Part shown: piece after piece, positions 1-64,000 of the stretch | Numbering within the stretch: the stretch's first letter is position 1 | Layout: each line of letters opens with the position of its first letter | Source of the DNA: Aureispira sp. CCB-QB1 | Lineage (GTDB): Bacteria > Bacteroidota > Bacteroidia > Chitinophagales > Saprospiraceae | Direction of reading: 5' to 3' | Assembly (NCBI RefSeq): GCF_000724545.1 | Contig: NZ_JHBV01000016.1 | Location: 372,001-436,000 of the forward strand | Length of the DNA stretch: 64,000 nucleotides | The notes under the pieces: generated by a model | The model's database searches: none | What the model was told of the DNA's origin: nothing | The model's input: only the letters and a program-made list of their open reading frames with translations | Translations under genes and position numbers: made by a program

Positions 1-1232
1 TAGCCACCTTCTGCCAATTCGGTCTCTTCCCCTTCACTGGTTTTGCCATCATCTGAAACATTACCACCAGAGGAACTACCTCCTTTTATCATAATCGTCT
101 CCCCAGCATTAAAGCCTTGCTCTCCATTGCCATAAGTTTTTAATTTGTCTGCATTCCATTCCTTCAACTGCTCTACTGTCACCCCATGCTCCTTTGCAAT
201 TCGCAACAAGCCCCAACCCGAAGGCACCTCAAAGGTATTTCCTGAATTAGACTCAGTATTAGATTCTGTATTCTTAGTTTCTTGCTCACCACCTTTAAAT
301 CCAGTCAATCGAGCTGTTCTATTTTTCCACCCTTTGATATACTTACCAAACTTGGTAGGATTCTTTTTGACCAATCCATCGTAGTACTCATTTTGGTACA
401 CTACAAATTTTTCAACCAATTGATTAGCATTACTAGCATTGATTGCAGCAATTTCAGCTGTTGTAAATTCGGAATTATTCACAGGGAATTTATTGTTAGA
501 ATCTAATGTATTTAAGGCTCTTTTGATGTTCTTTTTAACAATTCCTGGCGTCAAAATACTTTGGTCAAAAATAGCATTGATAACCTTGGTACTCTTAATT
601 TTATCCAAGCCATTTTGCTCAAATCTAGTCTTGATATAATATTCGTCTACCTGTTGTTTCGTAATATCCTTAATCAAGGAGGGATTATTAACATCTAAAC
701 CAAACATTTTTGCAAAAGCAGGCCATTCTCTTTTTTCAGCAATTCCATATTTGGTTTTTCCTCCTGGATCATTAGGATCATCCACATAACCACCTTCTGA
801 TTTATGAATACCAGTTAAAAACTCTTTTACAGCGGGGGTTTCGGCAATTGCAGCATATTTATCCTGACCTTCTTGTATTGAAGAATTATCATTTGGACTA
901 GGTTGATCATCAACTCGTGGGGTAGGATTTTCTTCTTGGTTGACAAGAGAATGATCTACTATATCATCTCTTTTGCTCAGCGAATCACCAATATTTTCTG
1001 TCGTTTCATTAACCTTATTGACAATCTTTCCACCAAGTTTCAATTTTTGCTGCCTTTGAATAACATTATCTTCTATTTTTTGAATAGCAGCGTTCAACCG
1101 ATCCAATTTAGAACGTTCTTGATCGTCAATAACGCCATCTTCATTAAATAGTTTTTCATAATAAGCCAGTGTATCTTTGTATTTTCGAACTTGACCTCTT
1201 AACGTTTTTAGTTGTTTTAATAACTTAGACAT
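1..1232 (-). CDS. GH108-family lysozyme with LysM domain (3' end outside window)
   Basis: The reading frame opens with ATG at 1232 and runs without a stop through the window edge (410 codons seen), so the C-terminus is missing. Residues 1-60 are helical and charged and contain an EF-hand-like loop (NEDGVIDDQE, about 30-39; loop position 1 is not acidic). A Ser/Asn/Asp-rich linker follows. Residues 137-310 resemble glycoside hydrolase family 108 (peptidoglycan hydrolase): the SEGGYVDDPNDPGGKTKYGI motif (145-164) carries the presumed catalytic Glu146, and a GW lies near 301-302. Residues 333-383 look like a LysM domain, which binds peptidoglycan. After that comes an acidic Gly/Ser tail. There is no signal peptide, so export would need a phage-like, contractile-injection or other leaderless route; this is inference. 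The frame is clean and confidence in the family is good. Confidence 0.8.
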   Translation of the reverse strand, partial: MSKLLKQLKTLRGQVRKYKDTLAYYEKLFNEDGVIDDQERSKLDRLNAAIQKIEDNVIQRQQKLKLGGKIVNKVNETTENIGDSLSKRDDIVDHSLVNQEENPTPRVDDQPSPNDNSSIQEGQDKYAAIAETPAVKEFLTGIHKSEGGYVDDPNDPGGKTKYGIAEKREWPAFAKMFGLDVNNPSLIKDITKQQVDEYYIKTRFEQNGLDKIKSTKVINAIFDQSILTPGIVKKNIKRALNTLDSNNKFPVNNSEFTTAEIAAINASNANQLVEKFVVYQNEYYDGLVKKNPTKFGKYIKGWKNRTARLTGFKGGEQETKNTESNTESNSGNTFEVPSGWGLLRIAKEHGVTVEQLKEWNADKLKTYGNGEQGFNAGETIMIKGGSSSGGNVSDDGKTSEGEETELAEGG

Positions 1233-1498
1233 AATAGTGTGTTTTATTAGGTGTAATGGTTTTATAGCAATGAATTCAAGAGATTTATAATCTCAAAAAA
1301 ACAATATACAACTATTAAATCTAGTATTTTTTTACCAAAAAAACAAACAAAAATATCTTTTGATCAAGAGTCTAATGTTTTATTATAGATAAATTAACCT
1401 ATAATTCATCTATGCAGGGCATTGTAGATAAACAATTAAAAATCAAATTGAAGCATAAAAGCGCATAAACATAACATAAAAATTAACCTATATATGCT

Positions 1499-2221
1499 TT
1501 AACGCCTTCCTTCTATTTCCTTAATAAGCTTAATATTTCGTTTCTCCAAGGAGGTTAAAAACTTGGTAACATCTGAATGTTGAGGTCTATACCAATCTTG
1601 CTGCCTAAAATAAGTATCCATTTCCCCCCCCTCGATAAATTGATATCCGTATCGAGCAAAGATTTCGTTTCTCATAATTTGAAGTGCTTTAGAAGACATC
1701 TTTTCAAGGTTTTCAGGAATTAGATTTTCAAACGAAGCATTTGCATACTCTCCATAAAACTCTTCTGATATCTTACTATTTACCCTACGCCCAAGCTCGT
1801 ATTCTTCTTCTTTCTCCGATAGATTACTCCAAGAATCATAAATTTTCAAACACTTTATTCGTTTTCCATTATTTGTATAAATAACAAATTCCCCTTGATA
1901 CTTATCTGATTGGAAGCGCCCATTTTTATCAATTGTAACATTAGTTAAATTTTTATAGACACAAATCCTCTCGGCTGTTTTAGCATCAACGTCCCATAGT
2001 CCACTTTTTATTTGGGCAATTATTTCATTACCCGTATTGAATAATACCAAAGTAGACTCTCCTTCCGAATCCCCAAAATGATACACTCCAAAGTATTCCA
2101 TTTTAAATTTAGGACTCCATTTAGTAACATTAGCCGCATCAATTGGTGAAGCCCCAAGGTATTGCCCCCAAATGGCATTAGAAACAAACACTACTATTAT
2201 CAGTACAAGTAATTTTTTCAT
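1499..2221 (-). CDS. secreted YARHG-domain protein
   Basis: The start was placed at the ATG at 2221 because it begins a clear signal peptide (MKKLLVLIIVVFVSNAIWGQ); the longer frame to 2260 would need TTG and would overlap the upstream gene. The mature middle part is beta-rich and unrecognised. The C-terminal 70 residues match the YARHG domain: a helix with MRNEIFARYGYQF, then a YFRQQDWYRP segment and a closing helix. YARHG domains occur in predicted extracytoplasmic bacterial proteins of unknown function. It lies 32 bp downstream of the SUKH-pentapeptide gene and 266 bp upstream of the GH108 gene, all on the same strand. The context would fit an accessory or immunity role toward the peptidoglycan hydrolase, but that is speculation. 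Confidence 0.75.
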   Translation of the reverse strand: MKKLLVLIIVVFVSNAIWGQYLGASPIDAANVTKWSPKFKMEYFGVYHFGDSEGESTLVLFNTGNEIIAQIKSGLWDVDAKTAERICVYKNLTNVTIDKNGRFQSDKYQGEFVIYTNNGKRIKCLKIYDSWSNLSEKEEEYELGRRVNSKISEEFYGEYANASFENLIPENLEKMSSKALQIMRNEIFARYGYQFIEGGEMDTYFRQQDWYRPQHSDVTKFLTSLEKRNIKLIKEIEGRR

Positions 2222-2253
2222 TCGAACTATTGATACATTTAAAGCTGGCAAAA

Positions 2254-3597
2254 TCACCAAACGACATCCTTCAACACAGCTCCCCTAAAGCGGCTTCCCT
2301 CTAAAACAGCTCCTCTAAAATCGGCTCCTGTCAGATTGCAATTTTCAAAATCAGCTCCTCTAAGGTTTGCATTTACAAAACTCGCTTTTTTGAGATTAGA
2401 GCGAGAAAAATCAACATTTTCTAAGTTAGCATCTGCAAAGATAGCCTGCTCCAAATTGGCATCCGTTAACAAACTTCCAGTAAAATCTACATCACTAAAA
2501 TCTTGTGCTTTGGCATAAACGCCACACCAACTAGAGTAGGGTAAAAACAATTCTTGCAATTCTAGATGATGCTCCATTTTTTTCATATCCAAGATAGCCT
2601 GTTTCCCCCGTTTGTTTTCGTTCCCTTTATAAATGCCCAATGCCTGCCCTTGTATCGCTATCAATTGCCATTTTCCGCCTACTCCACCTGAATTTAGAAA
2701 GTCTTGGTGCGCTGCAACGACTTCTGCCAATTCCTCCGCACTGAACGCTCCTGCTTGATAGGCTTTCTCTTGCATTTTTTGAGTTTTGATAGGCATTTTT
2801 CGAGCTAGTTGATCTGCTAAAGGAAAATGTTGTGTCAGAACCAATATATCCAATGACCAATACTGCTGAATTTTAGGGGGCAACTTCTGAATTGGTGTCT
2901 GCTTGTAACCTTCTGGTATTCCAAAAAATTCTTTGCGACGACGCCCAAATGCTTTAGAAGCCAAGACAAAGTCTAAGTACGTAGCAAAATTTGTCCATCT
3001 AGAATCTTCAAAGCAAGTACCTGCCTCATCTCCCAAAAGAACTAGTGGCGATTGCCCTTTTCTAAAGAAGAAAGCCATATTACAATAATAAGAGAACTTA
3101 TCAAAAGGACGAATACAAGCATGGAAATCAACGGTAGAATATATTGTACTTTCTAATACGATATCATCTTGGTAAACATTAGGAGATACTACATTTCGCA
3201 AAACATTCTCTAATGGCAGTAACAAGACACAACCATCTTCTTTTTCAAAACTTTCCTCTGTATAATCCCATCCAACGGGAGCAATAGATCGGTGAAATGG
3301 CGGGTATTTATCGGTGTGATAGGCAGGATTGTTCTTAAACATCCAACGCAACTGTAGACCATTGGTTTGGCTATAGAATCGACGTATAGCCTCATCAAAT
3401 TGACAATTGTACTTTGCTTCCAAGGCTTCCAGCTCTCGTTCTGTTAGCGGGGCAAAAGTATGGTAACCTAACAATTCAATGTTTGAATGTCGGGCCAATT
3501 CCTTAGCTAAATTATTGAAAGCTTCTATATAGTTTTTTGTTGCCAAAAGGTTCTTTTTATAAAGAATCGAACTGCATAAATTGATGCACACAAGCAC
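2254..3597 (-). CDS. SUKH (SMI1/KNR4)-like protein with C-terminal pentapeptide repeats
   Basis: The N-terminal ~200 residues have the SMI1/KNR4 (SUKH) signature: LTERELEALEAKYNCQF, then FYSQTNGLQLRW, then a cluster around DEAGTCF. The middle (about 210-370) is a helical unrecognised segment. The last ~75 residues are pentapeptide repeats of A(D/N)Lxx type (FTGSLLTDANL, FVNANLRGADF), forming a right-handed beta-helix. SUKH proteins are widely used as immunity proteins in polymorphic toxin systems, although many are stand-alone. The start is uncertain: the frame opens with GTG at 3597, and a TTG at 3546 giving MATKNYIEAF is also plausible; no ATG precedes the conserved region. It heads a same-strand run with the YARHG and GH108 genes. 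Confidence 0.75.
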   Translation of the reverse strand: MLVCINLCSSILYKKNLLATKNYIEAFNNLAKELARHSNIELLGYHTFAPLTERELEALEAKYNCQFDEAIRRFYSQTNGLQLRWMFKNNPAYHTDKYPPFHRSIAPVGWDYTEESFEKEDGCVLLLPLENVLRNVVSPNVYQDDIVLESTIYSTVDFHACIRPFDKFSYYCNMAFFFRKGQSPLVLLGDEAGTCFEDSRWTNFATYLDFVLASKAFGRRRKEFFGIPEGYKQTPIQKLPPKIQQYWSLDILVLTQHFPLADQLARKMPIKTQKMQEKAYQAGAFSAEELAEVVAAHQDFLNSGGVGGKWQLIAIQGQALGIYKGNENKRGKQAILDMKKMEHHLELQELFLPYSSWCGVYAKAQDFSDVDFTGSLLTDANLEQAIFADANLENVDFSRSNLKKASFVNANLRGADFENCNLTGADFRGAVLEGSRFRGAVLKDVVW

Positions 3598-4101
3598 TAA
3601 TATAAACTATTTTAATGATTTATACAAGCCTTCAATTTTAAGACCTTAGGTTTTTATTCCTTGCTTCTTGTTCTCTGTATTTATAATGGCTTCTTCATTT
3701 ATCCAAGAACTTAAAAAACTTTATTAGCAGTGTTTGTATTTTAAACCAAATTTAGCTAATATCGTTGTTTACTTGTTAAAATCAATGGAATTCCCTAATG
3801 TGCCTTTTTTAAAGGTGTTTATTTAGAATGAATGCGATGAACTTTATATTCACAATTCATTATGTAATCGTTCAGAAAAGATTTAATACTTATTTATAAG
3901 TAATCGTTCAGAAAAAACTATTATAAAAAACAACCTTCTTTTTGTACTATTCTACATCAAAATTTGCTTCCGCTCTATGCGCTAAAAAATACAAGCATCG
4001 TAGATTAACGTCAAAAAGAAGACAATCTTATCTCTGGTTACTGAAACTAAACAACTTAGGTTTTCCTCAAAACTTATCGTTGAAAAGAAAAAAGAACTGT
4101 C
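3598..4101. other. intergenic region between divergent genes, with two TCGTTCA motifs
   Basis: This 504-bp AT-rich stretch separates the SUKH gene (minus) from arginase (plus) and should hold both promoters. I see no clear TTG/TAnnTTTG pair. It has two direct copies of TAATCGTTCAGAAAA at 3864-3879 and 3899-3916. No ORF of convincing coding character is present. Confidence 0.6.
3864..3916 (+). repeat. two direct copies of the TAATCGTTCAGAAAA motif
   Basis: GTAATCGTTCAGAAAA at 3864-3879 and AAGTAATCGTTCAGAAAAAA around 3898-3917 lie about 35 bp apart in the same orientation. The same motif recurs at 18462-18479, 31436-31453 (reverse) and 62728-62746, and a variant overlaps the odhB stop codon at 57567-57582. 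It may be the worn end of the larger dispersed repeat (compare the start of the copy at 37477) or an independent motif. Confidence 0.6.
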
Positions 4102-5070
4102 ATGACAAATAAAAATGATAAAATCAGAATACTAGAAGTTCCTTCTGAATTAGGTGCTGGAACTCGTGGAGCCAGTCTAGGAATTGGCGCTATAAAGGTA
4201 GCTGCTTTGAATGCTCAAAATAAATATTTTTCAAAATATACCTCTACAATCATCCCGAATGAAAATGAATTACTCTTTGAGGATAGCCCTACCCAATATG
4301 CCAATTATATAGATGGTATTGTCAAGGTTTATAATTATGTCTCGCATTATGTTTCGGAAGAGGTAACTTACAACAAACGCTTTCCAATTGTTTTGGCAGG
4401 CGATCACTCTACAGCAGGAGCAACGATTACAGGAATCAAAAAATCAAATCCTGACAAACGTCTAGGAGTTATTTGGATTGATGCGCATGCTGATTTACAT
4501 ACACCATACACAACTCCCTCTGGCAATGTACACGGCATGCCTTTGGCGGTCTGTTTAGGAATTGATAATATAGAGCACCAACGCAATGACATTCCCAAAG
4601 AAATTGCCGAACATTGGCATCAATTAAAACATATGGGCGGGGTTTATCCCAAAATAGAAGCCAATGATTTGGTTTTTATTGCTCTACGAGACACCGAAGA
4701 GGAGGAAGATTTTTTGACCGAACGTTTAGGCATTCGCAATTTTGCGGTTAAAGAAGTACGAGAAAAAGGAACACAACAAACGGTAAAAGAAGTCTTGGCT
4801 TACCTCAACAATTGTGACATGATCTATGTTTCTTTTGATGTCGATAGTATGGATTGTGAATTGGTCTCTAAAGGTACTGGAACACCTGTTCCCAACGGTT
4901 TATCAGAAGAAGAAGCAACGGATATTGTTTGTGGATTGGTAGCAGATCCCAAAACTTGTTGCTTAGAAGTCACAGAAGTCAACCCTACCTTAGACAACAA
5001 ACAAAATACCATGGCTGAAACAGCATTTCGTGTTTTAGATCGAGCCACCAATATTGTAAAAAACAGATAA
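4102..5070 (+). CDS. arginase/ureohydrolase family protein
   Basis: Ureohydrolases split arginine, or a relative such as agmatine, into urea and an amine with a binuclear manganese centre. All metal-binding motifs are visible: GDHS (H102), DAHADLHTP (D127, H129, D131) and SFDVDSMD (D246, D248). The HADLHTP form and the ending with TEVNP (residues about 297-301) fit arginase better than agmatinase, but substrate assignment from motifs alone is not safe. Its 322 residues are normal for the family, and there is no signal peptide, so it is cytosolic. It stands alone, with divergent unrelated genes upstream and a strong hairpin 30 bp downstream. This suggests a monocistronic catabolic gene for arginine use. 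Confidence 0.9.
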   Translation: MTNKNDKIRILEVPSELGAGTRGASLGIGAIKVAALNAQNKYFSKYTSTIIPNENELLFEDSPTQYANYIDGIVKVYNYVSHYVSEEVTYNKRFPIVLAGDHSTAGATITGIKKSNPDKRLGVIWIDAHADLHTPYTTPSGNVHGMPLAVCLGIDNIEHQRNDIPKEIAEHWHQLKHMGGVYPKIEANDLVFIALRDTEEEEDFLTERLGIRNFAVKEVREKGTQQTVKEVLAYLNNCDMIYVSFDVDSMDCELVSKGTGTPVPNGLSEEEATDIVCGLVADPKTCCLEVTEVNPTLDNKQNTMAETAFRVLDRATNIVKNR

Positions 5071-5100
5071 TAATACATTTTTCTACTAAAACCTTGACAC

Positions 5101-5138
5101 TTTTGAGGCTTTGAAATGAACAATTCAAAGCCTCAAAA
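5101..5138. terminator. 15-bp perfect hairpin after the arginase gene
   Basis: Arms TTTTGAGGCTTTGAA (5101-5115) and its exact complement (5124-5138) enclose an 8-nt loop. The hairpin sits 30 bp past the arginase stop, and the U/A-rich arm ends fit intrinsic termination. Confidence 0.7.
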
Positions 5139-5168
5139 AACACCAAACACCTATTGATAACATACATT

Positions 5169-6257
5169 ATGAGTTACAAAGCAATTCTAGTTGCCCTTCT
5201 TATTTTTATTCCCTTTTTAAATTATAGTCAACAATTAATTTTTGCACATCGACCTTTTCATGATGCTCAAATATCTGCTTGGCGGTATAGTCAAGATACA
5301 GTAGTCTTTAGTCCAGAAGCATTGATAATGGGTTTTGTAAATTTACCCCATGCTGATGCTCAAAATCCTGAACTGAGCATTGTAATTGACAATCAGTCTG
5401 GCAAGCCTATTACAACGACCTTTAGATTAGTTCGATTTGATCCCAGCAAATTGCGTTGGAATGCAGAAGTCAAACGTTTACAAAAAGCCATCTTGAGCAA
5501 TAAGAATTGGTATTATTTTGAGATAACTCCCAAGCCTGCGGTAACCGATGCTTATAATGGCGTAGCATTTTTGGGTGCTATTCATCAAATTGCAAAAAAT
5601 AATAAACCAGTAACTCTAACTTACCATATTTCTGGCAAATACGAATCGAATGTATGTACCATTGATTTTAGTCAACAGCAAGGTATTTTTGAAGCACTTT
5701 GGGTCAAATTGGATTACTATCAAACGCTGCTCAAAAAAAAGGAAAGTATCGAACAACAACAAGCCAAACTTGTGCAACAATGCCGCCCCTATACATTTAA
5801 TGAAATTAGTAAATGGGCAGCCAAAGCGACTGGTTTAAAAACTAATTTAGCGGCAACAGATTTGGACTTGTTTAAGGTAGTCGAAAATTTAAAAATTGTA
5901 ACAGAAGCCATTCCAAACTCTATTTCGCCTTACTTAAAACGGGAGCTACACGCTTTATTTTTATTAGATGTTGCTATTGTAGAAATGCCAGATGGGCGCA
6001 GTAAAAATCAAAAAATTCGACAAAAAGAGGATTTGCTCAAACAACTATCGCTGTACCCCGAATTAAAATCGACTTTAGATTTGTATAAGAATACAACAGA
6101 GAATGTTCTACTCTACAAAAAAACAGAACAAGCACAGCAAAAGGAGCTGCAAGAGTTAACAAAAAAATATCGCCCCTATCAAGGCATCTATACGACGCAT
6201 CAAGAACTTCAGGCAGAATTAGATTTGCTAGAGGTTGATTTACAATATTTCGATTAA
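5169..6257 (+). CDS. secreted protein of unknown function with C-terminal coiled coil
   Basis: The start was set to the ATG at 5169, giving MSYKAILVALLIFIPFLNYSQ, a signal peptide; the frame can extend 5 codons upstream. Residues ~25-165 look like a beta-rich domain with an F-x-HR-PFHDAQISAWRY opening. From ~180 onward the protein is helical and charged, with heptad-like stretches (YYQTLLKKKESIEQQQAKL; EQAQQKELQELTKKY), suggesting a coiled coil. I do not recognise a family. It follows arginase behind a hairpin and is convergent with rpsT, so it is probably its own unit. Periplasmic location is inferred from the signal peptide. Confidence 0.6.
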   Translation: MSYKAILVALLIFIPFLNYSQQLIFAHRPFHDAQISAWRYSQDTVVFSPEALIMGFVNLPHADAQNPELSIVIDNQSGKPITTTFRLVRFDPSKLRWNAEVKRLQKAILSNKNWYYFEITPKPAVTDAYNGVAFLGAIHQIAKNNKPVTLTYHISGKYESNVCTIDFSQQQGIFEALWVKLDYYQTLLKKKESIEQQQAKLVQQCRPYTFNEISKWAAKATGLKTNLAATDLDLFKVVENLKIVTEAIPNSISPYLKRELHALFLLDVAIVEMPDGRSKNQKIRQKEDLLKQLSLYPELKSTLDLYKNTTENVLLYKKTEQAQQKELQELTKKYRPYQGIYTTHQELQAELDLLEVDLQYFD

Positions 6258-6313
6258 CAATAACTAGCTACCTCAAAATTATAACCTGCGTATACTCGTA
6301 TACAAACACAAAA

Positions 6314-6345
6314 AAGTACACTTACTTTAAATAGTAAGTGTACTT
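6314..6345. terminator. bidirectional terminator between convergent genes
   Basis: Perfect 13-bp stem (AAGTACACTTACT at 6314-6326; complement at 6333-6345) with a 6-nt loop. It lies between the plus-strand unknown gene and the minus-strand rpsT. A-rich sequence on the left gives a U tract for the minus transcript. Confidence 0.85.
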
Positions 6346-6371
6346 CCTTAAAAGAACCTTAGTTCTTTTAA

Positions 6372-6629
6372 TTATTTTGCCAATCCACCAACGTGTTTAG
6401 CTAATTTTCCTTTAAGGTTAGCCGCTTTGTTTTTGTGGATTTGATTTTTCTTAGCCAAACGATCAATCATAGAAACAACTTTTGGTAAGAAAGCTTCTGC
6501 TTCTTTGTGATCTTCCATACCACGTAATCTACTAATAGCAGTACGAGCAGTTTTTTTGTAAAAACGATTGTGTAATCTTTTTTTTGCGTCTTGACGCATG
6601 CGTTTTTTTGCTGATTTATGGTTTGCCAT
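6372..6629 (-). CDS. rpsT: 30S ribosomal protein S20
   Basis: S20 binds 16S rRNA early in assembly of the small subunit. The 85-residue protein begins MANHKSAKKRMRQDAKKR, the standard S20 opening, and carries the expected basic three-helix pattern (MIDRLAKKNQIHKNKAANLK). Length is normal. It stands alone as in most Bacteroidota, with a consensus-type promoter about 70 bp upstream (6700-6729) and a perfect hairpin downstream. Confidence 0.97.
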   Translation of the reverse strand: MANHKSAKKRMRQDAKKRLHNRFYKKTARTAISRLRGMEDHKEAEAFLPKVVSMIDRLAKKNQIHKNKAANLKGKLAKHVGGLAK

Positions 6630-6699
6630 AATTATCTATAAGTTATGATTCTTTCAATTTTTCTTTACAAATGCCTTAAATAATTCCTCTAAGGGCATG

Positions 6700-6729
6700 C
6701 AAAGATAATAATAGTTTCAAAAAATTCAA
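6700..6729 (-). promoter_or_regulatory. rpsT promoter, Bacteroidota type
   Basis: Read on the minus strand, TTG (6729-6727) is followed after exactly 19 nt by TATCTTTG (6707-6700), matching the known Bacteroidota housekeeping consensus TTG / TAnnTTTG. Expected transcription start is about 6694, giving a leader of about 65 nt. The leader and spacing are seen in the sequence; activity is inferred. Confidence 0.75.
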
Positions 6730-7189
6730 TGTTTTATCAAAAAATAATCATTTTTTCTTCCTTTATGACCTATTATCACTCATTTTTCAAGTAGCTCGTT
6801 CTCTAAACTTTATCAATAAATAAATACAGAATAAAAGGTACAACCTCTAACAAACTTCTATAAACCCTAGCCATCGCTTTCTATTCAATGATTTTAGGGA
6901 AATAAGCTTGGGAAGTAATTATAACTTTTGTACCTTTATTTTTTAATATAATGATAGGTTTTAGCGGCTGTAATGAATCCTTTTTTTAAAGACGTATCCA
7001 ATCAATTATTGACCGTTGATTAAAGACCTAAAAAAGAAGAAAAATGTTAAGTTGATGGACTTGATTATTTACAATAATAAGTAATTGAATGTTAAATAAC
7101 ATAAATCCACTGCTTAAATATCATATAACAATAGTTTGTTAAAAATCTATTGACAAACTACTAATGTAAAATGTAATCGTAAAAACAAA
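6730..7189. other. intergenic region upstream of odhA
   Basis: About 460 bp of AT-rich DNA between the rpsT promoter and odhA. A TAACTTTTG at 6922-6930 resembles a -7 element but lacks a well-spaced TTG. A short member of the dispersed repeat occupies 7129-7163. Nothing else is supported. Confidence 0.5.
7129..7163. repeat. minimal copy of the dispersed two-ended repeat
   Basis: CAATAGTTTGTT at 7129-7140 faces ACAAACTACTA at 7153-7163, so both characteristic ends (CAATAGTT and TAGTAGTT) are present with almost no interior. It sits 27 bp upstream of the odhA start and could fold into a small hairpin in the leader. Confidence 0.55.
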
Positions 7190-10100
7190 ATGGATTATTC
7201 ATTTATTTCCAATGCTCATCCAGCCTATATAGAAGGCTTGTATCAACAATACAAAAACAATCCTGAATCTGTTGCCGATGGATGGAAAGAATTTTTTGCA
7301 GGCTTTGACTATGCGACTCAACACGAGAATGGCTTAGAAACAACAGACAGTGCTCCTACCAATCGAGCATCGTTTTCTTCTCCCAAGGAGTTAGCAGTTC
7401 TTAATTTGATTCAAGCATATAGAATGCGTGGTCATTTAGTTTCAACAACCAACCCAATTAGAGAACGCAAATTTCGATTCCCTAGCTTGGATTTGGCATA
7501 TTATGGGTTGTCAAACGATGATTTGAACGCCCAATTTATTGCAGGTAGTGAGATTGGTTTGCCAAATGGCACCTTAAATGAAATTTTAGACAAACTAAAA
7601 ACCATTTATTGTAGTAATATTGGCTTCGAATTTGCCCATATTGACAATCAAGATAAATACCATTGGCTAAAAAATCGCATTGAAAAAATCAAAGCAGGAG
7701 ATTACGGTCATAGCTTGGATAAAAAGAAGCGAATTTTAGAAAAATTAAATGGTGCAACTGGCTTTGAAAATTTCTTAGGCAAAAAATATGTTGCTCAAAA
7801 ACGTTTTGGATTAGAAGGTGGTGAATCTGCAATTCCTGCTTTGGACGGAATCATCAACACAGCCGCTGCTTTAGAAGTAGAAGAGGTGGTGATTGGTATG
7901 GCGCATCGTGGGCGTTTGAATGTTTTGGCCAATATCATGGGCAAAACCTATGAATACATTTTTAGTGAGTTCGAAGGAAATATGCCTAAAGATACCATTT
8001 TTGGAGATGGTGATGTAAAATACCATTTGGGTTATTCTTCTCAAATCAAAACTCCAGAAGGCTTTGATGTACATCTCAAACTTGTACCCAACCCTTCTCA
8101 CTTAGAAGCTGTAGGTCCTGTTGTGCAAGGTTTTTCGAGAGCAAAAGCAGATTTGCTTTATAATTCTAATTTTGATAAAATTCTACCAATCCTAATCCAC
8201 GGTGATGCGGCTGTTGCTGGTCAAGGGGTTGTTTACGAATTGGTTCAAATGAGTGAATTGGAGGGTTACTACACTGGAGGAACCATTCATTTTGTTATCA
8301 ACAATCAAATTGGTTTTACAACAGATTTTGAAGATGCTCGCTCGTCTACTTATTCTACAGCTGCAGCAGCTTTGGTTCAAGCACCTGTATTTCATGTCAA
8401 TGGAGACGATCCTGAGGCAGTCCTATTTGTTGCTCAACTAGCTGCTGAATATCGCCAAGAATTTAATACTGATGTTTTCATAGACATGGTGTGTTATCGC
8501 AAGCATGGTCATAACGAAGGAGATGACCCAAAGTTTACACAGCCACAGTTTTATGAAAAAATCAAAAAGCATAAAAATACCAGAACCATTTACAGTCAGA
8601 AATTGATTGCTAATGGGGAAATTGAGGCAGCTCTAGCCAAACAAATGGACAAGGAGTTTGACGCTTTGCTACAAGCAAAATTTTCGCAAGCGAAAGAAGA
8701 GGCTCCTACTTATGAATACCAAACGCCAGAACAAGCTTGGCGTAAGTTAAAGAAACATACTATTCCAGAAGACTATGTTCTTTCTCCAGATACAAGCATC
8801 AAAAAAGAAGTCATTACATCAGTATTGAATTCTTTGCAAACGATTCCTGAAAACTTTACACCTCTGCCTAAATTCAAGCGTTTATTAAACCGTACACAGG
8901 ATTTTATAGATAGAGGATTGATTGATTGGGCAATGGGAGAACACCTTGCGTATGGTTCTTTACTTTTAGAAGGGCACGACATTCGTATTAGTGGTCAAGA
9001 TGTTAAACGAGGAACTTTCTCTCACCGAAATGCAGTATTGTACGATGCAAAAACAAACAAGCAATACAATCGCTTTAATGATTTAGAGAAAAAACAAGGT
9101 CAATTTAGAATACACAATTCTCTACTTTCTGAGTTTGCTGTATTGGGTTTTGAGTTTGGCTACTCATTGGCTAGTCCAGATCCACTTGTTTTGTGGGAAG
9201 CTCAGTTTGGTGATTTTGCGAATGGTGCTCAAACTATGTTTGATCAGTTTATTTCTTCGTCTGAAAGCAAGTGGCAACGTATGTCAGGTTTGGTTATGTT
9301 ACTTCCTCATGGTTACGAAGGGCAAGGTCCAGAGCATTCTAGTGCTAGATTAGAACGCTATTTGCAGAGTTGTGCCGAATTTAACATGACTGTTGCCAAT
9401 GTCACTACACCAGCCAACTTCTTCCACTTGTTGCGTCGTCAACAAGCTCGACCATTCAGAAAGCCATTGGTTGTGATGAGTCCCAAAAAACTCTTACGTC
9501 CGAAGGATATGAATCGTCCTGATGAAGAGGTGTTATATAGAGAATGTGTTTCTTCTTTTGAAGACCTAACGCAAGGTTCTTTCAAAGAAGTTTATGACGA
9601 TCCTAAAATTACGACTACCAAACAAGCTCAAAAGATAAAACGTGTACTTTGTTGTAGCGGAAAAATCTACTACGAATTACTAGATAAAAAAGTAGCTGAT
9701 AAGAGAGACGATATTGCTATTGTTCGCTTGGAGCAATTGTATCCGTTTCCTAAAAATCAAGTAAAAGAGGCTATTGAAAAATATAGTAATGCTGAATGGT
9801 TCTGGGTACAAGAAGAACCTTCTAACATGGGAGCATGGCAATACATTTTAGCCTTTTATCGTCATTATGACATTCAGCTAGTCGCTAGAAAATCAAGTGC
9901 ATCGCCTGCTACTGGTTTCAAAAAAGTACACGAGGCTCAACAAGAAAATATTTTGTTGCGCGCTTTTGGTGAATTGGAAAATACGAGTACCTCTTCTAGA
10001 GAAGCTAATGTCATGCACTCCCCAACCAACAGTCCTCCAACGAATGGAAGCAAACCAGATGACTTAACAGCTTTAAAGGGACTTGGGAAAGTAGTTGCTA

Positions 10101-10249
10101 AACAATTGGAAACAGCAGGAATTACAACATTCAAGCAATTGGCTAAATTATCTAACAAGGAAATTCATAATCTAAATGATCAAATCCCTGGATTTGGTGC
10201 CAAATACAAACGTTACGATTGGAAAACACAAGCACAAGTGCTGAACTAA
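7190..10249 (+). CDS. odhA: 2-oxoglutarate dehydrogenase E1 component with C-terminal HhH-like extension
   Basis: E1 is the thiamine-diphosphate decarboxylase of the 2-oxoglutarate dehydrogenase complex (TCA cycle). Residues 1-45 are the E2-interacting N-terminal segment (AHPAYIEGLYQQYKNNPESV). The cofactor site shows HGDAAVAGQG (337-345) and INNQIG (370-375). The transketolase-like central domain (MLLPHGYEGQGPEHSSAR) and the C-terminal domain (QEEPSNMGAW) are intact, and no N-terminal acyltransferase domain is present. After about residue 930 comes a Ser/Pro/Asn linker, then a segment not expected in E1 (957-1019): DDLTALKGLGKVVAKQL, TFKQLAKLS, IPGFGAKYKRYDW. It looks like a helix-hairpin-helix domain of the type fused to some Bacteroidota ribosomal proteins. 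odhB lies at 56299. A clean terminator follows. Confidence 0.95.
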   Translation: MDYSFISNAHPAYIEGLYQQYKNNPESVADGWKEFFAGFDYATQHENGLETTDSAPTNRASFSSPKELAVLNLIQAYRMRGHLVSTTNPIRERKFRFPSLDLAYYGLSNDDLNAQFIAGSEIGLPNGTLNEILDKLKTIYCSNIGFEFAHIDNQDKYHWLKNRIEKIKAGDYGHSLDKKKRILEKLNGATGFENFLGKKYVAQKRFGLEGGESAIPALDGIINTAAALEVEEVVIGMAHRGRLNVLANIMGKTYEYIFSEFEGNMPKDTIFGDGDVKYHLGYSSQIKTPEGFDVHLKLVPNPSHLEAVGPVVQGFSRAKADLLYNSNFDKILPILIHGDAAVAGQGVVYELVQMSELEGYYTGGTIHFVINNQIGFTTDFEDARSSTYSTAAAALVQAPVFHVNGDDPEAVLFVAQLAAEYRQEFNTDVFIDMVCYRKHGHNEGDDPKFTQPQFYEKIKKHKNTRTIYSQKLIANGEIEAALAKQMDKEFDALLQAKFSQAKEEAPTYEYQTPEQAWRKLKKHTIPEDYVLSPDTSIKKEVITSVLNSLQTIPENFTPLPKFKRLLNRTQDFIDRGLIDWAMGEHLAYGSLLLEGHDIRISGQDVKRGTFSHRNAVLYDAKTNKQYNRFNDLEKKQGQFRIHNSLLSEFAVLGFEFGYSLASPDPLVLWEAQFGDFANGAQTMFDQFISSSESKWQRMSGLVMLLPHGYEGQGPEHSSARLERYLQSCAEFNMTVANVTTPANFFHLLRRQQARPFRKPLVVMSPKKLLRPKDMNRPDEEVLYRECVSSFEDLTQGSFKEVYDDPKITTTKQAQKIKRVLCCSGKIYYELLDKKVADKRDDIAIVRLEQLYPFPKNQVKEAIEKYSNAEWFWVQEEPSNMGAWQYILAFYRHYDIQLVARKSSASPATGFKKVHEAQQENILLRAFGELENTSTSSREANVMHSPTNSPPTNGSKPDDLTALKGLGKVVAKQLETAGITTFKQLAKLSNKEIHNLNDQIPGFGAKYKRYDWKTQAQVLN

Positions 10250-10296
10250 AATAAGTTATTTCAAAGACAGTAGTTTTGTGACTCAACAATATAAAT

Positions 10297-10325
10297 AAGT
10301 CGTCTAGCTTTAGTCTAGACGACTT
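10297..10325 (+). terminator. odhA terminator
   Basis: Perfect 11-bp stem AAGTCGTCTAG (10297-10307) with complement at 10315-10325 and a 7-nt loop, 48 bp after the odhA stop. The trailing TTTATT is only weakly U-rich. Confidence 0.75.
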
Positions 10326-10372
10326 TATTGCTTCTTTCAAGCAGTGCAAAACTCACAGAATTAGTAAGACGA

Positions 10373-10933
10373 ATGCCGACACTTTTTATTTTATTTACAC
10401 TTTTAGGTTTCTTTTTTCTAACCATTGTTTTGGCGGGCTTGTTTTTGCCTTCTACTTGGATTATAGAAAAAGCCGAACTCATCCATGCCACTCCTTCCGA
10501 CTTATTCTCTTTAGTCAACTCTTTAGAAGAATGGTCTAACTGGACGGTTTGGTCTTCAGAGGATAAAGACTCTAATTTGACCTTTGAATACCCTGATCAA
10601 AAAGAAGGCTTGGGTGCTGTTCAAATATGGAGAAACAATCGAATCAATGGAGTTCTAACCATTACGGAAAGTGTTGCAAACAAAGAAATAAAGTACCAAT
10701 TTGATATTCAAGAAGGCAATCTAACCTTATTGGGCACTATCGTTTTGGCACCTGCTGATACTAACTATACACAAATTGCTTGGCGTTGTCAACTAAAGGA
10801 GTTAACCGACAACAACCCCATTCGACGCTATCAAGCATATTTTTTAAAAAATTATTTTGATACGACTATTGAAGCAAATTTGGCATCTATGGCATCTATG
10901 TTTAATACAACAGATGATGCTTCGGACGTATAA
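10373..10933 (+). CDS. membrane-anchored SRPBCC (START-like) protein
   Basis: The ATG at 10373 starts MPTLFILFTLLGFFFLTIVL, a single transmembrane helix; the frame opens further upstream inside the odhA terminator, which makes the longer form unlikely. The rest fits the SRPBCC/polyketide-cyclase fold: the strand after the helix (IIEKAELIHATPSDLFSLVN), SLEEWSNWTVWSSEDKD, a beta-sheet core with GLGAVQIWRNN and GVLTITESV, and a long C-terminal helix. Such proteins bind hydrophobic ligands, but no catalytic activity can be assigned. The family call rests on the W..W and IxAxPsxLFxLVN pattern. Confidence 0.7.
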   Translation: MPTLFILFTLLGFFFLTIVLAGLFLPSTWIIEKAELIHATPSDLFSLVNSLEEWSNWTVWSSEDKDSNLTFEYPDQKEGLGAVQIWRNNRINGVLTITESVANKEIKYQFDIQEGNLTLLGTIVLAPADTNYTQIAWRCQLKELTDNNPIRRYQAYFLKNYFDTTIEANLASMASMFNTTDDASDV

Positions 10934-11352
10934 TTAGATAGCTTGGTTTGTCCTATATATATAATAGTTTGTTAAAACTATGTTAGTAGTAGTAAATTAA
11001 CTTAAGTGTAGCGATCTTACACTATCATTAGCCAACTAATTACTTGAGGCTGTACTCACAAATAAGCAACTCTCTTGGTATAATGCATTCTTGTTACTCA
11101 TGTGTATAGTTTGCAGCCATGAACCTATGATCTAAAAAATACAACAAAGCATTTTGTATATAATTGATTATTAATACGACATTTAATTCAGAAAACCTTA
11201 AATAATTCATTTCATACATTTTAGCTAACTGTTGTTAGATATACATTATAATAAATAACATTCTTTGCAGGTTTAGCTTATCCACCAAAGTGTTTGATTT
11301 ACTTGTCTTTGTTCAAGAATTAAGCTGCAAAGAGTAACCATTCTTTTATCTT
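10934..11352. other. intergenic region upstream of manC
   Basis: Non-coding, 419 bp. It starts with a worn end of the dispersed repeat (10963-10980, AATAGTTTGTTAAAAC) and then a small hairpin (AGTGTA / TACACT near 11004-11023). No convincing promoter or ORF is seen. Confidence 0.5.
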
Positions 11353-12441
11353 ATGAACAATAATAACTATGTTGTTATTATGGCTGGCGGAATTGGTAGC
11401 CGCTTTTGGCCTAGTAGCCGCAAAAAAAAACCCAAACAATTCTTAGATATTCTCGGACTAGGAAAAACGCTTTTGCAATTGACATTCGAGCGTTTTACCA
11501 ATGTTTGCCCTGCTGAAAATATCTTTGTTGTTACCAACTTGGAATACAAACACCTTATCAATGAACAGCTCCCCCAATTAACGGATCATCAAATCCTAAC
11601 CGAACCCTCTAGAAATGATACCGCACCTTGTATTACGTATGCTGCTCTAAAAATTCAAAAAATCAATCCTAAGGCTAACTTTGTCGTAGCTCCTTCAGAT
11701 CATATTATTTTGAAAGAGGAACAATTTGTTAATAGAATTAAAGAAGGATTAGATTTTGTAGAAAAAAACAACGCATTGCTTACCTTAGGTATTCAACCTC
11801 ATCATCCCAATACAGGATATGGCTATATTCACTTTGATAAGGAAAGCCCTGCACCTATTTACAAAGTCCACCAATTTACCGAAAAACCCGACTTAGAAAA
11901 CGCAAAGAAATTTGTTGCTAGTGGTGACTATCTATGGAATGCAGGTATTTTTGTTTGGAACGTTACTACAGTTTTGGACGCAATAAAGAAATATGCCCCA
12001 GAAGTTTATAATATACTAAATCAAGGTGAAGCTCATTGGTGTACGTCGCAAGAACAAAATTTCTTAAATGAATATTATCCTACAACGCCAAGCATATCAA
12101 TTGACTATGCAATCATGGAAAAAGCAACCAATATCTACACCTTGCCTGCAGATATTGGTTGGTCAGACTTGGGAACTTGGGGCTCTTTACATGAGCAATT
12201 TGATAAGGATGAGCACGACAATGCCATCAGTAGCCCAACCCCTGAACTTGTTCAAACCCTAAATACATCTAATTGCATGCTTCGAGCAACTAAAGATAAG
12301 CTGGTTGTAGTGAAGGATTTGGAGAACTATATTGTTATAGAAGAAGATAATGTTTTATTAATTTACCCTAAGGATAAAGAACAGGAAATCAAGCAGGTTT
12401 CTAAAGAACTAGCAGCTCGTTTTGGCGAAAATTATCTCTAA
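11353..12441 (+). CDS. manC: mannose-1-phosphate guanylyltransferase
   Basis: The enzyme makes GDP-mannose from mannose-1-phosphate and GTP for glycan synthesis. The nucleotide-binding loop IMAGGIGSRFWPSSRKKKPK (9-28) is textbook, followed by ERFTN, APSDHIIL, TGYGYIHF, FTEKPD, WNAGIFVW and DIGWSDLGTWGSL. At 362 residues it is the short, monofunctional form without the phosphomannose isomerase domain. It is flanked by a 419-bp non-coding stretch and a terminator, so it is probably transcribed alone. It likely feeds the same surface glycan pathways as the epimerase and AsnB near 53-56 kb. Confidence 0.93.
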   Translation: MNNNNYVVIMAGGIGSRFWPSSRKKKPKQFLDILGLGKTLLQLTFERFTNVCPAENIFVVTNLEYKHLINEQLPQLTDHQILTEPSRNDTAPCITYAALKIQKINPKANFVVAPSDHIILKEEQFVNRIKEGLDFVEKNNALLTLGIQPHHPNTGYGYIHFDKESPAPIYKVHQFTEKPDLENAKKFVASGDYLWNAGIFVWNVTTVLDAIKKYAPEVYNILNQGEAHWCTSQEQNFLNEYYPTTPSISIDYAIMEKATNIYTLPADIGWSDLGTWGSLHEQFDKDEHDNAISSPTPELVQTLNTSNCMLRATKDKLVVVKDLENYIVIEEDNVLLIYPKDKEQEIKQVSKELAARFGENYL

Positions 12442-12489
12442 TACGAACTTGGTTATCAACAAATAAAGTTAAGACTCTTGTAAATAAAG

Positions 12490-12523
12490 AAGCTCATCAG
12501 TATACAACCTGATGAGCTTTTTT
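12490..12523 (+). terminator. manC terminator
   Basis: Perfect 11-bp stem AAGCTCATCAG (12490-12500) with complement at 12509-12519, 8-nt loop and a run of seven T directly after. This is a classical intrinsic terminator. Confidence 0.9.
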
Positions 12524-12556
12524 ATATTTCAATAATTCACCGAAAATTCTACCAGC

Positions 12557-12610
12557 TTAATAGTCAAAAAATTACAATCAACCACAAAGTAGTAGTACGG
12601 CTAACTACTA
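12557..12610. repeat. partial copy of the dispersed two-ended repeat
   Basis: CAACCACAAAGTAGTAG (12579-12595) followed by GGCTAACTACTA (12599-12610) matches the interior and the TAGTAGTT end of other copies, with diverged bases. It sits between manC and the small membrane protein gene. Confidence 0.5.
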
Positions 12611-12649
12611 GTATCTTATAAATAGGTACAAAATGGTTGAAACTAGCTC

Positions 12650-12991
12650 CTATTCTTTTATCTTATCACTTCTTCGACCTCCAAACAAAAAGAAAGCCAA
12701 TACACAACAAGCTAATAGTACCCAAAGACCACTATTATCTGTTTCTGTAGTATTCGTAGCCAACAACAAGGGAATGTAACTTGCAAACAAAAACAAATGC
12801 TTCCTTCCTGTTCCTTCTACAAAAAATCGATGATCAATATAACTCTCTATTTGACTATTTTCGATGGGTGCTTCTAGTCCTATGGCAATGCCTCTATTTC
12901 TATTTAGAACCATGCGTTCTGCCGAGTAACTAGCCGCAGCTTCTGGACAATTTTCTATTCTTAGCATAGTACATTTAATTTTAATAATCAT
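12650..12991 (-). CDS. small membrane protein of unknown function
   Basis: 113 residues from the first ATG at 12991; a second ATG at 12967 (MLRIENCPEAAASYSAERM) is at least as likely. The N-terminal half is soluble and carries ENCPEAAASYSAERM and GLEAPIENSQIESYIDHRFF. Two hydrophobic stretches follow (about 68-83 and 89-105), then a basic tail GGRRSDKIKE. I do not recognise a family. It may be a real gene, since hydrophobic segments and a charged tail are organised sensibly, but it has no homologous feature I can name. Confidence 0.45.
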   Translation of the reverse strand: MIIKIKCTMLRIENCPEAAASYSAERMVLNRNRGIAIGLEAPIENSQIESYIDHRFFVEGTGRKHLFLFASYIPLLLATNTTETDNSGLWVLLACCVLAFFLFGGRRSDKIKE

Positions 12992-13109
12992 TATACAACT
13001 ATTCCTAGCATCCTAATAGCTCTTATATTGTTAGCAACTATTATTAGCTAAAGAAATCTGTACTATATACAACTTAGATTTTAAAATAATCGTTCAACTA
13101 CACCTATTT

Positions 13110-13856
13110 TCAATCAATATAATCGTATTTGATATCCATTAAAAACAAACCTTCGGCAGGAGCAGAAAGGGCATTTTTGAGGGTCTTTTTTTCGTCCAAA
13201 GCTGACTTTACTACATCCAGAGACATATTTCCTTTTCCTACATTAAGGCACATTCCAACAATCAGACGAATCATTCCACGCAAAAAACGATTGGCAGTCA
13301 CTCGATAGATCAACTGTTTTCCATCTTCTTCGATTCCCCATTCAGACTGGCGCAAATCACATAAATTCGTTTTATTATCGGTTTTACTTTTACAAAAAGT
13401 TGTAAAATCGTTGTATGCTAAAAGCAGTTGAGCTGCAGCTTGCATTTTATCAACATCTAAGTGTTTTCCAAAACGGCAATAATAAGCCGTTTCTTGTCGA
13501 AATGGATTCTGCACTAAATCAAGCACATATTGATAACTTCGAGAAGTCGCATCAAATCGAGCATGAGCATCATTTGTCACCTCGATCAAACGGTAACACA
13601 CAATATCTTTTCCCAATAAACTATTCAAGCGATAGACAAAATCCTTTTGCAGACCTTCAGGACCATCAAAATGTGCAAAATATTGAAGTGCATGTACTCC
13701 CGAATCCGTTCGACCACAACCCACGATTTTAGTGGGTTCCCTCAAAAGGATAGCCAATGCTTGTTCTATTTGAGATTGAATAGTAACTTGATCGGGCTGC
13801 TCTTGATAACCACAAAACCGAGTTCCATTATAAGCTAATTCTAAAAAATATCGCAT
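13110..13856 (-). CDS. truA: tRNA pseudouridine(38-40) synthase
   Basis: TruA converts uridines 38-40 in the tRNA anticodon arm to pseudouridine. The catalytic motif GCGRTDSGVHA is present with Asp51. Other family landmarks are the N-terminal LAYNGTRFCGYQEQP, FDATSRSYQY, and the C-terminal FLRGMIRLIVGMCLNVGKG with AEGLFLMDI near the end. Length (248) is normal. It starts 35 bp before the HMA gene's end on the same strand, so the two may be cotranscribed, although their functions are unrelated. Confidence 0.95.
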   Translation of the reverse strand: MRYFLELAYNGTRFCGYQEQPDQVTIQSQIEQALAILLREPTKIVGCGRTDSGVHALQYFAHFDGPEGLQKDFVYRLNSLLGKDIVCYRLIEVTNDAHARFDATSRSYQYVLDLVQNPFRQETAYYCRFGKHLDVDKMQAAAQLLLAYNDFTTFCKSKTDNKTNLCDLRQSEWGIEEDGKQLIYRVTANRFLRGMIRLIVGMCLNVGKGNMSLDVVKSALDEKKTLKNALSAPAEGLFLMDIKYDYID

Positions 13857-13890
13857 GCTATTATTATTATGATAGGGTTAATAGTTCAAA

Positions 13891-14100
13891 TTATAGCAGT
13901 GCAATTTCAAATCCAGCATTATAAACCCTTGTTATAATTTCTTCCGCTGTAACCGTATTCGTTTCTACTGTCAATATTTTTTGTTCATTGCTTGTATCTA
14001 CAGACCAATCGTGTACCCCTTCTATTTCATCTAAGACAGGTGTAATTTTTTGAACACAGTTGCTACAATTAATATTCGTTTTAAAATGTATTTTGTTCAT
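13891..14100 (-). CDS. heavy-metal-associated (HMA) domain protein
   Basis: A 69-residue single-domain protein with the copper-binding motif NCSNC (Cys12, Cys15) of CopZ/Atx1-like chaperones; the classical GMxCxxC is altered to TNINCSNC. The ferredoxin-like pattern follows: KITPVLDEIEGVHDWSVD, KILTVETN, AEEIITRVYNAGFEI. No signal peptide, so it should act in the cytosol as a metal carrier or sensor. No copper ATPase is nearby. It probably leads into truA, 34 bp away. Confidence 0.85.
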   Translation of the reverse strand: MNKIHFKTNINCSNCVQKITPVLDEIEGVHDWSVDTSNEQKILTVETNTVTAEEIITRVYNAGFEIALL

Positions 14101-14113
14101 TATTTTTATTTTT

Positions 14114-14160
14114 CAATAGTTTGCTAAAACCACATAGCAAGTTGTATGAGTTAACTACTA
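14114..14160. repeat. short copy of the dispersed two-ended repeat
   Basis: CAATAGTTTGCTAAAACCAC starts at 14114 and GAGTTAACTACTA ends at 14160, so both characteristic ends are recognisable with a 20-nt interior. It lies directly upstream of the HMA gene start. Confidence 0.6.
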
Positions 14161-14204
14161 ATTTTTGTTAGTGGTATTTTTGATAGGCTACAAAAATAAA
14201 AAAA

Positions 14205-14230
14205 TCGAAGTTACTGAGCAGTAACTTCGA
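14205..14230 (-). terminator. terminator of the small heat shock protein gene
   Basis: Perfect 12-bp stem TCGAAGTTACTG (14205-14216) with complement at 14219-14230. On the minus strand it is followed by a T-rich tract (complement of 14190-14204), so it ends the transcript of the gene at 14363-14806. Confidence 0.85.
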
Positions 14231-14362
14231 CTAATTTAATAACCCTAAAACCTTTCCCGAACCACTGGGATAACCAAAACTTGTTGTATACCATATACAA
14301 CCTTATAAACCCTTTATATATTTTATCGCACTTTTTTCTTGTATTTCTATCTAATTAGATAC

Positions 14363-14806
14363 TTACAATACTTGTACTTTTATTTTACTTTTCTCTTCCT
14401 CTGTTTTTTTAGGAATGGTTACCAATAACACTCCTGCCTCGTACTTTGCTGTAATGTTTTGATAATCGAATTTATCAGTTAAACAAAAGGTTCTTTTAAA
14501 AGTTGAGTAATTGAACTCTTTTCTTTTAATTTTTATTTCTTCTGACGCATTTTTGACAATAGCGTTGGCAGAAATAGTCAAGATATCCTCTTCGATATGC
14601 AAGTCAAAATCTTCTTTCGCAAGTCCAGGTGCTGCTACTTGCAACTCTAGATAATCAGGGTACTCTAGTGAATTAACGGGTGGAATTGTTTTGGTTGAAT
14701 CTGTTCCAAAAATATCATTTACCTTGATGTTGTTGACAAAATCATCTACAGCTTTTCCTAATTCGTCAAAATTAAAACCAAATGAATTAAACTTGTAATT
14801 ACTCAT
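14363..14806 (-). CDS. Hsp20/alpha-crystallin small heat shock protein
   Basis: The ATG at 14806 gives MSNYKFNSFGFNFDELGKAV; the frame extends upstream only through a CAA triplet run, which is not a credible N-terminus. The alpha-crystallin domain covers about residues 45-147: PPVNSLEYPDYLELQVAAPGL opening, DFDLHIEEDILTISA, EFNYSTFKRTFCL, and the closing AEAGVLL-like AKYEAGVLLVTIPKK. It is an ATP-independent holdase for unfolding proteins in the cytosol. The 148 residues are the normal length. A strong terminator lies 130 bp downstream. Confidence 0.92.
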   Translation of the reverse strand: MSNYKFNSFGFNFDELGKAVDDFVNNIKVNDIFGTDSTKTIPPVNSLEYPDYLELQVAAPGLAKEDFDLHIEEDILTISANAIVKNASEEIKIKRKEFNYSTFKRTFCLTDKFDYQNITAKYEAGVLLVTIPKKTEEEKSKIKVQVL

Positions 14807-14810
14807 AACT

Positions 14811-14828
14811 TGTTGTTGTTGTTGTAAG
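14811..14828. repeat. short TGT triplet run before the heat shock gene
   Basis: About six TTG/TGT units directly upstream of the Hsp20 ATG at 14806 (CAA on the minus strand). If translated, it would give a glutamine run, but it lies before the credible start. Confidence 0.6.
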
Positions 14829-15033
14829 ATTATCAATAAATGGCTCCTTTCTAGTTGTTGAAGTAAGAATTGTTTGCTATTTATTGAAGAATATTAGGAG
14901 CTAGACTTGAAAACCGGTGCGTCAAATGAAAAACTTATTAAATCAAAATGCTAGTCCTAATATTCTAAAAAACTATTTCTATTAATGATTGTGTTGTTGC
15001 TCTACTTAGGTCAATCCTTGTACCAAAACTAAA

Positions 15034-15086
15034 AAGCTGCCATTAAGTCCATTTTCAAACAAAAACAAGTGACTTAATGGCAGCTT
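15034..15086 (-). terminator. 16-bp hairpin downstream of the ankyrin gene
   Basis: Arms AAGCTGCCATTAAGTC (15034-15049) and its exact complement (15071-15086) enclose a 21-nt loop. On the minus strand it is followed by TTTTAGTTTTGG, consistent with a terminator for the gene ending at 15136. Confidence 0.8.
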
Positions 15087-15135
15087 CGGATTACCTTTGG
15101 CTGCTTTATTGGCAAATGAGAACAAATTTAAGCCA

Positions 15136-16902
15136 TTAATCAGGAAAATCGCCCCAAGGTTTGCCAGCAACACACTCATACCGAACTTTATTCCATTCAT
15201 CATAAGCGTATTTATCCTTAAAATCGCCAAAACTAGCTTTTTCAATCAATCCCCATAAGGCTATATCAGCATTTGCAATTTGCTGCTCGTCTTGTCCTTC
15301 AAATATAAAAGAACCATATACCGTACGAGCTTTCCAATCGAAAATCGTAAAGTAATACTTTACACCATTTTTGTCCTCTATCTTTATCTGGTATTCAAAA
15401 GAAGTTTTGTACCCATCCCCCTTGCCTGTTGGACTTCCAAATAAAAATTGCAATTTTGCTCGAACTTCTGCAATGTGATTAAAACTATGAGACGACAATC
15501 CAAAATATGTTTTAATATCTTCGCCAATTAATTTTAATCCATCCAATCGTTTTTTCTGAATCGGTAATTTGCCTTTGGCTTTTCGAATAAAAAATTCATT
15601 CTGTTGGTATTCTTCAGCAAATTTGATTTTCCCATCAGGTTTTAGAAACTTTGGTATTGCAGCCAATCGTTTAGCTTCTAACTCTTTTGCTGCTATCCTT
15701 GCTTTTTCATCCTCTACATCTTTAACGGCTGCAACGGCTGCAACTTCTTCTTCATCAACTATAACTTGCATCCCTATATCTTCGAAAAATGCAACTATAG
15801 ATTCGGGATATTCTCGTTCTTTAGCATGCGCCAAAGCATTTTTTCCTTCAAAAGTAACATTAAGATCAGCTCCTTGATCTATCAAAAATTGGAGGGGTTC
15901 TACCTTTATAAATTTCTCACGAATCAACTTAATCAACAAAGGCATGCCATCCGAGAAACAAGCATTAACATCTAATTCTTGTTGAAACAGCACATTTCTA
16001 AATTTGAATTGAGGATCGGCATATTTTAATACTTTAAATATTGTCGAAACCGAAATAGACATTCCTGCTTCTAACAAAAGAGCCAAACAAGCTGCATTCC
16101 CGCCTGCAATAGCAGCATCTAACAAGTTGGTATTCACTCTTGCTCCTGCTTGAATCAATAAAGCAACCGCCTCACTATTGCCCATTTTTAGCATACTCAG
16201 CAACAACTTAGACTGATCTACATTAGGGTCAAACCCCATTCCCAACAATAATTCTAATAATTTTAGATTTCCTGTTTTCTGTAATTCATAAAAAATATCG
16301 CTTTGCCCCTTCTTATTAGGCAAGGGATAACCTTTATCTATCAACAACTTAGCAACAAGAGGACGACCATGCTTTACAGCATAATACAACAAACTGCTAG
16401 TAACATATTGTTCATTAAAAGCATCTTTAAGCATTTCTTCGTCCAATAAATTTTCAAAAATATCTTGAAAACCATCCTCTATCGCCTTTACCAAATAATA
16501 CTTTTTACTGTATTGGTTTTCTTTTAATTCTTGCAATAGTTTTTTACGCCTACTGGGCTTGATTTTAGGCTCAATCCACTGTGGCCAAGCAACCCGTTTT
16601 ACAAGGTCGCTAGGATCTGAATGATAAGCAGTATGTTTTGTAGGGTCGTACAAATCGCAAGAAACAATGTCTTTACAATAAATACGAATTCTTCTAGAGG
16701 ACAATTGGCGCGTTTTTTCAATAGCATATTCCAATTCCAAATCACCTAAAGGTTCAATAATAACAGCTGTCTTATTGGTTGAATAATCCCTACATTGCTC
16801 AAAACCTGTCACCCAATTATTATTTTTTAAATGAATAACAATTGGCTTTTGTGGAGCAACGCTTCTAAAAAGTGTTAACGTAGAAGAGTGATCTTTTTTC
16901 AT
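15136..16902 (-). CDS. ankyrin-repeat protein with unknown N- and C-terminal domains
   Basis: The ATG at 16902 (MKKDHSSTLTLFRSVAPQKP) is preferred to the TTG at 16956. Residues ~1-120 form an unrecognised domain. Residues ~130-380 are ankyrin-like repeats: LLYYAVKHGRPLVAKLLIDKG, LKLLELLLGMGFDPN, SEAVALLIQAGARVN, LDAAIAGGNAACLALLLEAG, LQFLIDQGADLNVTFEGKNA. An Ala/Glu/Lys-rich helical linker (about 390-425) leads to a C-terminal ~160-residue domain ending WNKVRYECVAGKPWGDFPD. No signal peptide, so it is probably cytosolic. Ankyrin arrays mediate protein binding, and no activity can be given. Confidence 0.75.
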   Translation of the reverse strand: MKKDHSSTLTLFRSVAPQKPIVIHLKNNNWVTGFEQCRDYSTNKTAVIIEPLGDLELEYAIEKTRQLSSRRIRIYCKDIVSCDLYDPTKHTAYHSDPSDLVKRVAWPQWIEPKIKPSRRKKLLQELKENQYSKKYYLVKAIEDGFQDIFENLLDEEMLKDAFNEQYVTSSLLYYAVKHGRPLVAKLLIDKGYPLPNKKGQSDIFYELQKTGNLKLLELLLGMGFDPNVDQSKLLLSMLKMGNSEAVALLIQAGARVNTNLLDAAIAGGNAACLALLLEAGMSISVSTIFKVLKYADPQFKFRNVLFQQELDVNACFSDGMPLLIKLIREKFIKVEPLQFLIDQGADLNVTFEGKNALAHAKEREYPESIVAFFEDIGMQVIVDEEEVAAVAAVKDVEDEKARIAAKELEAKRLAAIPKFLKPDGKIKFAEEYQQNEFFIRKAKGKLPIQKKRLDGLKLIGEDIKTYFGLSSHSFNHIAEVRAKLQFLFGSPTGKGDGYKTSFEYQIKIEDKNGVKYYFTIFDWKARTVYGSFIFEGQDEQQIANADIALWGLIEKASFGDFKDKYAYDEWNKVRYECVAGKPWGDFPD

Positions 16903-17098
16903 AGTATTGTTTTTATAAAAAGCTTGATGCTTAGAATGGAGATAAATCCTTAACAAGGTGCATCAACTAATTTAGTTTTGCAAGCCAATTCTTTGATGTT
17001 ATATAACTTTTCAGAACCTTTCAAAAATCACAACCACCTAACTAGCAATCTATTAACCAATAAAAAAATCAACTTTCACTCTTAAAAAATAAAAAAAA

Positions 17099-17131
17099 AC
17101 ACAGCTATAATCTTTAGATTTACAGCTGTGT
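17099..17131 (-). terminator. gcvT terminator
   Basis: ACACAGCT (17099-17106) pairs with AGCTGTGT (17124-17131), and the stem extends inward with TAAATCT-type pairing. On the minus strand it is followed by a long T run (complement of 17082-17098). Confidence 0.8.
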
Positions 17132-17161
17132 CAAAATATATTCTTCTAAAAATAGATTTTT

Positions 17162-18253
17162 TTATTTTAGTTTGTGAAATGGCAAACCAACTATTTTGGC
17201 TTCCATCCTTTTGCCTCTAGCGTCAATAAAAATCGAACTTCCTTTCTTAGAATGCTCCTTGGCAACATAGCCCATTCCAATAGAAATATTAACAGAAGGT
17301 CCTTTGGTTCCAGATGTTACAACTCCAATCTCATTTCCATTGGCATCTAGAATAGGGTAAGCATGACGAGGAGGACGTTTTCCCAACACCTCAAAACCTA
17401 CCAACTTACGTTGAACACCTGTAGCCTTTTGTTCAATCAAGAAATCCTTATCAACAAAGTCAACATCCTTTTTCAGTTTAGTTATCCACCCTAACCCTGC
17501 TTCTAAAGGCGATGTAGTATCATCTATGTCATTTCCATACAAACAATACCCCATCTCTAGGCGCAATGTATCTCGTGCTCCCAAACCAATTGGTTTGAGA
17601 CCGTATTCTCCTCCAGCCTCCATAATTGCATCCCAAATTCGGGTAGCATCCTCATTGGCAACATAAATTTCAAAACCTCCAGAGCCCGTATATCCTGTCG
17701 CAGAAACAATCACGTTATCGACACCTGCAAAAGTTCCTCTAACAAAAGTATAGTACTTCATCCCTTCTAGGTCAATGTCTGTCAAAGATTGTAATGCTTT
17801 TATCGCATTAGGTCCTTGTACTGCCATCAATGAAGTAGCATCTGAGATGTTTTTCATATCAACAGCTGCAGTATTGTGAATTGTCAACCAATCCCAGTCT
17901 TTCTGAATGTTAGATGCGTTTACAACCAACATATATTCTTCCTCCCCAAGGTTATAGACCAATAAATCATCTACAATTCCTCCCTTGCCATTGGGAAAAC
18001 AAGAGTATTGCGCATCGCCTTTTCCTAATTTAGAAGCATCATTAGATGTAACTCTTTGAATCAAGTCCAACGCACCTTCTCCTCTAATAATAAATTCTCC
18101 CATGTGAGAAACATCAAACATTCCAACTTGCTCTCGTACCGTATGATGTTCTTCAATTATTCCACTATAAGAAACAGGCATATCATAACCTGCAAATGGT
18201 ACCATCTTAGCATCTAAGCTAATGTGTCTATCGTATAAGGCTGTTTTTTTCAT
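17162..18253 (-). CDS. gcvT: aminomethyltransferase (glycine cleavage system T protein)
   Basis: GcvT transfers the methylene group from the aminomethyl-lipoyl H protein to tetrahydrofolate, releasing ammonia. Landmarks: VPFAGYDMPVSYSGIIEEH, VGMFDVSHMGEF, SNDASKLGKGDAQYSCF, GGIVDDLLVY, ALQSLTDIDLEGM, SATGYTGSGGFEIY, GARDTLRLEMGYCLYGNDID and VTSGTKGPSVNISIGMGYV. The 363-residue length is standard. No gcvH or gcvP is adjacent, which is common in Bacteroidota. It is a single-gene unit with a terminator behind it. Confidence 0.96.
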   Translation of the reverse strand: MKKTALYDRHISLDAKMVPFAGYDMPVSYSGIIEEHHTVREQVGMFDVSHMGEFIIRGEGALDLIQRVTSNDASKLGKGDAQYSCFPNGKGGIVDDLLVYNLGEEEYMLVVNASNIQKDWDWLTIHNTAAVDMKNISDATSLMAVQGPNAIKALQSLTDIDLEGMKYYTFVRGTFAGVDNVIVSATGYTGSGGFEIYVANEDATRIWDAIMEAGGEYGLKPIGLGARDTLRLEMGYCLYGNDIDDTTSPLEAGLGWITKLKKDVDFVDKDFLIEQKATGVQRKLVGFEVLGKRPPRHAYPILDANGNEIGVVTSGTKGPSVNISIGMGYVAKEHSKKGSSIFIDARGKRMEAKIVGLPFHKLK

Positions 18254-18999
18254 TGCGAAACAGTATTTAGAAAATGAAGTAGTTAATTGAGTTATTTTTT
18301 ATAGATGTCTTTTTAAGAGTCTTTCCTTGTCTATCAAAAAAATCTACCTTTTGATAACTTTTGTAGTATTACGAAACCGCTTTTTTGACGCACAATTGGA
18401 AGCATTAGTAGACGTAATTACGCCTCGTTTTGCTTAATTCATAATGCTAATTCTACTAATTAAGTAATCGTTCAAAAAATAAGTTCAGTTCAATAAAACA
18501 CTTATTGCCGTGAAGTTAAATTTTGTTTTGGACAATTCGGCTAAATTTTTGCTATTAAATTTCTATTTAAACCAACTTCCAAAGCAACCTTTCTCATTCT
18601 GAATTGTCCTTTTAATAAAGGGACATTATTAAAAACAACCTTTTTATTAACTTTTCGCACAAACAAACCGCCACACACTAAAACAAACCCAATTGATAAC
18701 CAAACCACTAAATCAAAATAAAAATAGTTTTAATCTAGCAAAAATGATTATCAAAATAATGTAGTAGTGCTTTTTTCATTTTTTTCAAAAACGAAAAATT
18801 AGTACGCCACTCATTCACAATAAGCAATATTTATACATAAAACATCTATTGCAACAACATTTAATACGGATAGTTGGTTGAGTAAAAGTCTCTAAATTAT
18901 TTATCCCCAAATAAAAGAAGTTTATAGATACTTCTTTTTTTAATTGTAAACACAATTCGAACCTTTCACCGCACAAAAGGTTATAAAAACCATTTACGT
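18254..18999. other. 746-bp intergenic region between gcvT and the first LRR-subtilase
   Basis: No coding ORF is seen. It contains an inverted repeat (ATTAGTAGA at 18404-18412, TCTACTAAT at 18452-18460) directly followed by a TAATCGTTCA motif (18462-18479). The region must hold the divergent promoters of gcvT and the subtilase, but I found no clean TTG/TAnnTTTG pair. Confidence 0.5.
18404..18479 (+). repeat. inverted repeat plus TAATCGTTCA motif
   Basis: A 9-bp inverted repeat with 39-nt spacer is joined to AAGTAATCGTTCAAAAAA (18462-18479), a copy of the motif also found near 3864, 31436 and 62728. Confidence 0.5.
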
Positions 19000-21900
19000 A
19001 TGAAACTTCTCAAATGGCTTTTGCCTGTTGTACTGATTCTATTGTCCTCTGCAACTAGCTTTTCTCAAATTAATATTAATACCAATGACTCTATTGCGGT
19101 TATCGAGTTGCGAGATAACTTAGGTCTTAGTAGTGTTGCAGGTATAGCTTCCCCTAATGTATCCACTTGGATTCCAACTTATATAGATACCATATACGAT
19201 CCAACAACTGTTTCTTATAAAGTAAAAAGCATTAATTTTGATGGTTTAGTAGCTGCTCCTGCTACAACAACAACGATTTTGCCCGATTCTATTATTACCG
19301 ATATACAACTAAACTTTTTGGAGTCCTTATCCTTAAGAAATAATGGAATTGACGATATGGAAGGGAATTTATATGTTGGCTTAATCCCTCCTAGTCTTAC
19401 CGAAATCAACCTTAATAACAATACAATCGCCAATACTACGGACTTCTTTGTCTTTCTACTCCAAGGATTGACCAATTTGGAAGTCCTCAATGTAAAAAAC
19501 AGCTTGCTGTCCAATGCTTCTCCTCTGACCAATTATACGATACCTAACTCAGCGGTTTTAGAACATTTGGATATTAGTGACAACGACTTTACAGGAACAC
19601 TTGACGTAACAGGGCTCGTTACCAGTAGGTTTCCTGGATTGCTTTTTTTATATGCCAATGACAACGATTTTTCTACTTTAATAACTCCTACCACCTTTTC
19701 TTCAACGGTTATTTTAGAGAAACTAAGCGTCAACAACAATCTATTACAAGATTTCAAGCCTTTTGAAGATTTACTTAATAACGTGACAACTCTAAAGTGG
19801 CTCTATGCTCACAATGCTTTAGATACGGTCTCTATTCAAGATTCACTGGAATTTTCGATTACAACACCTCTTTTAAATCTCAAAATTTTAGACATTTCTT
19901 ACAATCTTCTTAGAGGAGTTCTTCCTGCGGATATGGTGGAACGTATTCCTAATATAGAGGTATTGTATATTAATAACAACCAAATTAGAGGCAATTTGCC
20001 GCAACCTATAGGTACTATTCCTGCCCCAATAAACAACAGCGGCTATGAAGGTTTTGACAACTTGAAAGAGTTAGATATTAGCAACAATTTATTAAAAGGA
20101 GAGCTTCGCATAGATTGGTTATTTGGCAATCAATTGTTTAACTATACATCCAACTCAACAATGCCTATTGAGGCATTCTATGCCAATGGCAATAAATTTA
20201 ATACTGTAAAACCTAGTTTAAACCATCCTTTAGCCAACACTATTTTGAACAATTCATTTGGTGGTCGCTTTGACAATTTAGAACAACTCGAAGTAGGAAA
20301 TAATATTTTAGGTTTTAGCGATTTATTCAAAATCAAACGAATATTTAATTTAAAACAAATATCAGGAGTTTCTTTTAACCACTACATTCCTCAAGAAGGG
20401 ATTGATTCAACCTCCTTCGTTTATGCTCCTCAAAAAGAGATAGGAATCGGAGGAATACGTCGTCGCACACCTGGTAGTAGTATTTTATTTACTGCTGGAG
20501 CAGGTATTATTGCACAAGAGCAGACTCAAACCAATTACATCACCAACCAATATACTTGGGAACGCATAGATACAGCTAATATTGTAGGGGGTAGTACTGG
20601 CAACCCTGTTGTTCAAACCTTAGGTTTGGCAGCCCAACAAGGTGGTACAATTAATCCCAATTTAACCTCTAATAATATTGTTGGAGATCCTTCTTTTGTT
20701 TTTGGCGTGGACACAACGGCTGTCAATATTCATCGCTTGGCAATTTTGCCTTTGGATTCTGCCACTCATAGTAATTGGTTGTATAGGGCACAAATCAACA
20801 ATGATTCTTTCCCTAGCTTGACTTTGTATAGCAAACCCAAAAAAGTAGAGGTAGGCTTTTGTACCGATAGTTCTGGGGCAAATATTTTTTGCCAATCTAT
20901 TATTGTGCAATTTGATCCAGATAGTTTAGCACAGTTTTCGACACAGCAAGAACAAGATTCATTTAGGACAGCACTTCGTGAAAGTTTGGGAGTGGAATTG
21001 ATTGAAGAATGTTTGTGTGGGGATATAGAGCTTTGGGCACTTTCTGATACTGCTAAGGCGATGTTAGAATCCAATGGAAAAGGAACCAAACGAGCCGCTT
21101 CTGCCGCTTCAGGAAAACCAGAGTTGTTAAGTGCAGACCCCAATTATCCTCTGCTAGAAAGTTCTTCTTCACCTAATTCCAACAATGCTAACTTACCTAC
21201 TGGTGCGGGCAATTCAACCGCTAGCACCTTAGTAGCTATTATCGACTCAGGAGTGGATTATGACTACACTCCGCTCACTCCTTATTTATCGGAAGGTGCT
21301 TCTACGACTACAAGTTGTTTACCCAATGCTACCTTTGGTTATAATTTTGTTGATGACAACAATAACGCCACAGATGATCATGGGCACGGCACCTCTGTTG
21401 CAGGGATTGTAGCAGGTATTAGCCAACAAAATATCCTTCCTGATACTGGAAATCTAAAAACAGATATAGGTATCTTACCTTTAAAATATACGGATAAAAA
21501 TGGCGCTGGCTCATTGTTCCATGCTGCTTGTGCCTTGCGTTATGCAGCAGATTATGAACGTCCAACAACAACAGGAGGTACCGCAAAAGTGCGTGTGATC
21601 AACACAAGTTGGGGATATTATGGGGATCCCTGTATTGTTTTAGAAAACGTCATTGAATACGCTGCTGAAGAATGCGATATTTTAATTGTCGCTTCTGCAG
21701 GAAATGATGCCACTCAGGTTCATGGTAGCAAAGAAAGACGCCACTGGCCCTCTAATTCTATTTTTGATCCCACGAATAGCATTGTTGCCGACAATATCTT
21801 ATCTGTAGCAGGTGTAACCCCTAATGGTGCTGTTTTGAACCCTAATTCTAATTATAGCAACATTCATATTGATTTGGCAGCTCCTTGGAATGATGTAACC

Positions 21901-22443
21901 GCATTGGCGGGAAGCAACAATAGCTTCCATACGGTTGGAGGAACTTCATTTGCTGCCCCTCAAGTAACCCGAGCAGCTGCTTTATTATTTGACAAATATC
22001 CTGATGCTACTTATTTTGCTGTTAAGCATGCCTTGATGGAGGGGGTTGACATTTTACCTAGTGCCGATAGCGCAAAACTAGTTTCTGGTGGACGAATTAA
22101 TTATGCAAAAGCAGATTCTATTCTCAATATTATTACCAACAGAGCAACTTGTACTCCTAACATAACTGTAAATGTTGACAAAATAACGGAACTAAGTCAT
22201 TCCATCAAAATCTACCCTAATCCATTCTCCAACAACTTAACACTTGAATTTGATTATGAATTGAGTACGCACCCTATTGAACTCAAGTTATTCAATATTA
22301 GTGGTCAAGAAATTCACTATCAAAGACTAACGACAGGTACCACCAATACCAATGTTACTACAGAAAACTTAGCTGCTGGTATTTATTTTATGCAAGTCAC
22401 TATTAATAACAAACAATACAGCCAAAAAATTATTAAATTTTAA
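19000..22443 (+). CDS. secreted LRR-subtilase with T9SS sorting domain (copy 1)
   Basis: The signal peptide is MKLLKWLLPVVLILLSSATS. Residues ~75-460 hold leucine-rich repeats of plant/receptor-like spacing (LEVLNVKNSLLSNAS, LEHLDISDNDFTGTLDV, LKELDISNNLLKGEL). A beta-rich segment with GIGGIRRRTPGSS follows (~480-620). Residues ~634-690 resemble a subtilisin inhibitor-type prodomain (SIIVQFDPDSLAQF), ending at GKGTKRAASAASGKPELL (693-710). The S8 domain has the full triad: IIDSGVD (Asp749), DDHGHGTSVAG (His796), GGTSFAAP (Ser983). The last ~80 residues are a type IX secretion sorting domain (IKIYPNPFSNNLTLEF to YSQKIIKF). It is expected on the cell surface or in the medium. Paralogous to the next gene. 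Confidence 0.92.
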   Translation: MKLLKWLLPVVLILLSSATSFSQININTNDSIAVIELRDNLGLSSVAGIASPNVSTWIPTYIDTIYDPTTVSYKVKSINFDGLVAAPATTTTILPDSIITDIQLNFLESLSLRNNGIDDMEGNLYVGLIPPSLTEINLNNNTIANTTDFFVFLLQGLTNLEVLNVKNSLLSNASPLTNYTIPNSAVLEHLDISDNDFTGTLDVTGLVTSRFPGLLFLYANDNDFSTLITPTTFSSTVILEKLSVNNNLLQDFKPFEDLLNNVTTLKWLYAHNALDTVSIQDSLEFSITTPLLNLKILDISYNLLRGVLPADMVERIPNIEVLYINNNQIRGNLPQPIGTIPAPINNSGYEGFDNLKELDISNNLLKGELRIDWLFGNQLFNYTSNSTMPIEAFYANGNKFNTVKPSLNHPLANTILNNSFGGRFDNLEQLEVGNNILGFSDLFKIKRIFNLKQISGVSFNHYIPQEGIDSTSFVYAPQKEIGIGGIRRRTPGSSILFTAGAGIIAQEQTQTNYITNQYTWERIDTANIVGGSTGNPVVQTLGLAAQQGGTINPNLTSNNIVGDPSFVFGVDTTAVNIHRLAILPLDSATHSNWLYRAQINNDSFPSLTLYSKPKKVEVGFCTDSSGANIFCQSIIVQFDPDSLAQFSTQQEQDSFRTALRESLGVELIEECLCGDIELWALSDTAKAMLESNGKGTKRAASAASGKPELLSADPNYPLLESSSSPNSNNANLPTGAGNSTASTLVAIIDSGVDYDYTPLTPYLSEGASTTTSCLPNATFGYNFVDDNNNATDDHGHGTSVAGIVAGISQQNILPDTGNLKTDIGILPLKYTDKNGAGSLFHAACALRYAADYERPTTTGGTAKVRVINTSWGYYGDPCIVLENVIEYAAEECDILIVASAGNDATQVHGSKERRHWPSNSIFDPTNSIVADNILSVAGVTPNGAVLNPNSNYSNIHIDLAAPWNDVTALAGSNNSFHTVGGTSFAAPQVTRAAALLFDKYPDATYFAVKHALMEGVDILPSADSAKLVSGGRINYAKADSILNIITNRATCTPNITVNVDKITELSHSIKIYPNPFSNNLTLEFDYELSTHPIELKLFNISGQEIHYQRLTTGTTNTNVTTENLAAGIYFMQVTINNKQYSQKIIKF

Positions 22444-22453
22444 TTGTACTCAA

Positions 22454-22602
22454 CAATAGTTAGCTGCGCTCACGAAGTACCACGTATAGCAGCGAACCGA
22501 GCTATGCGAGTTCACGACAGTAGGGAGTAACAAAGCTAACTAAAAGCGCAGCGCTCACGAAGTAAACTAATATAAATGTGATTTTTTATCTTTTTGGTAC
22601 CT
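22454..22602 (-). repeat. copy of the dispersed repeat directly after the subtilase gene
   Basis: CAATAGTTAGCTGCGCTCAC begins 10 bp after the stop; TAGTTAGCT (22457-22465) faces AGCTAACTA (22534-22542). The 34-bp block at 22487-22520 is identical to 36085-36118. The part 22563-22602 (AAACTAATATAAATGTG, then TTTTTTATCTTTTTGGTA) is the reverse complement of 48909-48951. Confidence 0.8.
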
Positions 22603-22613
22603 AAGCTTGCGAT

Positions 22614-22716
22614 CTCATACACTACTTTTAATTAAACCGCAATACAATTAAATAGTAGTTCTACTGCACGACTACTACGTAGATTAAGCGGACTAATTCT
22701 TAAAATAGTGTATGAG
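22614..22716. repeat. inverted repeat attached to the dispersed repeat
   Basis: CTCATACACTACTTTTAA (from 22614) is complementary, with one bulge, to TTAAAATAGTGTATGAG (ending 22716). The spacer contains a second imperfect palindrome TAGTAGTT.../...ACTACTACG. The rest of the 22444-23061 gap has no supported gene or clear promoter. Confidence 0.6.
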
Positions 22717-23061
22717 GTAGTATAACAACCCTAAGCTTCACTTTTTGTCTTCTATAATGGCATTTTTCTAAGGCAAAATAGCGGACTCCTTTTAACTGCA
22801 CACACATTTTTGACAATTTATTTAGACACCTATCAGGGTTTAATTAACTTTGTTGGTGGATTATTGCGTCTTGATAACAAATTTAAAATCAATACACAAT
22901 AGAAAATCATGAGTATTACTCAGTTGTATTGGAGTAGACTAAAAATAAGCGGTCCCCCTCAATACTATTTCAAATTTCTATAGTAACCATGATTATTTTT
23001 TAACGGCTATTGTTGCAAATATTGTAATTATTTGTGCTCCGCCATTCGTTTAAAATTTATG

Positions 23062-26000
23062 ATGTCTATCACAAAAAAAATACGTTCTTACCTTCTCAAT
23101 TCATTACTAGTAGTAGTATTACTTGCACTTGGGAGAACCATAAGCTTGGCACAAGTTTGTCATCCAGATGATCGTGCAGCTCTAATTCGCCTACGAGATG
23201 CAACCAATGGTGGAGGTGGAGTTGGTTCGTGGAATATTGCCTCCAATTTACCCAATGGAATTACCAGTCGTTGGATTGGTTCTAATGTTTATGAATGGCA
23301 TGGAATTGACACCATGCACGACGCAAGCTTTCCTACTTATTATCGAATTCGTACGATTAATTTAGATGGTAATAATTTTGTTGGTGCCAATCCCAATTAC
23401 TTAGAGAATGACCTGCCTGACTCGCTCTTTGTTGGCGACGGATTGCAAAAAGTAGATTCTCTAATTCTAAGTAATAATAGTTTAACAGGAATTCAAGGAT
23501 ACTTAAAAGCACAAATTCCATTTTCAGCACACCAGTTGAAGTATTTAGCACTAAACAACAATAACTTCTCCCACAGCAATACCAATACATTTACTTATTT
23601 ATTTAGCTTTTTTGGTAGCCTTTCTCGAGTTTATATGTCTGGTACAATGGGATCAGGTAGTGCAGCATTGAGCACATTTTCGTTGCCAACTTCTTTTACT
23701 TTAAATAAATTACATTTAGAGAACAACAATTTTACAGGCACCCTTGAACTATTTACGATCACCAATAGTATATGGGAAGGCTTACAGTATTTTTATGTAG
23801 GTGACAACGATTTCACAGCCATAAACATCACGTCAAACACTGTTGGAAATCTGACGATTTTGAATATGAACAACAACAGTATCCAAAACTTTCAAGACAT
23901 CTCCAACTGCTTAGAGTTTGTCAATAACCTAAACGAGCTTCATGCCATCGCAGCAATGGATACCAATACGGTTAATCCTTTTGCCTTAACCACAACAAGT
24001 TTTCCAAACAACTTAGAGGTAATCAACTTATCTCACAACAAACTATCAGGAACCTTGCCGCTCTCCCTTTTTGAGGAAATTCCGACACTCAAGCATCTTA
24101 ATTTGGCAAATAACAATCTTATAGGCACCCTTCCGTTGCCAAGAGACAGCTTTTCTACTGGAGCATTCATGGGAATATACGCTTATCAAGGGCTTCCCGA
24201 GCTGCGTTTTTTGGATTTAAGCAGCAATGATTTGCAAAAATCACTCAACCTAGATTGGTTTTTCTTGAGTCAAATTGAGAATTATAGTGCCAATGGAGGT
24301 TATAATATTCCACTAGAAGTTTTTCGTGTACGAGACAACAATTTCTCAGAAATAAAACCCAAGCTTATTAGAGGGCATATTACACAAATATTAAACTACC
24401 CGAACCGTTTTCGCAACTTTATTGACATTGATGTTGCTCAAAACAGATTCGACTTTAAAGATTTGTTTCGTTTGAAGCGTTTCTTTAGGTTCAAACAAAC
24501 AACCATTGCCTCGCAAGATCATTATGCTCCTCAATCAGGTACAGCACCTATCAACTTTAGGTATTCTAACCAAGATTCCATCGGTATTGGTGGGGTAAAA
24601 AGGAGAAATCAAGGTGATAGTGTTATTATAGAAGCAGGACGCAATGTGATAGAGTCCGAACAAGCAAAGGTACACGTTCTTAGAAATAAATACACTTGGG
24701 AACGAATCAACCCAGCCATAGGCATTCCTCTACATATTGGTACGGTCAACCCCAATGGTACGTTCACCGCAGGTTTGGGGGCACATAATTCTTATGCAGG
24801 TGCTTTAGGCTTGCTCAACGATTCTACCCACAGCCACAAACTAGCTATTTATAATTTGGATAACACCGATACCGTACACCACAACCGCTTATTTACAGCT
24901 TGCGTTAGCAACGACTCCTTCCCTTTGTTAAACCTTTGTATGAAAAAGAAAAAGATAGAGGTAGGTCCTTGTACAGATTCTACGGGGAGACCAATTCAAT
25001 GTCAAACAATGGTGGTACAATTTCACCCTGACACCTTAGCGCAATACAGTCCTGAGCAGCAAGATTCTATCAAAGAAGAAAGCAGAAATTCTATTGGTGC
25101 TAAGCCTGTTGCTTCTTGTGTTTGTGGTAATTTGGAACTCTGGGAAATATCAGATACTGCCTCTACAATGACCGAGGCAAACGGAAAAGGCACCAAACGT
25201 TCTGCTTCTGCGGCAAGTGGCAAACCTGAGTTGTTGAGCGCAGAACCCAACTATTCGTTAATGGCAGCTAACAGTGGTCCCTTGCCTGATACGGTAGACT
25301 TACCTAGTGGTTCAGGAAATACAACTTCCAAAACATTGGTTGCTATTATTGATTCTGGATTAGATTATGAATATAGTAGTTTGGTACCTTATGTGTCAGA
25401 AGGCGCTTCTCAAAATAGTAGTTGTATGCAAGATGCGGTCTGGGGGTACAATTTCTTAGATTCTACCAATAATGCTAGTGATGATCATGGTCATGGTACC
25501 GCCATTGCAGGAGTTGTCACAGGGTTAAGTCAACAAAATCAACTACCCGATACAGGTAGCATTGCAGGTAGCATAGGTATTTTACCACTAAAATATACTG
25601 ACAAAAATGGCGAAGGAACGGTTTTTCATGCCGCTTGTGCTATGTATTATGCTGCGGATTACGAACGAACAACCTCTAATGGAGAAACGGCTCGCGTTAA
25701 AGTCATTAATAACAGCTGGGGCTATTATGGAGAGCCTTCTAATATTTTAGAATATACGATTGACTATGTTGGTAATGATTGTGATATCTTAGTCGTTACG
25801 TCGGCTGGAAATGATAATACACAAGTAAGTGGAGCCGATTCATTAATGCACTGGCCTTCCAACTCTATTCATGACCCATTAGATACCATTCAGACTGATA
25901 ATATCTTATCTGTTGCCGCTGTTAACTATGCTAATAGCAACACCTTAGCTTCTTATTCTAATTATGATAATACATTTATTGATTTGGCTGCCCAAGCAAC

Positions 26001-26556
26001 CGACAACACGACCCAAGCAGGAAGTGTGAATGGGTATGTTAGTGTTTCTGGAACTTCTTTTGCAACGGCACAAGTCTCTAGGGCTGCTGCTTTATTGTTC
26101 GACAAATATCCTGATGCTACTTATTTTGCCGTTAAATATGCCTTGCTAAACGGGGTAGATGTGTTGCAAAGCAACGATAGCTTAAAATTGGTATCTGGAG
26201 GACGACTAAATTATCAAAAAGCAGATTCTATTTTGAGTAACATGCCAGATCGAACAATTTGCGAAGAATATACAACTCCCAACTCTATTACTAAAATTAT
26301 AGATGCTAATGCTGCTTTTTCTATTTATCCGAATCCTACAAATCATACATTAACCGTAGAATTTGATCAATTTACCGATGCTACGACGATTGAAATCCGT
26401 TTATTCAATGCTCATGGTCAAACAATTACGACAAAAACGATCGTAGGGGGAAGCTATAGCACTCAATTGCCAATGCAGACGTTAGCTGCTGGAATTTATT
26501 TTATACAACTACACGTTGACGGTAAACAATTTAGCCAGAAAGTCATCAAAGAATAG
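23062..26556 (+). CDS. secreted LRR-subtilase with T9SS sorting domain (copy 2)
   Basis: The start is set at the second of two adjacent ATGs (23059, 23062), giving MSITKKIRSYLLNSLLVVVL, a signal peptide; ten more codons upstream are possible. The layout mirrors copy 1: an LRR cap-like DDRAALIRLRDATNGGG, LRRs (LKYLALNNNNFSHS, LKHLNLANNNLIGTLPLP), GIGGVKRRNQGDS, inhibitor-like CQTMVVQFHPDTLAQY (648-663), GKGTKRSASAASGKPELL (708-725), then the S8 triad Asp764 (IIDSGLD), His811 (DDHGHGTAIAG) and Ser999 (SGTSFATAQ), and a T9SS tail (FSIYPNPTNHTLTVEF to FSQKVIKE). All catalytic residues are kept, so neither copy is decayed. Only 56 bp separate it from the TPR-CHAT gene, which suggests one operon. 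Confidence 0.92.
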   Translation: MSITKKIRSYLLNSLLVVVLLALGRTISLAQVCHPDDRAALIRLRDATNGGGGVGSWNIASNLPNGITSRWIGSNVYEWHGIDTMHDASFPTYYRIRTINLDGNNFVGANPNYLENDLPDSLFVGDGLQKVDSLILSNNSLTGIQGYLKAQIPFSAHQLKYLALNNNNFSHSNTNTFTYLFSFFGSLSRVYMSGTMGSGSAALSTFSLPTSFTLNKLHLENNNFTGTLELFTITNSIWEGLQYFYVGDNDFTAINITSNTVGNLTILNMNNNSIQNFQDISNCLEFVNNLNELHAIAAMDTNTVNPFALTTTSFPNNLEVINLSHNKLSGTLPLSLFEEIPTLKHLNLANNNLIGTLPLPRDSFSTGAFMGIYAYQGLPELRFLDLSSNDLQKSLNLDWFFLSQIENYSANGGYNIPLEVFRVRDNNFSEIKPKLIRGHITQILNYPNRFRNFIDIDVAQNRFDFKDLFRLKRFFRFKQTTIASQDHYAPQSGTAPINFRYSNQDSIGIGGVKRRNQGDSVIIEAGRNVIESEQAKVHVLRNKYTWERINPAIGIPLHIGTVNPNGTFTAGLGAHNSYAGALGLLNDSTHSHKLAIYNLDNTDTVHHNRLFTACVSNDSFPLLNLCMKKKKIEVGPCTDSTGRPIQCQTMVVQFHPDTLAQYSPEQQDSIKEESRNSIGAKPVASCVCGNLELWEISDTASTMTEANGKGTKRSASAASGKPELLSAEPNYSLMAANSGPLPDTVDLPSGSGNTTSKTLVAIIDSGLDYEYSSLVPYVSEGASQNSSCMQDAVWGYNFLDSTNNASDDHGHGTAIAGVVTGLSQQNQLPDTGSIAGSIGILPLKYTDKNGEGTVFHAACAMYYAADYERTTSNGETARVKVINNSWGYYGEPSNILEYTIDYVGNDCDILVVTSAGNDNTQVSGADSLMHWPSNSIHDPLDTIQTDNILSVAAVNYANSNTLASYSNYDNTFIDLAAQATDNTTQAGSVNGYVSVSGTSFATAQVSRAAALLFDKYPDATYFAVKYALLNGVDVLQSNDSLKLVSGGRLNYQKADSILSNMPDRTICEEYTTPNSITKIIDANAAFSIYPNPTNHTLTVEFDQFTDATTIEIRLFNAHGQTITTKTIVGGSYSTQLPMQTLAAGIYFIQLHVDGKQFSQKVIKE

Positions 26557-26612
26557 ATTGTTCATCGAAACATTGTAGACCATTTCCCAACAAGTGTTAA
26601 TTTAATTTCATT

Positions 26613-29600
26613 ATGAAGAATTTATTATATCTCTTGCCTTTCCTAATCCTTCCTTTGTTCTCTTTTGGACAGGATGCTAGTGCTTTAGTTCAACAAGCCA
26701 ACGAAGCTGTAGATGCAGAACGTTTTGAACAAGCTAATACGCTTTTTTCAGATGCTGCAAAACGCTATGCAACAGATGGAAATTGGGATGCATATTTTGA
26801 TTGCGGTGTTAATATTATTTCTAATTGGATACAATTAGGCAACTATGAAGAGGGCTTAAGTTCAGCCAATGACTATATTAGCAAGGCAGAATCGGTTAAC
26901 TATGAAGGTTTATCACTGTCTTTGATCTATAAGAATATTGGTAGAATCTACTATGCTCAAGATGATTACAAAGCTGCATTGCCTGCATTAGAACAAGCTC
27001 TACTAATTAGAGAAAAAATCAATGCAGAAGATCCTGATTTGGCTCGTGACTATGGCAACTTAGGTATTGTCGGACGTTTATCCAATCGGAATAGTAGAGC
27101 CACTGAATTTTTAGAAAAGGCTATCGCCTTACAAGACAATGATAATGTATTGGCTCGCTTATATACTGAAATGGGAATCAATTACAAGAATATTGGTAAT
27201 TTTCGCAAAAGCCTAGATTATCAAAACCAAGCCCTTCGACTCTTGGAGTCAGATGCATCAAAAGACTACTTTGCCATTGGACTGGCTTATCTTGAAAAAG
27301 GCGTTACATTGACGGAATTAAAACAAGAAGGGGAAGATATTATTGCCCTCCAACAAGCATTGGCTTTATTTAAAGGAGCTGCTTTTGATTATACTAACCA
27401 AGTTAATTGTTACCGAAACATTGCCTATTCCTACTTGCGATCTGGGCAAGGAAAAACCTATGATGCTGCTTACTTAGATTCTGCTCAATTTTATTATGAG
27501 AAAGCATTAAAAATTGCAACCTCTGAATTGCCAGAAAAGAATGCTTATAGTACTCAAATCTTATTTGATTTAAGCTCTGTACTGGTTGCTAAGAAACAAT
27601 TTACAGAGGCAGAAGCAGCCCTAAACCAAGGCACTAAAATGAGCATCCATGCATTTGATTCTAAAAGCCTTGAAAACTTTAAGGCTCTAGCCAGCACAGC
27701 ATCCTTTTATCGTTCTAAAGGAGACTTTGAAACGGCTCTTAATTTTCACCAGAAACAATTGATTAGTATCATTCAAGATTATGACAATACAGATTACTGG
27801 CACTTGCCCAATTTAGAACAAAGCAAAAGTAGTTTGAGTTATGATGCCATAACAGATGTTTTGGCCGCCAAGGCACGTACTTGGTTTTTATATTATAAAT
27901 ATGGTCATGGCGACTCCAAAAAACTAGATGCGGCGCTAAAAACAATCCGCCTGTTTGATGAAATGGTCAATCACATTCGCGCTGATTTCTCTACTAGTGG
28001 CTCTAATATTGCTTGGTCGGACTTGACCTTGGATGCGTACGAAAATGGTATTGAGATTTGTCTAGCACTTTTCAAGGAGAAAGGAGACCCTATGCACAAA
28101 GAGTTGGCGCTGTATTACTCTGAGAAAAGCAAAGGCTTGACTTTATTAGAATCTTTTCAAAATACGAAAGCCAAAGAAGTCGCAGGACTCCCCGAAGCTG
28201 ATTTGATAAAGGAACGAGAACTTAAATTGGATATTGCTGATTTGCAACAAGAAGTCTTTTTGCTAACACAACAGAACAATCCTAAATTAGCAGACCAAAT
28301 AGCAGCGTTAAAAAAGCGTATTTTCCTAAAAAAAGAAATTTATCAAGATTTCTTAAAAGAGTTAGAACGCAATCACCCACAGTATTATAATACCAAATAC
28401 AAGCTTGAAATTCTTAATTTGACCCAAATGCGTGAATTATTAAAAGAAGACCAAGGTTTTGTAGAGTATTTTGTCGGAGATTCAAGTCTTTTTGCCTTTA
28501 AAATTACCAAAACAGAATTTGAAGTTTTCACCTTAGATGTTCAAGAAAATATGCTCCATCAAGTTGGCGATTTTAGAAAAAGCATTTATGGGTACTTTTT
28601 GTCTAGCAAGGATCGTAGCGAACAGATGAAATCTAAATATGCCAATCTATATGCCGATCAAGCATACCAACTATATCAAAACTTAGTTGCGCCTCTAGGC
28701 ACATTGCCACATCGCTTGATAATTATTCCTGCAGGACCAATGTGCGACATGCCATTCGAGCCTCTCTTGACTCAAAAAGTTGACGAACCTGAAAACTATC
28801 AAGCGCATCCTTATTTGTTGCACGACCATTTGATTAGCTACTGTTATTCGGCTACGCTTCTCAAAGAAATGATGCACAAACAGCATCTACCAACAGACTA
28901 TACCTATGTTGGTTTTGCTCCTTCTTTTGGAGAAAGTGCGGTTAGTATTATTCGAGGTAAACGTTTTGCTTTATCTCCGTTGGCCTATAACAAACCTGAA
29001 ATAGAAAACATCAACCACCTATTGGGAACAGGAACTATTTTCAAAGATCAAGATGCTACCGAAAATCAATTTAAAGCAATTGCTTCGGATTATAAAATTA
29101 TTCATTTTGCCACACATGGTATGGCCAATAGTAATGATCCTGATTATTCTTTATTGGCATTTACAGAGGTAGAAGATGAGGAAGAAAACGAGTTTTTATA
29201 TGTAAGTGACTTGTACAATTTAGAGCTCAATGCAGAAATGGTTGTTTTAAGTGCCTGCGAAACTGCCTTGGGAAAAAATTTTAGAGGAGAAGGGATTATG
29301 AGTTTGGCTAGAGGTTTTTCGTATGCAGGTACCAAAAGTATTTTTACAACATTATGGAGTGTTAACGATCAATCTACTTATAACATTATTAAAAGTTATT
29401 ATACCTACCTACAACAAGGAAAAGATAAAGATGAAGCATTGCGTCTTTCTAAAATTGATTATATTCAAAAAGCATCGCATTTTACAGCACACCCCTTCTT
29501 GTGGAGTCCGTACATTCTCATTGGAGACACGGACGAGGTTCCTGCACTTCAAAAACAGAATGCTTGGATGTGGATTGGTGGTGGTATCGTTGTACTCCTA

Positions 29601-29648
29601 CTATTAGGAGGACTCCTTTTTTCATTTCTACGCAAAGAAAAGCAATAA
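26613..29648 (+). CDS. exported TPR-CHAT caspase-like protein with C-terminal membrane anchor
   Basis: The N-terminus MKNLLYLLPFLILPLFSFGQ is a signal peptide. Residues ~25-420 are tetratricopeptide repeats (YYAQDDYKAALPALEQALLI, NIGNFRKSLDYQNQALRLL). A helical region (~480-590) precedes the CHAT domain (~640-950), a caspase/separase-type cysteine protease fold: HFATHG (His835) and LSACETALGKNFRGEG (Cys882), then GFSYAGTKSIFTTLWSVND. A single transmembrane helix (IGGGIVVLLLLGGLLFSF) and a basic tail KEKQ close the protein. The topology implies a periplasmic TPR-CHAT body held at the inner membrane. The His/Cys dyad is intact. Close linkage to the LRR-subtilase suggests a proteolytic relay, which is inference. 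A strong terminator follows. Confidence 0.9.
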   Translation: MKNLLYLLPFLILPLFSFGQDASALVQQANEAVDAERFEQANTLFSDAAKRYATDGNWDAYFDCGVNIISNWIQLGNYEEGLSSANDYISKAESVNYEGLSLSLIYKNIGRIYYAQDDYKAALPALEQALLIREKINAEDPDLARDYGNLGIVGRLSNRNSRATEFLEKAIALQDNDNVLARLYTEMGINYKNIGNFRKSLDYQNQALRLLESDASKDYFAIGLAYLEKGVTLTELKQEGEDIIALQQALALFKGAAFDYTNQVNCYRNIAYSYLRSGQGKTYDAAYLDSAQFYYEKALKIATSELPEKNAYSTQILFDLSSVLVAKKQFTEAEAALNQGTKMSIHAFDSKSLENFKALASTASFYRSKGDFETALNFHQKQLISIIQDYDNTDYWHLPNLEQSKSSLSYDAITDVLAAKARTWFLYYKYGHGDSKKLDAALKTIRLFDEMVNHIRADFSTSGSNIAWSDLTLDAYENGIEICLALFKEKGDPMHKELALYYSEKSKGLTLLESFQNTKAKEVAGLPEADLIKERELKLDIADLQQEVFLLTQQNNPKLADQIAALKKRIFLKKEIYQDFLKELERNHPQYYNTKYKLEILNLTQMRELLKEDQGFVEYFVGDSSLFAFKITKTEFEVFTLDVQENMLHQVGDFRKSIYGYFLSSKDRSEQMKSKYANLYADQAYQLYQNLVAPLGTLPHRLIIIPAGPMCDMPFEPLLTQKVDEPENYQAHPYLLHDHLISYCYSATLLKEMMHKQHLPTDYTYVGFAPSFGESAVSIIRGKRFALSPLAYNKPEIENINHLLGTGTIFKDQDATENQFKAIASDYKIIHFATHGMANSNDPDYSLLAFTEVEDEEENEFLYVSDLYNLELNAEMVVLSACETALGKNFRGEGIMSLARGFSYAGTKSIFTTLWSVNDQSTYNIIKSYYTYLQQGKDKDEALRLSKIDYIQKASHFTAHPFLWSPYILIGDTDEVPALQKQNAWMWIGGGIVVLLLLGGLLFSFLRKEKQ

Positions 29649-29671
29649 TTCTATCTCTCCCATAAAATTAA

Positions 29672-29708
29672 AAATCCTATTGAGTTTTAAACTCAATAGG
29701 ATTTTTTT
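29672..29708 (+). terminator. terminator of the subtilase/TPR-CHAT unit
   Basis: AAATCCTATTGAGTTT (29672-29687) pairs with AAACTCAATAGGATTT (29689-29704), followed by more T. It sits 23 bp after the TPR-CHAT stop. Confidence 0.9.
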
Positions 29709-29790
29709 ATAGTCAAAGACAAAAGTAATCGATTTTTATTCATTCGAAAACCTTTGAATATTTACTTGATTTTTAGCGATACTTTCAGCA

Positions 29791-30039
29791 TTACTTAATT
29801 CTACAAGTATACCCTTCTGCTTCATAAGCATTTTTGTACTCTGCATTGGTAGAACCACTACTTACTGGTATTAAATTACAAACTCCTCCGCCTTCTGGTG
29901 TAGCTGTTTCGTCACAAATTTCCACATCACATTTAGAAGGATGTGTACATTCATAACAGAATACATTTTCTGTTTTTGTACAAGAAGACATTCCGATTGC
30001 AAACGAAGCACATAGTGCTAAACCTAATAACTTTTTCAT
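29791..30039 (-). CDS. small cysteine-rich lipoprotein
   Basis: 82 residues. MKKLLGLALCASFAIGMSSC is a lipoprotein signal peptide with lipobox Cys20. The mature chain has several further cysteines (FCYECTHPSKCDVEIC, GGGVCNL, YTCRIK), enough for two or three disulfides. The TKTEN start of the mature part gives a weak acidic surface-export pattern. I do not recognise a family. It stands apart from the DUF4382 lipoprotein upstream by 180 bp and a hairpin. Confidence 0.7.
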   Translation of the reverse strand: MKKLLGLALCASFAIGMSSCTKTENVFCYECTHPSKCDVEICDETATPEGGGVCNLIPVSSGSTNAEYKNAYEAEGYTCRIK

Positions 30040-30167
30040 TTTTGGTGTATTTTTTTTGTATTGATTAAATTAGATAGTTCTTTTTTTGAGTAACTGGGCA
30101 TATATCTGTTAATTGTGATTTATGAGTACTAATAAATTAGAGAACTATACTATTTTCTTTATAAAGT

Positions 30168-30191
30168 ACTTGCTGCTATTGAGCAGCAAGT
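30168..30191 (-). terminator. hairpin after the DUF4382 lipoprotein gene
   Basis: ACTTGCTGCT (30168-30177) and its complement (30182-30191) with a 4-nt loop lie 30 bp past the stop of the gene at 30221. The T tract on the minus strand is weak. Confidence 0.6.
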
Positions 30192-30220
30192 TAATTATTT
30201 CTTTTCTGATGATTTTATGC

Positions 30221-31174
30221 TTACAGAATTAATGCAGTAAAATCAAAGTTTAAACTGGCTTGTGCCTGTGCATTAACAGTTACAGCTCCTAACACAGTTC
30301 CGCTTAACAAACCGCCTATTTCGAGTGTTCCTTTAAAAACAGCTTTGTTCTGTGCATCGTACTCATAAGAAGCAAATACGACATCATACTCCCCATCTTT
30401 TAAGTAAGATAATTGGAAATCACCATTGGCATCGACAACAGAACTACTGACTGCATTTTTAAATCGAATATTGCTAGTTCCCTGTGGGTTTTTCTCAGAA
30501 CTACTGTACGATCCCTTAGTATATATGTAGGCAACTACTTTATCATTGTTAGAACCTGAATTATTGGTTGTTGATCCTTTTACAGTTCCTGTTTCATGTT
30601 TAACAACCGTTCTAACAGAAGAAGACAATTCAGCAGAACTTACAAAATCATAATCGTTGTTGTTAGCACCATTCTTAATTGCTTTACGCAGATCAAAGTC
30701 TAATACAACCTCTACAGAAGAACGTGTTTCTGTCGCCAAATCAATAGCGCCCTGAGAAGTTACCTCAATTGTCCCTGTAGCTGAACCTGCTAAAGACTCT
30801 TTGGTTCCATTGGCTCGCTCAATATAGCAGCCCATTGCATTTCCTTGAGCATCAGTATCTAGATCTAATACTAAGGTAATATTACTGTATGCCTTGGCAT
30901 CTAAATCAGCTGTTCCCAAAGCATCTACAGAACCATTTTGCAATGCTTTTACATTGATTGTTTTTTTGCCTGAAAAACCACTAAAAGTTTGACCATCAAC
31001 TTTCACTTCTGCGACAGTTATAAATACAGCATCTACATCTGCATCATCAATAGGAGCGTCTGTTAATTGTATAGATACTTCTTTTTGTTCTTCTTGTGTG
31101 TCACTATCTTGAGTACATTGTACAAATGCAAAACTACACACTGCAAACATTAACAAATACTTCATTTTTAGCAT
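30221..31174 (-). CDS. DUF4382-domain lipoprotein
   Basis: MLKMKYLLMFAVCSFAFVQC is a lipoprotein signal with Cys20; TQDSDTQEEQKE after the cysteine is acidic, as in Bacteroidota lipoproteins sent to the cell surface. The domain opens VSIQLTDAPIDDADVDAVFIT, continues with VEVKVDG-like AEVKVDGQTFSGFSG, and has YSNITLVLDLD and VEVVLDFDLRKAI, matching DUF4382. The C-terminal part (KDGEYDVVFASYEYDAQNKAV) resembles a carboxypeptidase-regulatory-like Ig fold. The function is unknown. An alternative start is the ATG at 31165. Confidence 0.8.
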   Translation of the reverse strand: MLKMKYLLMFAVCSFAFVQCTQDSDTQEEQKEVSIQLTDAPIDDADVDAVFITVAEVKVDGQTFSGFSGKKTINVKALQNGSVDALGTADLDAKAYSNITLVLDLDTDAQGNAMGCYIERANGTKESLAGSATGTIEVTSQGAIDLATETRSSVEVVLDFDLRKAIKNGANNNDYDFVSSAELSSSVRTVVKHETGTVKGSTTNNSGSNNDKVVAYIYTKGSYSSSEKNPQGTSNIRFKNAVSSSVVDANGDFQLSYLKDGEYDVVFASYEYDAQNKAVFKGTLEIGGLLSGTVLGAVTVNAQAQASLNFDFTALIL

Positions 31175-31435
31175 AACTATTCTTTTTTTTTATTTGGAAA
31201 TACTCCTTAAACTTTAAGTTGGGGTATAGAAGATGCATCTTAATAACAAGTAGTTATTAGTATAGAAGCTTAAAAAATATTTCTCTGAATTTGTTTTTGG
31301 TAAGATCTTAGGAATCTTGAATCATTTATTTTTTGATCTGTATTTTATGTGAAATAATTTTTGAATTATATAAACAGAAATCAATAAATGTAAGTAAGTA
31401 AGCAGAAAAAATATAGACTTATTTTTATATAATTC

Positions 31436-31453
31436 TTTCTGAACGATTACTTA
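31436..31453 (-). repeat. reverse copy of the TAATCGTTCAGAAA motif
   Basis: TTTCTGAACGATTACTTA reads TAAGTAATCGTTCAGAAA on the minus strand, identical over 15 bases to the copy at 3899-3916. Confidence 0.55.
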
Positions 31454-31690
31454 TTTAAATGTAATAACTAACTATTGTTATTGTGTTCATCACTGTAATT
31501 AAAACAGCTTAAGTTTAAAATTGTTTAAAAAAAATAGATTTTTTCTATTTTAATTAGAGTCTATATGCACCTCTACCCCATTGTTCTTTTTTATGATCAA
31601 AGTTTATCTTTTGTGAACACTTCCTCCTTTTTTATTAATGCACCTCATTCCCAACGAAACATACTAAACTAATTATCAAACAATAATAAA

Positions 31691-31724
31691 ATAAGCCATC
31701 CCAAAAAAAATTGAGATGGCTTAT
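31691..31724 (-). terminator. terminator of the serA-like gene
   Basis: ATAAGCCATC (31691-31700) pairs with GATGGCTTAT (31715-31724); the inner CCCAA/TTGAG extends the stem imperfectly. The minus-strand flank (TTATTTTATTATTG) is T-rich. Confidence 0.75.
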
Positions 31725-31826
31725 CTAAAAAATAATAGTTCCTTGATTATCTTTTGGATTACTACCATGCACAAGTCTATTTGGCAAACGTAGTTGAAAA
31801 AAAGATAAAAACTCTATCTATAATGT

Positions 31827-32789
31827 TTAATTATCTTCTCCAAAAAAATCGATAAAAGTATCGGCCAACTCCAAACCAATATTGCGTTGTGCTTCTAAAG
31901 TTGAAGCGCCAATATGAGGCGATACAGAAATCTTAGGATGATTCAAAAGCTCAGGATTAGGAGTAGGTTCATTGACAAAAACATCCAAAGCAGCTCCTGC
32001 TACTTTTCCATTGTTAAGTGCCTCCAACAATGCTTCCTCATCAATTGTACCTCCTCTAGAGGTATTGACTAGAAATACGCCATCTTTTAGCTTCTGAAAC
32101 TCTTCTGTTCCTATCACAGGTTTATCGCTACTCGGAACGTGAATGGTAATATAATCACTATCCGATAAAACTCTAGACAATGGCACTGTAGTTAAGCGAA
32201 CTGAAAAAGCAACGTCTGCTGCACCTGGCGTACTTAAATCTATATTGACAGTATTATCATACAAATCAGAAGCCAAAACACGCATACCTAAGCCCAATGC
32301 CAAACGAGCAACCTCTTGACCGATACGACCAAAACCAATAATTCCTACTGTTTTGCCTCTAAGTTGCACACCACCTGCATACTGCTTCTTCAAAGCTTTA
32401 AACTCTGTAGCTCCTTTGGTCGCCATATCTCTATTGGCACGATGCAAAAAACGAGACAAAGTAAAAAAGTGTCCTATTACCAGCTCAGCCACAGCTTGTG
32501 ACGATGCCTTTGGTGTATTAATGACTTTGATACCTTTAGAACGAGCATACTCGACATCAATATTATCCATTCCAACACCACCTCTAGCGATAACTTTTAG
32601 ATTAGGACATTGATCAATCAACTCTTTGCGAACTTTTGTTGCAGAGCGAACAATAATAGCATCATAGTTCGGTAATTTTTCAGATAATTCTTCTTGAGGA
32701 ATCTTAGTATCATCAACATGATATTGTGCTTCTTCCATAAGCAGTTTACCATCTGGGTGAATACCATCATTAACTAAAATCTTGATCAT
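31827..32789 (-). CDS. serA: D-2-hydroxyacid dehydrogenase, probably 3-phosphoglycerate dehydrogenase
   Basis: Phosphoglycerate dehydrogenase oxidises 3-phosphoglycerate with NAD+ in serine synthesis. Seen: substrate-side VRSATKVRKELID and ARGGVGMDNIDVEYA, Rossmann motif GKTVGIIGFGRIGQEVARLA, dinucleotide-binding Asp in LASDLYDN, NTSRGGTIDEEALLEAL, and SPHIGASTLEAQRNIG with the catalytic His. At 320 residues it lacks the C-terminal ACT regulatory domain found in longer SerA proteins, so serine feedback is unlikely. Another hydroxyacid substrate cannot be excluded. No serC is adjacent. Confidence 0.85.
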   Translation of the reverse strand: MIKILVNDGIHPDGKLLMEEAQYHVDDTKIPQEELSEKLPNYDAIIVRSATKVRKELIDQCPNLKVIARGGVGMDNIDVEYARSKGIKVINTPKASSQAVAELVIGHFFTLSRFLHRANRDMATKGATEFKALKKQYAGGVQLRGKTVGIIGFGRIGQEVARLALGLGMRVLASDLYDNTVNIDLSTPGAADVAFSVRLTTVPLSRVLSDSDYITIHVPSSDKPVIGTEEFQKLKDGVFLVNTSRGGTIDEEALLEALNNGKVAGAALDVFVNEPTPNPELLNHPKISVSPHIGASTLEAQRNIGLELADTFIDFFGEDN

Positions 32790-32895
32790 AATTTTTTTAT
32801 TATTAGGTTGTTTGAATGTGTTGATTAGATTCTTTCTTAAAGGTAAGAGTACTTTGTGGATTTTTTAGTTTTCTTGCTAGGAAAGAATGAAGCAA

Positions 32896-33939
32896 TCAAA
32901 ATTTACCTAGTCGTTTTAGAGCATCCTCTGCCCGATTGAAGCGATTGTTATTATTCACTGCATTCTTATAAGCAGTTACTGCTTCATCTATCTTGCCCAA
33001 ATTTTCCAAAGCGAGTCCTTCAAAATAATAGGCATCACCAAACGTAGGATCATATTGGGTTGCGACATCAAAGAAGTGTGCTGCCTGTTCATAATCTTTT
33101 TCCTCCATAAAAAACAAACCATAATCATAGCTACCATTTGCCTCTTGCGGGTGATGATAAATTAAGCGCTCGTAAGCTTCCTTGGTTTTTTCCAAATAGC
33201 CGTTGTCTTTTGTATAGTTTTGGTGATAAAACGCTGCTTTTCCTTTGAGAGCCTCGTAGGCAGTCGAGTCAATTCTTAGCGCATTATCATAATATTGGAT
33301 GGCAATTTTTTCTTTCTTATCTGAGAAAATATCTGCCAATTGCATGTAAGCATCAATATGATCTGCATCCTGCTCTACTGCTGTCTGAAAATTACCAATT
33401 GCATTCAAGGTATCTCCCATATACTTAAGAATTTGTCCACGCATGAATAAACCCTCTACGTTTAATGGAGATAGTTTTAATACTTTTTCAGCCGAAATCA
33501 AAGCTTCATCATAGTGTTTTATCAGCAAATTCATTTCAGAATGCACCAACAAGAGCATCAGTGTATCTGGGTGAATCTCTAAGGCATGCTCTAATATTTT
33601 GATCGCTGGCTTAGATTTATTATTCTCCAAATAAGCCCACGCCAACAACCGAGCTGCTTTCCAGTTTGTTTTGTCGTTCTCATAAATCAAGCGAGCTTCT
33701 GCTTCTGCCTCCTTCAACATTCCTTCGGCAGTATACGCTTCGTACCGAGCCACCCGCAACGTCATATTTTCTGGATCCGCTTTAATATCTCTAGTCAAGG
33801 CATCGATAGTTGGTATTCCTGTCAATTTACCGTGTTCTGGTTCTAAATCGTTTGGTCTATCTGTGCTTTCTCCACAACCATAAATAGATATCCAACAAAT
33901 AAATAAACTAACAATAATAATTATTTTTTTTGTCATCAT
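32896..33939 (-). CDS. TPR-repeat lipoprotein
   Basis: Signal MMTKKIIIIVSLFICWISIYGC with lipobox Cys22. From residue ~45 to the end there are about eight tetratricopeptide repeats (AYLENNKSKPAIKILEHALEI, HYDEALISAEKVLKLSPLN, YMGDTLNAIGNFQTAVEQD, LGKIDEAVTAYKNAVNN). It is a periplasm-facing scaffold anchored in an outer or inner membrane leaflet, with no enzymatic domain. It lies 107 bp upstream of serA on the same strand; cotranscription is possible but not needed. Confidence 0.85.
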   Translation of the reverse strand: MMTKKIIIIVSLFICWISIYGCGESTDRPNDLEPEHGKLTGIPTIDALTRDIKADPENMTLRVARYEAYTAEGMLKEAEAEARLIYENDKTNWKAARLLAWAYLENNKSKPAIKILEHALEIHPDTLMLLLVHSEMNLLIKHYDEALISAEKVLKLSPLNVEGLFMRGQILKYMGDTLNAIGNFQTAVEQDADHIDAYMQLADIFSDKKEKIAIQYYDNALRIDSTAYEALKGKAAFYHQNYTKDNGYLEKTKEAYERLIYHHPQEANGSYDYGLFFMEEKDYEQAAHFFDVATQYDPTFGDAYYFEGLALENLGKIDEAVTAYKNAVNNNNRFNRAEDALKRLGKF

Positions 33940-34631
33940 AAAGTATTCAATTTTGTTCTAACACTTCTCATTTTTACAACTATCCAAATTAGGGGTTTTA
34001 CTTGCTTTTAGTACTTGTTCTGTCCCAAAAGAGTAAGTATTCATTCAAATAAGTTTGCTTTAATAAGTTTTTTTTCTTAGATTTATTATCGCCCTACAGC
34101 GTTTTGTTGGTAAATTTTGAAACAAATGTACGAATTTCATAGTACCTATATAATAATGGTTTATGGATTTTTTGATTTTTACAGTCAAGTGTACAAAATA
34201 CAACCTTAGATAATCACTTCCCTTCTTCTAATGTTGGTTCACTAATCTAAACAGCTTGTAAAAAGGGCAAGTTTATTATTACTCATATCGTTGTTTTAAT
34301 ACTCCGTTGATTTTTTAGTTTTTCTATGCCCCTGAACCGAACAAAGCAAGCTCACAAAGCATAGCAAGTAACAAAGGTTTACCAAGGAAAAACATAAAAA
34401 AGCATCTTACATTAGTTTGATTATCAGATTTCAAGACCAAAATCAGCAAAAAATCTTGTTAATAATCAAACTAATACGATTTTCAATAGAGTAATGTGTT
34501 TTCTACACGACATCTTTTCATCAAACTTTCTAATCTTTTAATTTGTTTAAAAGAAAGCCCCCTTGTCTCCAATAGAGTTTGATGGCATGATGGAACTTCG
34601 ATGAGCTTGACTTCACTAAAATATGTAGCTT
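33940..34631. other. 692-bp intergenic region with a dispersed-repeat copy
   Basis: No credible ORF. The repeat copy at 34299-34475 occupies the middle. Promoters for the divergent genes were not resolved; a TACATTTG (34130-34123, minus) resembles a -7 element but lacks a spaced TTG. Confidence 0.5.
34299..34475. repeat. copy of the dispersed repeat with inner hairpin
   Basis: It starts with ACTCCGTTGATTTTTTAG (a form of the TAGTAGTTCGTTGATTA end), carries CTGAACCGAACAAAGCAAGC and then ACCAAGGAAAAACATAAAAA, homologous to the interior of the 48856-49057 copy. The inner hairpin has arms ATTAGTTTGATTAT (34411-34424) and its exact complement (34462-34475). The opposite end was not found. Confidence 0.65.
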
Positions 34632-36050
34632 ATGAAAAAATATCTTATCTTTTTTTTAATTATCGGTAGCCTCCTCTTAGACTACAACTTGCTTTTAGCT
34701 CAAAAAGTACAAATATCAGAACCCGTAGATGTTGCCAACGAAGTTGATTACGAACTAATAGGTCGTTATGAAGATCACTTTTTGCTATATCGCAAATCAG
34801 AAACCAAATTTTATATTCAAAGTTTTGCCACCAGTGATTTAAAACAAAACTGGGTCAAAACCATCGAGTTTAGTAAAAGAGATATTACGCCTTTTAAAAT
34901 TGTACCTCACAAAGAAAGTTTTTCTATTCTATACTACTTTCATAAAAGAGGTAAAACCTATATTGGTGGAAAAGAGTTTAATAACGAAGCACAAGAAATA
35001 GGAGATTTTAATATTGGCTATTTGAACAGTCCTTTGATACTGCACCGCAATCAAATTGTTCATTCTCAAAACAAGCAGTTTTTCTTGTTGTATGTACCAG
35101 GTTACAATGGCAATGTTGAAGTGATTAATTTTGACATTTTTGATAAAAAGATGGTTTGGCAGAAAAATTTCAAATTCTTAGAACTAAGCAAACAAAGAGA
35201 ATTTGAACAAGTATTGGTCAACAATATGGGAGAGTCCTTTATCATCTTTAATGAAAACAATACCAAACGTCAACGCCAAAATCATCAGTTTGCAATTCTA
35301 AAAGTAACTCCCAATAGATCGGAGTCTAGTTATACCGTTCCTTTTAACAACTATATTTCGCATGATATGAACATCCAATACGATGAAATCAATCAGCAAC
35401 TGGTAGCTTCTGGACTATATACCGATCACAAAAATTCCATTAATGGCATTTTTTACTTCAACACTGACTTAGCGCAGATTCCAACCATTCAAACTTCTGA
35501 ATTGGAAGAAACTTTTATGCGCAGCCTAACGGGCAAAAAATCTAAAAAAATAAATGGCATTCAAAACTTTACCATTTGCCAATTGGTCTTGCGCAAAGAT
35601 GGCGGTGCTCTATTGGTAGCAGAACAACGTTTTGCTTACGAATCTTCCATTGCATTTTATGAAGAAGAAAGAAGAAAAGCACATGCTGATTATCTTTATG
35701 AGAATATTCTAGTAGCCTCTATACATCCATCAGGAAAAGTGTATTGGAAAGATGTTCTGTTCAAAAGTCAGAGTTCTGAAAATGACAATGCTCGCTACTC
35801 TTCTTTTTTTGCGGTAAAAACCAACTCAAGTATTCGTTTTGTATACAACAATGATATTTCTTGGGATACCAGTATTTTTGAATATGTTATCAACAGCAGT
35901 GGTAATGTACAAAGAAATGTCATTGCGCATCAAATTAGAAAAAGTGGTGTGTTACCCCAACTAACCAGCAGTATCCAAGTTTCAGCATCAGAGGTCATTG
36001 CTCTATCTGAAAGAGATCGCAAATTGCGTTTGCTAAAAATTAATTACTAA
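34632..36050 (+). CDS. secreted protein of unknown function
   Basis: MKKYLIFFLIIGSLLLDYNLL is a signal peptide. The mature protein of about 450 residues is beta-strand-rich with many aromatic-polar alternations (FIIFNENNTKRQRQ; FYFNTDLAQIPTIQ), a pattern compatible with a beta-propeller, but I see no diagnostic repeat. A LLVAEQRFAYESS segment near residue 330 and a C-terminal ALSERDRKLRLLKI are its most regular parts. I do not recognise a family. A dispersed-repeat copy starts 10 bp after the stop. Confidence 0.6.
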   Translation: MKKYLIFFLIIGSLLLDYNLLLAQKVQISEPVDVANEVDYELIGRYEDHFLLYRKSETKFYIQSFATSDLKQNWVKTIEFSKRDITPFKIVPHKESFSILYYFHKRGKTYIGGKEFNNEAQEIGDFNIGYLNSPLILHRNQIVHSQNKQFFLLYVPGYNGNVEVINFDIFDKKMVWQKNFKFLELSKQREFEQVLVNNMGESFIIFNENNTKRQRQNHQFAILKVTPNRSESSYTVPFNNYISHDMNIQYDEINQQLVASGLYTDHKNSINGIFYFNTDLAQIPTIQTSELEETFMRSLTGKKSKKINGIQNFTICQLVLRKDGGALLVAEQRFAYESSIAFYEEERRKAHADYLYENILVASIHPSGKVYWKDVLFKSQSSENDNARYSSFFAVKTNSSIRFVYNNDISWDTSIFEYVINSSGNVQRNVIAHQIRKSGVLPQLTSSIQVSASEVIALSERDRKLRLLKINY

Positions 36051-36060
36051 AATTAAATAG

Positions 36061-36165
36061 CAATAGTTCGTTGAAACCACGCAGTAGCAGCGAACCGAGC
36101 TATGCGAGTTCACGACAGCAGGGAGCTACCACGAAGTAGCACCGTAGGTAATCAACGAACTACTA
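36061..36165 (+). repeat. complete copy of the dispersed two-ended repeat
   Basis: Starts CAATAGTTCGTTGAAACCAC (36061) and ends ATCAACGAACTACTA (36165). The terminal inverted repeat is exact: TAGTTCGTTGA at 36064-36074 and its complement at 36152-36162. The interior block 36085-36118 is identical over 34 bp to 22487-22520. It is the clearest short copy in the window. Confidence 0.85.
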
Positions 36166-36189
36166 AAATAGAGTGCAAAGCAAAATAGT

Positions 36190-36260
36190 TTTGATAATTT
36201 GAATACTTGATAGGCACTGTCTACTAGAAATCAGTGGTATCAAATATTCAAATTATCAAA
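36190..36260. repeat. long hairpin between repeat and membrane-protein gene
   Basis: Two 23-nt arms (36190-36212 and 36238-36260) are complementary at 22 of 23 positions; the 25-nt loop has its own CACTG/CAGTG pairing. The arms begin TTTGATAATTTGAATA. It lies 61 bp before the ATG at 36322 and could be a regulatory leader, a terminator, or part of the neighbouring mobile repeat. Confidence 0.8.
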
Positions 36261-36321
36261 TAAATTAAACCTCTTTTTTATAACTTCTCCCTAAGGCATT
36301 GTATTTTTGGAATCTTATGTA

Positions 36322-37368
36322 ATGCAAATTATTGGCATTTGCAGAACAAGTATTTCAATAGATAGAAAAAATACCTACGTGCTACAACTTTTCCGAGACA
36401 ACCAAATTTTCACAATCTTATTTGTGTTTCTATATTTTCTTCTCTTTGGAGCAAATATTTGGCTATATCCTAATGATTTAACTCTTTTTGAAGAACTCCC
36501 TAGTACCCTTAGTACATGGGTCATGCAATGGCTTCTTCATCCTACGAGCAACAAAATGGCTTTTAGCATCTTGTTATTGATTCAGGCTTTTACAGTCAAT
36601 TCAATTGTCAACAACTTCAAACTGACCAAACACTACTCCTACATTACAGCCATTTGCTATATACTGCTACATTTTAGTTATTTTAACATTGATAGTTGTT
36701 CGCCCGTAATGCTAGCCAATACCTTTTTATTGTGGTCGTTGTATAGTATGTGCAACAGCTATGAAAAAAGAGTTTCTTTAGGCACCATTTTTAATATTGG
36801 CTTTGCCGCCGCAGTAGCAGCTCTATTTTATAATGGTTTTATTAGTTATTTTTTTTGGATTACGATTGGTTTGTTAATTGTCCGATCATTTGATTTCCAA
36901 GAATTTTTATTATTGATTGGAGGGTTCTTTATTCCTTTTTTCTTGTTGGGAATGTACCATTTTTTAGGCGATAGTTTTGACCAATGGATAGACCAAGAAC
37001 TAATGTCTCACTACTCAACTATGATTGTTCATTATGAGACCAATACAGCGCTGTATTTATTATTAGGCATTATATCTACCCCTTTGTTACTGGCCATTGG
37101 CAATCTACAAGCTTTATATTTTAAAACAACCGCTAGAGAAAAAAAATACATCCATACCGTTTTATTAATGCCCTTTATGGCTTTGTTAAGTCTCCTATTT
37201 CAAGATCAGCTATATAGTTATCATTTTGTTATATTCATGGTTCCGATGAGCATTTTGTTGAGTATTACGTTACAATCTTATAAAAGTCTAGCAGCATCAG
37301 AAGCTGTTCATTTTATTCTTTTTATGCTTTGCTTAGGCATTCAATACCAAACTTTCTTTTTTCAGTAA
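36322..37368 (+). CDS. polytopic membrane protein, DUF6427-like
   Basis: The ATG at 36322 (MQIIGICRTSISIDRKNTYV) is chosen over a TTG at 36307. About ten hydrophobic segments are seen, starting IFTILFVFLYFLLFGANIW. The stretch GTIFNIGFAAAVAALFYNGF followed by LLIGGFFIPFFLLGMYHF matches what I recall of the Bacteroidota DUF6427 family, once mislabelled as beta-carotene monooxygenase. The function is unknown and the protein sits in the inner membrane. It is framed by repeat elements on both sides. Confidence 0.7.
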   Translation: MQIIGICRTSISIDRKNTYVLQLFRDNQIFTILFVFLYFLLFGANIWLYPNDLTLFEELPSTLSTWVMQWLLHPTSNKMAFSILLLIQAFTVNSIVNNFKLTKHYSYITAICYILLHFSYFNIDSCSPVMLANTFLLWSLYSMCNSYEKRVSLGTIFNIGFAAAVAALFYNGFISYFFWITIGLLIVRSFDFQEFLLLIGGFFIPFFLLGMYHFLGDSFDQWIDQELMSHYSTMIVHYETNTALYLLLGIISTPLLLAIGNLQALYFKTTAREKKYIHTVLLMPFMALLSLLFQDQLYSYHFVIFMVPMSILLSITLQSYKSLAASEAVHFILFMLCLGIQYQTFFFQ

Positions 37369-37476
37369 AATGGACAAAGAAGCCATTTTTAAAGTAGGCT
37401 TTGGCACAGTATTTTGTACGATAAAGCATCAATACCCATTGACCAAATTTATATTTATTATTATTATCCAAAAACA

Positions 37477-37582
37477 ATCGTTCGTTGAGATTACGCAGTA
37501 ACAGCTACAACAGAGTAAACTTTCGTTAATATAGCGCAAAGAAGTCCCCTGTGAACGTAGTGAGCTAATGAACGAGCTACTA
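37477..37582 (-). repeat. copy of the dispersed two-ended repeat
   Basis: It begins AATCGTTCGTTGAGATTACG and ends AATGAACGAGCTACTA. Its right part, read in reverse, matches the left part of the copy at 48856 (TAGTAG.TCGTT.ATTAG.TC). The end of the element creates an in-frame ATG (37568) that adds ten spurious codons to the next gene. Confidence 0.65.
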
Positions 37583-37597
37583 AAAAATAAAAGCATC

Positions 37598-38044
37598 ATG
37601 AAATACCTTTTTTCTATTTTATTAGTAACATTTTCTGTACTTACTTATGCCCAAAATAACAATACTGTTTCTTGGTCGTTTGAAAGTAAAAAAACGGCTT
37701 CTAATGAATATACGATTCAAATGAAAGCGACCATTAAAGATGGCTGGTATGTATATTCTCAATATTTAGAAAGTGATGATGGTCCTATTCGTACAGCAAT
37801 TGTTCTAGAAGAAAACGCAGGAGTCGAATTAGTAGGAAAAGCTGAAGAAGAAGGGAATAAAGTTTCTGGATTTGATAGCCTTTTTGATATGGATATTACC
37901 AAGTATAAAAAACAGTTAATTATTACTCAAAAAATAAAAGCATCGAAAGTAAAAACGCTAAAGGGATACATTACTTTTATGACTTGTAACGATGAACAGT
38001 GCTTACCACCAACAGATGTTCCTTTTGAAATAAAATTAAAATAA
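37598..38044 (+). CDS. stand-alone DsbD alpha-domain protein
   Basis: The ATG at 37598 gives MKYLFSILLVTFSVLTYAQ, a signal peptide; the earlier ATG lies in a repeat. The 130-residue mature protein is a single DsbD N-terminal (alpha) domain: GWYVYSQYLESDDGPI, FDMDITKYKKQLIITQKI, and FMTCNDEQCLPPTDVPFE with the redox cysteines Cys130 and Cys135. In DsbD this domain passes electrons from the membrane domain to periplasmic partners. Here it is a separate periplasmic protein next to a full DsbD, so it probably acts as a soluble relay. A terminator follows, so it is its own transcript. Confidence 0.88.
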   Translation: MKYLFSILLVTFSVLTYAQNNNTVSWSFESKKTASNEYTIQMKATIKDGWYVYSQYLESDDGPIRTAIVLEENAGVELVGKAEEEGNKVSGFDSLFDMDITKYKKQLIITQKIKASKVKTLKGYITFMTCNDEQCLPPTDVPFEIKLK

Positions 38045-38068
38045 ATACTTCTTACATACAAGATTTAT

Positions 38069-38103
38069 AAAAGGATAAAGTCGCCAACTTTATCCTTTTT
38101 TTA
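38069..38103 (+). terminator. terminator after the DsbD-alpha gene
   Basis: AAAAGGATAAAGT (38069-38081) pairs exactly with 38087-38099, 5-nt loop, followed by a T run to 38103. Confidence 0.9.
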
Positions 38104-38466
38104 TAATTGCATAACCATCAATAATTTGCAAAAAACTTCATTAGCCTTATAATTAACAAGTGACAAGCTTATCACCCCTTACACAAAAGCTTTAATCATC
38201 AACTGCGCAGCACTCATGCAATACCACGAAGTAGCAGCGCAGCTAACTACTAAATCATAGTATTCTACTTAAAAAAACGTTAAAACAGTTTTTTATTTCA
38301 AACCCATAGGAAAATATCAAAATATCTTCATATCTTTATAAGCCTTTCTCACAAGAAGCAATGAATTCCTCTTAAAAAGAGGCTGCGCCTTGCTATTTTT
38401 TTCTATTTTTGTTTTGTGAGAATCTTCGATTCCTTTATTTTGTTACTTATAATAACTAACTATTTT
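38104..38466. other. intergenic region upstream of dsbD
   Basis: No ORF. Contains a partial dispersed repeat (38200-38252). A TATTTTTG at 38404-38411 fits the -7 consensus, but the nearest TTG is only 11 nt away, so the promoter call is weak. Confidence 0.45.
38200..38252 (-). repeat. partial copy of the dispersed two-ended repeat
   Basis: ACCACGAAGTAGCAGCGCAG (38223-38242) then CTAACTACTA (38243-38252) matches the reverse of the right end of the copy at 48856-49057 apart from the terminal inverted repeat variant (TAGTAGTTAGCTGCG). Confidence 0.6.
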
Positions 38467-41031
38467 ATGAGACACCTTATCTCCACTTTTCTGCTACTTT
38501 GCCTGACTTCGATTTGCTTAATGGCACAAGATAGCCCTGTAAAGTACACTTGGGAAGCCCAATCCCTTGGTGGCAATGAATTTGAAATCACCTTTAAGGC
38601 AAAAATTCAAGATGGGTGGTATACCTATTCTCAATTTTTAGAAAGTGAAGATGGTCCCATACCAACGACCATTACATTTGAGTCGAACAACGAAACAAAA
38701 AATGGAAAATCGACCGAAAAAACAAGCAAAGCATCTAATAAGGTCTCAGGTTTTGATGAGTTGTTTGAGATGAATATTACTAAGTACAAAAAGGACTTAA
38801 GTATTCAACAGAAAATTACCGTAAAAGATATTAACAAACCTGTTACTGGTTTTTTGGAGTACATGACTTGTGACGATACCAAATGCATGCCTCCCACTGC
38901 GGTAGAATTTGAGTTCATTCCTGCAAAATTAGTTGCTGCCGCTAGCAATGACAATGCTACCGCAACTAATGACATAGCTTCCACAAACACCGATGAGCAG
39001 CCAGCAGTAACCGAAGAACCGATATCTACTCCCAGTGCTAATCCGGCACAACCTGTTAGTTGGGTAGTTGAATTTAACAAAGTTTCTGAAAACGAAGTGG
39101 ATTTAATTGCCAAAGCTACTATTGGTGAGGGTTGGTATGTTTACTCTCAAACATTAGAAAGCGAAGATGGTCCAGTAGCAACAAGCATCAATTTTGAAGG
39201 GGATGCTGTTGTTGAAGAAGTTTCTAACGTAGAATCTGCCAGTAAACCAGAATATAAATTGCAAATGATGGACGAGGTGTTTGATATGGAATTGACCAAA
39301 TACAAACATGATTTTACCATCACACAACGCATCAAAGTTAAAGATCCCAAAGTTCCTGTAAAAGGCTATTTGAACTATATGACTTGTGATGCTACTAAAT
39401 GTATGCCTCCTACCGATGTAGAGTTTAGTTTTAGTTTTATGGGAGGTAATGGTGTTACAGGGAATGAATACAATGGTACTATTAAAGGAGATGTTTTTAA
39501 TCCAAGTCGTGAAAAATTACTTACTTCTTTAGAAACACCACTAGGAAAATGCGATGGCGAGGTTGGTATGACTGTTAACAACAATGTAGATGTTGTAGGT
39601 ATGAGCCTTTGGACTATCTTTATTTTAGGTTTTGGAGGCGGTTTGTTAGCTCTCTTGACACCTTGTGTTTTTCCTATGATTCCGATGACCGTTTCTTTAT
39701 TTTCAAAAGGTAAAAAGAGTAAAAAAGAAGGGATTAAAAATGCACTTATTTTTGGTGGTTCTATTATCATAATTTATGTTGCTTTAGGCTTATTTATTAC
39801 CTTAACATTTGGAGAAAATGCTTTAAACTTACTCTCTACTCACTGGGCAATGAACCTGACCTTCTTTGCACTATTCACTATATTTGCATTCTCTTTCTTT
39901 GGTTACTTCGAAATCACTCTACCATCTTCTTGGGCGAACAAAGCCGATCAAGCCTCTATGAAAGGTGGATTGATCGGGACATTTTTTGGAGCTTTTTCCA
40001 TTGCTTTGGTTTCATTTTCTTGTACAGGACCTATTGTCGGTACATTATTGGTTCAAGCTGCTGTTAACGGTGGTGTTGTCGGCCCAACAGTTGGTATGTT
40101 AGGCTTTTCTATCGCTCTAGCATTACCATTCACTTTATTTGCTGCTTTTCCTAGTTGGCTACAATCTTTGCCAAACTCAGGGGGTTGGATGACTTCAATG
40201 AAAGTTGTTTTAGGTTTTTTAGAATTGGCTTTAGGTTTGAAATTTTTGTCCACAGCAGATTTGACAGAGCATTGGGGAATTCTACCTTATGAGTTATTTA
40301 TTGGTTTATGGGCAATCATCTTCTTAGGAATGACGTTGTATTTATTCGGCATTATTCGCTTTCCACACGACAATCCTAATGCTAAGATCACAAATAAGCG
40401 TAAAGCCTTAGGAGCATTTGCAGGTATTTTGACAATATCTATCTTGTCTGGATTCATGACAAATCCTCAAACTAATGCCTTCAAAACTCCATTTTGGCTA
40501 AGTGGGCTAGCTCCATCTGCTTGTTACTCTTACATTAAACCTTGCCAAACTCCTGCTAATGAAAGCTCTGAATTTGCCTTTAGTGACCACTGCCCTCCTG
40601 GTATCAATCAATGTTTTGATGACTATGATGAAGCCTTGAAATACGCCAAGTCTGTCAATAAGCCTATTCTAGTAGATTTTACAGGTTATGGATGTGTTAA
40701 CTGTCGTAAAATGGAAGAAAATGTTTGGATTGATGAGGAAATTAACAAAATGCTTAACGAGGATTATGTTTTGGTCTCTTTGTATGTAGATGATCGTAAA
40801 AAACTAGACCAAGTGTTAAAGACACCTGAAGGGGTAAAGATTCGCAATGTTGGAAATAAATGGGCTGAATTTCAGAAAGTAAATTTCAAAAAATCGTCTC
40901 AACCTTACTATGCTTTAATTACACCAGATGAACAGGTCTTAAATACACCTAGAGCGTATACACCAGATATACCAACTTACCATAATTTCTTAAAATGTGG
41001 TCTTAAAACATTCAAAGAATCAAGCAACTAA
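38467..41031 (+). CDS. dsbD: thiol:disulfide interchange protein DsbD with two tandem alpha domains
   Basis: DsbD moves electrons from cytosolic thioredoxin across the inner membrane to periplasmic thiol proteins. The ATG at 38467 starts signal MRHLISTFLLLCLTSICLMAQ; the GTG at 38416 is rejected. Two alpha domains follow in tandem (each with GWY.YSQ.LESEDGP and YMTCD..KCMPPT, at about 25-150 and 190-320). The membrane domain has about eight helices (LTPCVFPMIPMTV; SFSCTGPIVGTLLVQA with its second redox Cys). The C-terminal thioredoxin-like domain has GYGCVNCRKMEENVW (Cys743, Cys746). One alpha domain is usual; two plus the free copy upstream make three. Confidence 0.93.
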   Translation: MRHLISTFLLLCLTSICLMAQDSPVKYTWEAQSLGGNEFEITFKAKIQDGWYTYSQFLESEDGPIPTTITFESNNETKNGKSTEKTSKASNKVSGFDELFEMNITKYKKDLSIQQKITVKDINKPVTGFLEYMTCDDTKCMPPTAVEFEFIPAKLVAAASNDNATATNDIASTNTDEQPAVTEEPISTPSANPAQPVSWVVEFNKVSENEVDLIAKATIGEGWYVYSQTLESEDGPVATSINFEGDAVVEEVSNVESASKPEYKLQMMDEVFDMELTKYKHDFTITQRIKVKDPKVPVKGYLNYMTCDATKCMPPTDVEFSFSFMGGNGVTGNEYNGTIKGDVFNPSREKLLTSLETPLGKCDGEVGMTVNNNVDVVGMSLWTIFILGFGGGLLALLTPCVFPMIPMTVSLFSKGKKSKKEGIKNALIFGGSIIIIYVALGLFITLTFGENALNLLSTHWAMNLTFFALFTIFAFSFFGYFEITLPSSWANKADQASMKGGLIGTFFGAFSIALVSFSCTGPIVGTLLVQAAVNGGVVGPTVGMLGFSIALALPFTLFAAFPSWLQSLPNSGGWMTSMKVVLGFLELALGLKFLSTADLTEHWGILPYELFIGLWAIIFLGMTLYLFGIIRFPHDNPNAKITNKRKALGAFAGILTISILSGFMTNPQTNAFKTPFWLSGLAPSACYSYIKPCQTPANESSEFAFSDHCPPGINQCFDDYDEALKYAKSVNKPILVDFTGYGCVNCRKMEENVWIDEEINKMLNEDYVLVSLYVDDRKKLDQVLKTPEGVKIRNVGNKWAEFQKVNFKKSSQPYYALITPDEQVLNTPRAYTPDIPTYHNFLKCGLKTFKESSN

Positions 41032-41110
41032 GCAATGTAAAAAGCTTGTTATATAAAAAAAAAATACATCCAAAAGCGATTGTTTATTCTTTTTGTTTGT
41101 ATAAAAAACT

Positions 41111-41118
41111 TAACTTTG
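41111..41118 (+). promoter_or_regulatory. possible -7 element of the M3 peptidase gene
   Basis: TAACTTTG matches TAnnTTTG exactly, 123 bp before the ATG at 41242. The best TTG (41093-41095) is only 15 nt upstream, so this is a tentative call. Confidence 0.35.
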
Positions 41119-41241
41119 AGAGAGGAGAAATACTAAAATGTGTTTCTTCTCTTTTTGTTTATCCATCAATGTTCGGTATACAAAGACCTCGAACCAAAAT
41201 ATAGCTTTACGTGTACCTCACATTTTAATATTATACAGCGC

Positions 41242-42939
41242 ATGAAATTTAGTGATTTCACCTACGAACGTCCTAGTGTTGAAGCATTCAAAAACTCATT
41301 TATCAACGAGTTGCAAGCTTTTCATAATGCAAAAACTTTTAAAGCTCAAAAGGAAGCCATTTTGGCGATCAATCAATTGAGAAGTGATTTTGATTCAATG
41401 TATTCTTTGGCGAGTGTTCGCTATTCTATCGACACCACTGATCGTTTTTATGAAGGTGAGAATGATTTCTTTGATAACAGCTATCCTGAGTTAAACGAGC
41501 ACACCAATAGTTATTTTAAAGCCTTACTAACGTCGCCTTTCCGAAAAGAGTTAGAAGCAGAATTTGGACCACAGTTATTTACGATTTCAGAGTTGCGCCT
41601 AAAAACTTTTGAGCCAACAATAATTGAGGATTTAAAAGAAGAAAACAAACTGGACTCTCAATATAGAAAAATTAAAGCTCAGGCCATTATTCAATTTGAT
41701 GGACAAGAATACAACTTATCCTCAATCAACCCTCTTGAATTATCTAAAGATAGAGCAACAAGAAAACGAGCTGCCGAGGCTAAATGGGCATTTTATGCTG
41801 AAAAAGCAACTGATATTGAATCTATTTATCATAATATGGTTCAGTTGCGCCACAAGATGGCAACTACTTTGGGGTACAAAAATTATGTTGAATTAGGTTA
41901 TGCACGAATGCTGCGTTCGGACTATAATGCTGAAATGGTGGCTAACTTTCGTCAACAGGTACAAGAGCACATTGTTCCTATTGCGACTCAATTGCTAAAG
42001 AGACAAGCCAATCGCCTAGGGCTGGATTCCTTAAAGTACTATGATGAAGGATTTAGTTTTCCATCTGGCAATCCCAAGCCTAAAGGGAGTCCCAAATGGA
42101 TGGAAGATCAAGCTCGTATTATGTATGCGCAGTTATCGACAGAAACAGATGAATTCTTTCAGTTCATGAGCGACAAAGAATTAATGGACTTAGTAGCCAA
42201 AGATGGCAAACAAACAGGTGGTTACTGTACCTTTTTAAACAAGTTTAAATCACCGTTTATTTTTTCAAATTTCAATGGAACTAGCCACGATATTACAGTA
42301 TTAACACATGAAGCTGGACATGCTTTTCAAGCTTACTCTACTAGTAATAATGGTAAGTTGTACGATTACCTTTGGCCAACTTATGAAGCGTGTGAAATTC
42401 ATTCTATGAGTATGGAATTTTTCACTTGGCCTTGGATGGATTTGTTTTTTAAAGAAGATACAGAAAAGTTTAAATTCTCTCATTTAGCGAGTTCTATTTT
42501 ATTTTTACCGTACGGAGTTGCTATTGATGAGTTTCAGCATATTATTTATGAAAATCCTACAATGACGCCTTCAGAGCGCAATGCTGTTTGGAGTGATTTG
42601 GAAAAGAAATACTTGCCAACTAGAGACTATGCAGGTAACAAACATCTAGAAGAAGGTCGTTTTTGGCAACGCCAAAGCCATGTTTTTGGTATGCCTTTTT
42701 ACTATATCGATTATGTATTGGCTCAAATTTGTGCCTTCCAATTTTGGCAACGTAGTCTTGAAGATAAAACGGGTTCTTGGAAAGATTATATCAACCTGTG
42801 CAAGGCAGGTGGCTCTAAATCGTTCTTAGAACTGGTACAACTCGCCAACTTAAAGTCTCCTTTTGAAGATGGTTGTCTAGCAGAAGTTGTCAAACCGATT
42901 CAAGCGTATTTGGATAGTGTAGATGACTCCAAATTCTAA
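41242..42939 (+). CDS. M3-family oligoendopeptidase (PepF-like)
   Basis: The frame opens at a GTG (41140), but MKFSDFTYERPSVEAFKNSF at the ATG 41242 is the usual family N-terminus. Zinc metallopeptidases of family M3 cleave short peptides in the cytosol. The active site THEAGHAFQAYS gives HExxH at His356-His360, and the third ligand Glu lies in WPTYEACEIHSMSMEF downstream. FAKDGKQTGGYC-like AKDGKQTGGYCTF and HVFGMPFYYIDYVLAQICAF are typical of the oligoendopeptidase F branch. The 565-residue length is normal. A strong terminator follows. Confidence 0.93.
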   Translation: MKFSDFTYERPSVEAFKNSFINELQAFHNAKTFKAQKEAILAINQLRSDFDSMYSLASVRYSIDTTDRFYEGENDFFDNSYPELNEHTNSYFKALLTSPFRKELEAEFGPQLFTISELRLKTFEPTIIEDLKEENKLDSQYRKIKAQAIIQFDGQEYNLSSINPLELSKDRATRKRAAEAKWAFYAEKATDIESIYHNMVQLRHKMATTLGYKNYVELGYARMLRSDYNAEMVANFRQQVQEHIVPIATQLLKRQANRLGLDSLKYYDEGFSFPSGNPKPKGSPKWMEDQARIMYAQLSTETDEFFQFMSDKELMDLVAKDGKQTGGYCTFLNKFKSPFIFSNFNGTSHDITVLTHEAGHAFQAYSTSNNGKLYDYLWPTYEACEIHSMSMEFFTWPWMDLFFKEDTEKFKFSHLASSILFLPYGVAIDEFQHIIYENPTMTPSERNAVWSDLEKKYLPTRDYAGNKHLEEGRFWQRQSHVFGMPFYYIDYVLAQICAFQFWQRSLEDKTGSWKDYINLCKAGGSKSFLELVQLANLKSPFEDGCLAEVVKPIQAYLDSVDDSKF

Positions 42940-42975
42940 TAAAATCCATAAGCTCAACGCTAATTGAGTCATAAA

Positions 42976-43012
42976 ATAAGTGCTGTGTAACCTTTATTTA
43001 CACAGCACTTAT
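42976..43012 (+). terminator. terminator of the M3 peptidase gene
   Basis: Perfect 15-bp stem ATAAGTGCTGTGTAA (42976-42990) with complement at 42998-43012 and a 7-nt loop, 36 bp after the stop. Confidence 0.85.
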
Positions 43013-43100
43013 CATTTAAAAAAGGGCTTTTTGCCTCTTTTCTTCTATTCATGGGAACTTTTGCCCAAGTGTAAAGGTTGCTTTCAAAAAAAATAATACG

Positions 43101-43400
43101 ATGGAAGAGAAAAAAATATGTCCTATTTGTTCAAGAGAAATTGCACCACCAGCTAATTTACACCATCTTCTTCCTATATCCAGAGGCGGGGCTGGCACTC
43201 CAACCGTTCTGTTGCATCAAGTTTGCCACAACAAAATTCACTCTTTATTTAGCGAAAAAGAGTTGGCAAAAGATTTTGACACGATAGAAAAATTACTAGC
43301 CAATGAAGAGATGCAGCAATTTATCAAGTTTATCCGCAAGCAACCTCCTACCTATTATGATAGAAATAAACGATCAAAAAACAAAGGTCGTCGAAGATAA
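43101..43400 (+). CDS. small HNH-type protein
   Basis: 99 residues, no signal peptide. The N-terminal half is an HNH-like zinc finger: CPICSREI, then NLHHLLPISRGGAGTP, then HQVCHNKIHSLF, giving two CxxC-type pairs and the His/Asn/His core. The tail is very basic (DRNKRSKNKGRRR) and suits nucleic-acid binding. Similar tiny HNH proteins are often annotated as restriction-like endonucleases without proof. No methylase or phage gene is next to it. It could be a nuclease or only a DNA- or RNA-binding finger. Confidence 0.8.
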   Translation: MEEKKICPICSREIAPPANLHHLLPISRGGAGTPTVLLHQVCHNKIHSLFSEKELAKDFDTIEKLLANEEMQQFIKFIRKQPPTYYDRNKRSKNKGRRR

Positions 43401-43470
43401 CTTACAGTTTCTCTTAAAAAGTTCTTAATACAAGTCCTTAAGCTCTTTTCCTTCCTTCATTTTTTATATT

Positions 43471-43499
43471 TTGGCTGTGATTACATCGACCTATCTTTG
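43471..43499 (+). promoter_or_regulatory. promoter of the zinc metalloprotease gene
   Basis: TTG (43471-43473), 18-nt spacer, TATCTTTG (43492-43499): an exact Bacteroidota consensus pair. Predicted transcription start near 43505, leaving a ~50-nt leader before the ATG at 43556. Confidence 0.75.
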
Positions 43500-43555
43500 G
43501 GTCTTTAATCCATTCTGATTTTTATAAATAAAAAATAGAGACAACAGCTAAGATT

Positions 43556-46048
43556 ATGAGAACGTATATTCTATATGCCCTTATCTTCTCCTTTGCATTA
43601 CTAATAATGCCTTTGGATGGATATGCGCAAAAGAAAAAGAAAAACAAAAAAAATCAAGAACCAGAAAAGACAGAAAAACCTGCTGCCAAAAAAAAGGCAC
43701 CACCTAAAAAAGGAGCCCCCAAACCATATAAACAAGTTATTACCAAAAAAGCCATTACTCAAAAGGGGCTAATTACAACGCACAAAGTTGATGAAAAGTA
43801 CTACTTTGAACTTCCTATGAATTTGTTGGAAAAGGAAATTATGGTGGTTAGTCGTATTTCAGGTTATGTAAAAAACTTGAGTTTTGGAGGTGCAGGAATG
43901 AAATCTCGCCCACAACAGGTCATTCGATTCGAAAAAGTAGACGACAGAATACTAATGCGTTCGGTTTCTTATCATAGCGTTGCCAACGAAAAAGAGCCCA
44001 TCTATAAGTCTCTAAAAAACAACAATTTTGAACCTATTATCCATAGCTTTCCTGTTGCTGCTTATAACAAAGATAGTTCTGCCAATAAAATGTCAGGAGT
44101 AGTTTTTGAAGTAAATCCTTTTTTCACCACTGATATTGCTCTAATTGGAGCTTTAAATGATGGGCAACGAAAACGATTTGCCATTGGAGGTGTCGATAGT
44201 AAACGTAGCTTAATTACCAGCACAAAAAGCTTTCCTACTAATACGGAAGTAAGGCATATATTGACCTATAGGGGCAAAAAACTGCCCGATAATTTCCTGA
44301 CTCAGACACTTTCTGTCGAAATGAATCAATCTTTCATATTATTACCTGAAACATTGATGCAACCAAGATTTTATGATGGACGTGTAGGGTACTTTTCTAT
44401 TCAACAGACCAACTATAGCTCTGAAAGACAAAAAGCACAAACGCAACGTTTTATTACCAAATGGCGTTTGGAACCCAAAGATATGGCTGCTTTCAAAAGA
44501 GGCGAATTGGTAGAACCTAAGAAACAAATTGTCTATTATATAGACCCTGCTACTCCTGAAAAATGGCGTCCTTACCTAAAACAAGGGGTGAACGATTGGC
44601 AAAAAGCCTTTGAAGCAGCAGGTTTCAAAAATGCCATTATAGCCAAAGATCCTCCAACCAAAGAGGAAGATCCAGATTGGAGCCCTGAAGATGTCCGTTA
44701 TTCGGTTATTCGTTACATTACTACGGATATCCCCAATGCCCAAGGACCACACGTACATGATCCTCGTACGGGCGAGATTTTAGAATCTGATATCTTGTGG
44801 TATCATAATGTGATGAACTTATTAAGGAATTGGTATTTGATTCAAACAGCTGCAATTAATCCAGCTGCTCGTAGCGTTCAGTTTGATGATGCCGTTATGG
44901 GAGAATTGATTCGCTTTGTGGCGGCGCATGAAGTTGGACACACGTTAGGATTGCCTCACAACATGGGTTCAAGTGTTGCTTACCCTGTCGACTCGTTGCG
45001 TTCTCCAACATTTACAGCTACGCATGGAACAGCACCTTCTATTATGGATTATGCCCGTTTTAACTATATTGCGCAACCAGGAGATGGTGTCAAAAGCTTG
45101 GGGGCTAAAATTGGAGAATACGATGTTTGGTCTATCATTTATGGTTATAAGCCAATTCCTAGTGCCAATAGTGCTGAAGAGGAACGTAGTACTTTAAATG
45201 GATGGATTAAGGAAAGAGCTGACGACCCTGTTTTTCGTTTTGGCGCACAACAATGGCGTGTCGTAGATCCTTCTTCTCAAACAGAAGATTTGGGAGATGA
45301 CGCCGTTAAAGCCAGTACGCTAGGAATTGCGAACTTAAAGCGAATTTTGCCTAAACTAATCGAGTGGTCGGCAGAAGACGGCAAGGATTATAGTGACTTA
45401 CGAGAATTATATGGACAAATTTTTGGTCAACTAAACCGCTATATGGGGCACGTTTCGTCTAATATTGGTGGTGTTTACCAATATACCAAAACGCACGACC
45501 AAGAAGGAACTATCTTCTCTCACGTTCCAAAAGTAAAGCAAGAAAAGGCGATGTTGTTCTTGAATAAAGAGTTGTTTCAAACACCTAAATGGCTGATTGA
45601 TCCTGCCATCTTAGATAGAATCGAATCGACAGGCATTGTCAATCGCTTGTTAAGCATGCAAAAAAGAACACTCAATAACTTATTTGATCCCGCTCGATTG
45701 GCTCGATTAGCGGAAGCAGAAGCCACAGAAGGCAGTGACAAAGCTTACACCTTAATTGACTTGTTTATGGGGGTTAAATCTGGTATTTGGGAAGAACTCA
45801 ATAGTGGTACAGCAATTGATCTATATCGTCGTAACTTACAGCGTGCTTATATTGAGAAAATGGAGGCTTTAATGAAAGATCCTAAAGATCAATCGGATGT
45901 AAAAGCGATTTCAAGAAGTATGTTAAAGCGGTTAGAGAAAGACATTAAGAATAATATTAGCAAGCAAACTAACGCTATCTCTACTGTTCACTTAGAAGAT
46001 ATTCTAGCAAGAATCGATGCTATTTTAAACCCAATTGGCATCAAATAA
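43556..46048 (+). CDS. secreted zinc-dependent metalloprotease, DUF5117/DUF5118 type
   Basis: MRTYILYALIFSFALLIMPLDGYAQ is a signal peptide (residues 1-25), followed by a Lys/Pro-rich linker. The N-terminal region (LITTHKVDEKYYFELPMNLL; VSRISGY) fits DUF5117/5118. The protease core shows FVAAHEVGHTLGLPHNMGSS: HExxHxxxxxH with His458, Glu459, His462 and His468, a metzincin-like arrangement, and SIMDYARFNY (Met-turn candidate) downstream. The long helical C-terminal part is typical. It should act in the periplasm or outside the cell. Substrates are unknown. There is a good promoter upstream and a shared terminator downstream. Confidence 0.9.
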   Translation: MRTYILYALIFSFALLIMPLDGYAQKKKKNKKNQEPEKTEKPAAKKKAPPKKGAPKPYKQVITKKAITQKGLITTHKVDEKYYFELPMNLLEKEIMVVSRISGYVKNLSFGGAGMKSRPQQVIRFEKVDDRILMRSVSYHSVANEKEPIYKSLKNNNFEPIIHSFPVAAYNKDSSANKMSGVVFEVNPFFTTDIALIGALNDGQRKRFAIGGVDSKRSLITSTKSFPTNTEVRHILTYRGKKLPDNFLTQTLSVEMNQSFILLPETLMQPRFYDGRVGYFSIQQTNYSSERQKAQTQRFITKWRLEPKDMAAFKRGELVEPKKQIVYYIDPATPEKWRPYLKQGVNDWQKAFEAAGFKNAIIAKDPPTKEEDPDWSPEDVRYSVIRYITTDIPNAQGPHVHDPRTGEILESDILWYHNVMNLLRNWYLIQTAAINPAARSVQFDDAVMGELIRFVAAHEVGHTLGLPHNMGSSVAYPVDSLRSPTFTATHGTAPSIMDYARFNYIAQPGDGVKSLGAKIGEYDVWSIIYGYKPIPSANSAEEERSTLNGWIKERADDPVFRFGAQQWRVVDPSSQTEDLGDDAVKASTLGIANLKRILPKLIEWSAEDGKDYSDLRELYGQIFGQLNRYMGHVSSNIGGVYQYTKTHDQEGTIFSHVPKVKQEKAMLFLNKELFQTPKWLIDPAILDRIESTGIVNRLLSMQKRTLNNLFDPARLARLAEAEATEGSDKAYTLIDLFMGVKSGIWEELNSGTAIDLYRRNLQRAYIEKMEALMKDPKDQSDVKAISRSMLKRLEKDIKNNISKQTNAISTVHLEDILARIDAILNPIGIK

Positions 46049-46060
46049 TAAACCATGAAC

Positions 46061-46115
46061 TAGTAATTCGACGATTGAAGAAGCGAACCAATAACTTCAA
46101 TTCGTCGAATTACTA
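46061..46115. terminator. large bidirectional terminator hairpin
   Basis: Arms TAGTAATTCGACGATTGAAG (46061-46080) and 46095-46115 pair over 20 bases with one bulge. It lies between the convergent metalloprotease and beta-barrel genes, 12 and 7 bp from their stops. Confidence 0.85.
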
Positions 46116-46122
46116 ATCATTA

Positions 46123-47040
46123 TTACTCTTTTCCAAAAGTATATTTTATCCCTACACTAAAAGAAAAGGCATTAAAATTACTAGTCTGTGTCGGTAAATT
46201 CAATGGTTTGTCTCTATCAACATTTCCGCTAACTCGGACAATTACATCATCAGGAACATCTGGCAAAATATTAATTCCTGCCGTGGTATTAGATTCTTGT
46301 GTTAGTTCATCCTGAAAGACGATTTGTGTTACCAATACATCTGCTGTTTCCAATTCATTGGTTACTTCTCCGTTAGGTGAAACTGCTTCATCCTTTACCA
46401 CTGTTGCTTTATCAGAACGAATTCTCAAGCCAGTATACGTTGCCTGTAAATAGATCCCTAAATTATTATTTACGTTATACTGCACTCCAATACTTGATTC
46501 AAATCCAACAGAGAATTTACCATCCACATCCGTTTGTTTTGCTCTTGATCCTCCTACTCCATACTCCCAAGACTCCTCCAAAACAGTCTTTCCCCAAAAT
46601 GGCAACAAAACGCCAAACTTGGCATAAGGCTGAAACTTGCCTTCGGGAGCTTGAACAACCAAAGAAGGCGTAGCTCGCATTTGATAAGAATATCCTGTTC
46701 GGCTATATTGATTATTTTTGCTGCTTATGCTGTTATCACTACCATATTCTTGCTTAAAACCTTGGAAATAATAAATCTCCAATTCCACACCAAAGTAAGG
46801 TGTTATCATATATCCTCCCGCCACAGAAAATCGTGCCCCCTGCCCAAATGAACCAAAGACTGTTCGTTGAGCGGTCACGACATTATTAGAATCTCGTGTT
46901 AAGGCAGGTATTGCAAAAGCATCTTGCCCAACATTAAATCCAGCTCCTGCGCCTGCTCGAATATAACCTTGAGCTTGAGTAGAAACAGATGTAAACATTA
47001 GAACCAATAAAGCGGTAACAACAAAGAATAATTTTCTCAT
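46123..47040 (-). CDS. outer membrane beta-barrel protein
   Basis: MRKLFFVVTALLVLMFTSVS is a signal peptide ending near TQAQ. The mature chain alternates polar and hydrophobic residues in strand-like stretches: YIRAGAGAGFNVGQDAF, FSVAGGYMITPYFGVELEIYY, YSYQMRATPSLVVQ, NLGIYLQATYTGLRIR, and it ends FSFSVGIKYTFGKE with a penultimate aromatic strand typical of outer-membrane barrels. About eight to ten strands are likely. The function is unknown. It converges on the metalloprotease, with a common terminator. Confidence 0.8.
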   Translation of the reverse strand: MRKLFFVVTALLVLMFTSVSTQAQGYIRAGAGAGFNVGQDAFAIPALTRDSNNVVTAQRTVFGSFGQGARFSVAGGYMITPYFGVELEIYYFQGFKQEYGSDNSISSKNNQYSRTGYSYQMRATPSLVVQAPEGKFQPYAKFGVLLPFWGKTVLEESWEYGVGGSRAKQTDVDGKFSVGFESSIGVQYNVNNNLGIYLQATYTGLRIRSDKATVVKDEAVSPNGEVTNELETADVLVTQIVFQDELTQESNTTAGINILPDVPDDVIVRVSGNVDRDKPLNLPTQTSNFNAFSFSVGIKYTFGKE

Positions 47041-47340
47041 ATTAAGAATTGTTTTTTGGTTGAAAATAAATAGGTAGGCTCTATCTCTGTCTGTCTCTAA
47101 ATTCTCTTACATACGAATAAAGCCACTAGACAAAATATACAAAATGTTTCTAAAATAGAAGAAAATAGAATCTTGGGAACACAAAAAAGCTCCAACGCCC
47201 CCTTCTTATTATTATAATTTAAATACTTAAGCTATTTTGTCAGCCGATACCTCAACAAACACACCTACATTAATTAATATTTTTTTCTTAAAAAACTACT
47301 TGTATATTGGAATTCATTAGAAGGATGGTATTTTTAGCCT
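47041..47340. other. 300-bp intergenic region between beta-barrel gene and kdsD
   Basis: AT-rich, no ORF. Only the kdsD promoter-like pair (47307-47336) is supported. Confidence 0.5.
47307..47336 (+). promoter_or_regulatory. kdsD promoter, predicting a leaderless transcript
   Basis: TTG (47307-47309), 19 nt, TATTTTTA (47329-47336, one base off TAnnTTTG). The ATG at 47341 begins only 4 nt later, so transcription would start at or next to the start codon. Confidence 0.5.
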
Positions 47341-48291
47341 ATGAATGAAATAAGAAAAATAGCTGCCCAAGTTTTTCACATCGAATCCGATTCTGTCAAA
47401 AGATTAACAGCGCTGCTCAATCAAGATTTTGACAAAGCAGTTGACATACTTTTTAATTGCAAAGGACGAATTGTAGTTTGTGGAATTGGCAAATCGGGAT
47501 TGGTAGGCAAGAAAATTGCAGCAACACTAGCGAGCACTGGTTCTCCCAGTTTTTTTTTACACCCATCAGAAGCAATTCATGGAGATTTGGGTATGTTGAT
47601 GCCCCAAGATTGCTTTCTCAGTATCTCAAATTCTGGTGAGACAGATGAAATTCTACAAATTGTACCTTACGTTAAACAATTAGGGCTTCCACACATTACT
47701 TTAGTAGGAAATGTTCATTCAACGTTGGCACAAAATGCCGATGCGGTCTTAAACATTCAAGTACAGCAAGAAGCCTCTCCTATTTCTGTCGTTCCAATGG
47801 CATCGACAACAGCAACAATGGCGATGGGAGATGCCATTGCTACCGTTTTAATTCATTTGAGATCATTTGATGAGACCGACTTTGCAAAATTCCACCCTGG
47901 TGGTTCTTTAGGACACAAACTGGTTACCAAAGTGGGAACTGAAATGCATCGACACAACTTGCCAACAGCATTATTAGATACTACTGTTAAAGAGGTAATC
48001 ATGAGTATGTCTAAAGGTATTTTTGGGATGATTGTCATTTTAGATGATACTCAAAAAATTGCGGGTGTCATTACTGATGGCGACTTACGTAGGAGTTTAA
48101 ATAAATTCCCTAGTAGTTCTTTTTTTGATCTAAAAGCTAAGGAAATGATGACACCAACACCTAAAACAATTCAAGAAGACTGTCCTTTGTGGGAGGCAGA
48201 TCAATTGATGCTTGCTCATAAAATAACCGCATTACCAGTAGAAAAAGAAGGTCGATTAATTGGCATTCTTGCCAAACATCAGATCAAGTAA
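47341..48291 (+). CDS. kdsD: arabinose-5-phosphate isomerase (KpsF/GutQ family)
   Basis: The enzyme converts ribulose-5-phosphate to arabinose-5-phosphate, the first step to Kdo of lipopolysaccharide. A SIS sugar isomerase domain covers ~30-170 (GRIVVCGIGKSGLVGKKIAATLASTG; FLHPSEAIHGDLGML; SISNSGETDEIL). Two CBS domains follow (about 200-316: VIMSMSKGIFGMIVILDD, GVITDGDLRRSL, ADQLMLAHKITALPV). The 316-residue length is standard. An unknown 152-residue gene starts 18 bp downstream, so they form an operon. Confidence 0.94.
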   Translation: MNEIRKIAAQVFHIESDSVKRLTALLNQDFDKAVDILFNCKGRIVVCGIGKSGLVGKKIAATLASTGSPSFFLHPSEAIHGDLGMLMPQDCFLSISNSGETDEILQIVPYVKQLGLPHITLVGNVHSTLAQNADAVLNIQVQQEASPISVVPMASTTATMAMGDAIATVLIHLRSFDETDFAKFHPGGSLGHKLVTKVGTEMHRHNLPTALLDTTVKEVIMSMSKGIFGMIVILDDTQKIAGVITDGDLRRSLNKFPSSSFFDLKAKEMMTPTPKTIQEDCPLWEADQLMLAHKITALPVEKEGRLIGILAKHQIK

Positions 48292-48309
48292 GTAGATAAG
48301 TAGAATACT

Positions 48310-48768
48310 ATGGAATTAGAAGAATTATTACAAAAAGAAGACCCCGCTCATTGGGAAGTTGCTTTTAGAGATTATGTTCAGAGTGGAAAAGTAGCTATAG
48401 ATAATTTTTTATGGCAATGGCTTTGGGAACGTGTGGCATGGTCGGAGGAAGCTTACAGCTTGTTTTACAACAACGCACCATTAGTAAAGGCAAACATCTT
48501 TGGAATCACAGTAACTATTACAGTAGGAGACCAAAACAAAAGGCGCTTTGTCAATGTAAGTCTGTTTGAGAGCAACCCATATCATCCCGACTTTGAAGAA
48601 TTTGTCATTGTCGATGATAAAGAATGGCGCTTTTCATCCATTGGCAATCCTTATATTGATGAACCCAATTATAAATTTTGGGAGAAAGCACTCTTCTGCA
48701 AACTCGTCAATGTCGCTTTTGAAGAACGAAAGGGATTAGATTTTTTAATTGAGCGATCTAGACGCTAG
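48310..48768 (+). CDS. unknown 152-residue cytosolic protein in kdsD operon
   Basis: No signal peptide or membrane segment. The N-terminal half is helical with many tryptophans (HWEVAFRDYVQSGKVAIDNF; LWQWLWERVAWSEEAYSLF). The second half has strands (IFGITVTITVGDQNKRRFVN; FEEFVIVDDKEWRFSSIGNP). No catalytic motif is apparent and I do not recognise the family. Tight linkage to kdsD (18 bp) suggests coupled expression. Coding reality is supported by its full length, good start and operon position. Confidence 0.6.
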   Translation: MELEELLQKEDPAHWEVAFRDYVQSGKVAIDNFLWQWLWERVAWSEEAYSLFYNNAPLVKANIFGITVTITVGDQNKRRFVNVSLFESNPYHPDFEEFVIVDDKEWRFSSIGNPYIDEPNYKFWEKALFCKLVNVAFEERKGLDFLIERSRR

Positions 48769-48855
48769 AATTCTGGTAGCAACCCATAACTAATTTGCTA
48801 ATTTTTCTTTTATGAATCGCTAAAATGTTGTTATTTTTAGCCCTTTATTATTTTA

Positions 48856-49057
48856 TAGTAGTTCGTTGATTAGTTCGCTACGCTCATGAGGGCGCAAGCT
48901 TAGTTTTTTACTTTTTTACCAAAAAGATAAAAAAGCACATTTATATTAGTTTGATAATCAAATTTTTAACACAAAACGCAACAAATTTACAACTTATTGA
49001 TTATCAAACTAATAAAGTTTAGCTGCGCTGCTACTCCGTGGTTTCAACGAACTATTG
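48856..49057 (-). repeat. complete long copy of the dispersed repeat with inner hairpin
   Basis: Starts TAGTAGTTCGTTGATTAG and ends GTTTCAACGAACTATTG, so it is inverted relative to the 36061 copy. Terminal inverted repeat TAGTTCGTTGA at 48859-48869 and 49044-49054 is exact. The inner hairpin arms ATTAGTTTGATAATCAA at 48945-48961 and 48997-49013 are perfectly complementary over 17 bp. The rest of the 48769-49084 gap has no gene. Confidence 0.88.
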
Positions 49058-49084
49058 ATTTTATTGACGTTTAGTACATCATTT

Positions 49085-51193
49085 ATGTTAAATACCTCTA
49101 TCGAATATTTAAAAGGTGTTGGCTCTGCCAAAGCAGATCTACTCAAAAAAGAGTTGGGTATTTTTTCTTATATACAACTCTTACAACACTACCCTTTTCG
49201 TTATGTAGACAAAACAAAATTTCATAAAATCAAAGATGTCAAAGAGGAAGGGGACTATGTTCAAATAAAAGGAATACTTAGGCGTATTGATAGTATTGGT
49301 GATGGTCGAAAACGTCGTATGAAAGGCGTTTTCAGAGATGAAACGGGGATGCTTGAGCTAACTTGGTTTAAAGGTCTTAATTGGGTTCAAAATTTACAAA
49401 TAGGCATGGAATATATTGTCTATGGTAAGCCTAGTATTTTTAAAGGAAAGGTTAGTATTGTACACCCCGATATAGTGTTGTTTACGGAAGCCAAAAAAGC
49501 AAATCCGTCCACCTTAGAGCCGGTCTACCCGACTACAGACAAATTGCGTAACAAACGTCTTGATAGCAAAGGAATGCTAGTTATCATGAAAAACTTATTC
49601 ATGAAAATTCATCCCCAACGCCATCTTATTCCAGAATCATTGCCAGATTACTTGCTCGAAAAATTGCGATTTCCTAGTCGTTACGCAACATGGATGGGCA
49701 TTCATTTTCCTAGAGACAAAGCACAGCGAGACTTGGCTCAAAAGCGCATCAAATTTGAAGAGTTTTTCTTCCTTCAATTGCGAATGCTGCGAACCAAACA
49801 TCAAAAGAAAGTTGGTATCCGTGGCTTTATTTTTAGCAAGATAGGACATTATTTTAATACCTTTTATCAAAATAACCTAAAGTTCGAGCTTACCAATGCT
49901 CAAAAACGAGTCATTAAAGAAATTCGTGCTGATATAGCCACAGGACACCAAATGAACCGCTTGTTACAAGGGGATGTAGGAAGTGGAAAAACAATCGTAG
50001 GCTTTATGTGCTTACTCATTGCTATTGATAATGGCTTTCAAACAGCCTTAATGGCGCCTACCGAAATTTTAGCGCAGCAGCATTATCAATCCATTCTAGA
50101 AATGGCTGAAGGCTTGAATCTCAATATTGGAATTTTAACGGGTACTGTTAAAGGAAAACGTCGAAAAGCTGTTTTGGAACAACTGGAAGCAGGAGAAATT
50201 GATCTGCTGATTGGTACTCATGCTTTAATCGAAGCCCCTGTCAAATTTAAAAATTTGGGTTTTGTTATTGTTGATGAGCAGCATCGCTTTGGTGTTGTTC
50301 AACGCTCTAAAATGTGGCGTAAAAATCCAACCAATCCTCCACATATTTTGGTCATGACGGCAACTCCAATTCCTAGAACTTTAGCTATGACGGCCTATGG
50401 GGATTTGGATGTATCGGTCATTGATGAAATGCCTCCTGGTCGTAAACCTATTAACACATTCCACAAATTTGAAAGTCAACGATTGTGGACATTTGGGCAA
50501 ATGAAGCGTGAAATTGCGAAAGGGCATCAAGTATATATTGTTTATCCCTTGATCGAAGAATCTGAATATGAAGGTTTGAGCGAAGTAAAAGACTTAATGG
50601 AAGGATACGCTACCATCGAACGAGAGTTCCCTAAACCTCATTACCAAATTTCTATTGTTCATGGTCGCCAAAAACCAGCTGACAAAGAAGCTGAAATGCA
50701 ACGCTTTGCACGAGGAGAAACTCAAATTTTAATGGCAACAACCGTTATCGAAGTAGGGGTTAATGTTCCGAATGCTAGTATGATGATTATTGAAAATGCA
50801 GAGCGCTTTGGATTGGCTCAATTGCACCAATTAAGAGGGCGTGTAGGCCGTGGAGGTGGTGATGCCTATTGTATTTTAATGACAGGATTTAAATTGTCTG
50901 CTGACGGTCGTTTTAGAATGCAAACGATGGTTGAAACCACAGATGGGTTTAAGATTTCAGAAGCAGATCTCAAACTCCGAGGTCCTGGTAATATTGAAGG
51001 AACGCAACAATCAGGCGTACTCAATTTAAAACTAGCCAATATTGCGCAAGATGGTGCTATTTTAAGAGCAGCTAGAAGTATTGCACAAGAAATTTTGGAA
51101 GAAGACCCCTTATTAAAAGATCCTAAAAATGCCCCTTTGCTGCGTCAACTGAAATTATCACAAAGAAAACAAGGCTTTGGGCAAATTAGTTAA
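49085..51193 (+). CDS. recG: ATP-dependent DNA helicase RecG
   Basis: RecG remodels stalled forks and Holliday junctions. The ATG at 49085 begins MLNTSIEYLKGVGSAKADLL, the normal family start; the TTG at 49055 lies in the end of a repeat. The wedge domain spans ~60-160 (RRIDSIGDGRKRRMKGVFRD). Helicase motifs: LLQGDVGSGKT (Lys302), APTEILAQQHY, DEQHRFG (Asp397-His400), TATPIPRTLAM, and QMMQ-free C-terminal ATTVIEVGVNVPNASMMIIE with LHQLRGRVGRG. The length of 703 residues is typical. It is immediately preceded by a dispersed-repeat copy. Confidence 0.97.
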   Translation: MLNTSIEYLKGVGSAKADLLKKELGIFSYIQLLQHYPFRYVDKTKFHKIKDVKEEGDYVQIKGILRRIDSIGDGRKRRMKGVFRDETGMLELTWFKGLNWVQNLQIGMEYIVYGKPSIFKGKVSIVHPDIVLFTEAKKANPSTLEPVYPTTDKLRNKRLDSKGMLVIMKNLFMKIHPQRHLIPESLPDYLLEKLRFPSRYATWMGIHFPRDKAQRDLAQKRIKFEEFFFLQLRMLRTKHQKKVGIRGFIFSKIGHYFNTFYQNNLKFELTNAQKRVIKEIRADIATGHQMNRLLQGDVGSGKTIVGFMCLLIAIDNGFQTALMAPTEILAQQHYQSILEMAEGLNLNIGILTGTVKGKRRKAVLEQLEAGEIDLLIGTHALIEAPVKFKNLGFVIVDEQHRFGVVQRSKMWRKNPTNPPHILVMTATPIPRTLAMTAYGDLDVSVIDEMPPGRKPINTFHKFESQRLWTFGQMKREIAKGHQVYIVYPLIEESEYEGLSEVKDLMEGYATIEREFPKPHYQISIVHGRQKPADKEAEMQRFARGETQILMATTVIEVGVNVPNASMMIIENAERFGLAQLHQLRGRVGRGGGDAYCILMTGFKLSADGRFRMQTMVETTDGFKISEADLKLRGPGNIEGTQQSGVLNLKLANIAQDGAILRAARSIAQEILEEDPLLKDPKNAPLLRQLKLSQRKQGFGQIS

Positions 51194-51240
51194 GTCGTCT
51201 TTCTTGTGAGTATACAAAATTTTGGAAACAGTACTTTTTC

Positions 51241-51954
51241 TTATTCTTCTATTTCTAAATATTTTGGAAAAATTTTGGGTTGTCGTACAAATTGCAATCC
51301 TTTTTTATAAGAAAAAAGGGCTTCTTTATTTTTATCTAACATCTTATTATACAAAGAAATAGAATCAGGCGTAATTACACCATGCACTTCTACATATTTG
51401 ATAATATCTGACAAATTTCGACGGCAAGCACCTCCTGTAATTGTAAATTTATTTTGGTTATTTCTTGTAATTATAGCTGTACATCCTTCGTTATAAATCA
51501 AATCATCTACATCCAAATTTGCTAAAGGCTCTTTTTTTCTCCAATCACTAACATATCGATCTTTATTGGGTAGATCATACATTACGATTTCCATTGTCTC
51601 ACGGTCTTTTTTCTTGAAATTCCAAACCTCTTGTGAGAGCAAATCATCTGGTCGGTCTTCTTGTAGCCAACAAACATACAACCAATATTCATCTCCTCTT
51701 TTAGGCCAGATTGGGACAGAAATAATTTCTTGACTTCTATAGAGAGGAGAGCTTTCGCGTCTCGATTGTTTTTTATTAGAAAAAAGTCCCAAGTACATGT
51801 TAAAAACTTTTTCCAATCTGTTTTCCGTTTCTCTTATTTCCGTACTATTTTTTGTTCTATCTAAGTAATTATACTGTTCTTTATTACACGAGTCAAACAG
51901 TACAACACAACTTAAAATTATTGCTGATACAAAAAATGTAAAATATACTTTCAT
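51241..51954 (-). CDS. lipoprotein of unknown function
   Basis: MKVYFTFFVSAIILSCVVLF leads to lipobox DSC (Cys23), followed by NKEQYNYLDRTKN. The mature ~215 residues are mixed alpha/beta, with a tyrosine- and tryptophan-containing strand run (PIWPKRGDEYWLYVCWLQED) and a repeated Cys (GGACRRNLSDI). I do not recognise a family; it is somewhat reminiscent of a chromophore-lyase-like CpcT fold (DEYWLYVCWLQE...; PNKDRYV), but I cannot confirm that. Convergent with recG, 47 bp apart. Confidence 0.55.
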   Translation of the reverse strand: MKVYFTFFVSAIILSCVVLFDSCNKEQYNYLDRTKNSTEIRETENRLEKVFNMYLGLFSNKKQSRRESSPLYRSQEIISVPIWPKRGDEYWLYVCWLQEDRPDDLLSQEVWNFKKKDRETMEIVMYDLPNKDRYVSDWRKKEPLANLDVDDLIYNEGCTAIITRNNQNKFTITGGACRRNLSDIIKYVEVHGVITPDSISLYNKMLDKNKEALFSYKKGLQFVRQPKIFPKYLEIEE

Positions 51955-52345
51955 GAATCTTTTTTAGATAATTAGCTACTATTCATTCCAATGACTTCAC
52001 TACCCCTCTTTAAAATTCCTAACAAACTAGCTAACAACAAGTTAAACCAAACGGTTGTATTGGAATTTTTTCTATAAAATGATATATACTAAAATTTGGT
52101 AGAGGGACAAGGATAAAGATATTATTTTTTGGTAGATAATCTATGATAGTAGTCCGCTGATTTTTTAGTTTTTTACAACGAAGCAAACACCTCTACAAGC
52201 CAAGGAAGCCAATCAACACAAAAAATCTACAACTATAAAGCAGCAACATAACTAAGTATTAGTCAGATAGTAGGCATAAAATAAAAGAACGAAGTAATTA
52301 GACCAACCTAACTACTTCGCTCTATTCTTAATTCATATCAATGAA
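51955..52345. other. 391-bp intergenic region with repeat fragment and terminator
   Basis: No gene. TAGTAGTCCGCTGATTTTTT (from 52147) is one end of the dispersed repeat, similar to the start of the 34299 copy; the other end was not found. A hairpin at 52290-52319 ends the PepSY-like gene. Confidence 0.5.
52290..52319 (-). terminator. terminator of the PepSY-like gene
   Basis: CGAAGTAATTAG (52290-52301) pairs with CTAACTACTTCG (52308-52319), one mismatch, 27 bp past the stop on the minus strand, with T-rich sequence further downstream. Confidence 0.7.
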
Positions 52346-52744
52346 TTACAAATCGTACCCCTTTGCCAAGAAGGCACCATCCTCTCTAAAATGAGCTTCA
52401 AATTCTTCTCCTGTATCAGCAGATTTTAACTCTAATTCGTAAGAAACATCACCATTGCTATACTGCACCATACTCGCTTCCTCTATACTATGGTCTTCAA
52501 AAGTAGCATTCGCAGCAGCAATAATTGCTTCAGGAACATCTTCTAAGTCCATAGAGATTTCTGTCAAAAGCAAATGTCCCGTTACTGTAATTTCTACTTC
52601 AAATTCCACTTCACCATTATCAAATGAAGCTTCATAAATTTTAGCTGGAACCTCCCATCCCCACTCTACATCACTTAAGCTTACATCAGGATAATAATCT
52701 TTAAATACGCGTAAAATTTCACTAGGTACAAAAAACTCGTCCAT
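52346..52744 (-). CDS. two-repeat PepSY-like (DUF2874-like) acidic protein
   Basis: 132 residues containing two similar units: VPSEILRVFKDYYPDVSLSD...YEASFDNGEVEFEVEIT...GHLLLTE and VPEAIIAAANATFEDHSIEE...YSNGDVSYELELK...DGAFLAKG. Each is the PepSY-like fold (helix then antiparallel sheet). Such proteins are usually periplasmic, but here no signal peptide is visible, and no better start exists upstream. The protein is strongly acidic. The function is unknown; PepSY-like modules often bind or inhibit peptidases or other ligands. Confidence 0.7.
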   Translation of the reverse strand: MDEFFVPSEILRVFKDYYPDVSLSDVEWGWEVPAKIYEASFDNGEVEFEVEITVTGHLLLTEISMDLEDVPEAIIAAANATFEDHSIEEASMVQYSNGDVSYELELKSADTGEEFEAHFREDGAFLAKGYDL

Positions 52745-52823
52745 TGTTTTATAGTTTATTATTTTATAATCTTATTCGTTTCACAAACACATGATCCCCC
52801 AATACAAGGAAGATAGTGCCTTT

Positions 52824-53819
52824 TTATTGAGTAGCCAACTGTCTAAAATAGTCTACTGTAATAGCCAATCCTTTTTCAAAATCAAACTGAGGGTCGTAAT
52901 CTAATAATTTTTGAGCCTTCGATATATCTGCCTGAGAATCTCGGATATCTCCTGCCCTAGGGGCACGATGAGTTGGCATTTTTTCAGGAACTCCAGCAGC
53001 TTTCCGAACCCCTTTGAACAAATCCAATACCGTGTAACGCCCCCCACAACCAACATTATACACTTGATTTAAAGCCTCTGTATTGGTCGTTAACATAGCC
53101 TTGATATTGATTTGCACAACATTTTCAATAAATGTAAAATCCCGTGTTTGTCCTCCATCTCCATTGATAAATACTTCTTTATCATGCATACAAGCATCGG
53201 CAAACAAAGGGATAACCGCAGCATACGCCCCTTTAGGACTTTGTCTCGGTCCAAAAACATTAAAATATCGAAAACCAATAAACTCCATATCATACAAGCG
53301 CCCAAAGTTCTCTGCAAACAGTTCATTGGATAACTTTGTAATAGCATAAGGGGATAGAGGTTTGCCTATTCGATCCTCTACTTTAGGTAAATTAGGCTCA
53401 TCGCCATATACGGAAGATGAAGAAGCATACACAAAACGCTTAATCCCTTGCTCGTATGCCGCAAAAGCCATGTTGACAAAGCCATCGACATTATGTGCAG
53501 TGGTAGCATAAGGCTCTTGAATAGATCGAGGCACAGATCCCATTGCTGCTTGATGACAAACGATATCCACTCCTTCACAAGCTTTTTTGCAAACCTCCAA
53601 ATCACGAATATCTCCTTCTATAAATTGATAATTTGGATGTGTCAAAAATGGCTCAACATTCGACTTAAACCCTGTTAAAAAGTTATCTAAAACAATTACC
53701 TTTTTTACCTTATATTTTAACAAATACTCAACAAGATTGGATCCAATAAAGCCAGCTGCTCCTGTAATTAAAATGGTTTTATCTTCTAATGATGTTGTAT
53801 GATAAGGTATCTCGTACAT
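52824..53819 (-). CDS. UDP-N-acetylglucosamine 4-epimerase-like SDR protein (WbpP/TviC family)
   Basis: An extended short-chain dehydrogenase that epimerises UDP-sugars at C4 for surface polysaccharide. NAD-binding ILITGAAGFIGSNLVEYLL (G20, G23, G26), IEGDIRD, HQAAMGSVPRSI, YASSSSVYG and the SPYAITK catalytic Tyr/Lys are all present. FRYFNVFGPRQSPKGAYAAV followed by GDGGQTRDFTFIENV is characteristic of the WbpP/TviC group that acts on UDP-GlcNAc or UDP-GlcNAc(A). Its neighbour asnB is also common in glycan loci. The substrate is inferred from motifs. Confidence 0.85.
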   Translation of the reverse strand: MYEIPYHTTSLEDKTILITGAAGFIGSNLVEYLLKYKVKKVIVLDNFLTGFKSNVEPFLTHPNYQFIEGDIRDLEVCKKACEGVDIVCHQAAMGSVPRSIQEPYATTAHNVDGFVNMAFAAYEQGIKRFVYASSSSVYGDEPNLPKVEDRIGKPLSPYAITKLSNELFAENFGRLYDMEFIGFRYFNVFGPRQSPKGAYAAVIPLFADACMHDKEVFINGDGGQTRDFTFIENVVQINIKAMLTTNTEALNQVYNVGCGGRYTVLDLFKGVRKAAGVPEKMPTHRAPRAGDIRDSQADISKAQKLLDYDPQFDFEKGLAITVDYFRQLATQ

Positions 53820-54102
53820 GTTTGATGTTAATAGCTCGAATTATATTCGATGGTTTGATAATTGGTAACGAAAATACAAAGTTCTTATAATTAATTGGCA
53901 GCCGATCCCAATAAGTTGCCTATTTTTTTATTGCATACAACCTAAAGCGATTAGAGATACTTTATGGACTCTCTACTTATGTATTTTGTTAAGCAGTCTG
54001 AAAACCATTTTTGAATTTTCTCTGCATCAAATACCAAACCCAATAAAAAGGACTGGCTAGCCTCTCCTCTCTCCTAACTTTACTTACTTGACATTAACAG
54101 TT

Positions 54103-56031
54103 TTAAACCTTTTCATTTTTTATCCAACGCAAATACCATTGATGTAGGGTGTATAAAAACCATATAAAATGGGGATTGATATATGTTTTCTGTTGGATAA
54201 AGTTATCAATAATCCGCTGTATTTCATTTTTGTTTAATTGAAAAGTAGTCAAAAATGCTTGATCGGATTTAATACTTAACAAAGGCTCCTTTAAAGAACT
54301 CAACAGCCATTTTTGGATAGGAATGGAAAATCCTTGTTTAGGACGTTCAATCAACTCCTGAGGCACATGCTTGTATAATATTTTTCGCAATAAATATTTA
54401 GTATCCTTTCCTTTAATCTTTAGATTATCAGGCAGCTGCATGGCAAATTCAATGATTTTATGATCCAAAAAAGGGTCTCGCCCCTCCAATGCAACAGCCA
54501 TGGTTGCACGATCTACTTTGGTCATAATATCGCCTTCTAAGTAGGTATCTATATCTACCATTCCCAAATAGGAAATCAATCGTTGTGCTTCTATTTCCAA
54601 GTTGGTTGCATAGCGATTTTGATAAGCACCATGAAGGCGTATCAAATCTTTCTGAGCAATGTACGTCGATGAAATGTTAAAAAAGTCTAAGGTATCTTTG
54701 GCTCCCAATGCATTCACTAGTTTGGGAAATTTATTACTTACATTTTTATAATTCTTTAGAATAGGAATTTTCGAACTATTTTGCTCTAGCCAAAGTGGAT
54801 TAACCCCTGCACTTACCCCTTTTAAGGTCGAACGCAGTAAACTTGGCAAGCGCTGAATTTTGGGGTAGAAATTTTGTGTAATCTCGTACTTTGTATATCC
54901 ACCAAATATTTCATCTCCTCCATCAGACGATAAGCTGACAGTGACCTGTTCTCTGGCCATTTTTGATACCAAATAGGTTGGAATACCTGAACTATCGCCA
55001 AAAGGTTCATCATACATTTCGGGCAATAATGGAATGACTTGTTCAAAGTCTTTTTCGGTACAGTATAGTTCATGATGTTCTGTCCCTAAATGCGTTGCTA
55101 CTGCTTTTGCATGCTGTGCTTCGTTGTATTCTTTGTCATGAAAACCAATTGTAAAAGTTTTCAATTGCCGCCCTTGTTTCTTTTGAAGTAACGCCGTTAC
55201 TGTTGAAGAATCAATACCTCCGCTCAAAAAAGCACCAACAGGAACATCTGCGACCATTCTCAACTCAAAGCTTTCTGTTAATAAATGCTCTAATTCCTCT
55301 TCGAGTTCAGCTTCTGACGCAGTACTAATCGACGTATTGGCGTAGACTTCCTGTACATTCCAGTATTTTTCTATTTTTATTTGTTGCTGCGTATCTAACT
55401 CCAAATAAGCTCCTGCGGGTAGTTTGTGAGCATACTCAAATATACAATGTGGGTAGGGAATGTATCCTTGTTGCAAATATAACGATACTGCTTTTTGATC
55501 AATTGTTTTATCAAATTTAGGATGCTGATGAAATGCTTTTAACTCGGAGGCAAACAAAAACAAGCCATCTTTCCAATACCAGAACAAGGGTTTGACTCCA
55601 ACTCGATCTCTACAAACAGTTAATTGATTTGTTTTCTGATTAAAAAGGGCAAAAGCAAAGAATCCTCTAAATTCATGAACCATTTTTTTTCCCCATGCTT
55701 TAAAAGCTTTTAGGATAACTTCTGTATCTGTCCCCGTTTCAAATTGGAAGCCTTCTAACTCCAACTTTTTACGGATTTCCATAAAATTATAGATTTCTCC
55801 ATTGAATACGATCACCCATTCTTCCCAAAACATGGGCTGTTGACCTGCTGGACTCAAATCTAAAATAGACAGTCGGCGGTGTCCAAATCCCAAACCTATA
55901 TCACCATTAATATACGCTCCTGCACTATCAGGTCCTCCATGTTGCAAGCTATCTCGCATCGAAATTAGGGTATCTTGAAGTGGGTAAGTATGGTCATAAT
56001 TCAAATCCCAAAAACCTGTTATTCTACACAT
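54103..56031 (-). CDS. asnB: glutamine-hydrolysing asparagine synthetase, exopolysaccharide-type AsnB
   Basis: It transfers amide nitrogen from glutamine to a carboxylate via an adenylate. The glutaminase nucleophile is Cys2 (MCRITGFWDL), with RRLSILDLS, FNGEIYNF and NGEI. The synthetase domain carries the PP-loop FLSGGIDSSTV (S270-S275). At 642 residues it has the long C-terminal region of the AsnB proteins found in polysaccharide clusters, where the acceptor may be a sugar acid rather than aspartate. Placement beside the UDP-sugar epimerase (same strand, 283 bp gap) supports that role. Substrate remains inference. Confidence 0.9.
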   Translation of the reverse strand: MCRITGFWDLNYDHTYPLQDTLISMRDSLQHGGPDSAGAYINGDIGLGFGHRRLSILDLSPAGQQPMFWEEWVIVFNGEIYNFMEIRKKLELEGFQFETGTDTEVILKAFKAWGKKMVHEFRGFFAFALFNQKTNQLTVCRDRVGVKPLFWYWKDGLFLFASELKAFHQHPKFDKTIDQKAVSLYLQQGYIPYPHCIFEYAHKLPAGAYLELDTQQQIKIEKYWNVQEVYANTSISTASEAELEEELEHLLTESFELRMVADVPVGAFLSGGIDSSTVTALLQKKQGRQLKTFTIGFHDKEYNEAQHAKAVATHLGTEHHELYCTEKDFEQVIPLLPEMYDEPFGDSSGIPTYLVSKMAREQVTVSLSSDGGDEIFGGYTKYEITQNFYPKIQRLPSLLRSTLKGVSAGVNPLWLEQNSSKIPILKNYKNVSNKFPKLVNALGAKDTLDFFNISSTYIAQKDLIRLHGAYQNRYATNLEIEAQRLISYLGMVDIDTYLEGDIMTKVDRATMAVALEGRDPFLDHKIIEFAMQLPDNLKIKGKDTKYLLRKILYKHVPQELIERPKQGFSIPIQKWLLSSLKEPLLSIKSDQAFLTTFQLNKNEIQRIIDNFIQQKTYINPHFIWFLYTLHQWYLRWIKNEKV

Positions 56032-56298
56032 TTGTCTTTTGTTTGGTGTTTAAAAGCTGGCACACAAAGTTGTTTTATCATCCAAAAATCTTCGTTGAAT
56101 GCTTCCAAATGAAAAAAGCTTAACACAAAAGTAAAATAATGCCTTGATTCTATTTCTTTTTCTAACTTTTTTTGACAATTTTTGTAGTATAGAGTAATTA
56201 CAATTACTTTTTGTATTCAAAATATACTTTTTAATAAAATTATTAAATTCATCACCCAAAGGGATTGGGTTTGATAATTACAATTATCATTATACAGC

Positions 56299-57570
56299 AT
56301 GAGTATCATAGAACTCGTAGTTCCAGTTATTGGTGAGTCCATCACAGAAGTAACACTTTCTTCTTGGGTCAAAGAAGACGGTGCTTACGTAGAATTAGAC
56401 GAAATTATTTGTGAATTCGAATCGGATAAAGCAACCGTAGAAGTTCCTGCCGAAAAAGCAGGAAAATTAATTTGGGTTGCTCAAGAAGGTGACGATATCG
56501 CTATCGGAGATGTATTTGCAAAGATTGATACCAGTGCTGCTGGTCAAGATACCTCTTCTAACAAAACGGAAGCTCCTGTTGAAACTCCTAAAGAAGAAGC
56601 TCCTGCCAAGGAAGAACCTGCCAAAGAGGAATCTACTAATTCTTATGCTAGTGGGCATCCTTCTCCTACTGCTCAAAAACTAATGAATGAGCACAACTTA
56701 AAAGCAGCAGATATTACGGCAACAGGCAAAGATGGACGCATTACTCAAGACGACGTTCAAAAGGCAATTAACAATAAGTCGAATGCTCCTGCTAAGAAAG
56801 AAGAAGTAGCTCCTAAAAAAGAAGAAAAGGCAGCAACAACACCTACACAAAATGCAGCGTTTAGCCGTGCACAGCGTACCGAAAAAATGAGCCGTATGCG
56901 CCGTACAATCGCCAAACGTTTGGTGTCTGCCAAAAACAATACAGCGATGCTAACAACCTTTAACGAGGTTGATCTAACTGAAATCATGGCACTGCGCAAA
57001 AAATATCAAGACAAATTTGTAGAACGCTATGGTATCAAATTAGGTTTTATGTCTTTGTTTGCCAAAGCTTGTGCTAAGGTTTTGATGGAAATGCCTGACG
57101 TTAATGCTCAAATTGATGCAGATGGTAAATCTATTATTTATCATGACTTTGTTGATATTTCTATTGCTATCTCTACACCAACAGGTTTGGTCGTTCCTCC
57201 TGTTAAAAATGTAGAGTCGTTGAATTTTGCAGAAATTGAGGGCGCAATCAAAGGATTGGCTAAAAAAGCTCGTGAAGGTAATTTAACCCTTCAAGAAATG
57301 CAAGGCGGTACCTTTACCATTACCAATGGTGGCGTATTTGGTTCCATGATGAGTACACCAATTATCAATGAACCTCAGTCTGCTATTTTGGGTATGCATA
57401 CTATCCAACAACGTCCAATGGCTATTGATGGGGAGGTAAAAATTCGCCCTATGATGTATTTAGCCTTGTCTTACGATCATAGAATTATTGATGGCAGTAC
57501 TTCTGTTACGTTCTTAGTAAAAGTAAAACAACTGTTAGAAGATCCAATTACGTTGTTCTTGGATTTATAA
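56299..57570 (+). CDS. odhB: dihydrolipoyllysine succinyltransferase (E2 of 2-oxoglutarate dehydrogenase)
   Basis: E2 carries the acyl group on lipoyl-lysine and passes it to CoA. Residues 1-75 are the lipoyl domain, with the modified Lys44 in [13 protein letters not shown] linker rich in Pro/Glu/Lys is followed by the E3-binding domain (about 116-157: [33 protein letters not shown]), then another linker and the catalytic domain ending with SYDHRIIDG (His394, Asp398). Length is normal. Its E1 partner odhA lies 46 kb upstream, so the operon is split. A TAATCGTTTAG motif overlaps the stop codon. Confidence 0.96.
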
Positions 57571-57603
57571 TCGTTTAGAAAAAATAAAAGATACTTATTT
57601 TTT

Positions 57604-57644
57604 AAAAGCTGCTTGTTGTTTCGTTCTACAAGCAGCTTTTTTTA
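57604..57644 (+). terminator. odhB terminator
   Basis: AAAAGCTGCTTGT (57604-57616) pairs with ACAAGCAGCTTTT (57628-57640) and runs into a T tract. A classical intrinsic terminator 34 bp after the stop. Confidence 0.92.
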
Positions 57645-57798
57645 TTTGTCAAAATGGTTCTTAACGTACTCTTAGTTGGTCTCCTTCAAGTTGGCTTGGT
57701 TAGCAATAAAAGTAAATAACAATAGGTCTCTTATTTAAACTAAAAATGGAGTCCTACAAAAGTAGAATTCCATCCTTATTCTTTCAATCTGATTGAAT

Positions 57799-58296
57799 TT
57801 ATTTTACACGATGCCAAGTTTGCGTGCGGTAGAAAAAGCCAACCCAACCACGTACAGATAATTTGTCTCCAGAACTATCTGAATCATCCATCCACATCGT
57901 ACAGGTATATACTTTTCCTTTTTTAGGATCCATGATACTTCCTCCTTTCCACTTATCGGATGCTTCTTCCATGTCCCAAATAATTTCCAAACCATACAAA
58001 GGTTTTCCTTGACCACGATCAGCAGGACATTTGGTACATTTGATATCTTCAAAGCTTTTTTCCCCACTATCCTTGAGAGTTTGCTCATCCAATAATTTAA
58101 CTATTTTGGCGTAATATTTACTTCCTTTTTTATAGATTTCTACATGAGATTTCGTTCTCCCTGTTTCATCATCTATTGTTTTCCAAGTACCGATACAATT
58201 TTTGCCATTGATAGAGGTTTGAGCCGAAATAGACGTAGACATAAACATTAAACAGCCAACAGCCACTATACTAAAAAGGTGCGCAATACGTTTCAT
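57799..58296 (-). CDS. DUF2147 secreted protein
   Basis: MKRIAHLFSIVAVGCLMFMS starts a signal peptide ending near SISAQ. DUF2147 landmarks: CIGTWKTIDDETGRTKSHVEIY, KGSKYYAKIVKLLDE, GLEIIWDM, GGSIMDPKKGKVYTCTMW and LSVRGWVGFFYRTQTWHRV near the end. This is a small lipocalin-like beta-barrel, probably periplasmic, of unknown ligand. The CTKCPADRGQGKPL cysteines are kept, as is usual for the family. A weak hairpin lies at about 57746-57770. Confidence 0.92.
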   Translation of the reverse strand: MKRIAHLFSIVAVGCLMFMSTSISAQTSINGKNCIGTWKTIDDETGRTKSHVEIYKKGSKYYAKIVKLLDEQTLKDSGEKSFEDIKCTKCPADRGQGKPLYGLEIIWDMEEASDKWKGGSIMDPKKGKVYTCTMWMDDSDSSGDKLSVRGWVGFFYRTQTWHRVK

Positions 58297-58653
58297 TTAA
58301 ATTGATTTTTTTAGTAATTAATTAATCGAAGGATTCAAGAATAAATAGGATAATTCAAAATCTTTGCCAGTTTTTATATAGTTCGTATTACCATATACCA
58401 AAAATTGAGGGCAAAGAACCTCCCTATACCTTATAAAGTTATAAATTATTCTCCATATAGAGAATAACATTTGTCAGACAATTCCAATATAAGAAAGTTT
58501 GTCCCTATTGAATAACACTTCGAGTCTATTTCCATTAAATAAGAACCCTATCAGCTCTGTAAAGTAATTATCTAATGATTTTTAAGTGAGCCTTTTATCT
58601 GTTTTGTTTGTTTTCTTCTCGTTCTGATAACGCTGCTACTGCGTAATTTACTC
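58297..58653. other. 357-bp intergenic region
   Basis: No ORF. CGCTGCTACTGCGTAATT near 58630-58647 resembles a fragment of the dispersed repeat's interior. No clear promoter is seen. Confidence 0.4.
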
Positions 58654-59631
58654 TTACTCCTTTTTCTTATTTTTAAATAACGCTTCGTATATTTCATTCA
58701 CCTTCTTAGCTATTTCAGGCAACTGACGCAAAGCAATTATTTCTCTAAATTTGGTGCGAGACTCTCCTGCGGGAATACCAATATACTCTTTGTTGCTTCC
58801 ACCTGGAATAGATTTTGACACTCCTGTTTTGGCTAGGATCGTTGCTCCTTCACCAACTACTAAGGACTTAGAAATACCCACTTGACCATAAATAGTAACA
58901 TGATCTTGGATAATAGTTTTGCCTGCAATTCCAACTTGGGCAGCTAGCAAGCAATGCTTACCAATACGGACACCATGTCCTACATGTACTAAATTGTCAA
59001 TTTTTGTTCCTTCTCCAATCACTGTATCTCCAGAAACACCTTTGTCAATCGTACACCCTGCACCAATTTCAACATTATCTTCGATAATAACTCGACCAAT
59101 GGAATGCCAGCGATTATAAGATTTGTCCTTTTGTCTATTCATGTAGAAGGCATCGTTTCCAATAGATGCGTTGGCATGTACAATTACATTATTACCGATC
59201 TTAGTATTGTCTAAAAGTACTGTGTTGGCTCGAATTAAGCAATTGTCTCCAATCGTCACATGGTTTCCGACAACAACACCAGGCTCCAAAATAGTATTTT
59301 CTCCTATAATAGCCGTTGGGCTAATAGATTGGTAAACAGGCACAAAAGGACTAAAGTGTAGGGCGAGTTGATTATAAGCTTCAAATGGCTTTTCAACAAT
59401 CAACAAGGCTTTGCCTTCTGGGCACTCTAATTCTTTGTCTATAATAATAGCTGTTGCAGCAGAGTAAATTGCTTGATTATAATACTTCTCATTATCTACA
59501 AACATCAAGCTTCCTTTCTCTACCTTATGAATTTCACTCAAAAAAGTAACTTTGATCTTAGGATCTCCGATAACTTTAGCATCTATCAATTCTGCTATAT
59601 CCGAAATAGATATTGGCATTTTAAATTTCAT
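58654..59631 (-). CDS. lpxD: UDP-3-O-acylglucosamine N-acyltransferase
   Basis: LpxD adds the second acyl chain to UDP-acylglucosamine in lipid A synthesis. The uridine-binding N-terminal domain ([20 protein letters not shown]) is followed by about ten hexapeptide repeats forming a left-handed beta-helix ([57 protein letters not shown] with the catalytic His of HVGHG). The C-terminal helix ends KNKKKE. Length 325 is normal. No other lpx gene is adjacent. Alternative start ATG at 59619. Confidence 0.93.
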
Positions 59632-60026
59632 AACTTCTGATTTTGTGTAAAGATAACAAAACTAGTGGTTCTCTAAGCAATCGTTCGTCTAAATATTTGG
59701 CAAATTAGAAGACATTCTCCCCCCATTTTGAGCTTTTATATGATTAGCAAGACCTTAGAAATATGAGCAAATTGATTCAAACCTTTTAAGCATTTGTTAA
59801 GAGAGTTCAGCTTTTTTAACTAATATTGCGCTTGTAAAACAATCTACAAGGTAAAGTTGAGATTTTTTTTATATGCGTATGAGGGTTTCAGCCTAAATTA
59901 GAATCATACATATAGAAAACCTATGCATCGTACAATTTTGATGCATCCATACCAATACATATTAACACCTTTGTAGGCATCTATTTCTGTCCTACATTTT
60001 TTTTAAAATCAATCTTTTTCAAGTTT
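59632..60026. other. 395-bp region between divergent lpxD and fabG
   Basis: No gene. TAGTTTTG (59664-59657, minus) fits a -7 element for lpxD but without a spaced TTG. AAGCAATCGTTCGTCTAAA at 59676-59694 is a weak relative of the TCGTTCA motif. Confidence 0.4.
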
Positions 60027-60767
60027 ATGAAACTTTTGGAAAACAAAATAGCCCTCATCACTGGTGGCTCAAGAGGAATTGGCGCAACAATGGTCAAAAA
60101 ATTTGCAGAACAAGGCGCACACGTAGCTTTTACCTACCGTTCCTCTTCTGAACAAGCCAATCAATTAGTTGAAGAAGCTTCCACATATGGTACGACTATC
60201 AAAGCTTTTGCTTCAGATGCTAGTTCTTTTGAGCAAACACAAGGATTGATTGCTGATGTGATAAAAGAATTTGGGACTATTGATATCCTAGTCAATAACG
60301 CTGGTGTCACTCGTGACAATTTATTAATGCGTATGACAGAGGATAACTGGGATGACGTTATGAACAACAATCTAAAGTCTATTTATAATTTCACGAAGTG
60401 CATCATGCGTCCTATGCTAAAAGCTCGTGGTGGCTCTATCATTAACATATCTTCTATTGTAGGACTAAAGGGGAATGCTGGACAAGCTAACTATGCTGCT
60501 TCAAAGGCTGGTATGATAGGTTTTACTAAATCGATTGCCCAAGAAGTAGGCTCTAGAAATATACGATGCAATGCCATTGCTCCTGGGTTTATCGCAACTG
60601 ATATGACAGATGAGCTAGATGAGAAAGTAAAGGATCACATGATTCAAACAACATCTCTCAAACGTCTTGGAACAACAGAGGAAATTGCCAATGTAGCGAT
60701 CTTCCTCGCTTCTGATATGTCTAGTTATATTACAGGAGAAACAATTAATACTAGTGGTGGGATGTAA
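60027..60767 (+). CDS. fabG: 3-oxoacyl-[acyl-carrier-protein] reductase
   Basis: FabG reduces 3-oxoacyl-ACP with NADPH in fatty acid elongation. Cofactor motif GGSRGIGA (13-20), NNAGVTRDNLLMRM (90-103), catalytic Ser143, Tyr156 and Lys160 in NISSIVGLKGNAGQANYAASK, and the end IAPGFIATDMTDEL with YITGETINTSGGM. The last residues are typical. Length 246. It stands alone with a strong terminator, divergent from lpxD; both contribute to the envelope lipid pathway. Confidence 0.95.
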   Translation: MKLLENKIALITGGSRGIGATMVKKFAEQGAHVAFTYRSSSEQANQLVEEASTYGTTIKAFASDASSFEQTQGLIADVIKEFGTIDILVNNAGVTRDNLLMRMTEDNWDDVMNNNLKSIYNFTKCIMRPMLKARGGSIINISSIVGLKGNAGQANYAASKAGMIGFTKSIAQEVGSRNIRCNAIAPGFIATDMTDELDEKVKDHMIQTTSLKRLGTTEEIANVAIFLASDMSSYITGETINTSGGM

Positions 60768-60791
60768 CATCGCCTCAGCTATATTTTATGT

Positions 60792-60846
60792 TGCCAATTG
60801 GGAAGACAGCACTTATTAAGTTTAATCTTCCCAATTGGCATTTTTA
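60792..60846. terminator. bidirectional terminator between fabG and the phosphatase gene
   Basis: Perfect 15-bp stem TGCCAATTGGGAAGA (60792-60806) and 60826-60840, 19-nt loop, T run 60841-60845 on the plus strand. Confidence 0.9.
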
Positions 60847-60849
60847 TAT

Positions 60850-61311
60850 TTAGGCTTCTTTTTGGTAACGTTTGACAACTTCAGAACAGGCTTCTTCCAA
60901 CATTAGGTAAACCTTTTTGAAGCCACTGTCCTCCCAATATGGATCAGGAACGGCTACGTTTCTCTCTGGTAACACCATATTCATAATCAAACTTACTTTT
61001 GATTTTTGAATGGTTGTTTGGCATAGGTTCATCACATCGTTGTAATTACTACTATCCATGACATAAATTATATCAAAATTCTCCAAGTCTTGAACTGTCA
61101 ACTTCCTTGATCTTTGATCGGAAATATCCAAACCATGTTCTGCTGCAATTGCAATAGAACGAGCATCGGGCAATTCTCCATTATGATACCCACTTGTTCC
61201 TGCCGAGTCTACTTCCCAGTTCAATCCTTCTGCTTCAATCTTCTGCTTTAAAATCCCCTCGGCTAATGGAGAACGGCATATATTTCCTAAGCATACCATT
61301 AAAAATTTCAT
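60850..61311 (-). CDS. low molecular weight protein-tyrosine phosphatase
   Basis: The N-terminal P-loop MKFLMVCLGNICRSPLAEG contains CxxxxxR with nucleophile Cys7 and Arg13. SAGTSGYHNGELPDARS and the acid loop VPDPYWEDSGF (Asp123) complete the family signature. It dephosphorylates tyrosine on cytosolic proteins; in bacteria such enzymes often act with tyrosine kinases in polysaccharide export, but none is visible here. Length 153 is normal. Confidence 0.95.
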   Translation of the reverse strand: MKFLMVCLGNICRSPLAEGILKQKIEAEGLNWEVDSAGTSGYHNGELPDARSIAIAAEHGLDISDQRSRKLTVQDLENFDIIYVMDSSNYNDVMNLCQTTIQKSKVSLIMNMVLPERNVAVPDPYWEDSGFKKVYLMLEEACSEVVKRYQKEA

Positions 61312-61412
61312 CTATTCTTGTTTTTCTTGTTAAAGAAATAATCTACAAGGCACTTTCAGTGAGATTCGTAGAAGTTTATATTCTAAGCGGCGTACACTAT
61401 ATTACGATCGTA

Positions 61413-61940
61413 TCAACGAGTTGTGTTATTACACAAATAAAACCCCAAACCTATTTTAATGGGCAAATCAACGGTCTGCGTAATCTGTCCATAGTTTTGA
61501 TAAGCAGGACAATTGGTGTATCGAATTCCCAAGGCTACTGTAGCAAAAAAAGCTTTCTTTGAATGCCATTCTATTTCAGGAATGCATTCTACCCCAAAAA
61601 CTAGTAGGCTTTTTTGATAAAACAATGCCCAGCCAATTTGAGCTTGAATACTTGTCGAAGCTCGCCACGCCCCTTTAGTCCAAAAAGGCAAATTATAGCC
61701 TAAATTAAGCCCTATTTGATTTCCCCAATTAATCATTCTATACTCAAGCCCAGTTAAGACTCTCCCCTTCCATACATTATGTTGATAAGCCAATTCTAGA
61801 CCACCTCCATTATAATAATATTCTCCTCCAACATTGCTTGCAACTCCCAAAAAAGAAAGGGGTTTTAAGGACAGCTGTTGAGCTTTGGAGGTAGGGTGCC
61901 ATAAGAAAAAAAACAGCCCTACTATAACTATACATCGCAT
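61413..61940 (-). CDS. secreted beta-rich protein, possible small beta-barrel
   Basis: The ATG at 61940 gives MRCIVIVGLFFFLWHPTSKA, a signal peptide; the earlier TTG would overlap the upstream stop. The mature ~155 residues alternate in strand-like runs (YNGGGLELAYQHNVWKGRVL, YRMINWGNQIGLNLGYNL, STSIQAQIGWALFYQKSLLV, FFATVALGIRYTN). I infer a small outer-membrane barrel. The final LGFYLCNNTTR does not end in an aromatic residue. No family recognised. Its ATG lies 2 bp from the stop of the hydrolase gene upstream, so they are cotranscribed. Confidence 0.6.
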   Translation of the reverse strand: MRCIVIVGLFFFLWHPTSKAQQLSLKPLSFLGVASNVGGEYYYNGGGLELAYQHNVWKGRVLTGLEYRMINWGNQIGLNLGYNLPFWTKGAWRASTSIQAQIGWALFYQKSLLVFGVECIPEIEWHSKKAFFATVALGIRYTNCPAYQNYGQITQTVDLPIKIGLGFYLCNNTTR

Positions 61941-61942
61941 GA

Positions 61943-62707
61943 TTACCAATTATTTGCATTTAAAAAAGCTCTTATATACTCTAAGACTTCTTCTTGCTGT
62001 TCTTTAGAGCTTATTCTTGCTATCCCGTCTTTATCTTGTTTTCCATAACTTCCAAATTGAGCATGATTACCGCCATCTATTTGATGGTAAATCGTTTGCC
62101 CTCTAGTTGAATTTAAAGGCATATCTACCAAACGTTCTATTATATTCCCCGATGGCAATAAATATTCATTCTCTTGAATTGTCTTAGGAGTTGCCAAACC
62201 ATCGTGTTCTCCAAAAAGTGACAAGACAGCCCCATTCCAATCTGACAAGCTCGCACTTTTGCTAGGATAGGACGCCATTAATACCAGTCCAACATATTCT
62301 GAAGGATTATTATTAATATCTATACAAGCAACGGCACCTCCTAGAGAATGTCCGCTCAAAATCCATTGTTCTACGCTAGGAAATACGTTTTTGCAAGCTG
62401 CTGCCTTATTTCCATTTAGAATAGCCAAATTTGCAGATGTTTTAACAATAATAATTGGATAACCATCTAGCACCAAATCTTGAAACGTGTTTCTGTAAGC
62501 ATGAGGATCTACCAATCCTCCTGGATAAAAGAGCACTCCTGTCTTAGATAGAGTTACATTGGTAGGATATAAACTAATATAATTTGGCGTTTCCTGAATC
62601 TGAACACCATCGATTGACACTACTGCTTCAGGCAAATAACTACAAGCTGTTATACTTAGTATTAACAGCACCATCAAACAGTATAAACTAGAACTAGGCT
62701 TTTTCAT
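61943..62707 (-). CDS. alpha/beta-hydrolase lipoprotein
   Basis: MKKPSSSLYCLMVLLILSITAC is a lipoprotein signal (Cys22). The hydrolase fold shows GVLFYPGGLVDPHAYRN, IIIVKTSANLAIL, the nucleophile elbow LSGHSLGGAVACID (Ser), LSLFGEHDGLATP with the likely acid, and DGGNHAQFGSYG with the likely catalytic His. It resembles the alpha/beta hydrolase group often called dienelactone-hydrolase-like. It should be a membrane-tethered esterase of unknown substrate. Downstream it is joined to the small beta-rich protein, 2 bp apart. Confidence 0.83.
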   Translation of the reverse strand: MKKPSSSLYCLMVLLILSITACSYLPEAVVSIDGVQIQETPNYISLYPTNVTLSKTGVLFYPGGLVDPHAYRNTFQDLVLDGYPIIIVKTSANLAILNGNKAAACKNVFPSVEQWILSGHSLGGAVACIDINNNPSEYVGLVLMASYPSKSASLSDWNGAVLSLFGEHDGLATPKTIQENEYLLPSGNIIERLVDMPLNSTRGQTIYHQIDGGNHAQFGSYGKQDKDGIARISSKEQQEEVLEYIRAFLNANNW

Positions 62708-62727
62708 TATTTTATTAATAAGCTACT

Positions 62728-62746
62728 AAGTAGTCGTTCAGAAAAA
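62728..62746 (+). repeat. TCGTTCAGAAAA motif copy
   Basis: AAGTAGTCGTTCAGAAAAA, one base different from the copies near 3864 and 31436. It lies between the hydrolase and the DUF2306 genes. Confidence 0.5.
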
Positions 62747-62791
62747 TTCTATCAATACAACTATGTTGCTATATAACAAGGAAAAACCAGA

Positions 62792-63514
62792 CTAGTTGCG
62801 AGAAGCTCTAAAATAATATTTTACAAGCCCTATCCAAATCAAAAATTCTGCGATAACTAGATTCACGACCCAACTTAGCCACGCTACGAGAATATAAAAA
62901 TCAGGATAACAGAGTAAACTATATGTACTATTCGGGCAAATAATGCCATTCCTCAATTTCCAGTCTGAAACCAAATAAGTTGCAGCTCTTAATGAGATGG
63001 CTGAAAGTGTCATCGCATAACTCCGAATCATATATCGTCCGTGAGCTTCTAAGGCTCCTCTTCGTATTGTTTGATAAGCTCTAAAAGTAAGCCACCACCA
63101 TATGATCGCTTGTAGCACAAATGCGCAACGTGCCCAAAAACCACCATTACCATAAAAAGCCATTACAAAGCCAGATGGTCCAGCAACAAACAATATCAAA
63201 AATACGTAGAGTTTTCCTATCGACCGATGCCATTTCGGATATTGAAACATTAATTTTTTTGAAAACTGGGTTAGCCCTGCTGCAATAACCAAAACGGCAC
63301 TGGTAATATGAATATAAAATGCCGCTAACCAATGCCATTCGTCTACAACCCATTGCTTGGAAGCCAAAAAATCAATGTCTGTTGGAAAAGGTGGTACAAT
63401 ATAAGGAAATGCAATCGAAGCCATCTTGTAAGTCGATAGCCCTATAATTATTAGAAAGACAACTCCCAGAAGAAAGTTTATCCAGTAATTAGCAAGTGTA
63501 TTTTTATTTATCAT
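62792..63514 (-). CDS. DUF2306 integral membrane protein
   Basis: About six transmembrane segments are visible, starting INFLLGVVFLIIIGLSTYKM. DUF2306 traits: HITSAVLVIAAGLTQFSKK followed by WHRSIGKLYVFLILFVAGPSGF, FRAYQTIRRGALEAHGRYMIRSYAMTL, which contain the paired histidines (WHRxxG, AHxRYMIR) that may bind heme or metal. The function is unknown. Same strand as the hydrolase downstream, with 84 bp between. Confidence 0.88.
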   Translation of the reverse strand: MINKNTLANYWINFLLGVVFLIIIGLSTYKMASIAFPYIVPPFPTDIDFLASKQWVVDEWHWLAAFYIHITSAVLVIAAGLTQFSKKLMFQYPKWHRSIGKLYVFLILFVAGPSGFVMAFYGNGGFWARCAFVLQAIIWWWLTFRAYQTIRRGALEAHGRYMIRSYAMTLSAISLRAATYLVSDWKLRNGIICPNSTYSLLCYPDFYILVAWLSWVVNLVIAEFLIWIGLVKYYFRASRN

Positions 63515-63609
63515 GGTTAGGGCGATTGGTCATTAATATACATAGTTATTTGTTCCCTCTCGTTGTGAGCAGTTTCTTTGAGCTACCAATACAAGCTTAC
63601 TTAACGATC

Positions 63610-63651
63610 AGTTAGTCGCTACACTGCTACTGCATGGCTGTTGACAACTAC
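63610..63651 (-). repeat. degenerate copy of the dispersed repeat overlapping a stop codon
   Basis: Read in reverse it is AGTAGTTGTCAACAGCCATG then CAGTAGCAGTGTAGCGACTA, matching GTTGAAACCACG..AGTAGCAGCG..CTAACTA of other copies with several changes. It covers the TAG stop (63650-63648) of the last gene. Confidence 0.5.
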
Positions 63652-64000
63652 TCCTCTACATCCTCTTCTTCTACTGCCTCATCTTCTTCTAATCCAGTTG
63701 TATACATTAAATCTATATAGATTGGCAAATGGTCGCTAAAACCACCTATAAAACGAGGACCAGCGTATGTTCTAAAAGGCTGCAAACCTAAATATTTAAT
63801 ATCTTCTTCTAACAAGAACCGAGCAGCAAAAATATGAGCACCACCATCTGATGCCCTCAAAAATCCTCTTCTTTTTTCGTTCAACAAAGGTTCAGACACG
63901 ATGATGTGGTCCAATGTTCCCCAATGTCCTTGGTATTTGTGAGAGCCCAATTGCCAGTTTTTGCCCAAGCCCTCCATATAATTGAACAAATCGCCCTTTT
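63648..64000 (-). CDS. endonuclease/exonuclease/phosphatase family protein (5' end outside window)
   Basis: The reading frame is open to the window edge; the first internal ATG is not the true start. The C-terminal part of the EEP fold is visible: GTLDHIIVSEPLL (with the Asp-His-like pair), FGGFSDHLPIYIDL (catalytic SDHLP motif). Such enzymes cleave phosphodiesters in nucleic acids or lipids. The very acidic tail LEEDEAVEEEDVEE closes it. Its last codon falls inside a repeat fragment. No more can be said about the missing N-terminus. Confidence 0.85.
   Translation of the reverse strand, partial: KGDLFNYMEGLGKNWQLGSHKYQGHWGTLDHIIVSEPLLNEKRRGFLRASDGGAHIFAARFLLEEDIKYLGLQPFRTYAGPRFIGGFSDHLPIYIDLMYTTGLEEDEAVEEEDVEE

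Follow-up and report, generated by a model that had tools for sequence, protein, structure and literature searches.

The genome of the marine bacterium Aureispira sp. CCB-QB1 contains well over a hundred small, gene-less mobile elements, and these probably represent mobile DNA at two levels: a MITE and, nested in its interior, units of 22 to 36 nt. Within the window (the whole 64,000-nt stretch analyzed), two main copies of MITE family A occupy positions 36061 to 36165 (plus strand, 105 bp) and 48856 to 49057 (minus strand, 202 bp), mutually inverted and with exactly the coordinates given in the initial annotation. The identical 11-bp terminal repeats described there hold for their four ends, each an exact TAGTTCGTTGA, but the complete ends of the family (CAATAGTTCGTTGA/TCAACGAACTACTA) are better given as 14 bp, with CAATAGTTCGTTGA on one side and TAGTAGTTCGTTGA on the other (12 of 14 positions identical). 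With at most one mismatch, TAGTTCGTTGA ends occur seven times in the window, versus 1.0 expected, and none of 100 shuffles yielded seven. Perfect 6-bp target duplications flank both copies: AAATAG (36055 to 36060 and 36166 to 36171) and ATTTTA (48850 to 48855 and 49058 to 49063). No listed ORF of at least 80 aa lies inside any copy in the window, in keeping with the earlier statement that the element encodes no protein.

The MITE reading is supported by copies throughout the genome, target duplications, an empty site, and an IS with like ends. The exact 11-mer end motif occurs 304 times in the host genome (G000, a draft of 184 contigs in which repeats may be partly misassembled), versus 12 times for its reversed control. 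Thirty-one exact end pairs lie less than 3 kb apart in 1.25 Mb of this genome (stretches chosen for holding matches among the first 100 listed, so that density here is not whole-genome density); 29 of these pairs have AT-rich target duplications of 5 to 7 bp (6 bp in 23, 7 bp in 4, and 5 bp in 2), and the remaining two have none. The elements are intergenic, as had been claimed: in the same 1.25 Mb, none of 58 element midpoints falls in an ORF of at least 150 aa, and such ORFs make up 80.4% of that DNA. This set, defined by 6-bp flanks with at most one mismatch, excludes elements with 7-bp duplications (including C3:121827) and includes a few weak members; a 561-bp family B candidate with six end mismatches looks spurious. 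The empty site is provided by G148, a second genome of the host species (~99.4% identical): a 202-bp copy at C3:121827-122028 lies between two CAAGTTA in G000 and is absent from G148, which has a single CAAGTTA. In 39 sampled relatives, the end motif is at about background level, and one copy is position-polymorphic, on which grounds we rejected positional conservation as an RNA or regulatory element. Conservation in place with compensatory changes, the pattern that the initial annotation had set against mobility, does not apply to the MITE; compensatory change does occur in the nested 22-nt unit. That unit had not been recognized as separate. A scan of genome contigs for the MITE returned no match (records near the host's own genome were possibly left out).

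The partner acting in trans that had been postulated for the MITE is probably the transposase of an IS present once in the genome, on contig C39, or that of a close relative whose ends are of the same type; we propose this IS as the mover because both its ends and its duplication length match. It is 1,365 bp long, with perfect 22-bp ends (CAATACTTCGTTGAAGTATTAA) that are 13/14 and 11/14 identical to the two MITE ends, a 6-bp duplication (TTATGC), and a 429-aa ORF that scores above the cut-off for DDE_Tnp_1 (PF01609). NCBIfam cut-offs are not reached (best match IS701_3, 92.3 bits versus 170), and we call the element IS4/IS701-like because it passes the general Pfam cut-off alone. In Persicobacter, the ends of an IS with 39% identity read CAATACTCCGT. 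The partner search in the genome covered PF01609 transposases; the other two (L061 and L062) were rejected, as no paired like ends were present in the 1.5 kb flanking either side of their matches, with up to three mismatches allowed. No ends 450 to 6,000 bp apart with matching 6-bp flanks, as expected of an autonomous longer copy, were found in the 1.25 Mb, and a scan of genome contigs for the IS transposase gave no match (again with records near the host's own genome possibly left out). The family resembles MITEs mobilized by IS4/IS701-type DDE transposases in being short and without an ORF, with inverted ends, mostly 6-bp duplications, and a similar-ended IS in the genome, but differs in that its interior is built of small units also found elsewhere.

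Nine shorter or worn copies had also been reported in the window. Classified by eye, three of these places are two-ended A-type elements and three are half or composite copies, whereas two belong to family B, a sibling of family A with different ends, and one is essentially a decayed 22-nt unit. The two-ended elements comprise the shortest one, at 7129 to 7163 (plus strand, 35 bp, barely more than both ends, with flanks ATATAA/ATGTAA); one at 14114 to 14160 (plus strand, ATTTTT duplication, assessed by eye); and a diverged copy at 37475 to 37582 (plus strand, 5-bp duplication). The place first given as 34299 to 34475 is a family B copy that spans 34298 to 34496 (minus strand), with a worn left end and a TGTTTT duplication (assessed by eye and outside the 58-element set), and a B-like end stands alone at 52147 to 52173 (plus strand). 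Half and composite copies, all on the plus strand, lie at 38200 to 38252 (a B22-like unit at 38201 to 38222, an A22 unit at 38223 to 38244, and the right end), at 22454 to 22602 (decayed, several modules), and at 12557 to 12610 (decayed, with an A22-like stretch that matches weakly, at 13.9 bits and E 0.096). The decayed unit is an A22 at 63612 to 63638 (minus strand, cmsearch 15.5 bits, E 0.036), at the place originally listed from 63610.

The bare MITE measures 146 bp and is filled at fixed points with units of 22 to 36 nt (A22, B22, C26, D34, D36, and G26), also nested in one another, and variation in MITE length, from 35 to ~310 bp, can come from nesting instead of decay. The commonest unit is A22, ACCACGNAGTAGCAGCGNAGCT. 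On the plus strand of the 105-bp window copy, an A22 variant with the compensated pair C15-G21 lies at 36128 to 36149, followed by AA (cmsearch 39.7 bits over 36128 to 36151), and an A22 at 36076 to 36103 continues into another module of E-type sequence (27.4 bits, 28 bases over 24 model positions). Units enter just 5′ of an A, mostly of AA, and nearly always in the same orientation to it; the base at +1 after A22 is A in 112 of 116 matches. Pattern searches for A22 allowed at most one to two mismatches and are biased toward conforming sequences. The units have no target duplication beyond 1 to 3 ambiguous bases, and filled/empty pairs show them landing beside or inside one another. Precise empty counterparts exist for 38 of 119 distinct 12+12 A22 contexts, versus 0 of 400 random 22-nt removals, and they derive from several unrelated contexts, including the sites CAAGT^AAAACAGCCTTC and TATAA^AAACAACCTTC of element family X.

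These patterns could also be expected of an ordinary MITE family whose copies vary by gene conversion or recombination, the units being chance indels that arose once each and spread with the MITE. We consider this unlikely. Many MITE copies do hold units at the same few sites, donors with identical flanking letters exist, and same-place differences at C14b:7416 and window position 48856 are exchanged blocks and not single units; however, A22 has identical borders at the left and right MITE ends, at the X sites, and in other genera, with flanking homology of a few bases at most, its precise empty counterparts occur within G000 and G148, and it is abundant in another genome (G003, 72 copies) in which the end motif of the MITE hardly exceeds background (12 versus 11). 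Slippage deletion is unlikely as well, because unit borders share just 1 to 3 bases with the target.

Comparison of the two genomes of the host species shows A22 to be gained or lost between them. Differences of at least 15 nt affect 10 of 32 placed MITEs; single units differ at C3:17934 (A22) and C5:~92730 (D34a), the rest being 145/146 identical. In the window copy at 48856 to 49057, the A22 at 49021 to 49042 (minus strand, cmsearch 39.8 bits over 49019 to 49042) is missing from the same-place MITE of G148, and the 34-nt D34a unit at 48872 to 48905 (minus strand) is replaced there by a D36-type unit. This copy is 93.3% identical to its G148 counterpart outside gaps and 96.1% identical to another G000 copy, which suggests exchange between copies. 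Gene conversion between copies may thus explain part of the strain differences, and the unit gains and losses at strain level could themselves be short conversions between MITE copies. In the stretches compared, no new unit insertion was found at a unique, nonrepeat site with an empty allele in the close strain.

A22 folds, on one strand only, as two GNA-triloop mini-hairpins with stems of 2 and 3 bp, and covariation shows that the final pair of the 3′ hairpin ends on the base immediately before the insertion point. Across seven units, GNA mini-hairpins number 10 on the unit strand and 0 on the opposite strand (shuffle mean, 0.96; 0 of 2,000 shuffles reach 10). Covariation of A22 is 0.324, versus 0.077 when shuffled (0 of 500), and at most 0.027 for slides. 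Among the matches listed, which comprise the initial places in each of the other A22-bearing genomes of the order, Watson-Crick compensation accounts for 24 of 34 double variants counted per genome; the other 10 are not compensatory, and one of these affects pair 14-22. In G000 alone, where some A22 variants are cut by a nested module, the signal is weaker, with 11 double-changed cells versus 3.3 and a slide by −3 that also gives 11. By general thermodynamic DNA folding, the units are not exceptionally stable (z, −1.1 to 0.4).

Such compensatory changes are a classic sign of RNA, and the units could be immobile elements selected as RNA (hairpins for processing, termination, or stability) that the MITE carries between genes. 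The avoidance of ORFs would agree with this (midpoints within ORFs for 0 of 58 MITEs and 3 of 132 A22 copies), but we regard it as highly improbable: units nest in one another and are precisely gained and lost between strains, and Rfam has no match above the gathering score in the window. Moreover, a G-N-A loop closed by 2 to 3 pairs is a known DNA mini-hairpin, GNA triloops being a DNA-type motif. One study gives melting points of 88.5°C for three pairs and 76.5°C for two (PMC10527192). Movement via an RNA intermediate, by reverse transcription or reverse splicing, seems quite unlikely on account of the same DNA-type triloop, although covariation cannot separate RNA from DNA, and the small size and precise insertion are like those reported for cyanobacterial SDR elements. 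An RNA intermediate is said to have been proposed for the latter.

We read A22 as a tiny mobile unit, similar to SDR elements, that a putative enzyme would recognize as folded single-stranded DNA. In the two-level model, the MITE, with its imperfect 14-bp ends, makes AT-rich target duplications of 6 bp (sometimes 5 or 7), as its sequence shows, and filled/empty pairs show its interior to be a landing pad for units of 22 to 36 nt. A trans-acting enzyme, presumably distinct from Y1/RAYT transposases, would recognize the GNA-hairpin strand of a unit in single-stranded form, cleave it where the 3′ hairpin ends, and join it to a target ahead of AA. MITE transposition would then spread loaded elements in the genome, while exchange between copies would reshuffle their loads.

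Elhai et al. in 2008 reportedly described SDR elements of Nostoc and its relatives as mobile, 21 to 27 nt long, located inside minitransposons, and self-nested, some with a common secondary structure backed by compensatory changes. We know of no enzyme for them, and to our knowledge the precise movement of 22-nt DNA has been an open question since that report. A22 matches these reported features in its 22-nt size, its nesting in MITEs, and its shared structure with compensatory change, but some of the longer units (26 to 36 nt) exceed the reported lengths, the host belongs to the Bacteroidota and not the cyanobacteria, A22 has two GNA mini-hairpins, and its gain and loss are seen between a pair of conspecific genomes; the comparison is one of described features. 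REP/REPIN sequences are likewise short, intergenic hairpin repeats, and A22 has a GTAG before its second hairpin; however, this becomes GAAG, together with A4 to T, in a compensated variant, and its stems have 2 to 3 pairs, versus mostly 6 to 9 in REP hairpins (PMC3733652). Identity with REP/RAYT systems was rejected, as Y1_Tnp (PF01797) has no match in the host genome (5 of 14 control genomes were positive). BrickBuilt of Porphyromonas gingivalis is also a Bacteroidota MITE with a short internal repeat, but its 23-nt repeat is described as a tandem minisatellite (PMC4596501), whereas the units here are single, dispersed, and also present outside the MITE. Five literal unit or end strings are absent from the open-access literature searched, and a search for Aureispira with repeats or transposition returned no open-access paper on repeats, judged by title.

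If independently mobile, units of 22 to 36 letters would be among the smallest mobile DNA known, and empty counterparts, strain differences, and structural conservation together make the precise movement of 22 nt testable. We raise only tentatively, as more doubtful than not, the broader reading in which A22 and its sisters constitute a new class of 22- to 36-nt mobile DNA that is defined by GNA hairpins instead of sequence, would be excised and inserted before AA as single-stranded DNA by an enzyme in trans, uses MITEs as carriers, and extends across at least the host family (which we take to be Saprospiraceae) and singly into two further families of Bacteroidota. A22 is present in 17 other genomes among 396 sampled from the host's order, of which 19 are positive in all. 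For a shorter A22 pattern, the reversed control likewise gave five matches in 199 genomes. The phylum-wide search used a structure model, which is biased to conforming sequences, with 20 candidates scored per genome and strict filters; it returned single matches in the two other Bacteroidota families, with the pairs G4-C10 plus C15-G21.

The dispersed element is a MITE, a member of a type already known. The initial annotation was exact for the two main window copies (36061–36165 and 48856–49057, both of family A), in coordinates and description alike, and partly right about nine further places. Sorted by eye, three of these hold A-type elements, two represent a sibling family, B, another three contain half elements or composites, and the last holds a small unit in decay. 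The window occupies bases 372001–436000 of contig C16 in a draft genome, G000 (7.37 Mb, 184 contigs), across which the 11-mer TAGTTCGTTGA occurs 304 times, versus 12 for its reversed control; in 39 other relatives, counts lie at or near those of the control (highest in a same-genus genome, 12 versus 11). Within a 1.25-Mb sample of G000 (the window plus 60 stretches picked because they hold matches), 31 exact pairs of the 11-mer face inward less than 3 kb apart, and 29 have direct target-site duplications of 5 to 7 bp (6 bp in 23, 7 bp in 4, and 5 bp in 2) immediately flanking CAATAGTTCGTTGA...TCAACGAACTACTA. Of the two pairs without a duplication, one consists of two right ends 447 bp apart, and the other is bordered by TTAATT/TTAATC. 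A search of this sample with fuzzy ends yielded 58 elements (a few of them weak), 42 of family A and 16 of family B, whose ends are CATTACTCCGTTGA...TCAACGGAGTATTA. The location had been called intergenic, and no midpoint of the 58 falls within an ORF of at least 150 aa, though such ORFs make up 80.4% of the sampled DNA.

For comparison within the species, ~729 kb of G000 (372 kb of C16, 124.5 kb of C3, 133.8 kb of C5, and 99.0 kb of C14, with one stretch, the 20th, left out) was aligned to a second genome, G148 (two contigs; chromosome of 7,314,351 bp), at 99.3 to 99.6% identity per C16 block and a mean of 99.4 to 99.5% on C3, C5, and C14. At C3:121827–122028, a complete element of 202 bp is flanked in G000 by two copies of CAAGTTA, and G148 has a single CAAGTTA and no element. 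Because this copy is missing from a genome of the same species, the MITE has moved recently. The sole plasmid record with similar DNA, from Aureispira sp. CCB-E (Saprospiraceae), matches the 202-bp copy over 57% of its length, at 90.5%, suggesting an Aureispira-like host from this family.

A bare 146-bp form of the MITE recurs, and longer copies consist of this form plus insertions at fixed points. The unit A22 (ACCACGNAGTAGCAGCGNAGCT) sits after GTTGAA, and B22 (AACTGCGCAGCACTCACGAAGT) occupies mirror-image sites of the inner palindrome and is reversed in one arm; C26, D34a/b, D36, and others are likewise inserted, several adjoining or nesting in one another. In the 1.25-Mb sample, A22 has 132 matches with up to four mismatches (48 within the 58 elements and 84 outside), and its reversed pattern has none. 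A22 occurs 178 times (≤3 mismatches) in the stretches taken from G000 and G148; for every occurrence, the two flanks of 12 nt were joined into a 24-mer, which we then sought with ≤2 mismatches. Of 119 distinct contexts, 38 have an empty counterpart, compared with 0 of 400 random 22-nt removals. These contexts are of about 10 kinds (by eye), among them both MITE ends, borders of B22, D34a, D36, and G26, and three sites in family X, a third repeat family (ends TAAGTAATCGTTCA). Directly after the unit stands an A in 112/116 cases for A22, 22/22 for B22, 13/14 for C26, 12/12 for D34a, 5/6 for D34b, and 5/5 for D36 (≤3 mismatches).

Units also differ between the two genomes. Of 35 members of the 58-element set on the compared contigs, 32 have an assignable place in G148: the lengths agree to 14 nt or less in 22 and are at least 15 nt apart in 10. 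G000 alone has A22 at C3:17919–18086 and D34a at C5:92599–92778, each the sole large change in a copy whose remainder is identical at 145 of 146 positions (best other copies, 97.0% and 98.3%, respectively); conversely, G148 has an extra A22 at C14b:53899. The G148 counterpart of window copy 48856–49057 lacks A22 and has another type of D unit. Here, exchange between copies is likely, because the remainder is less similar to that counterpart (93.3%) than to another G000 copy (96.1%). Among differences of ≥8 nt there was no unit insertion at a nonrepeat site. Gene conversion can explain part of the strain differences but cannot create A22 where contexts share no flanking homology.

A22 is conserved as a structure. 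Sought across the order with AA behind it (≤2 mismatches), it occurs in 19 of 396 genomes and 5 of 164 genera, with no reversed-control hit among the matches listed: 359 copies in G000, 351 in G148, 72 in another species of the genus, and at most 56 in others. In one genome of another genus (G171), it is confined to a single contig, which is plasmid-like, and a single match with an uncompensated change in another family (G507) may be due to chance. With one mismatch allowed, a shorter pattern hits 8 genomes among 199 in the family, and its reversed control has five matches. The matches listed include 34 distinct variants with two mismatches (counted per genome). In 24 of them, the changes restore Watson-Crick pairing at pairs 14–22, 15–21, or 4–10 (0.9% expected), and in 10 they do not; disregarding genome and loop letters, 5 of 15 are compensatory. 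Pair 14–22 is found as A-T, C-G, G-C, and T-A. When 46 distinct variants are compared, pairing holds in 98.7% of cells, and covariation is 0.324, versus 0.077 when shuffled (0 of 500 reach it) and ≤0.027 with slid partners; the signal is weaker inside G000 alone. A covariance model run on 395 genomes of the phylum gave single 34-bit matches in two other families, both reading ACCGCGAAGCAGCACCGAAGGTAA and bringing a third pair type, G4-C10 (a third match, of 25.5 bits, is not relied on).

Both A22 loops are G-N-A, the middle base (positions 7 and 18) being free, and GNA loops in DNA confer unusual stability. In seven unit families, not fully independent because B22 and C26 have a common 3′ part, 10 GNA mini-hairpins of two pairs lie on the unit strand, and the opposite strand has 0; shuffled units average 0.96, and 0 of 2,000 reach 10. 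Standard folding parameters assign the units no unusual stability; unusually stable hairpins of 2 to 3 pairs are known (PMC10527192).

Units are precisely present or absent, stand in a set orientation before A or AA, and are conserved in structure, the insertion point coinciding with the last hairpin pair. An enzyme acting in trans might recognize the folded single strand of a unit and cut at the hairpin foot. Loaded copies spread by MITE transposition. A Y1/RAYT transposase is unlikely to be this enzyme, because a search of G000, which is 99.2% complete, found none. The lack of a RAYT match, together with too-short stems and a variable GTAG, also rules out REP identity for A22. A22 behaves as a small mobile repeat in the manner of the SDR elements of Nostoc but belongs to another phylum and has its own structure.

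The MITE itself was expected to depend on a transposase with matching ends. A PF01609 search of G000 returned three transposases, of which only one, on C39, has paired like ends; these agree with one MITE end at 13/14 positions and with the other at 11/14. Its IS (L063:1282–2646) is 1,365 bp long, with perfect 22-bp inverted ends CAATACTTCGTTGAAGTATTAA, the duplication TTATGC, and a 429-aa ORF, and is present once in the assembly. The transposase is a DDE_Tnp_1 protein (Pfam); its nearest NCBIfam models are IS701/IS4, with scores under their cutoffs. Its best plasmid-borne relative, from Persicobacter, is 39% identical and bounded by CAATACTCCGT ends, which resemble those of family B, with TATTAAA on either side (by eye, from flanking arms). 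We infer that the C39 and Persicobacter-type transposases move the MITE. A complete family A element (L063:1031–1254) lies just 27 bp from the C39 IS.

Several other repeats were encountered. Family X (~158 bp; ends TAAGTAATCGTTCA/TAAGTAAGTGGACAG), some copies of which have A22, lies in the window at 3844–3943, 18448–18479, 31407–31467, and 62710–62745 and elsewhere at C16:354549, C3:108200, C5:100671, and C5:118471; four of its insertions occur in just one of G000 and G148. At C16:176.2–177.35 kb (L061), G000 has an IS4-type IS, its transposase over the NCBIfam IS4_2 cutoff, and G148 is without the 1.16-kb stretch; opposite C3 ~62.5 kb, G148 has an extra ~790 bp, IS-like with a short transposase ORF (by eye). 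The G171 contig (C6, 65,058 bp; L069, L075, and L079) has overlapping ends, is plasmid-like or misbinned, and carries A22 and a family-B-like MITE (the latter by eye). In another genus, A22 lies within an element (L070:1349–1613) whose 22-bp inverted ends, ATAAGAGCCTGTTTAAAAATTT, are unlike those of the window MITE. Finally, two adjacent ORFs at window 37703–39189 hold three related stretches of ~99 nt each.
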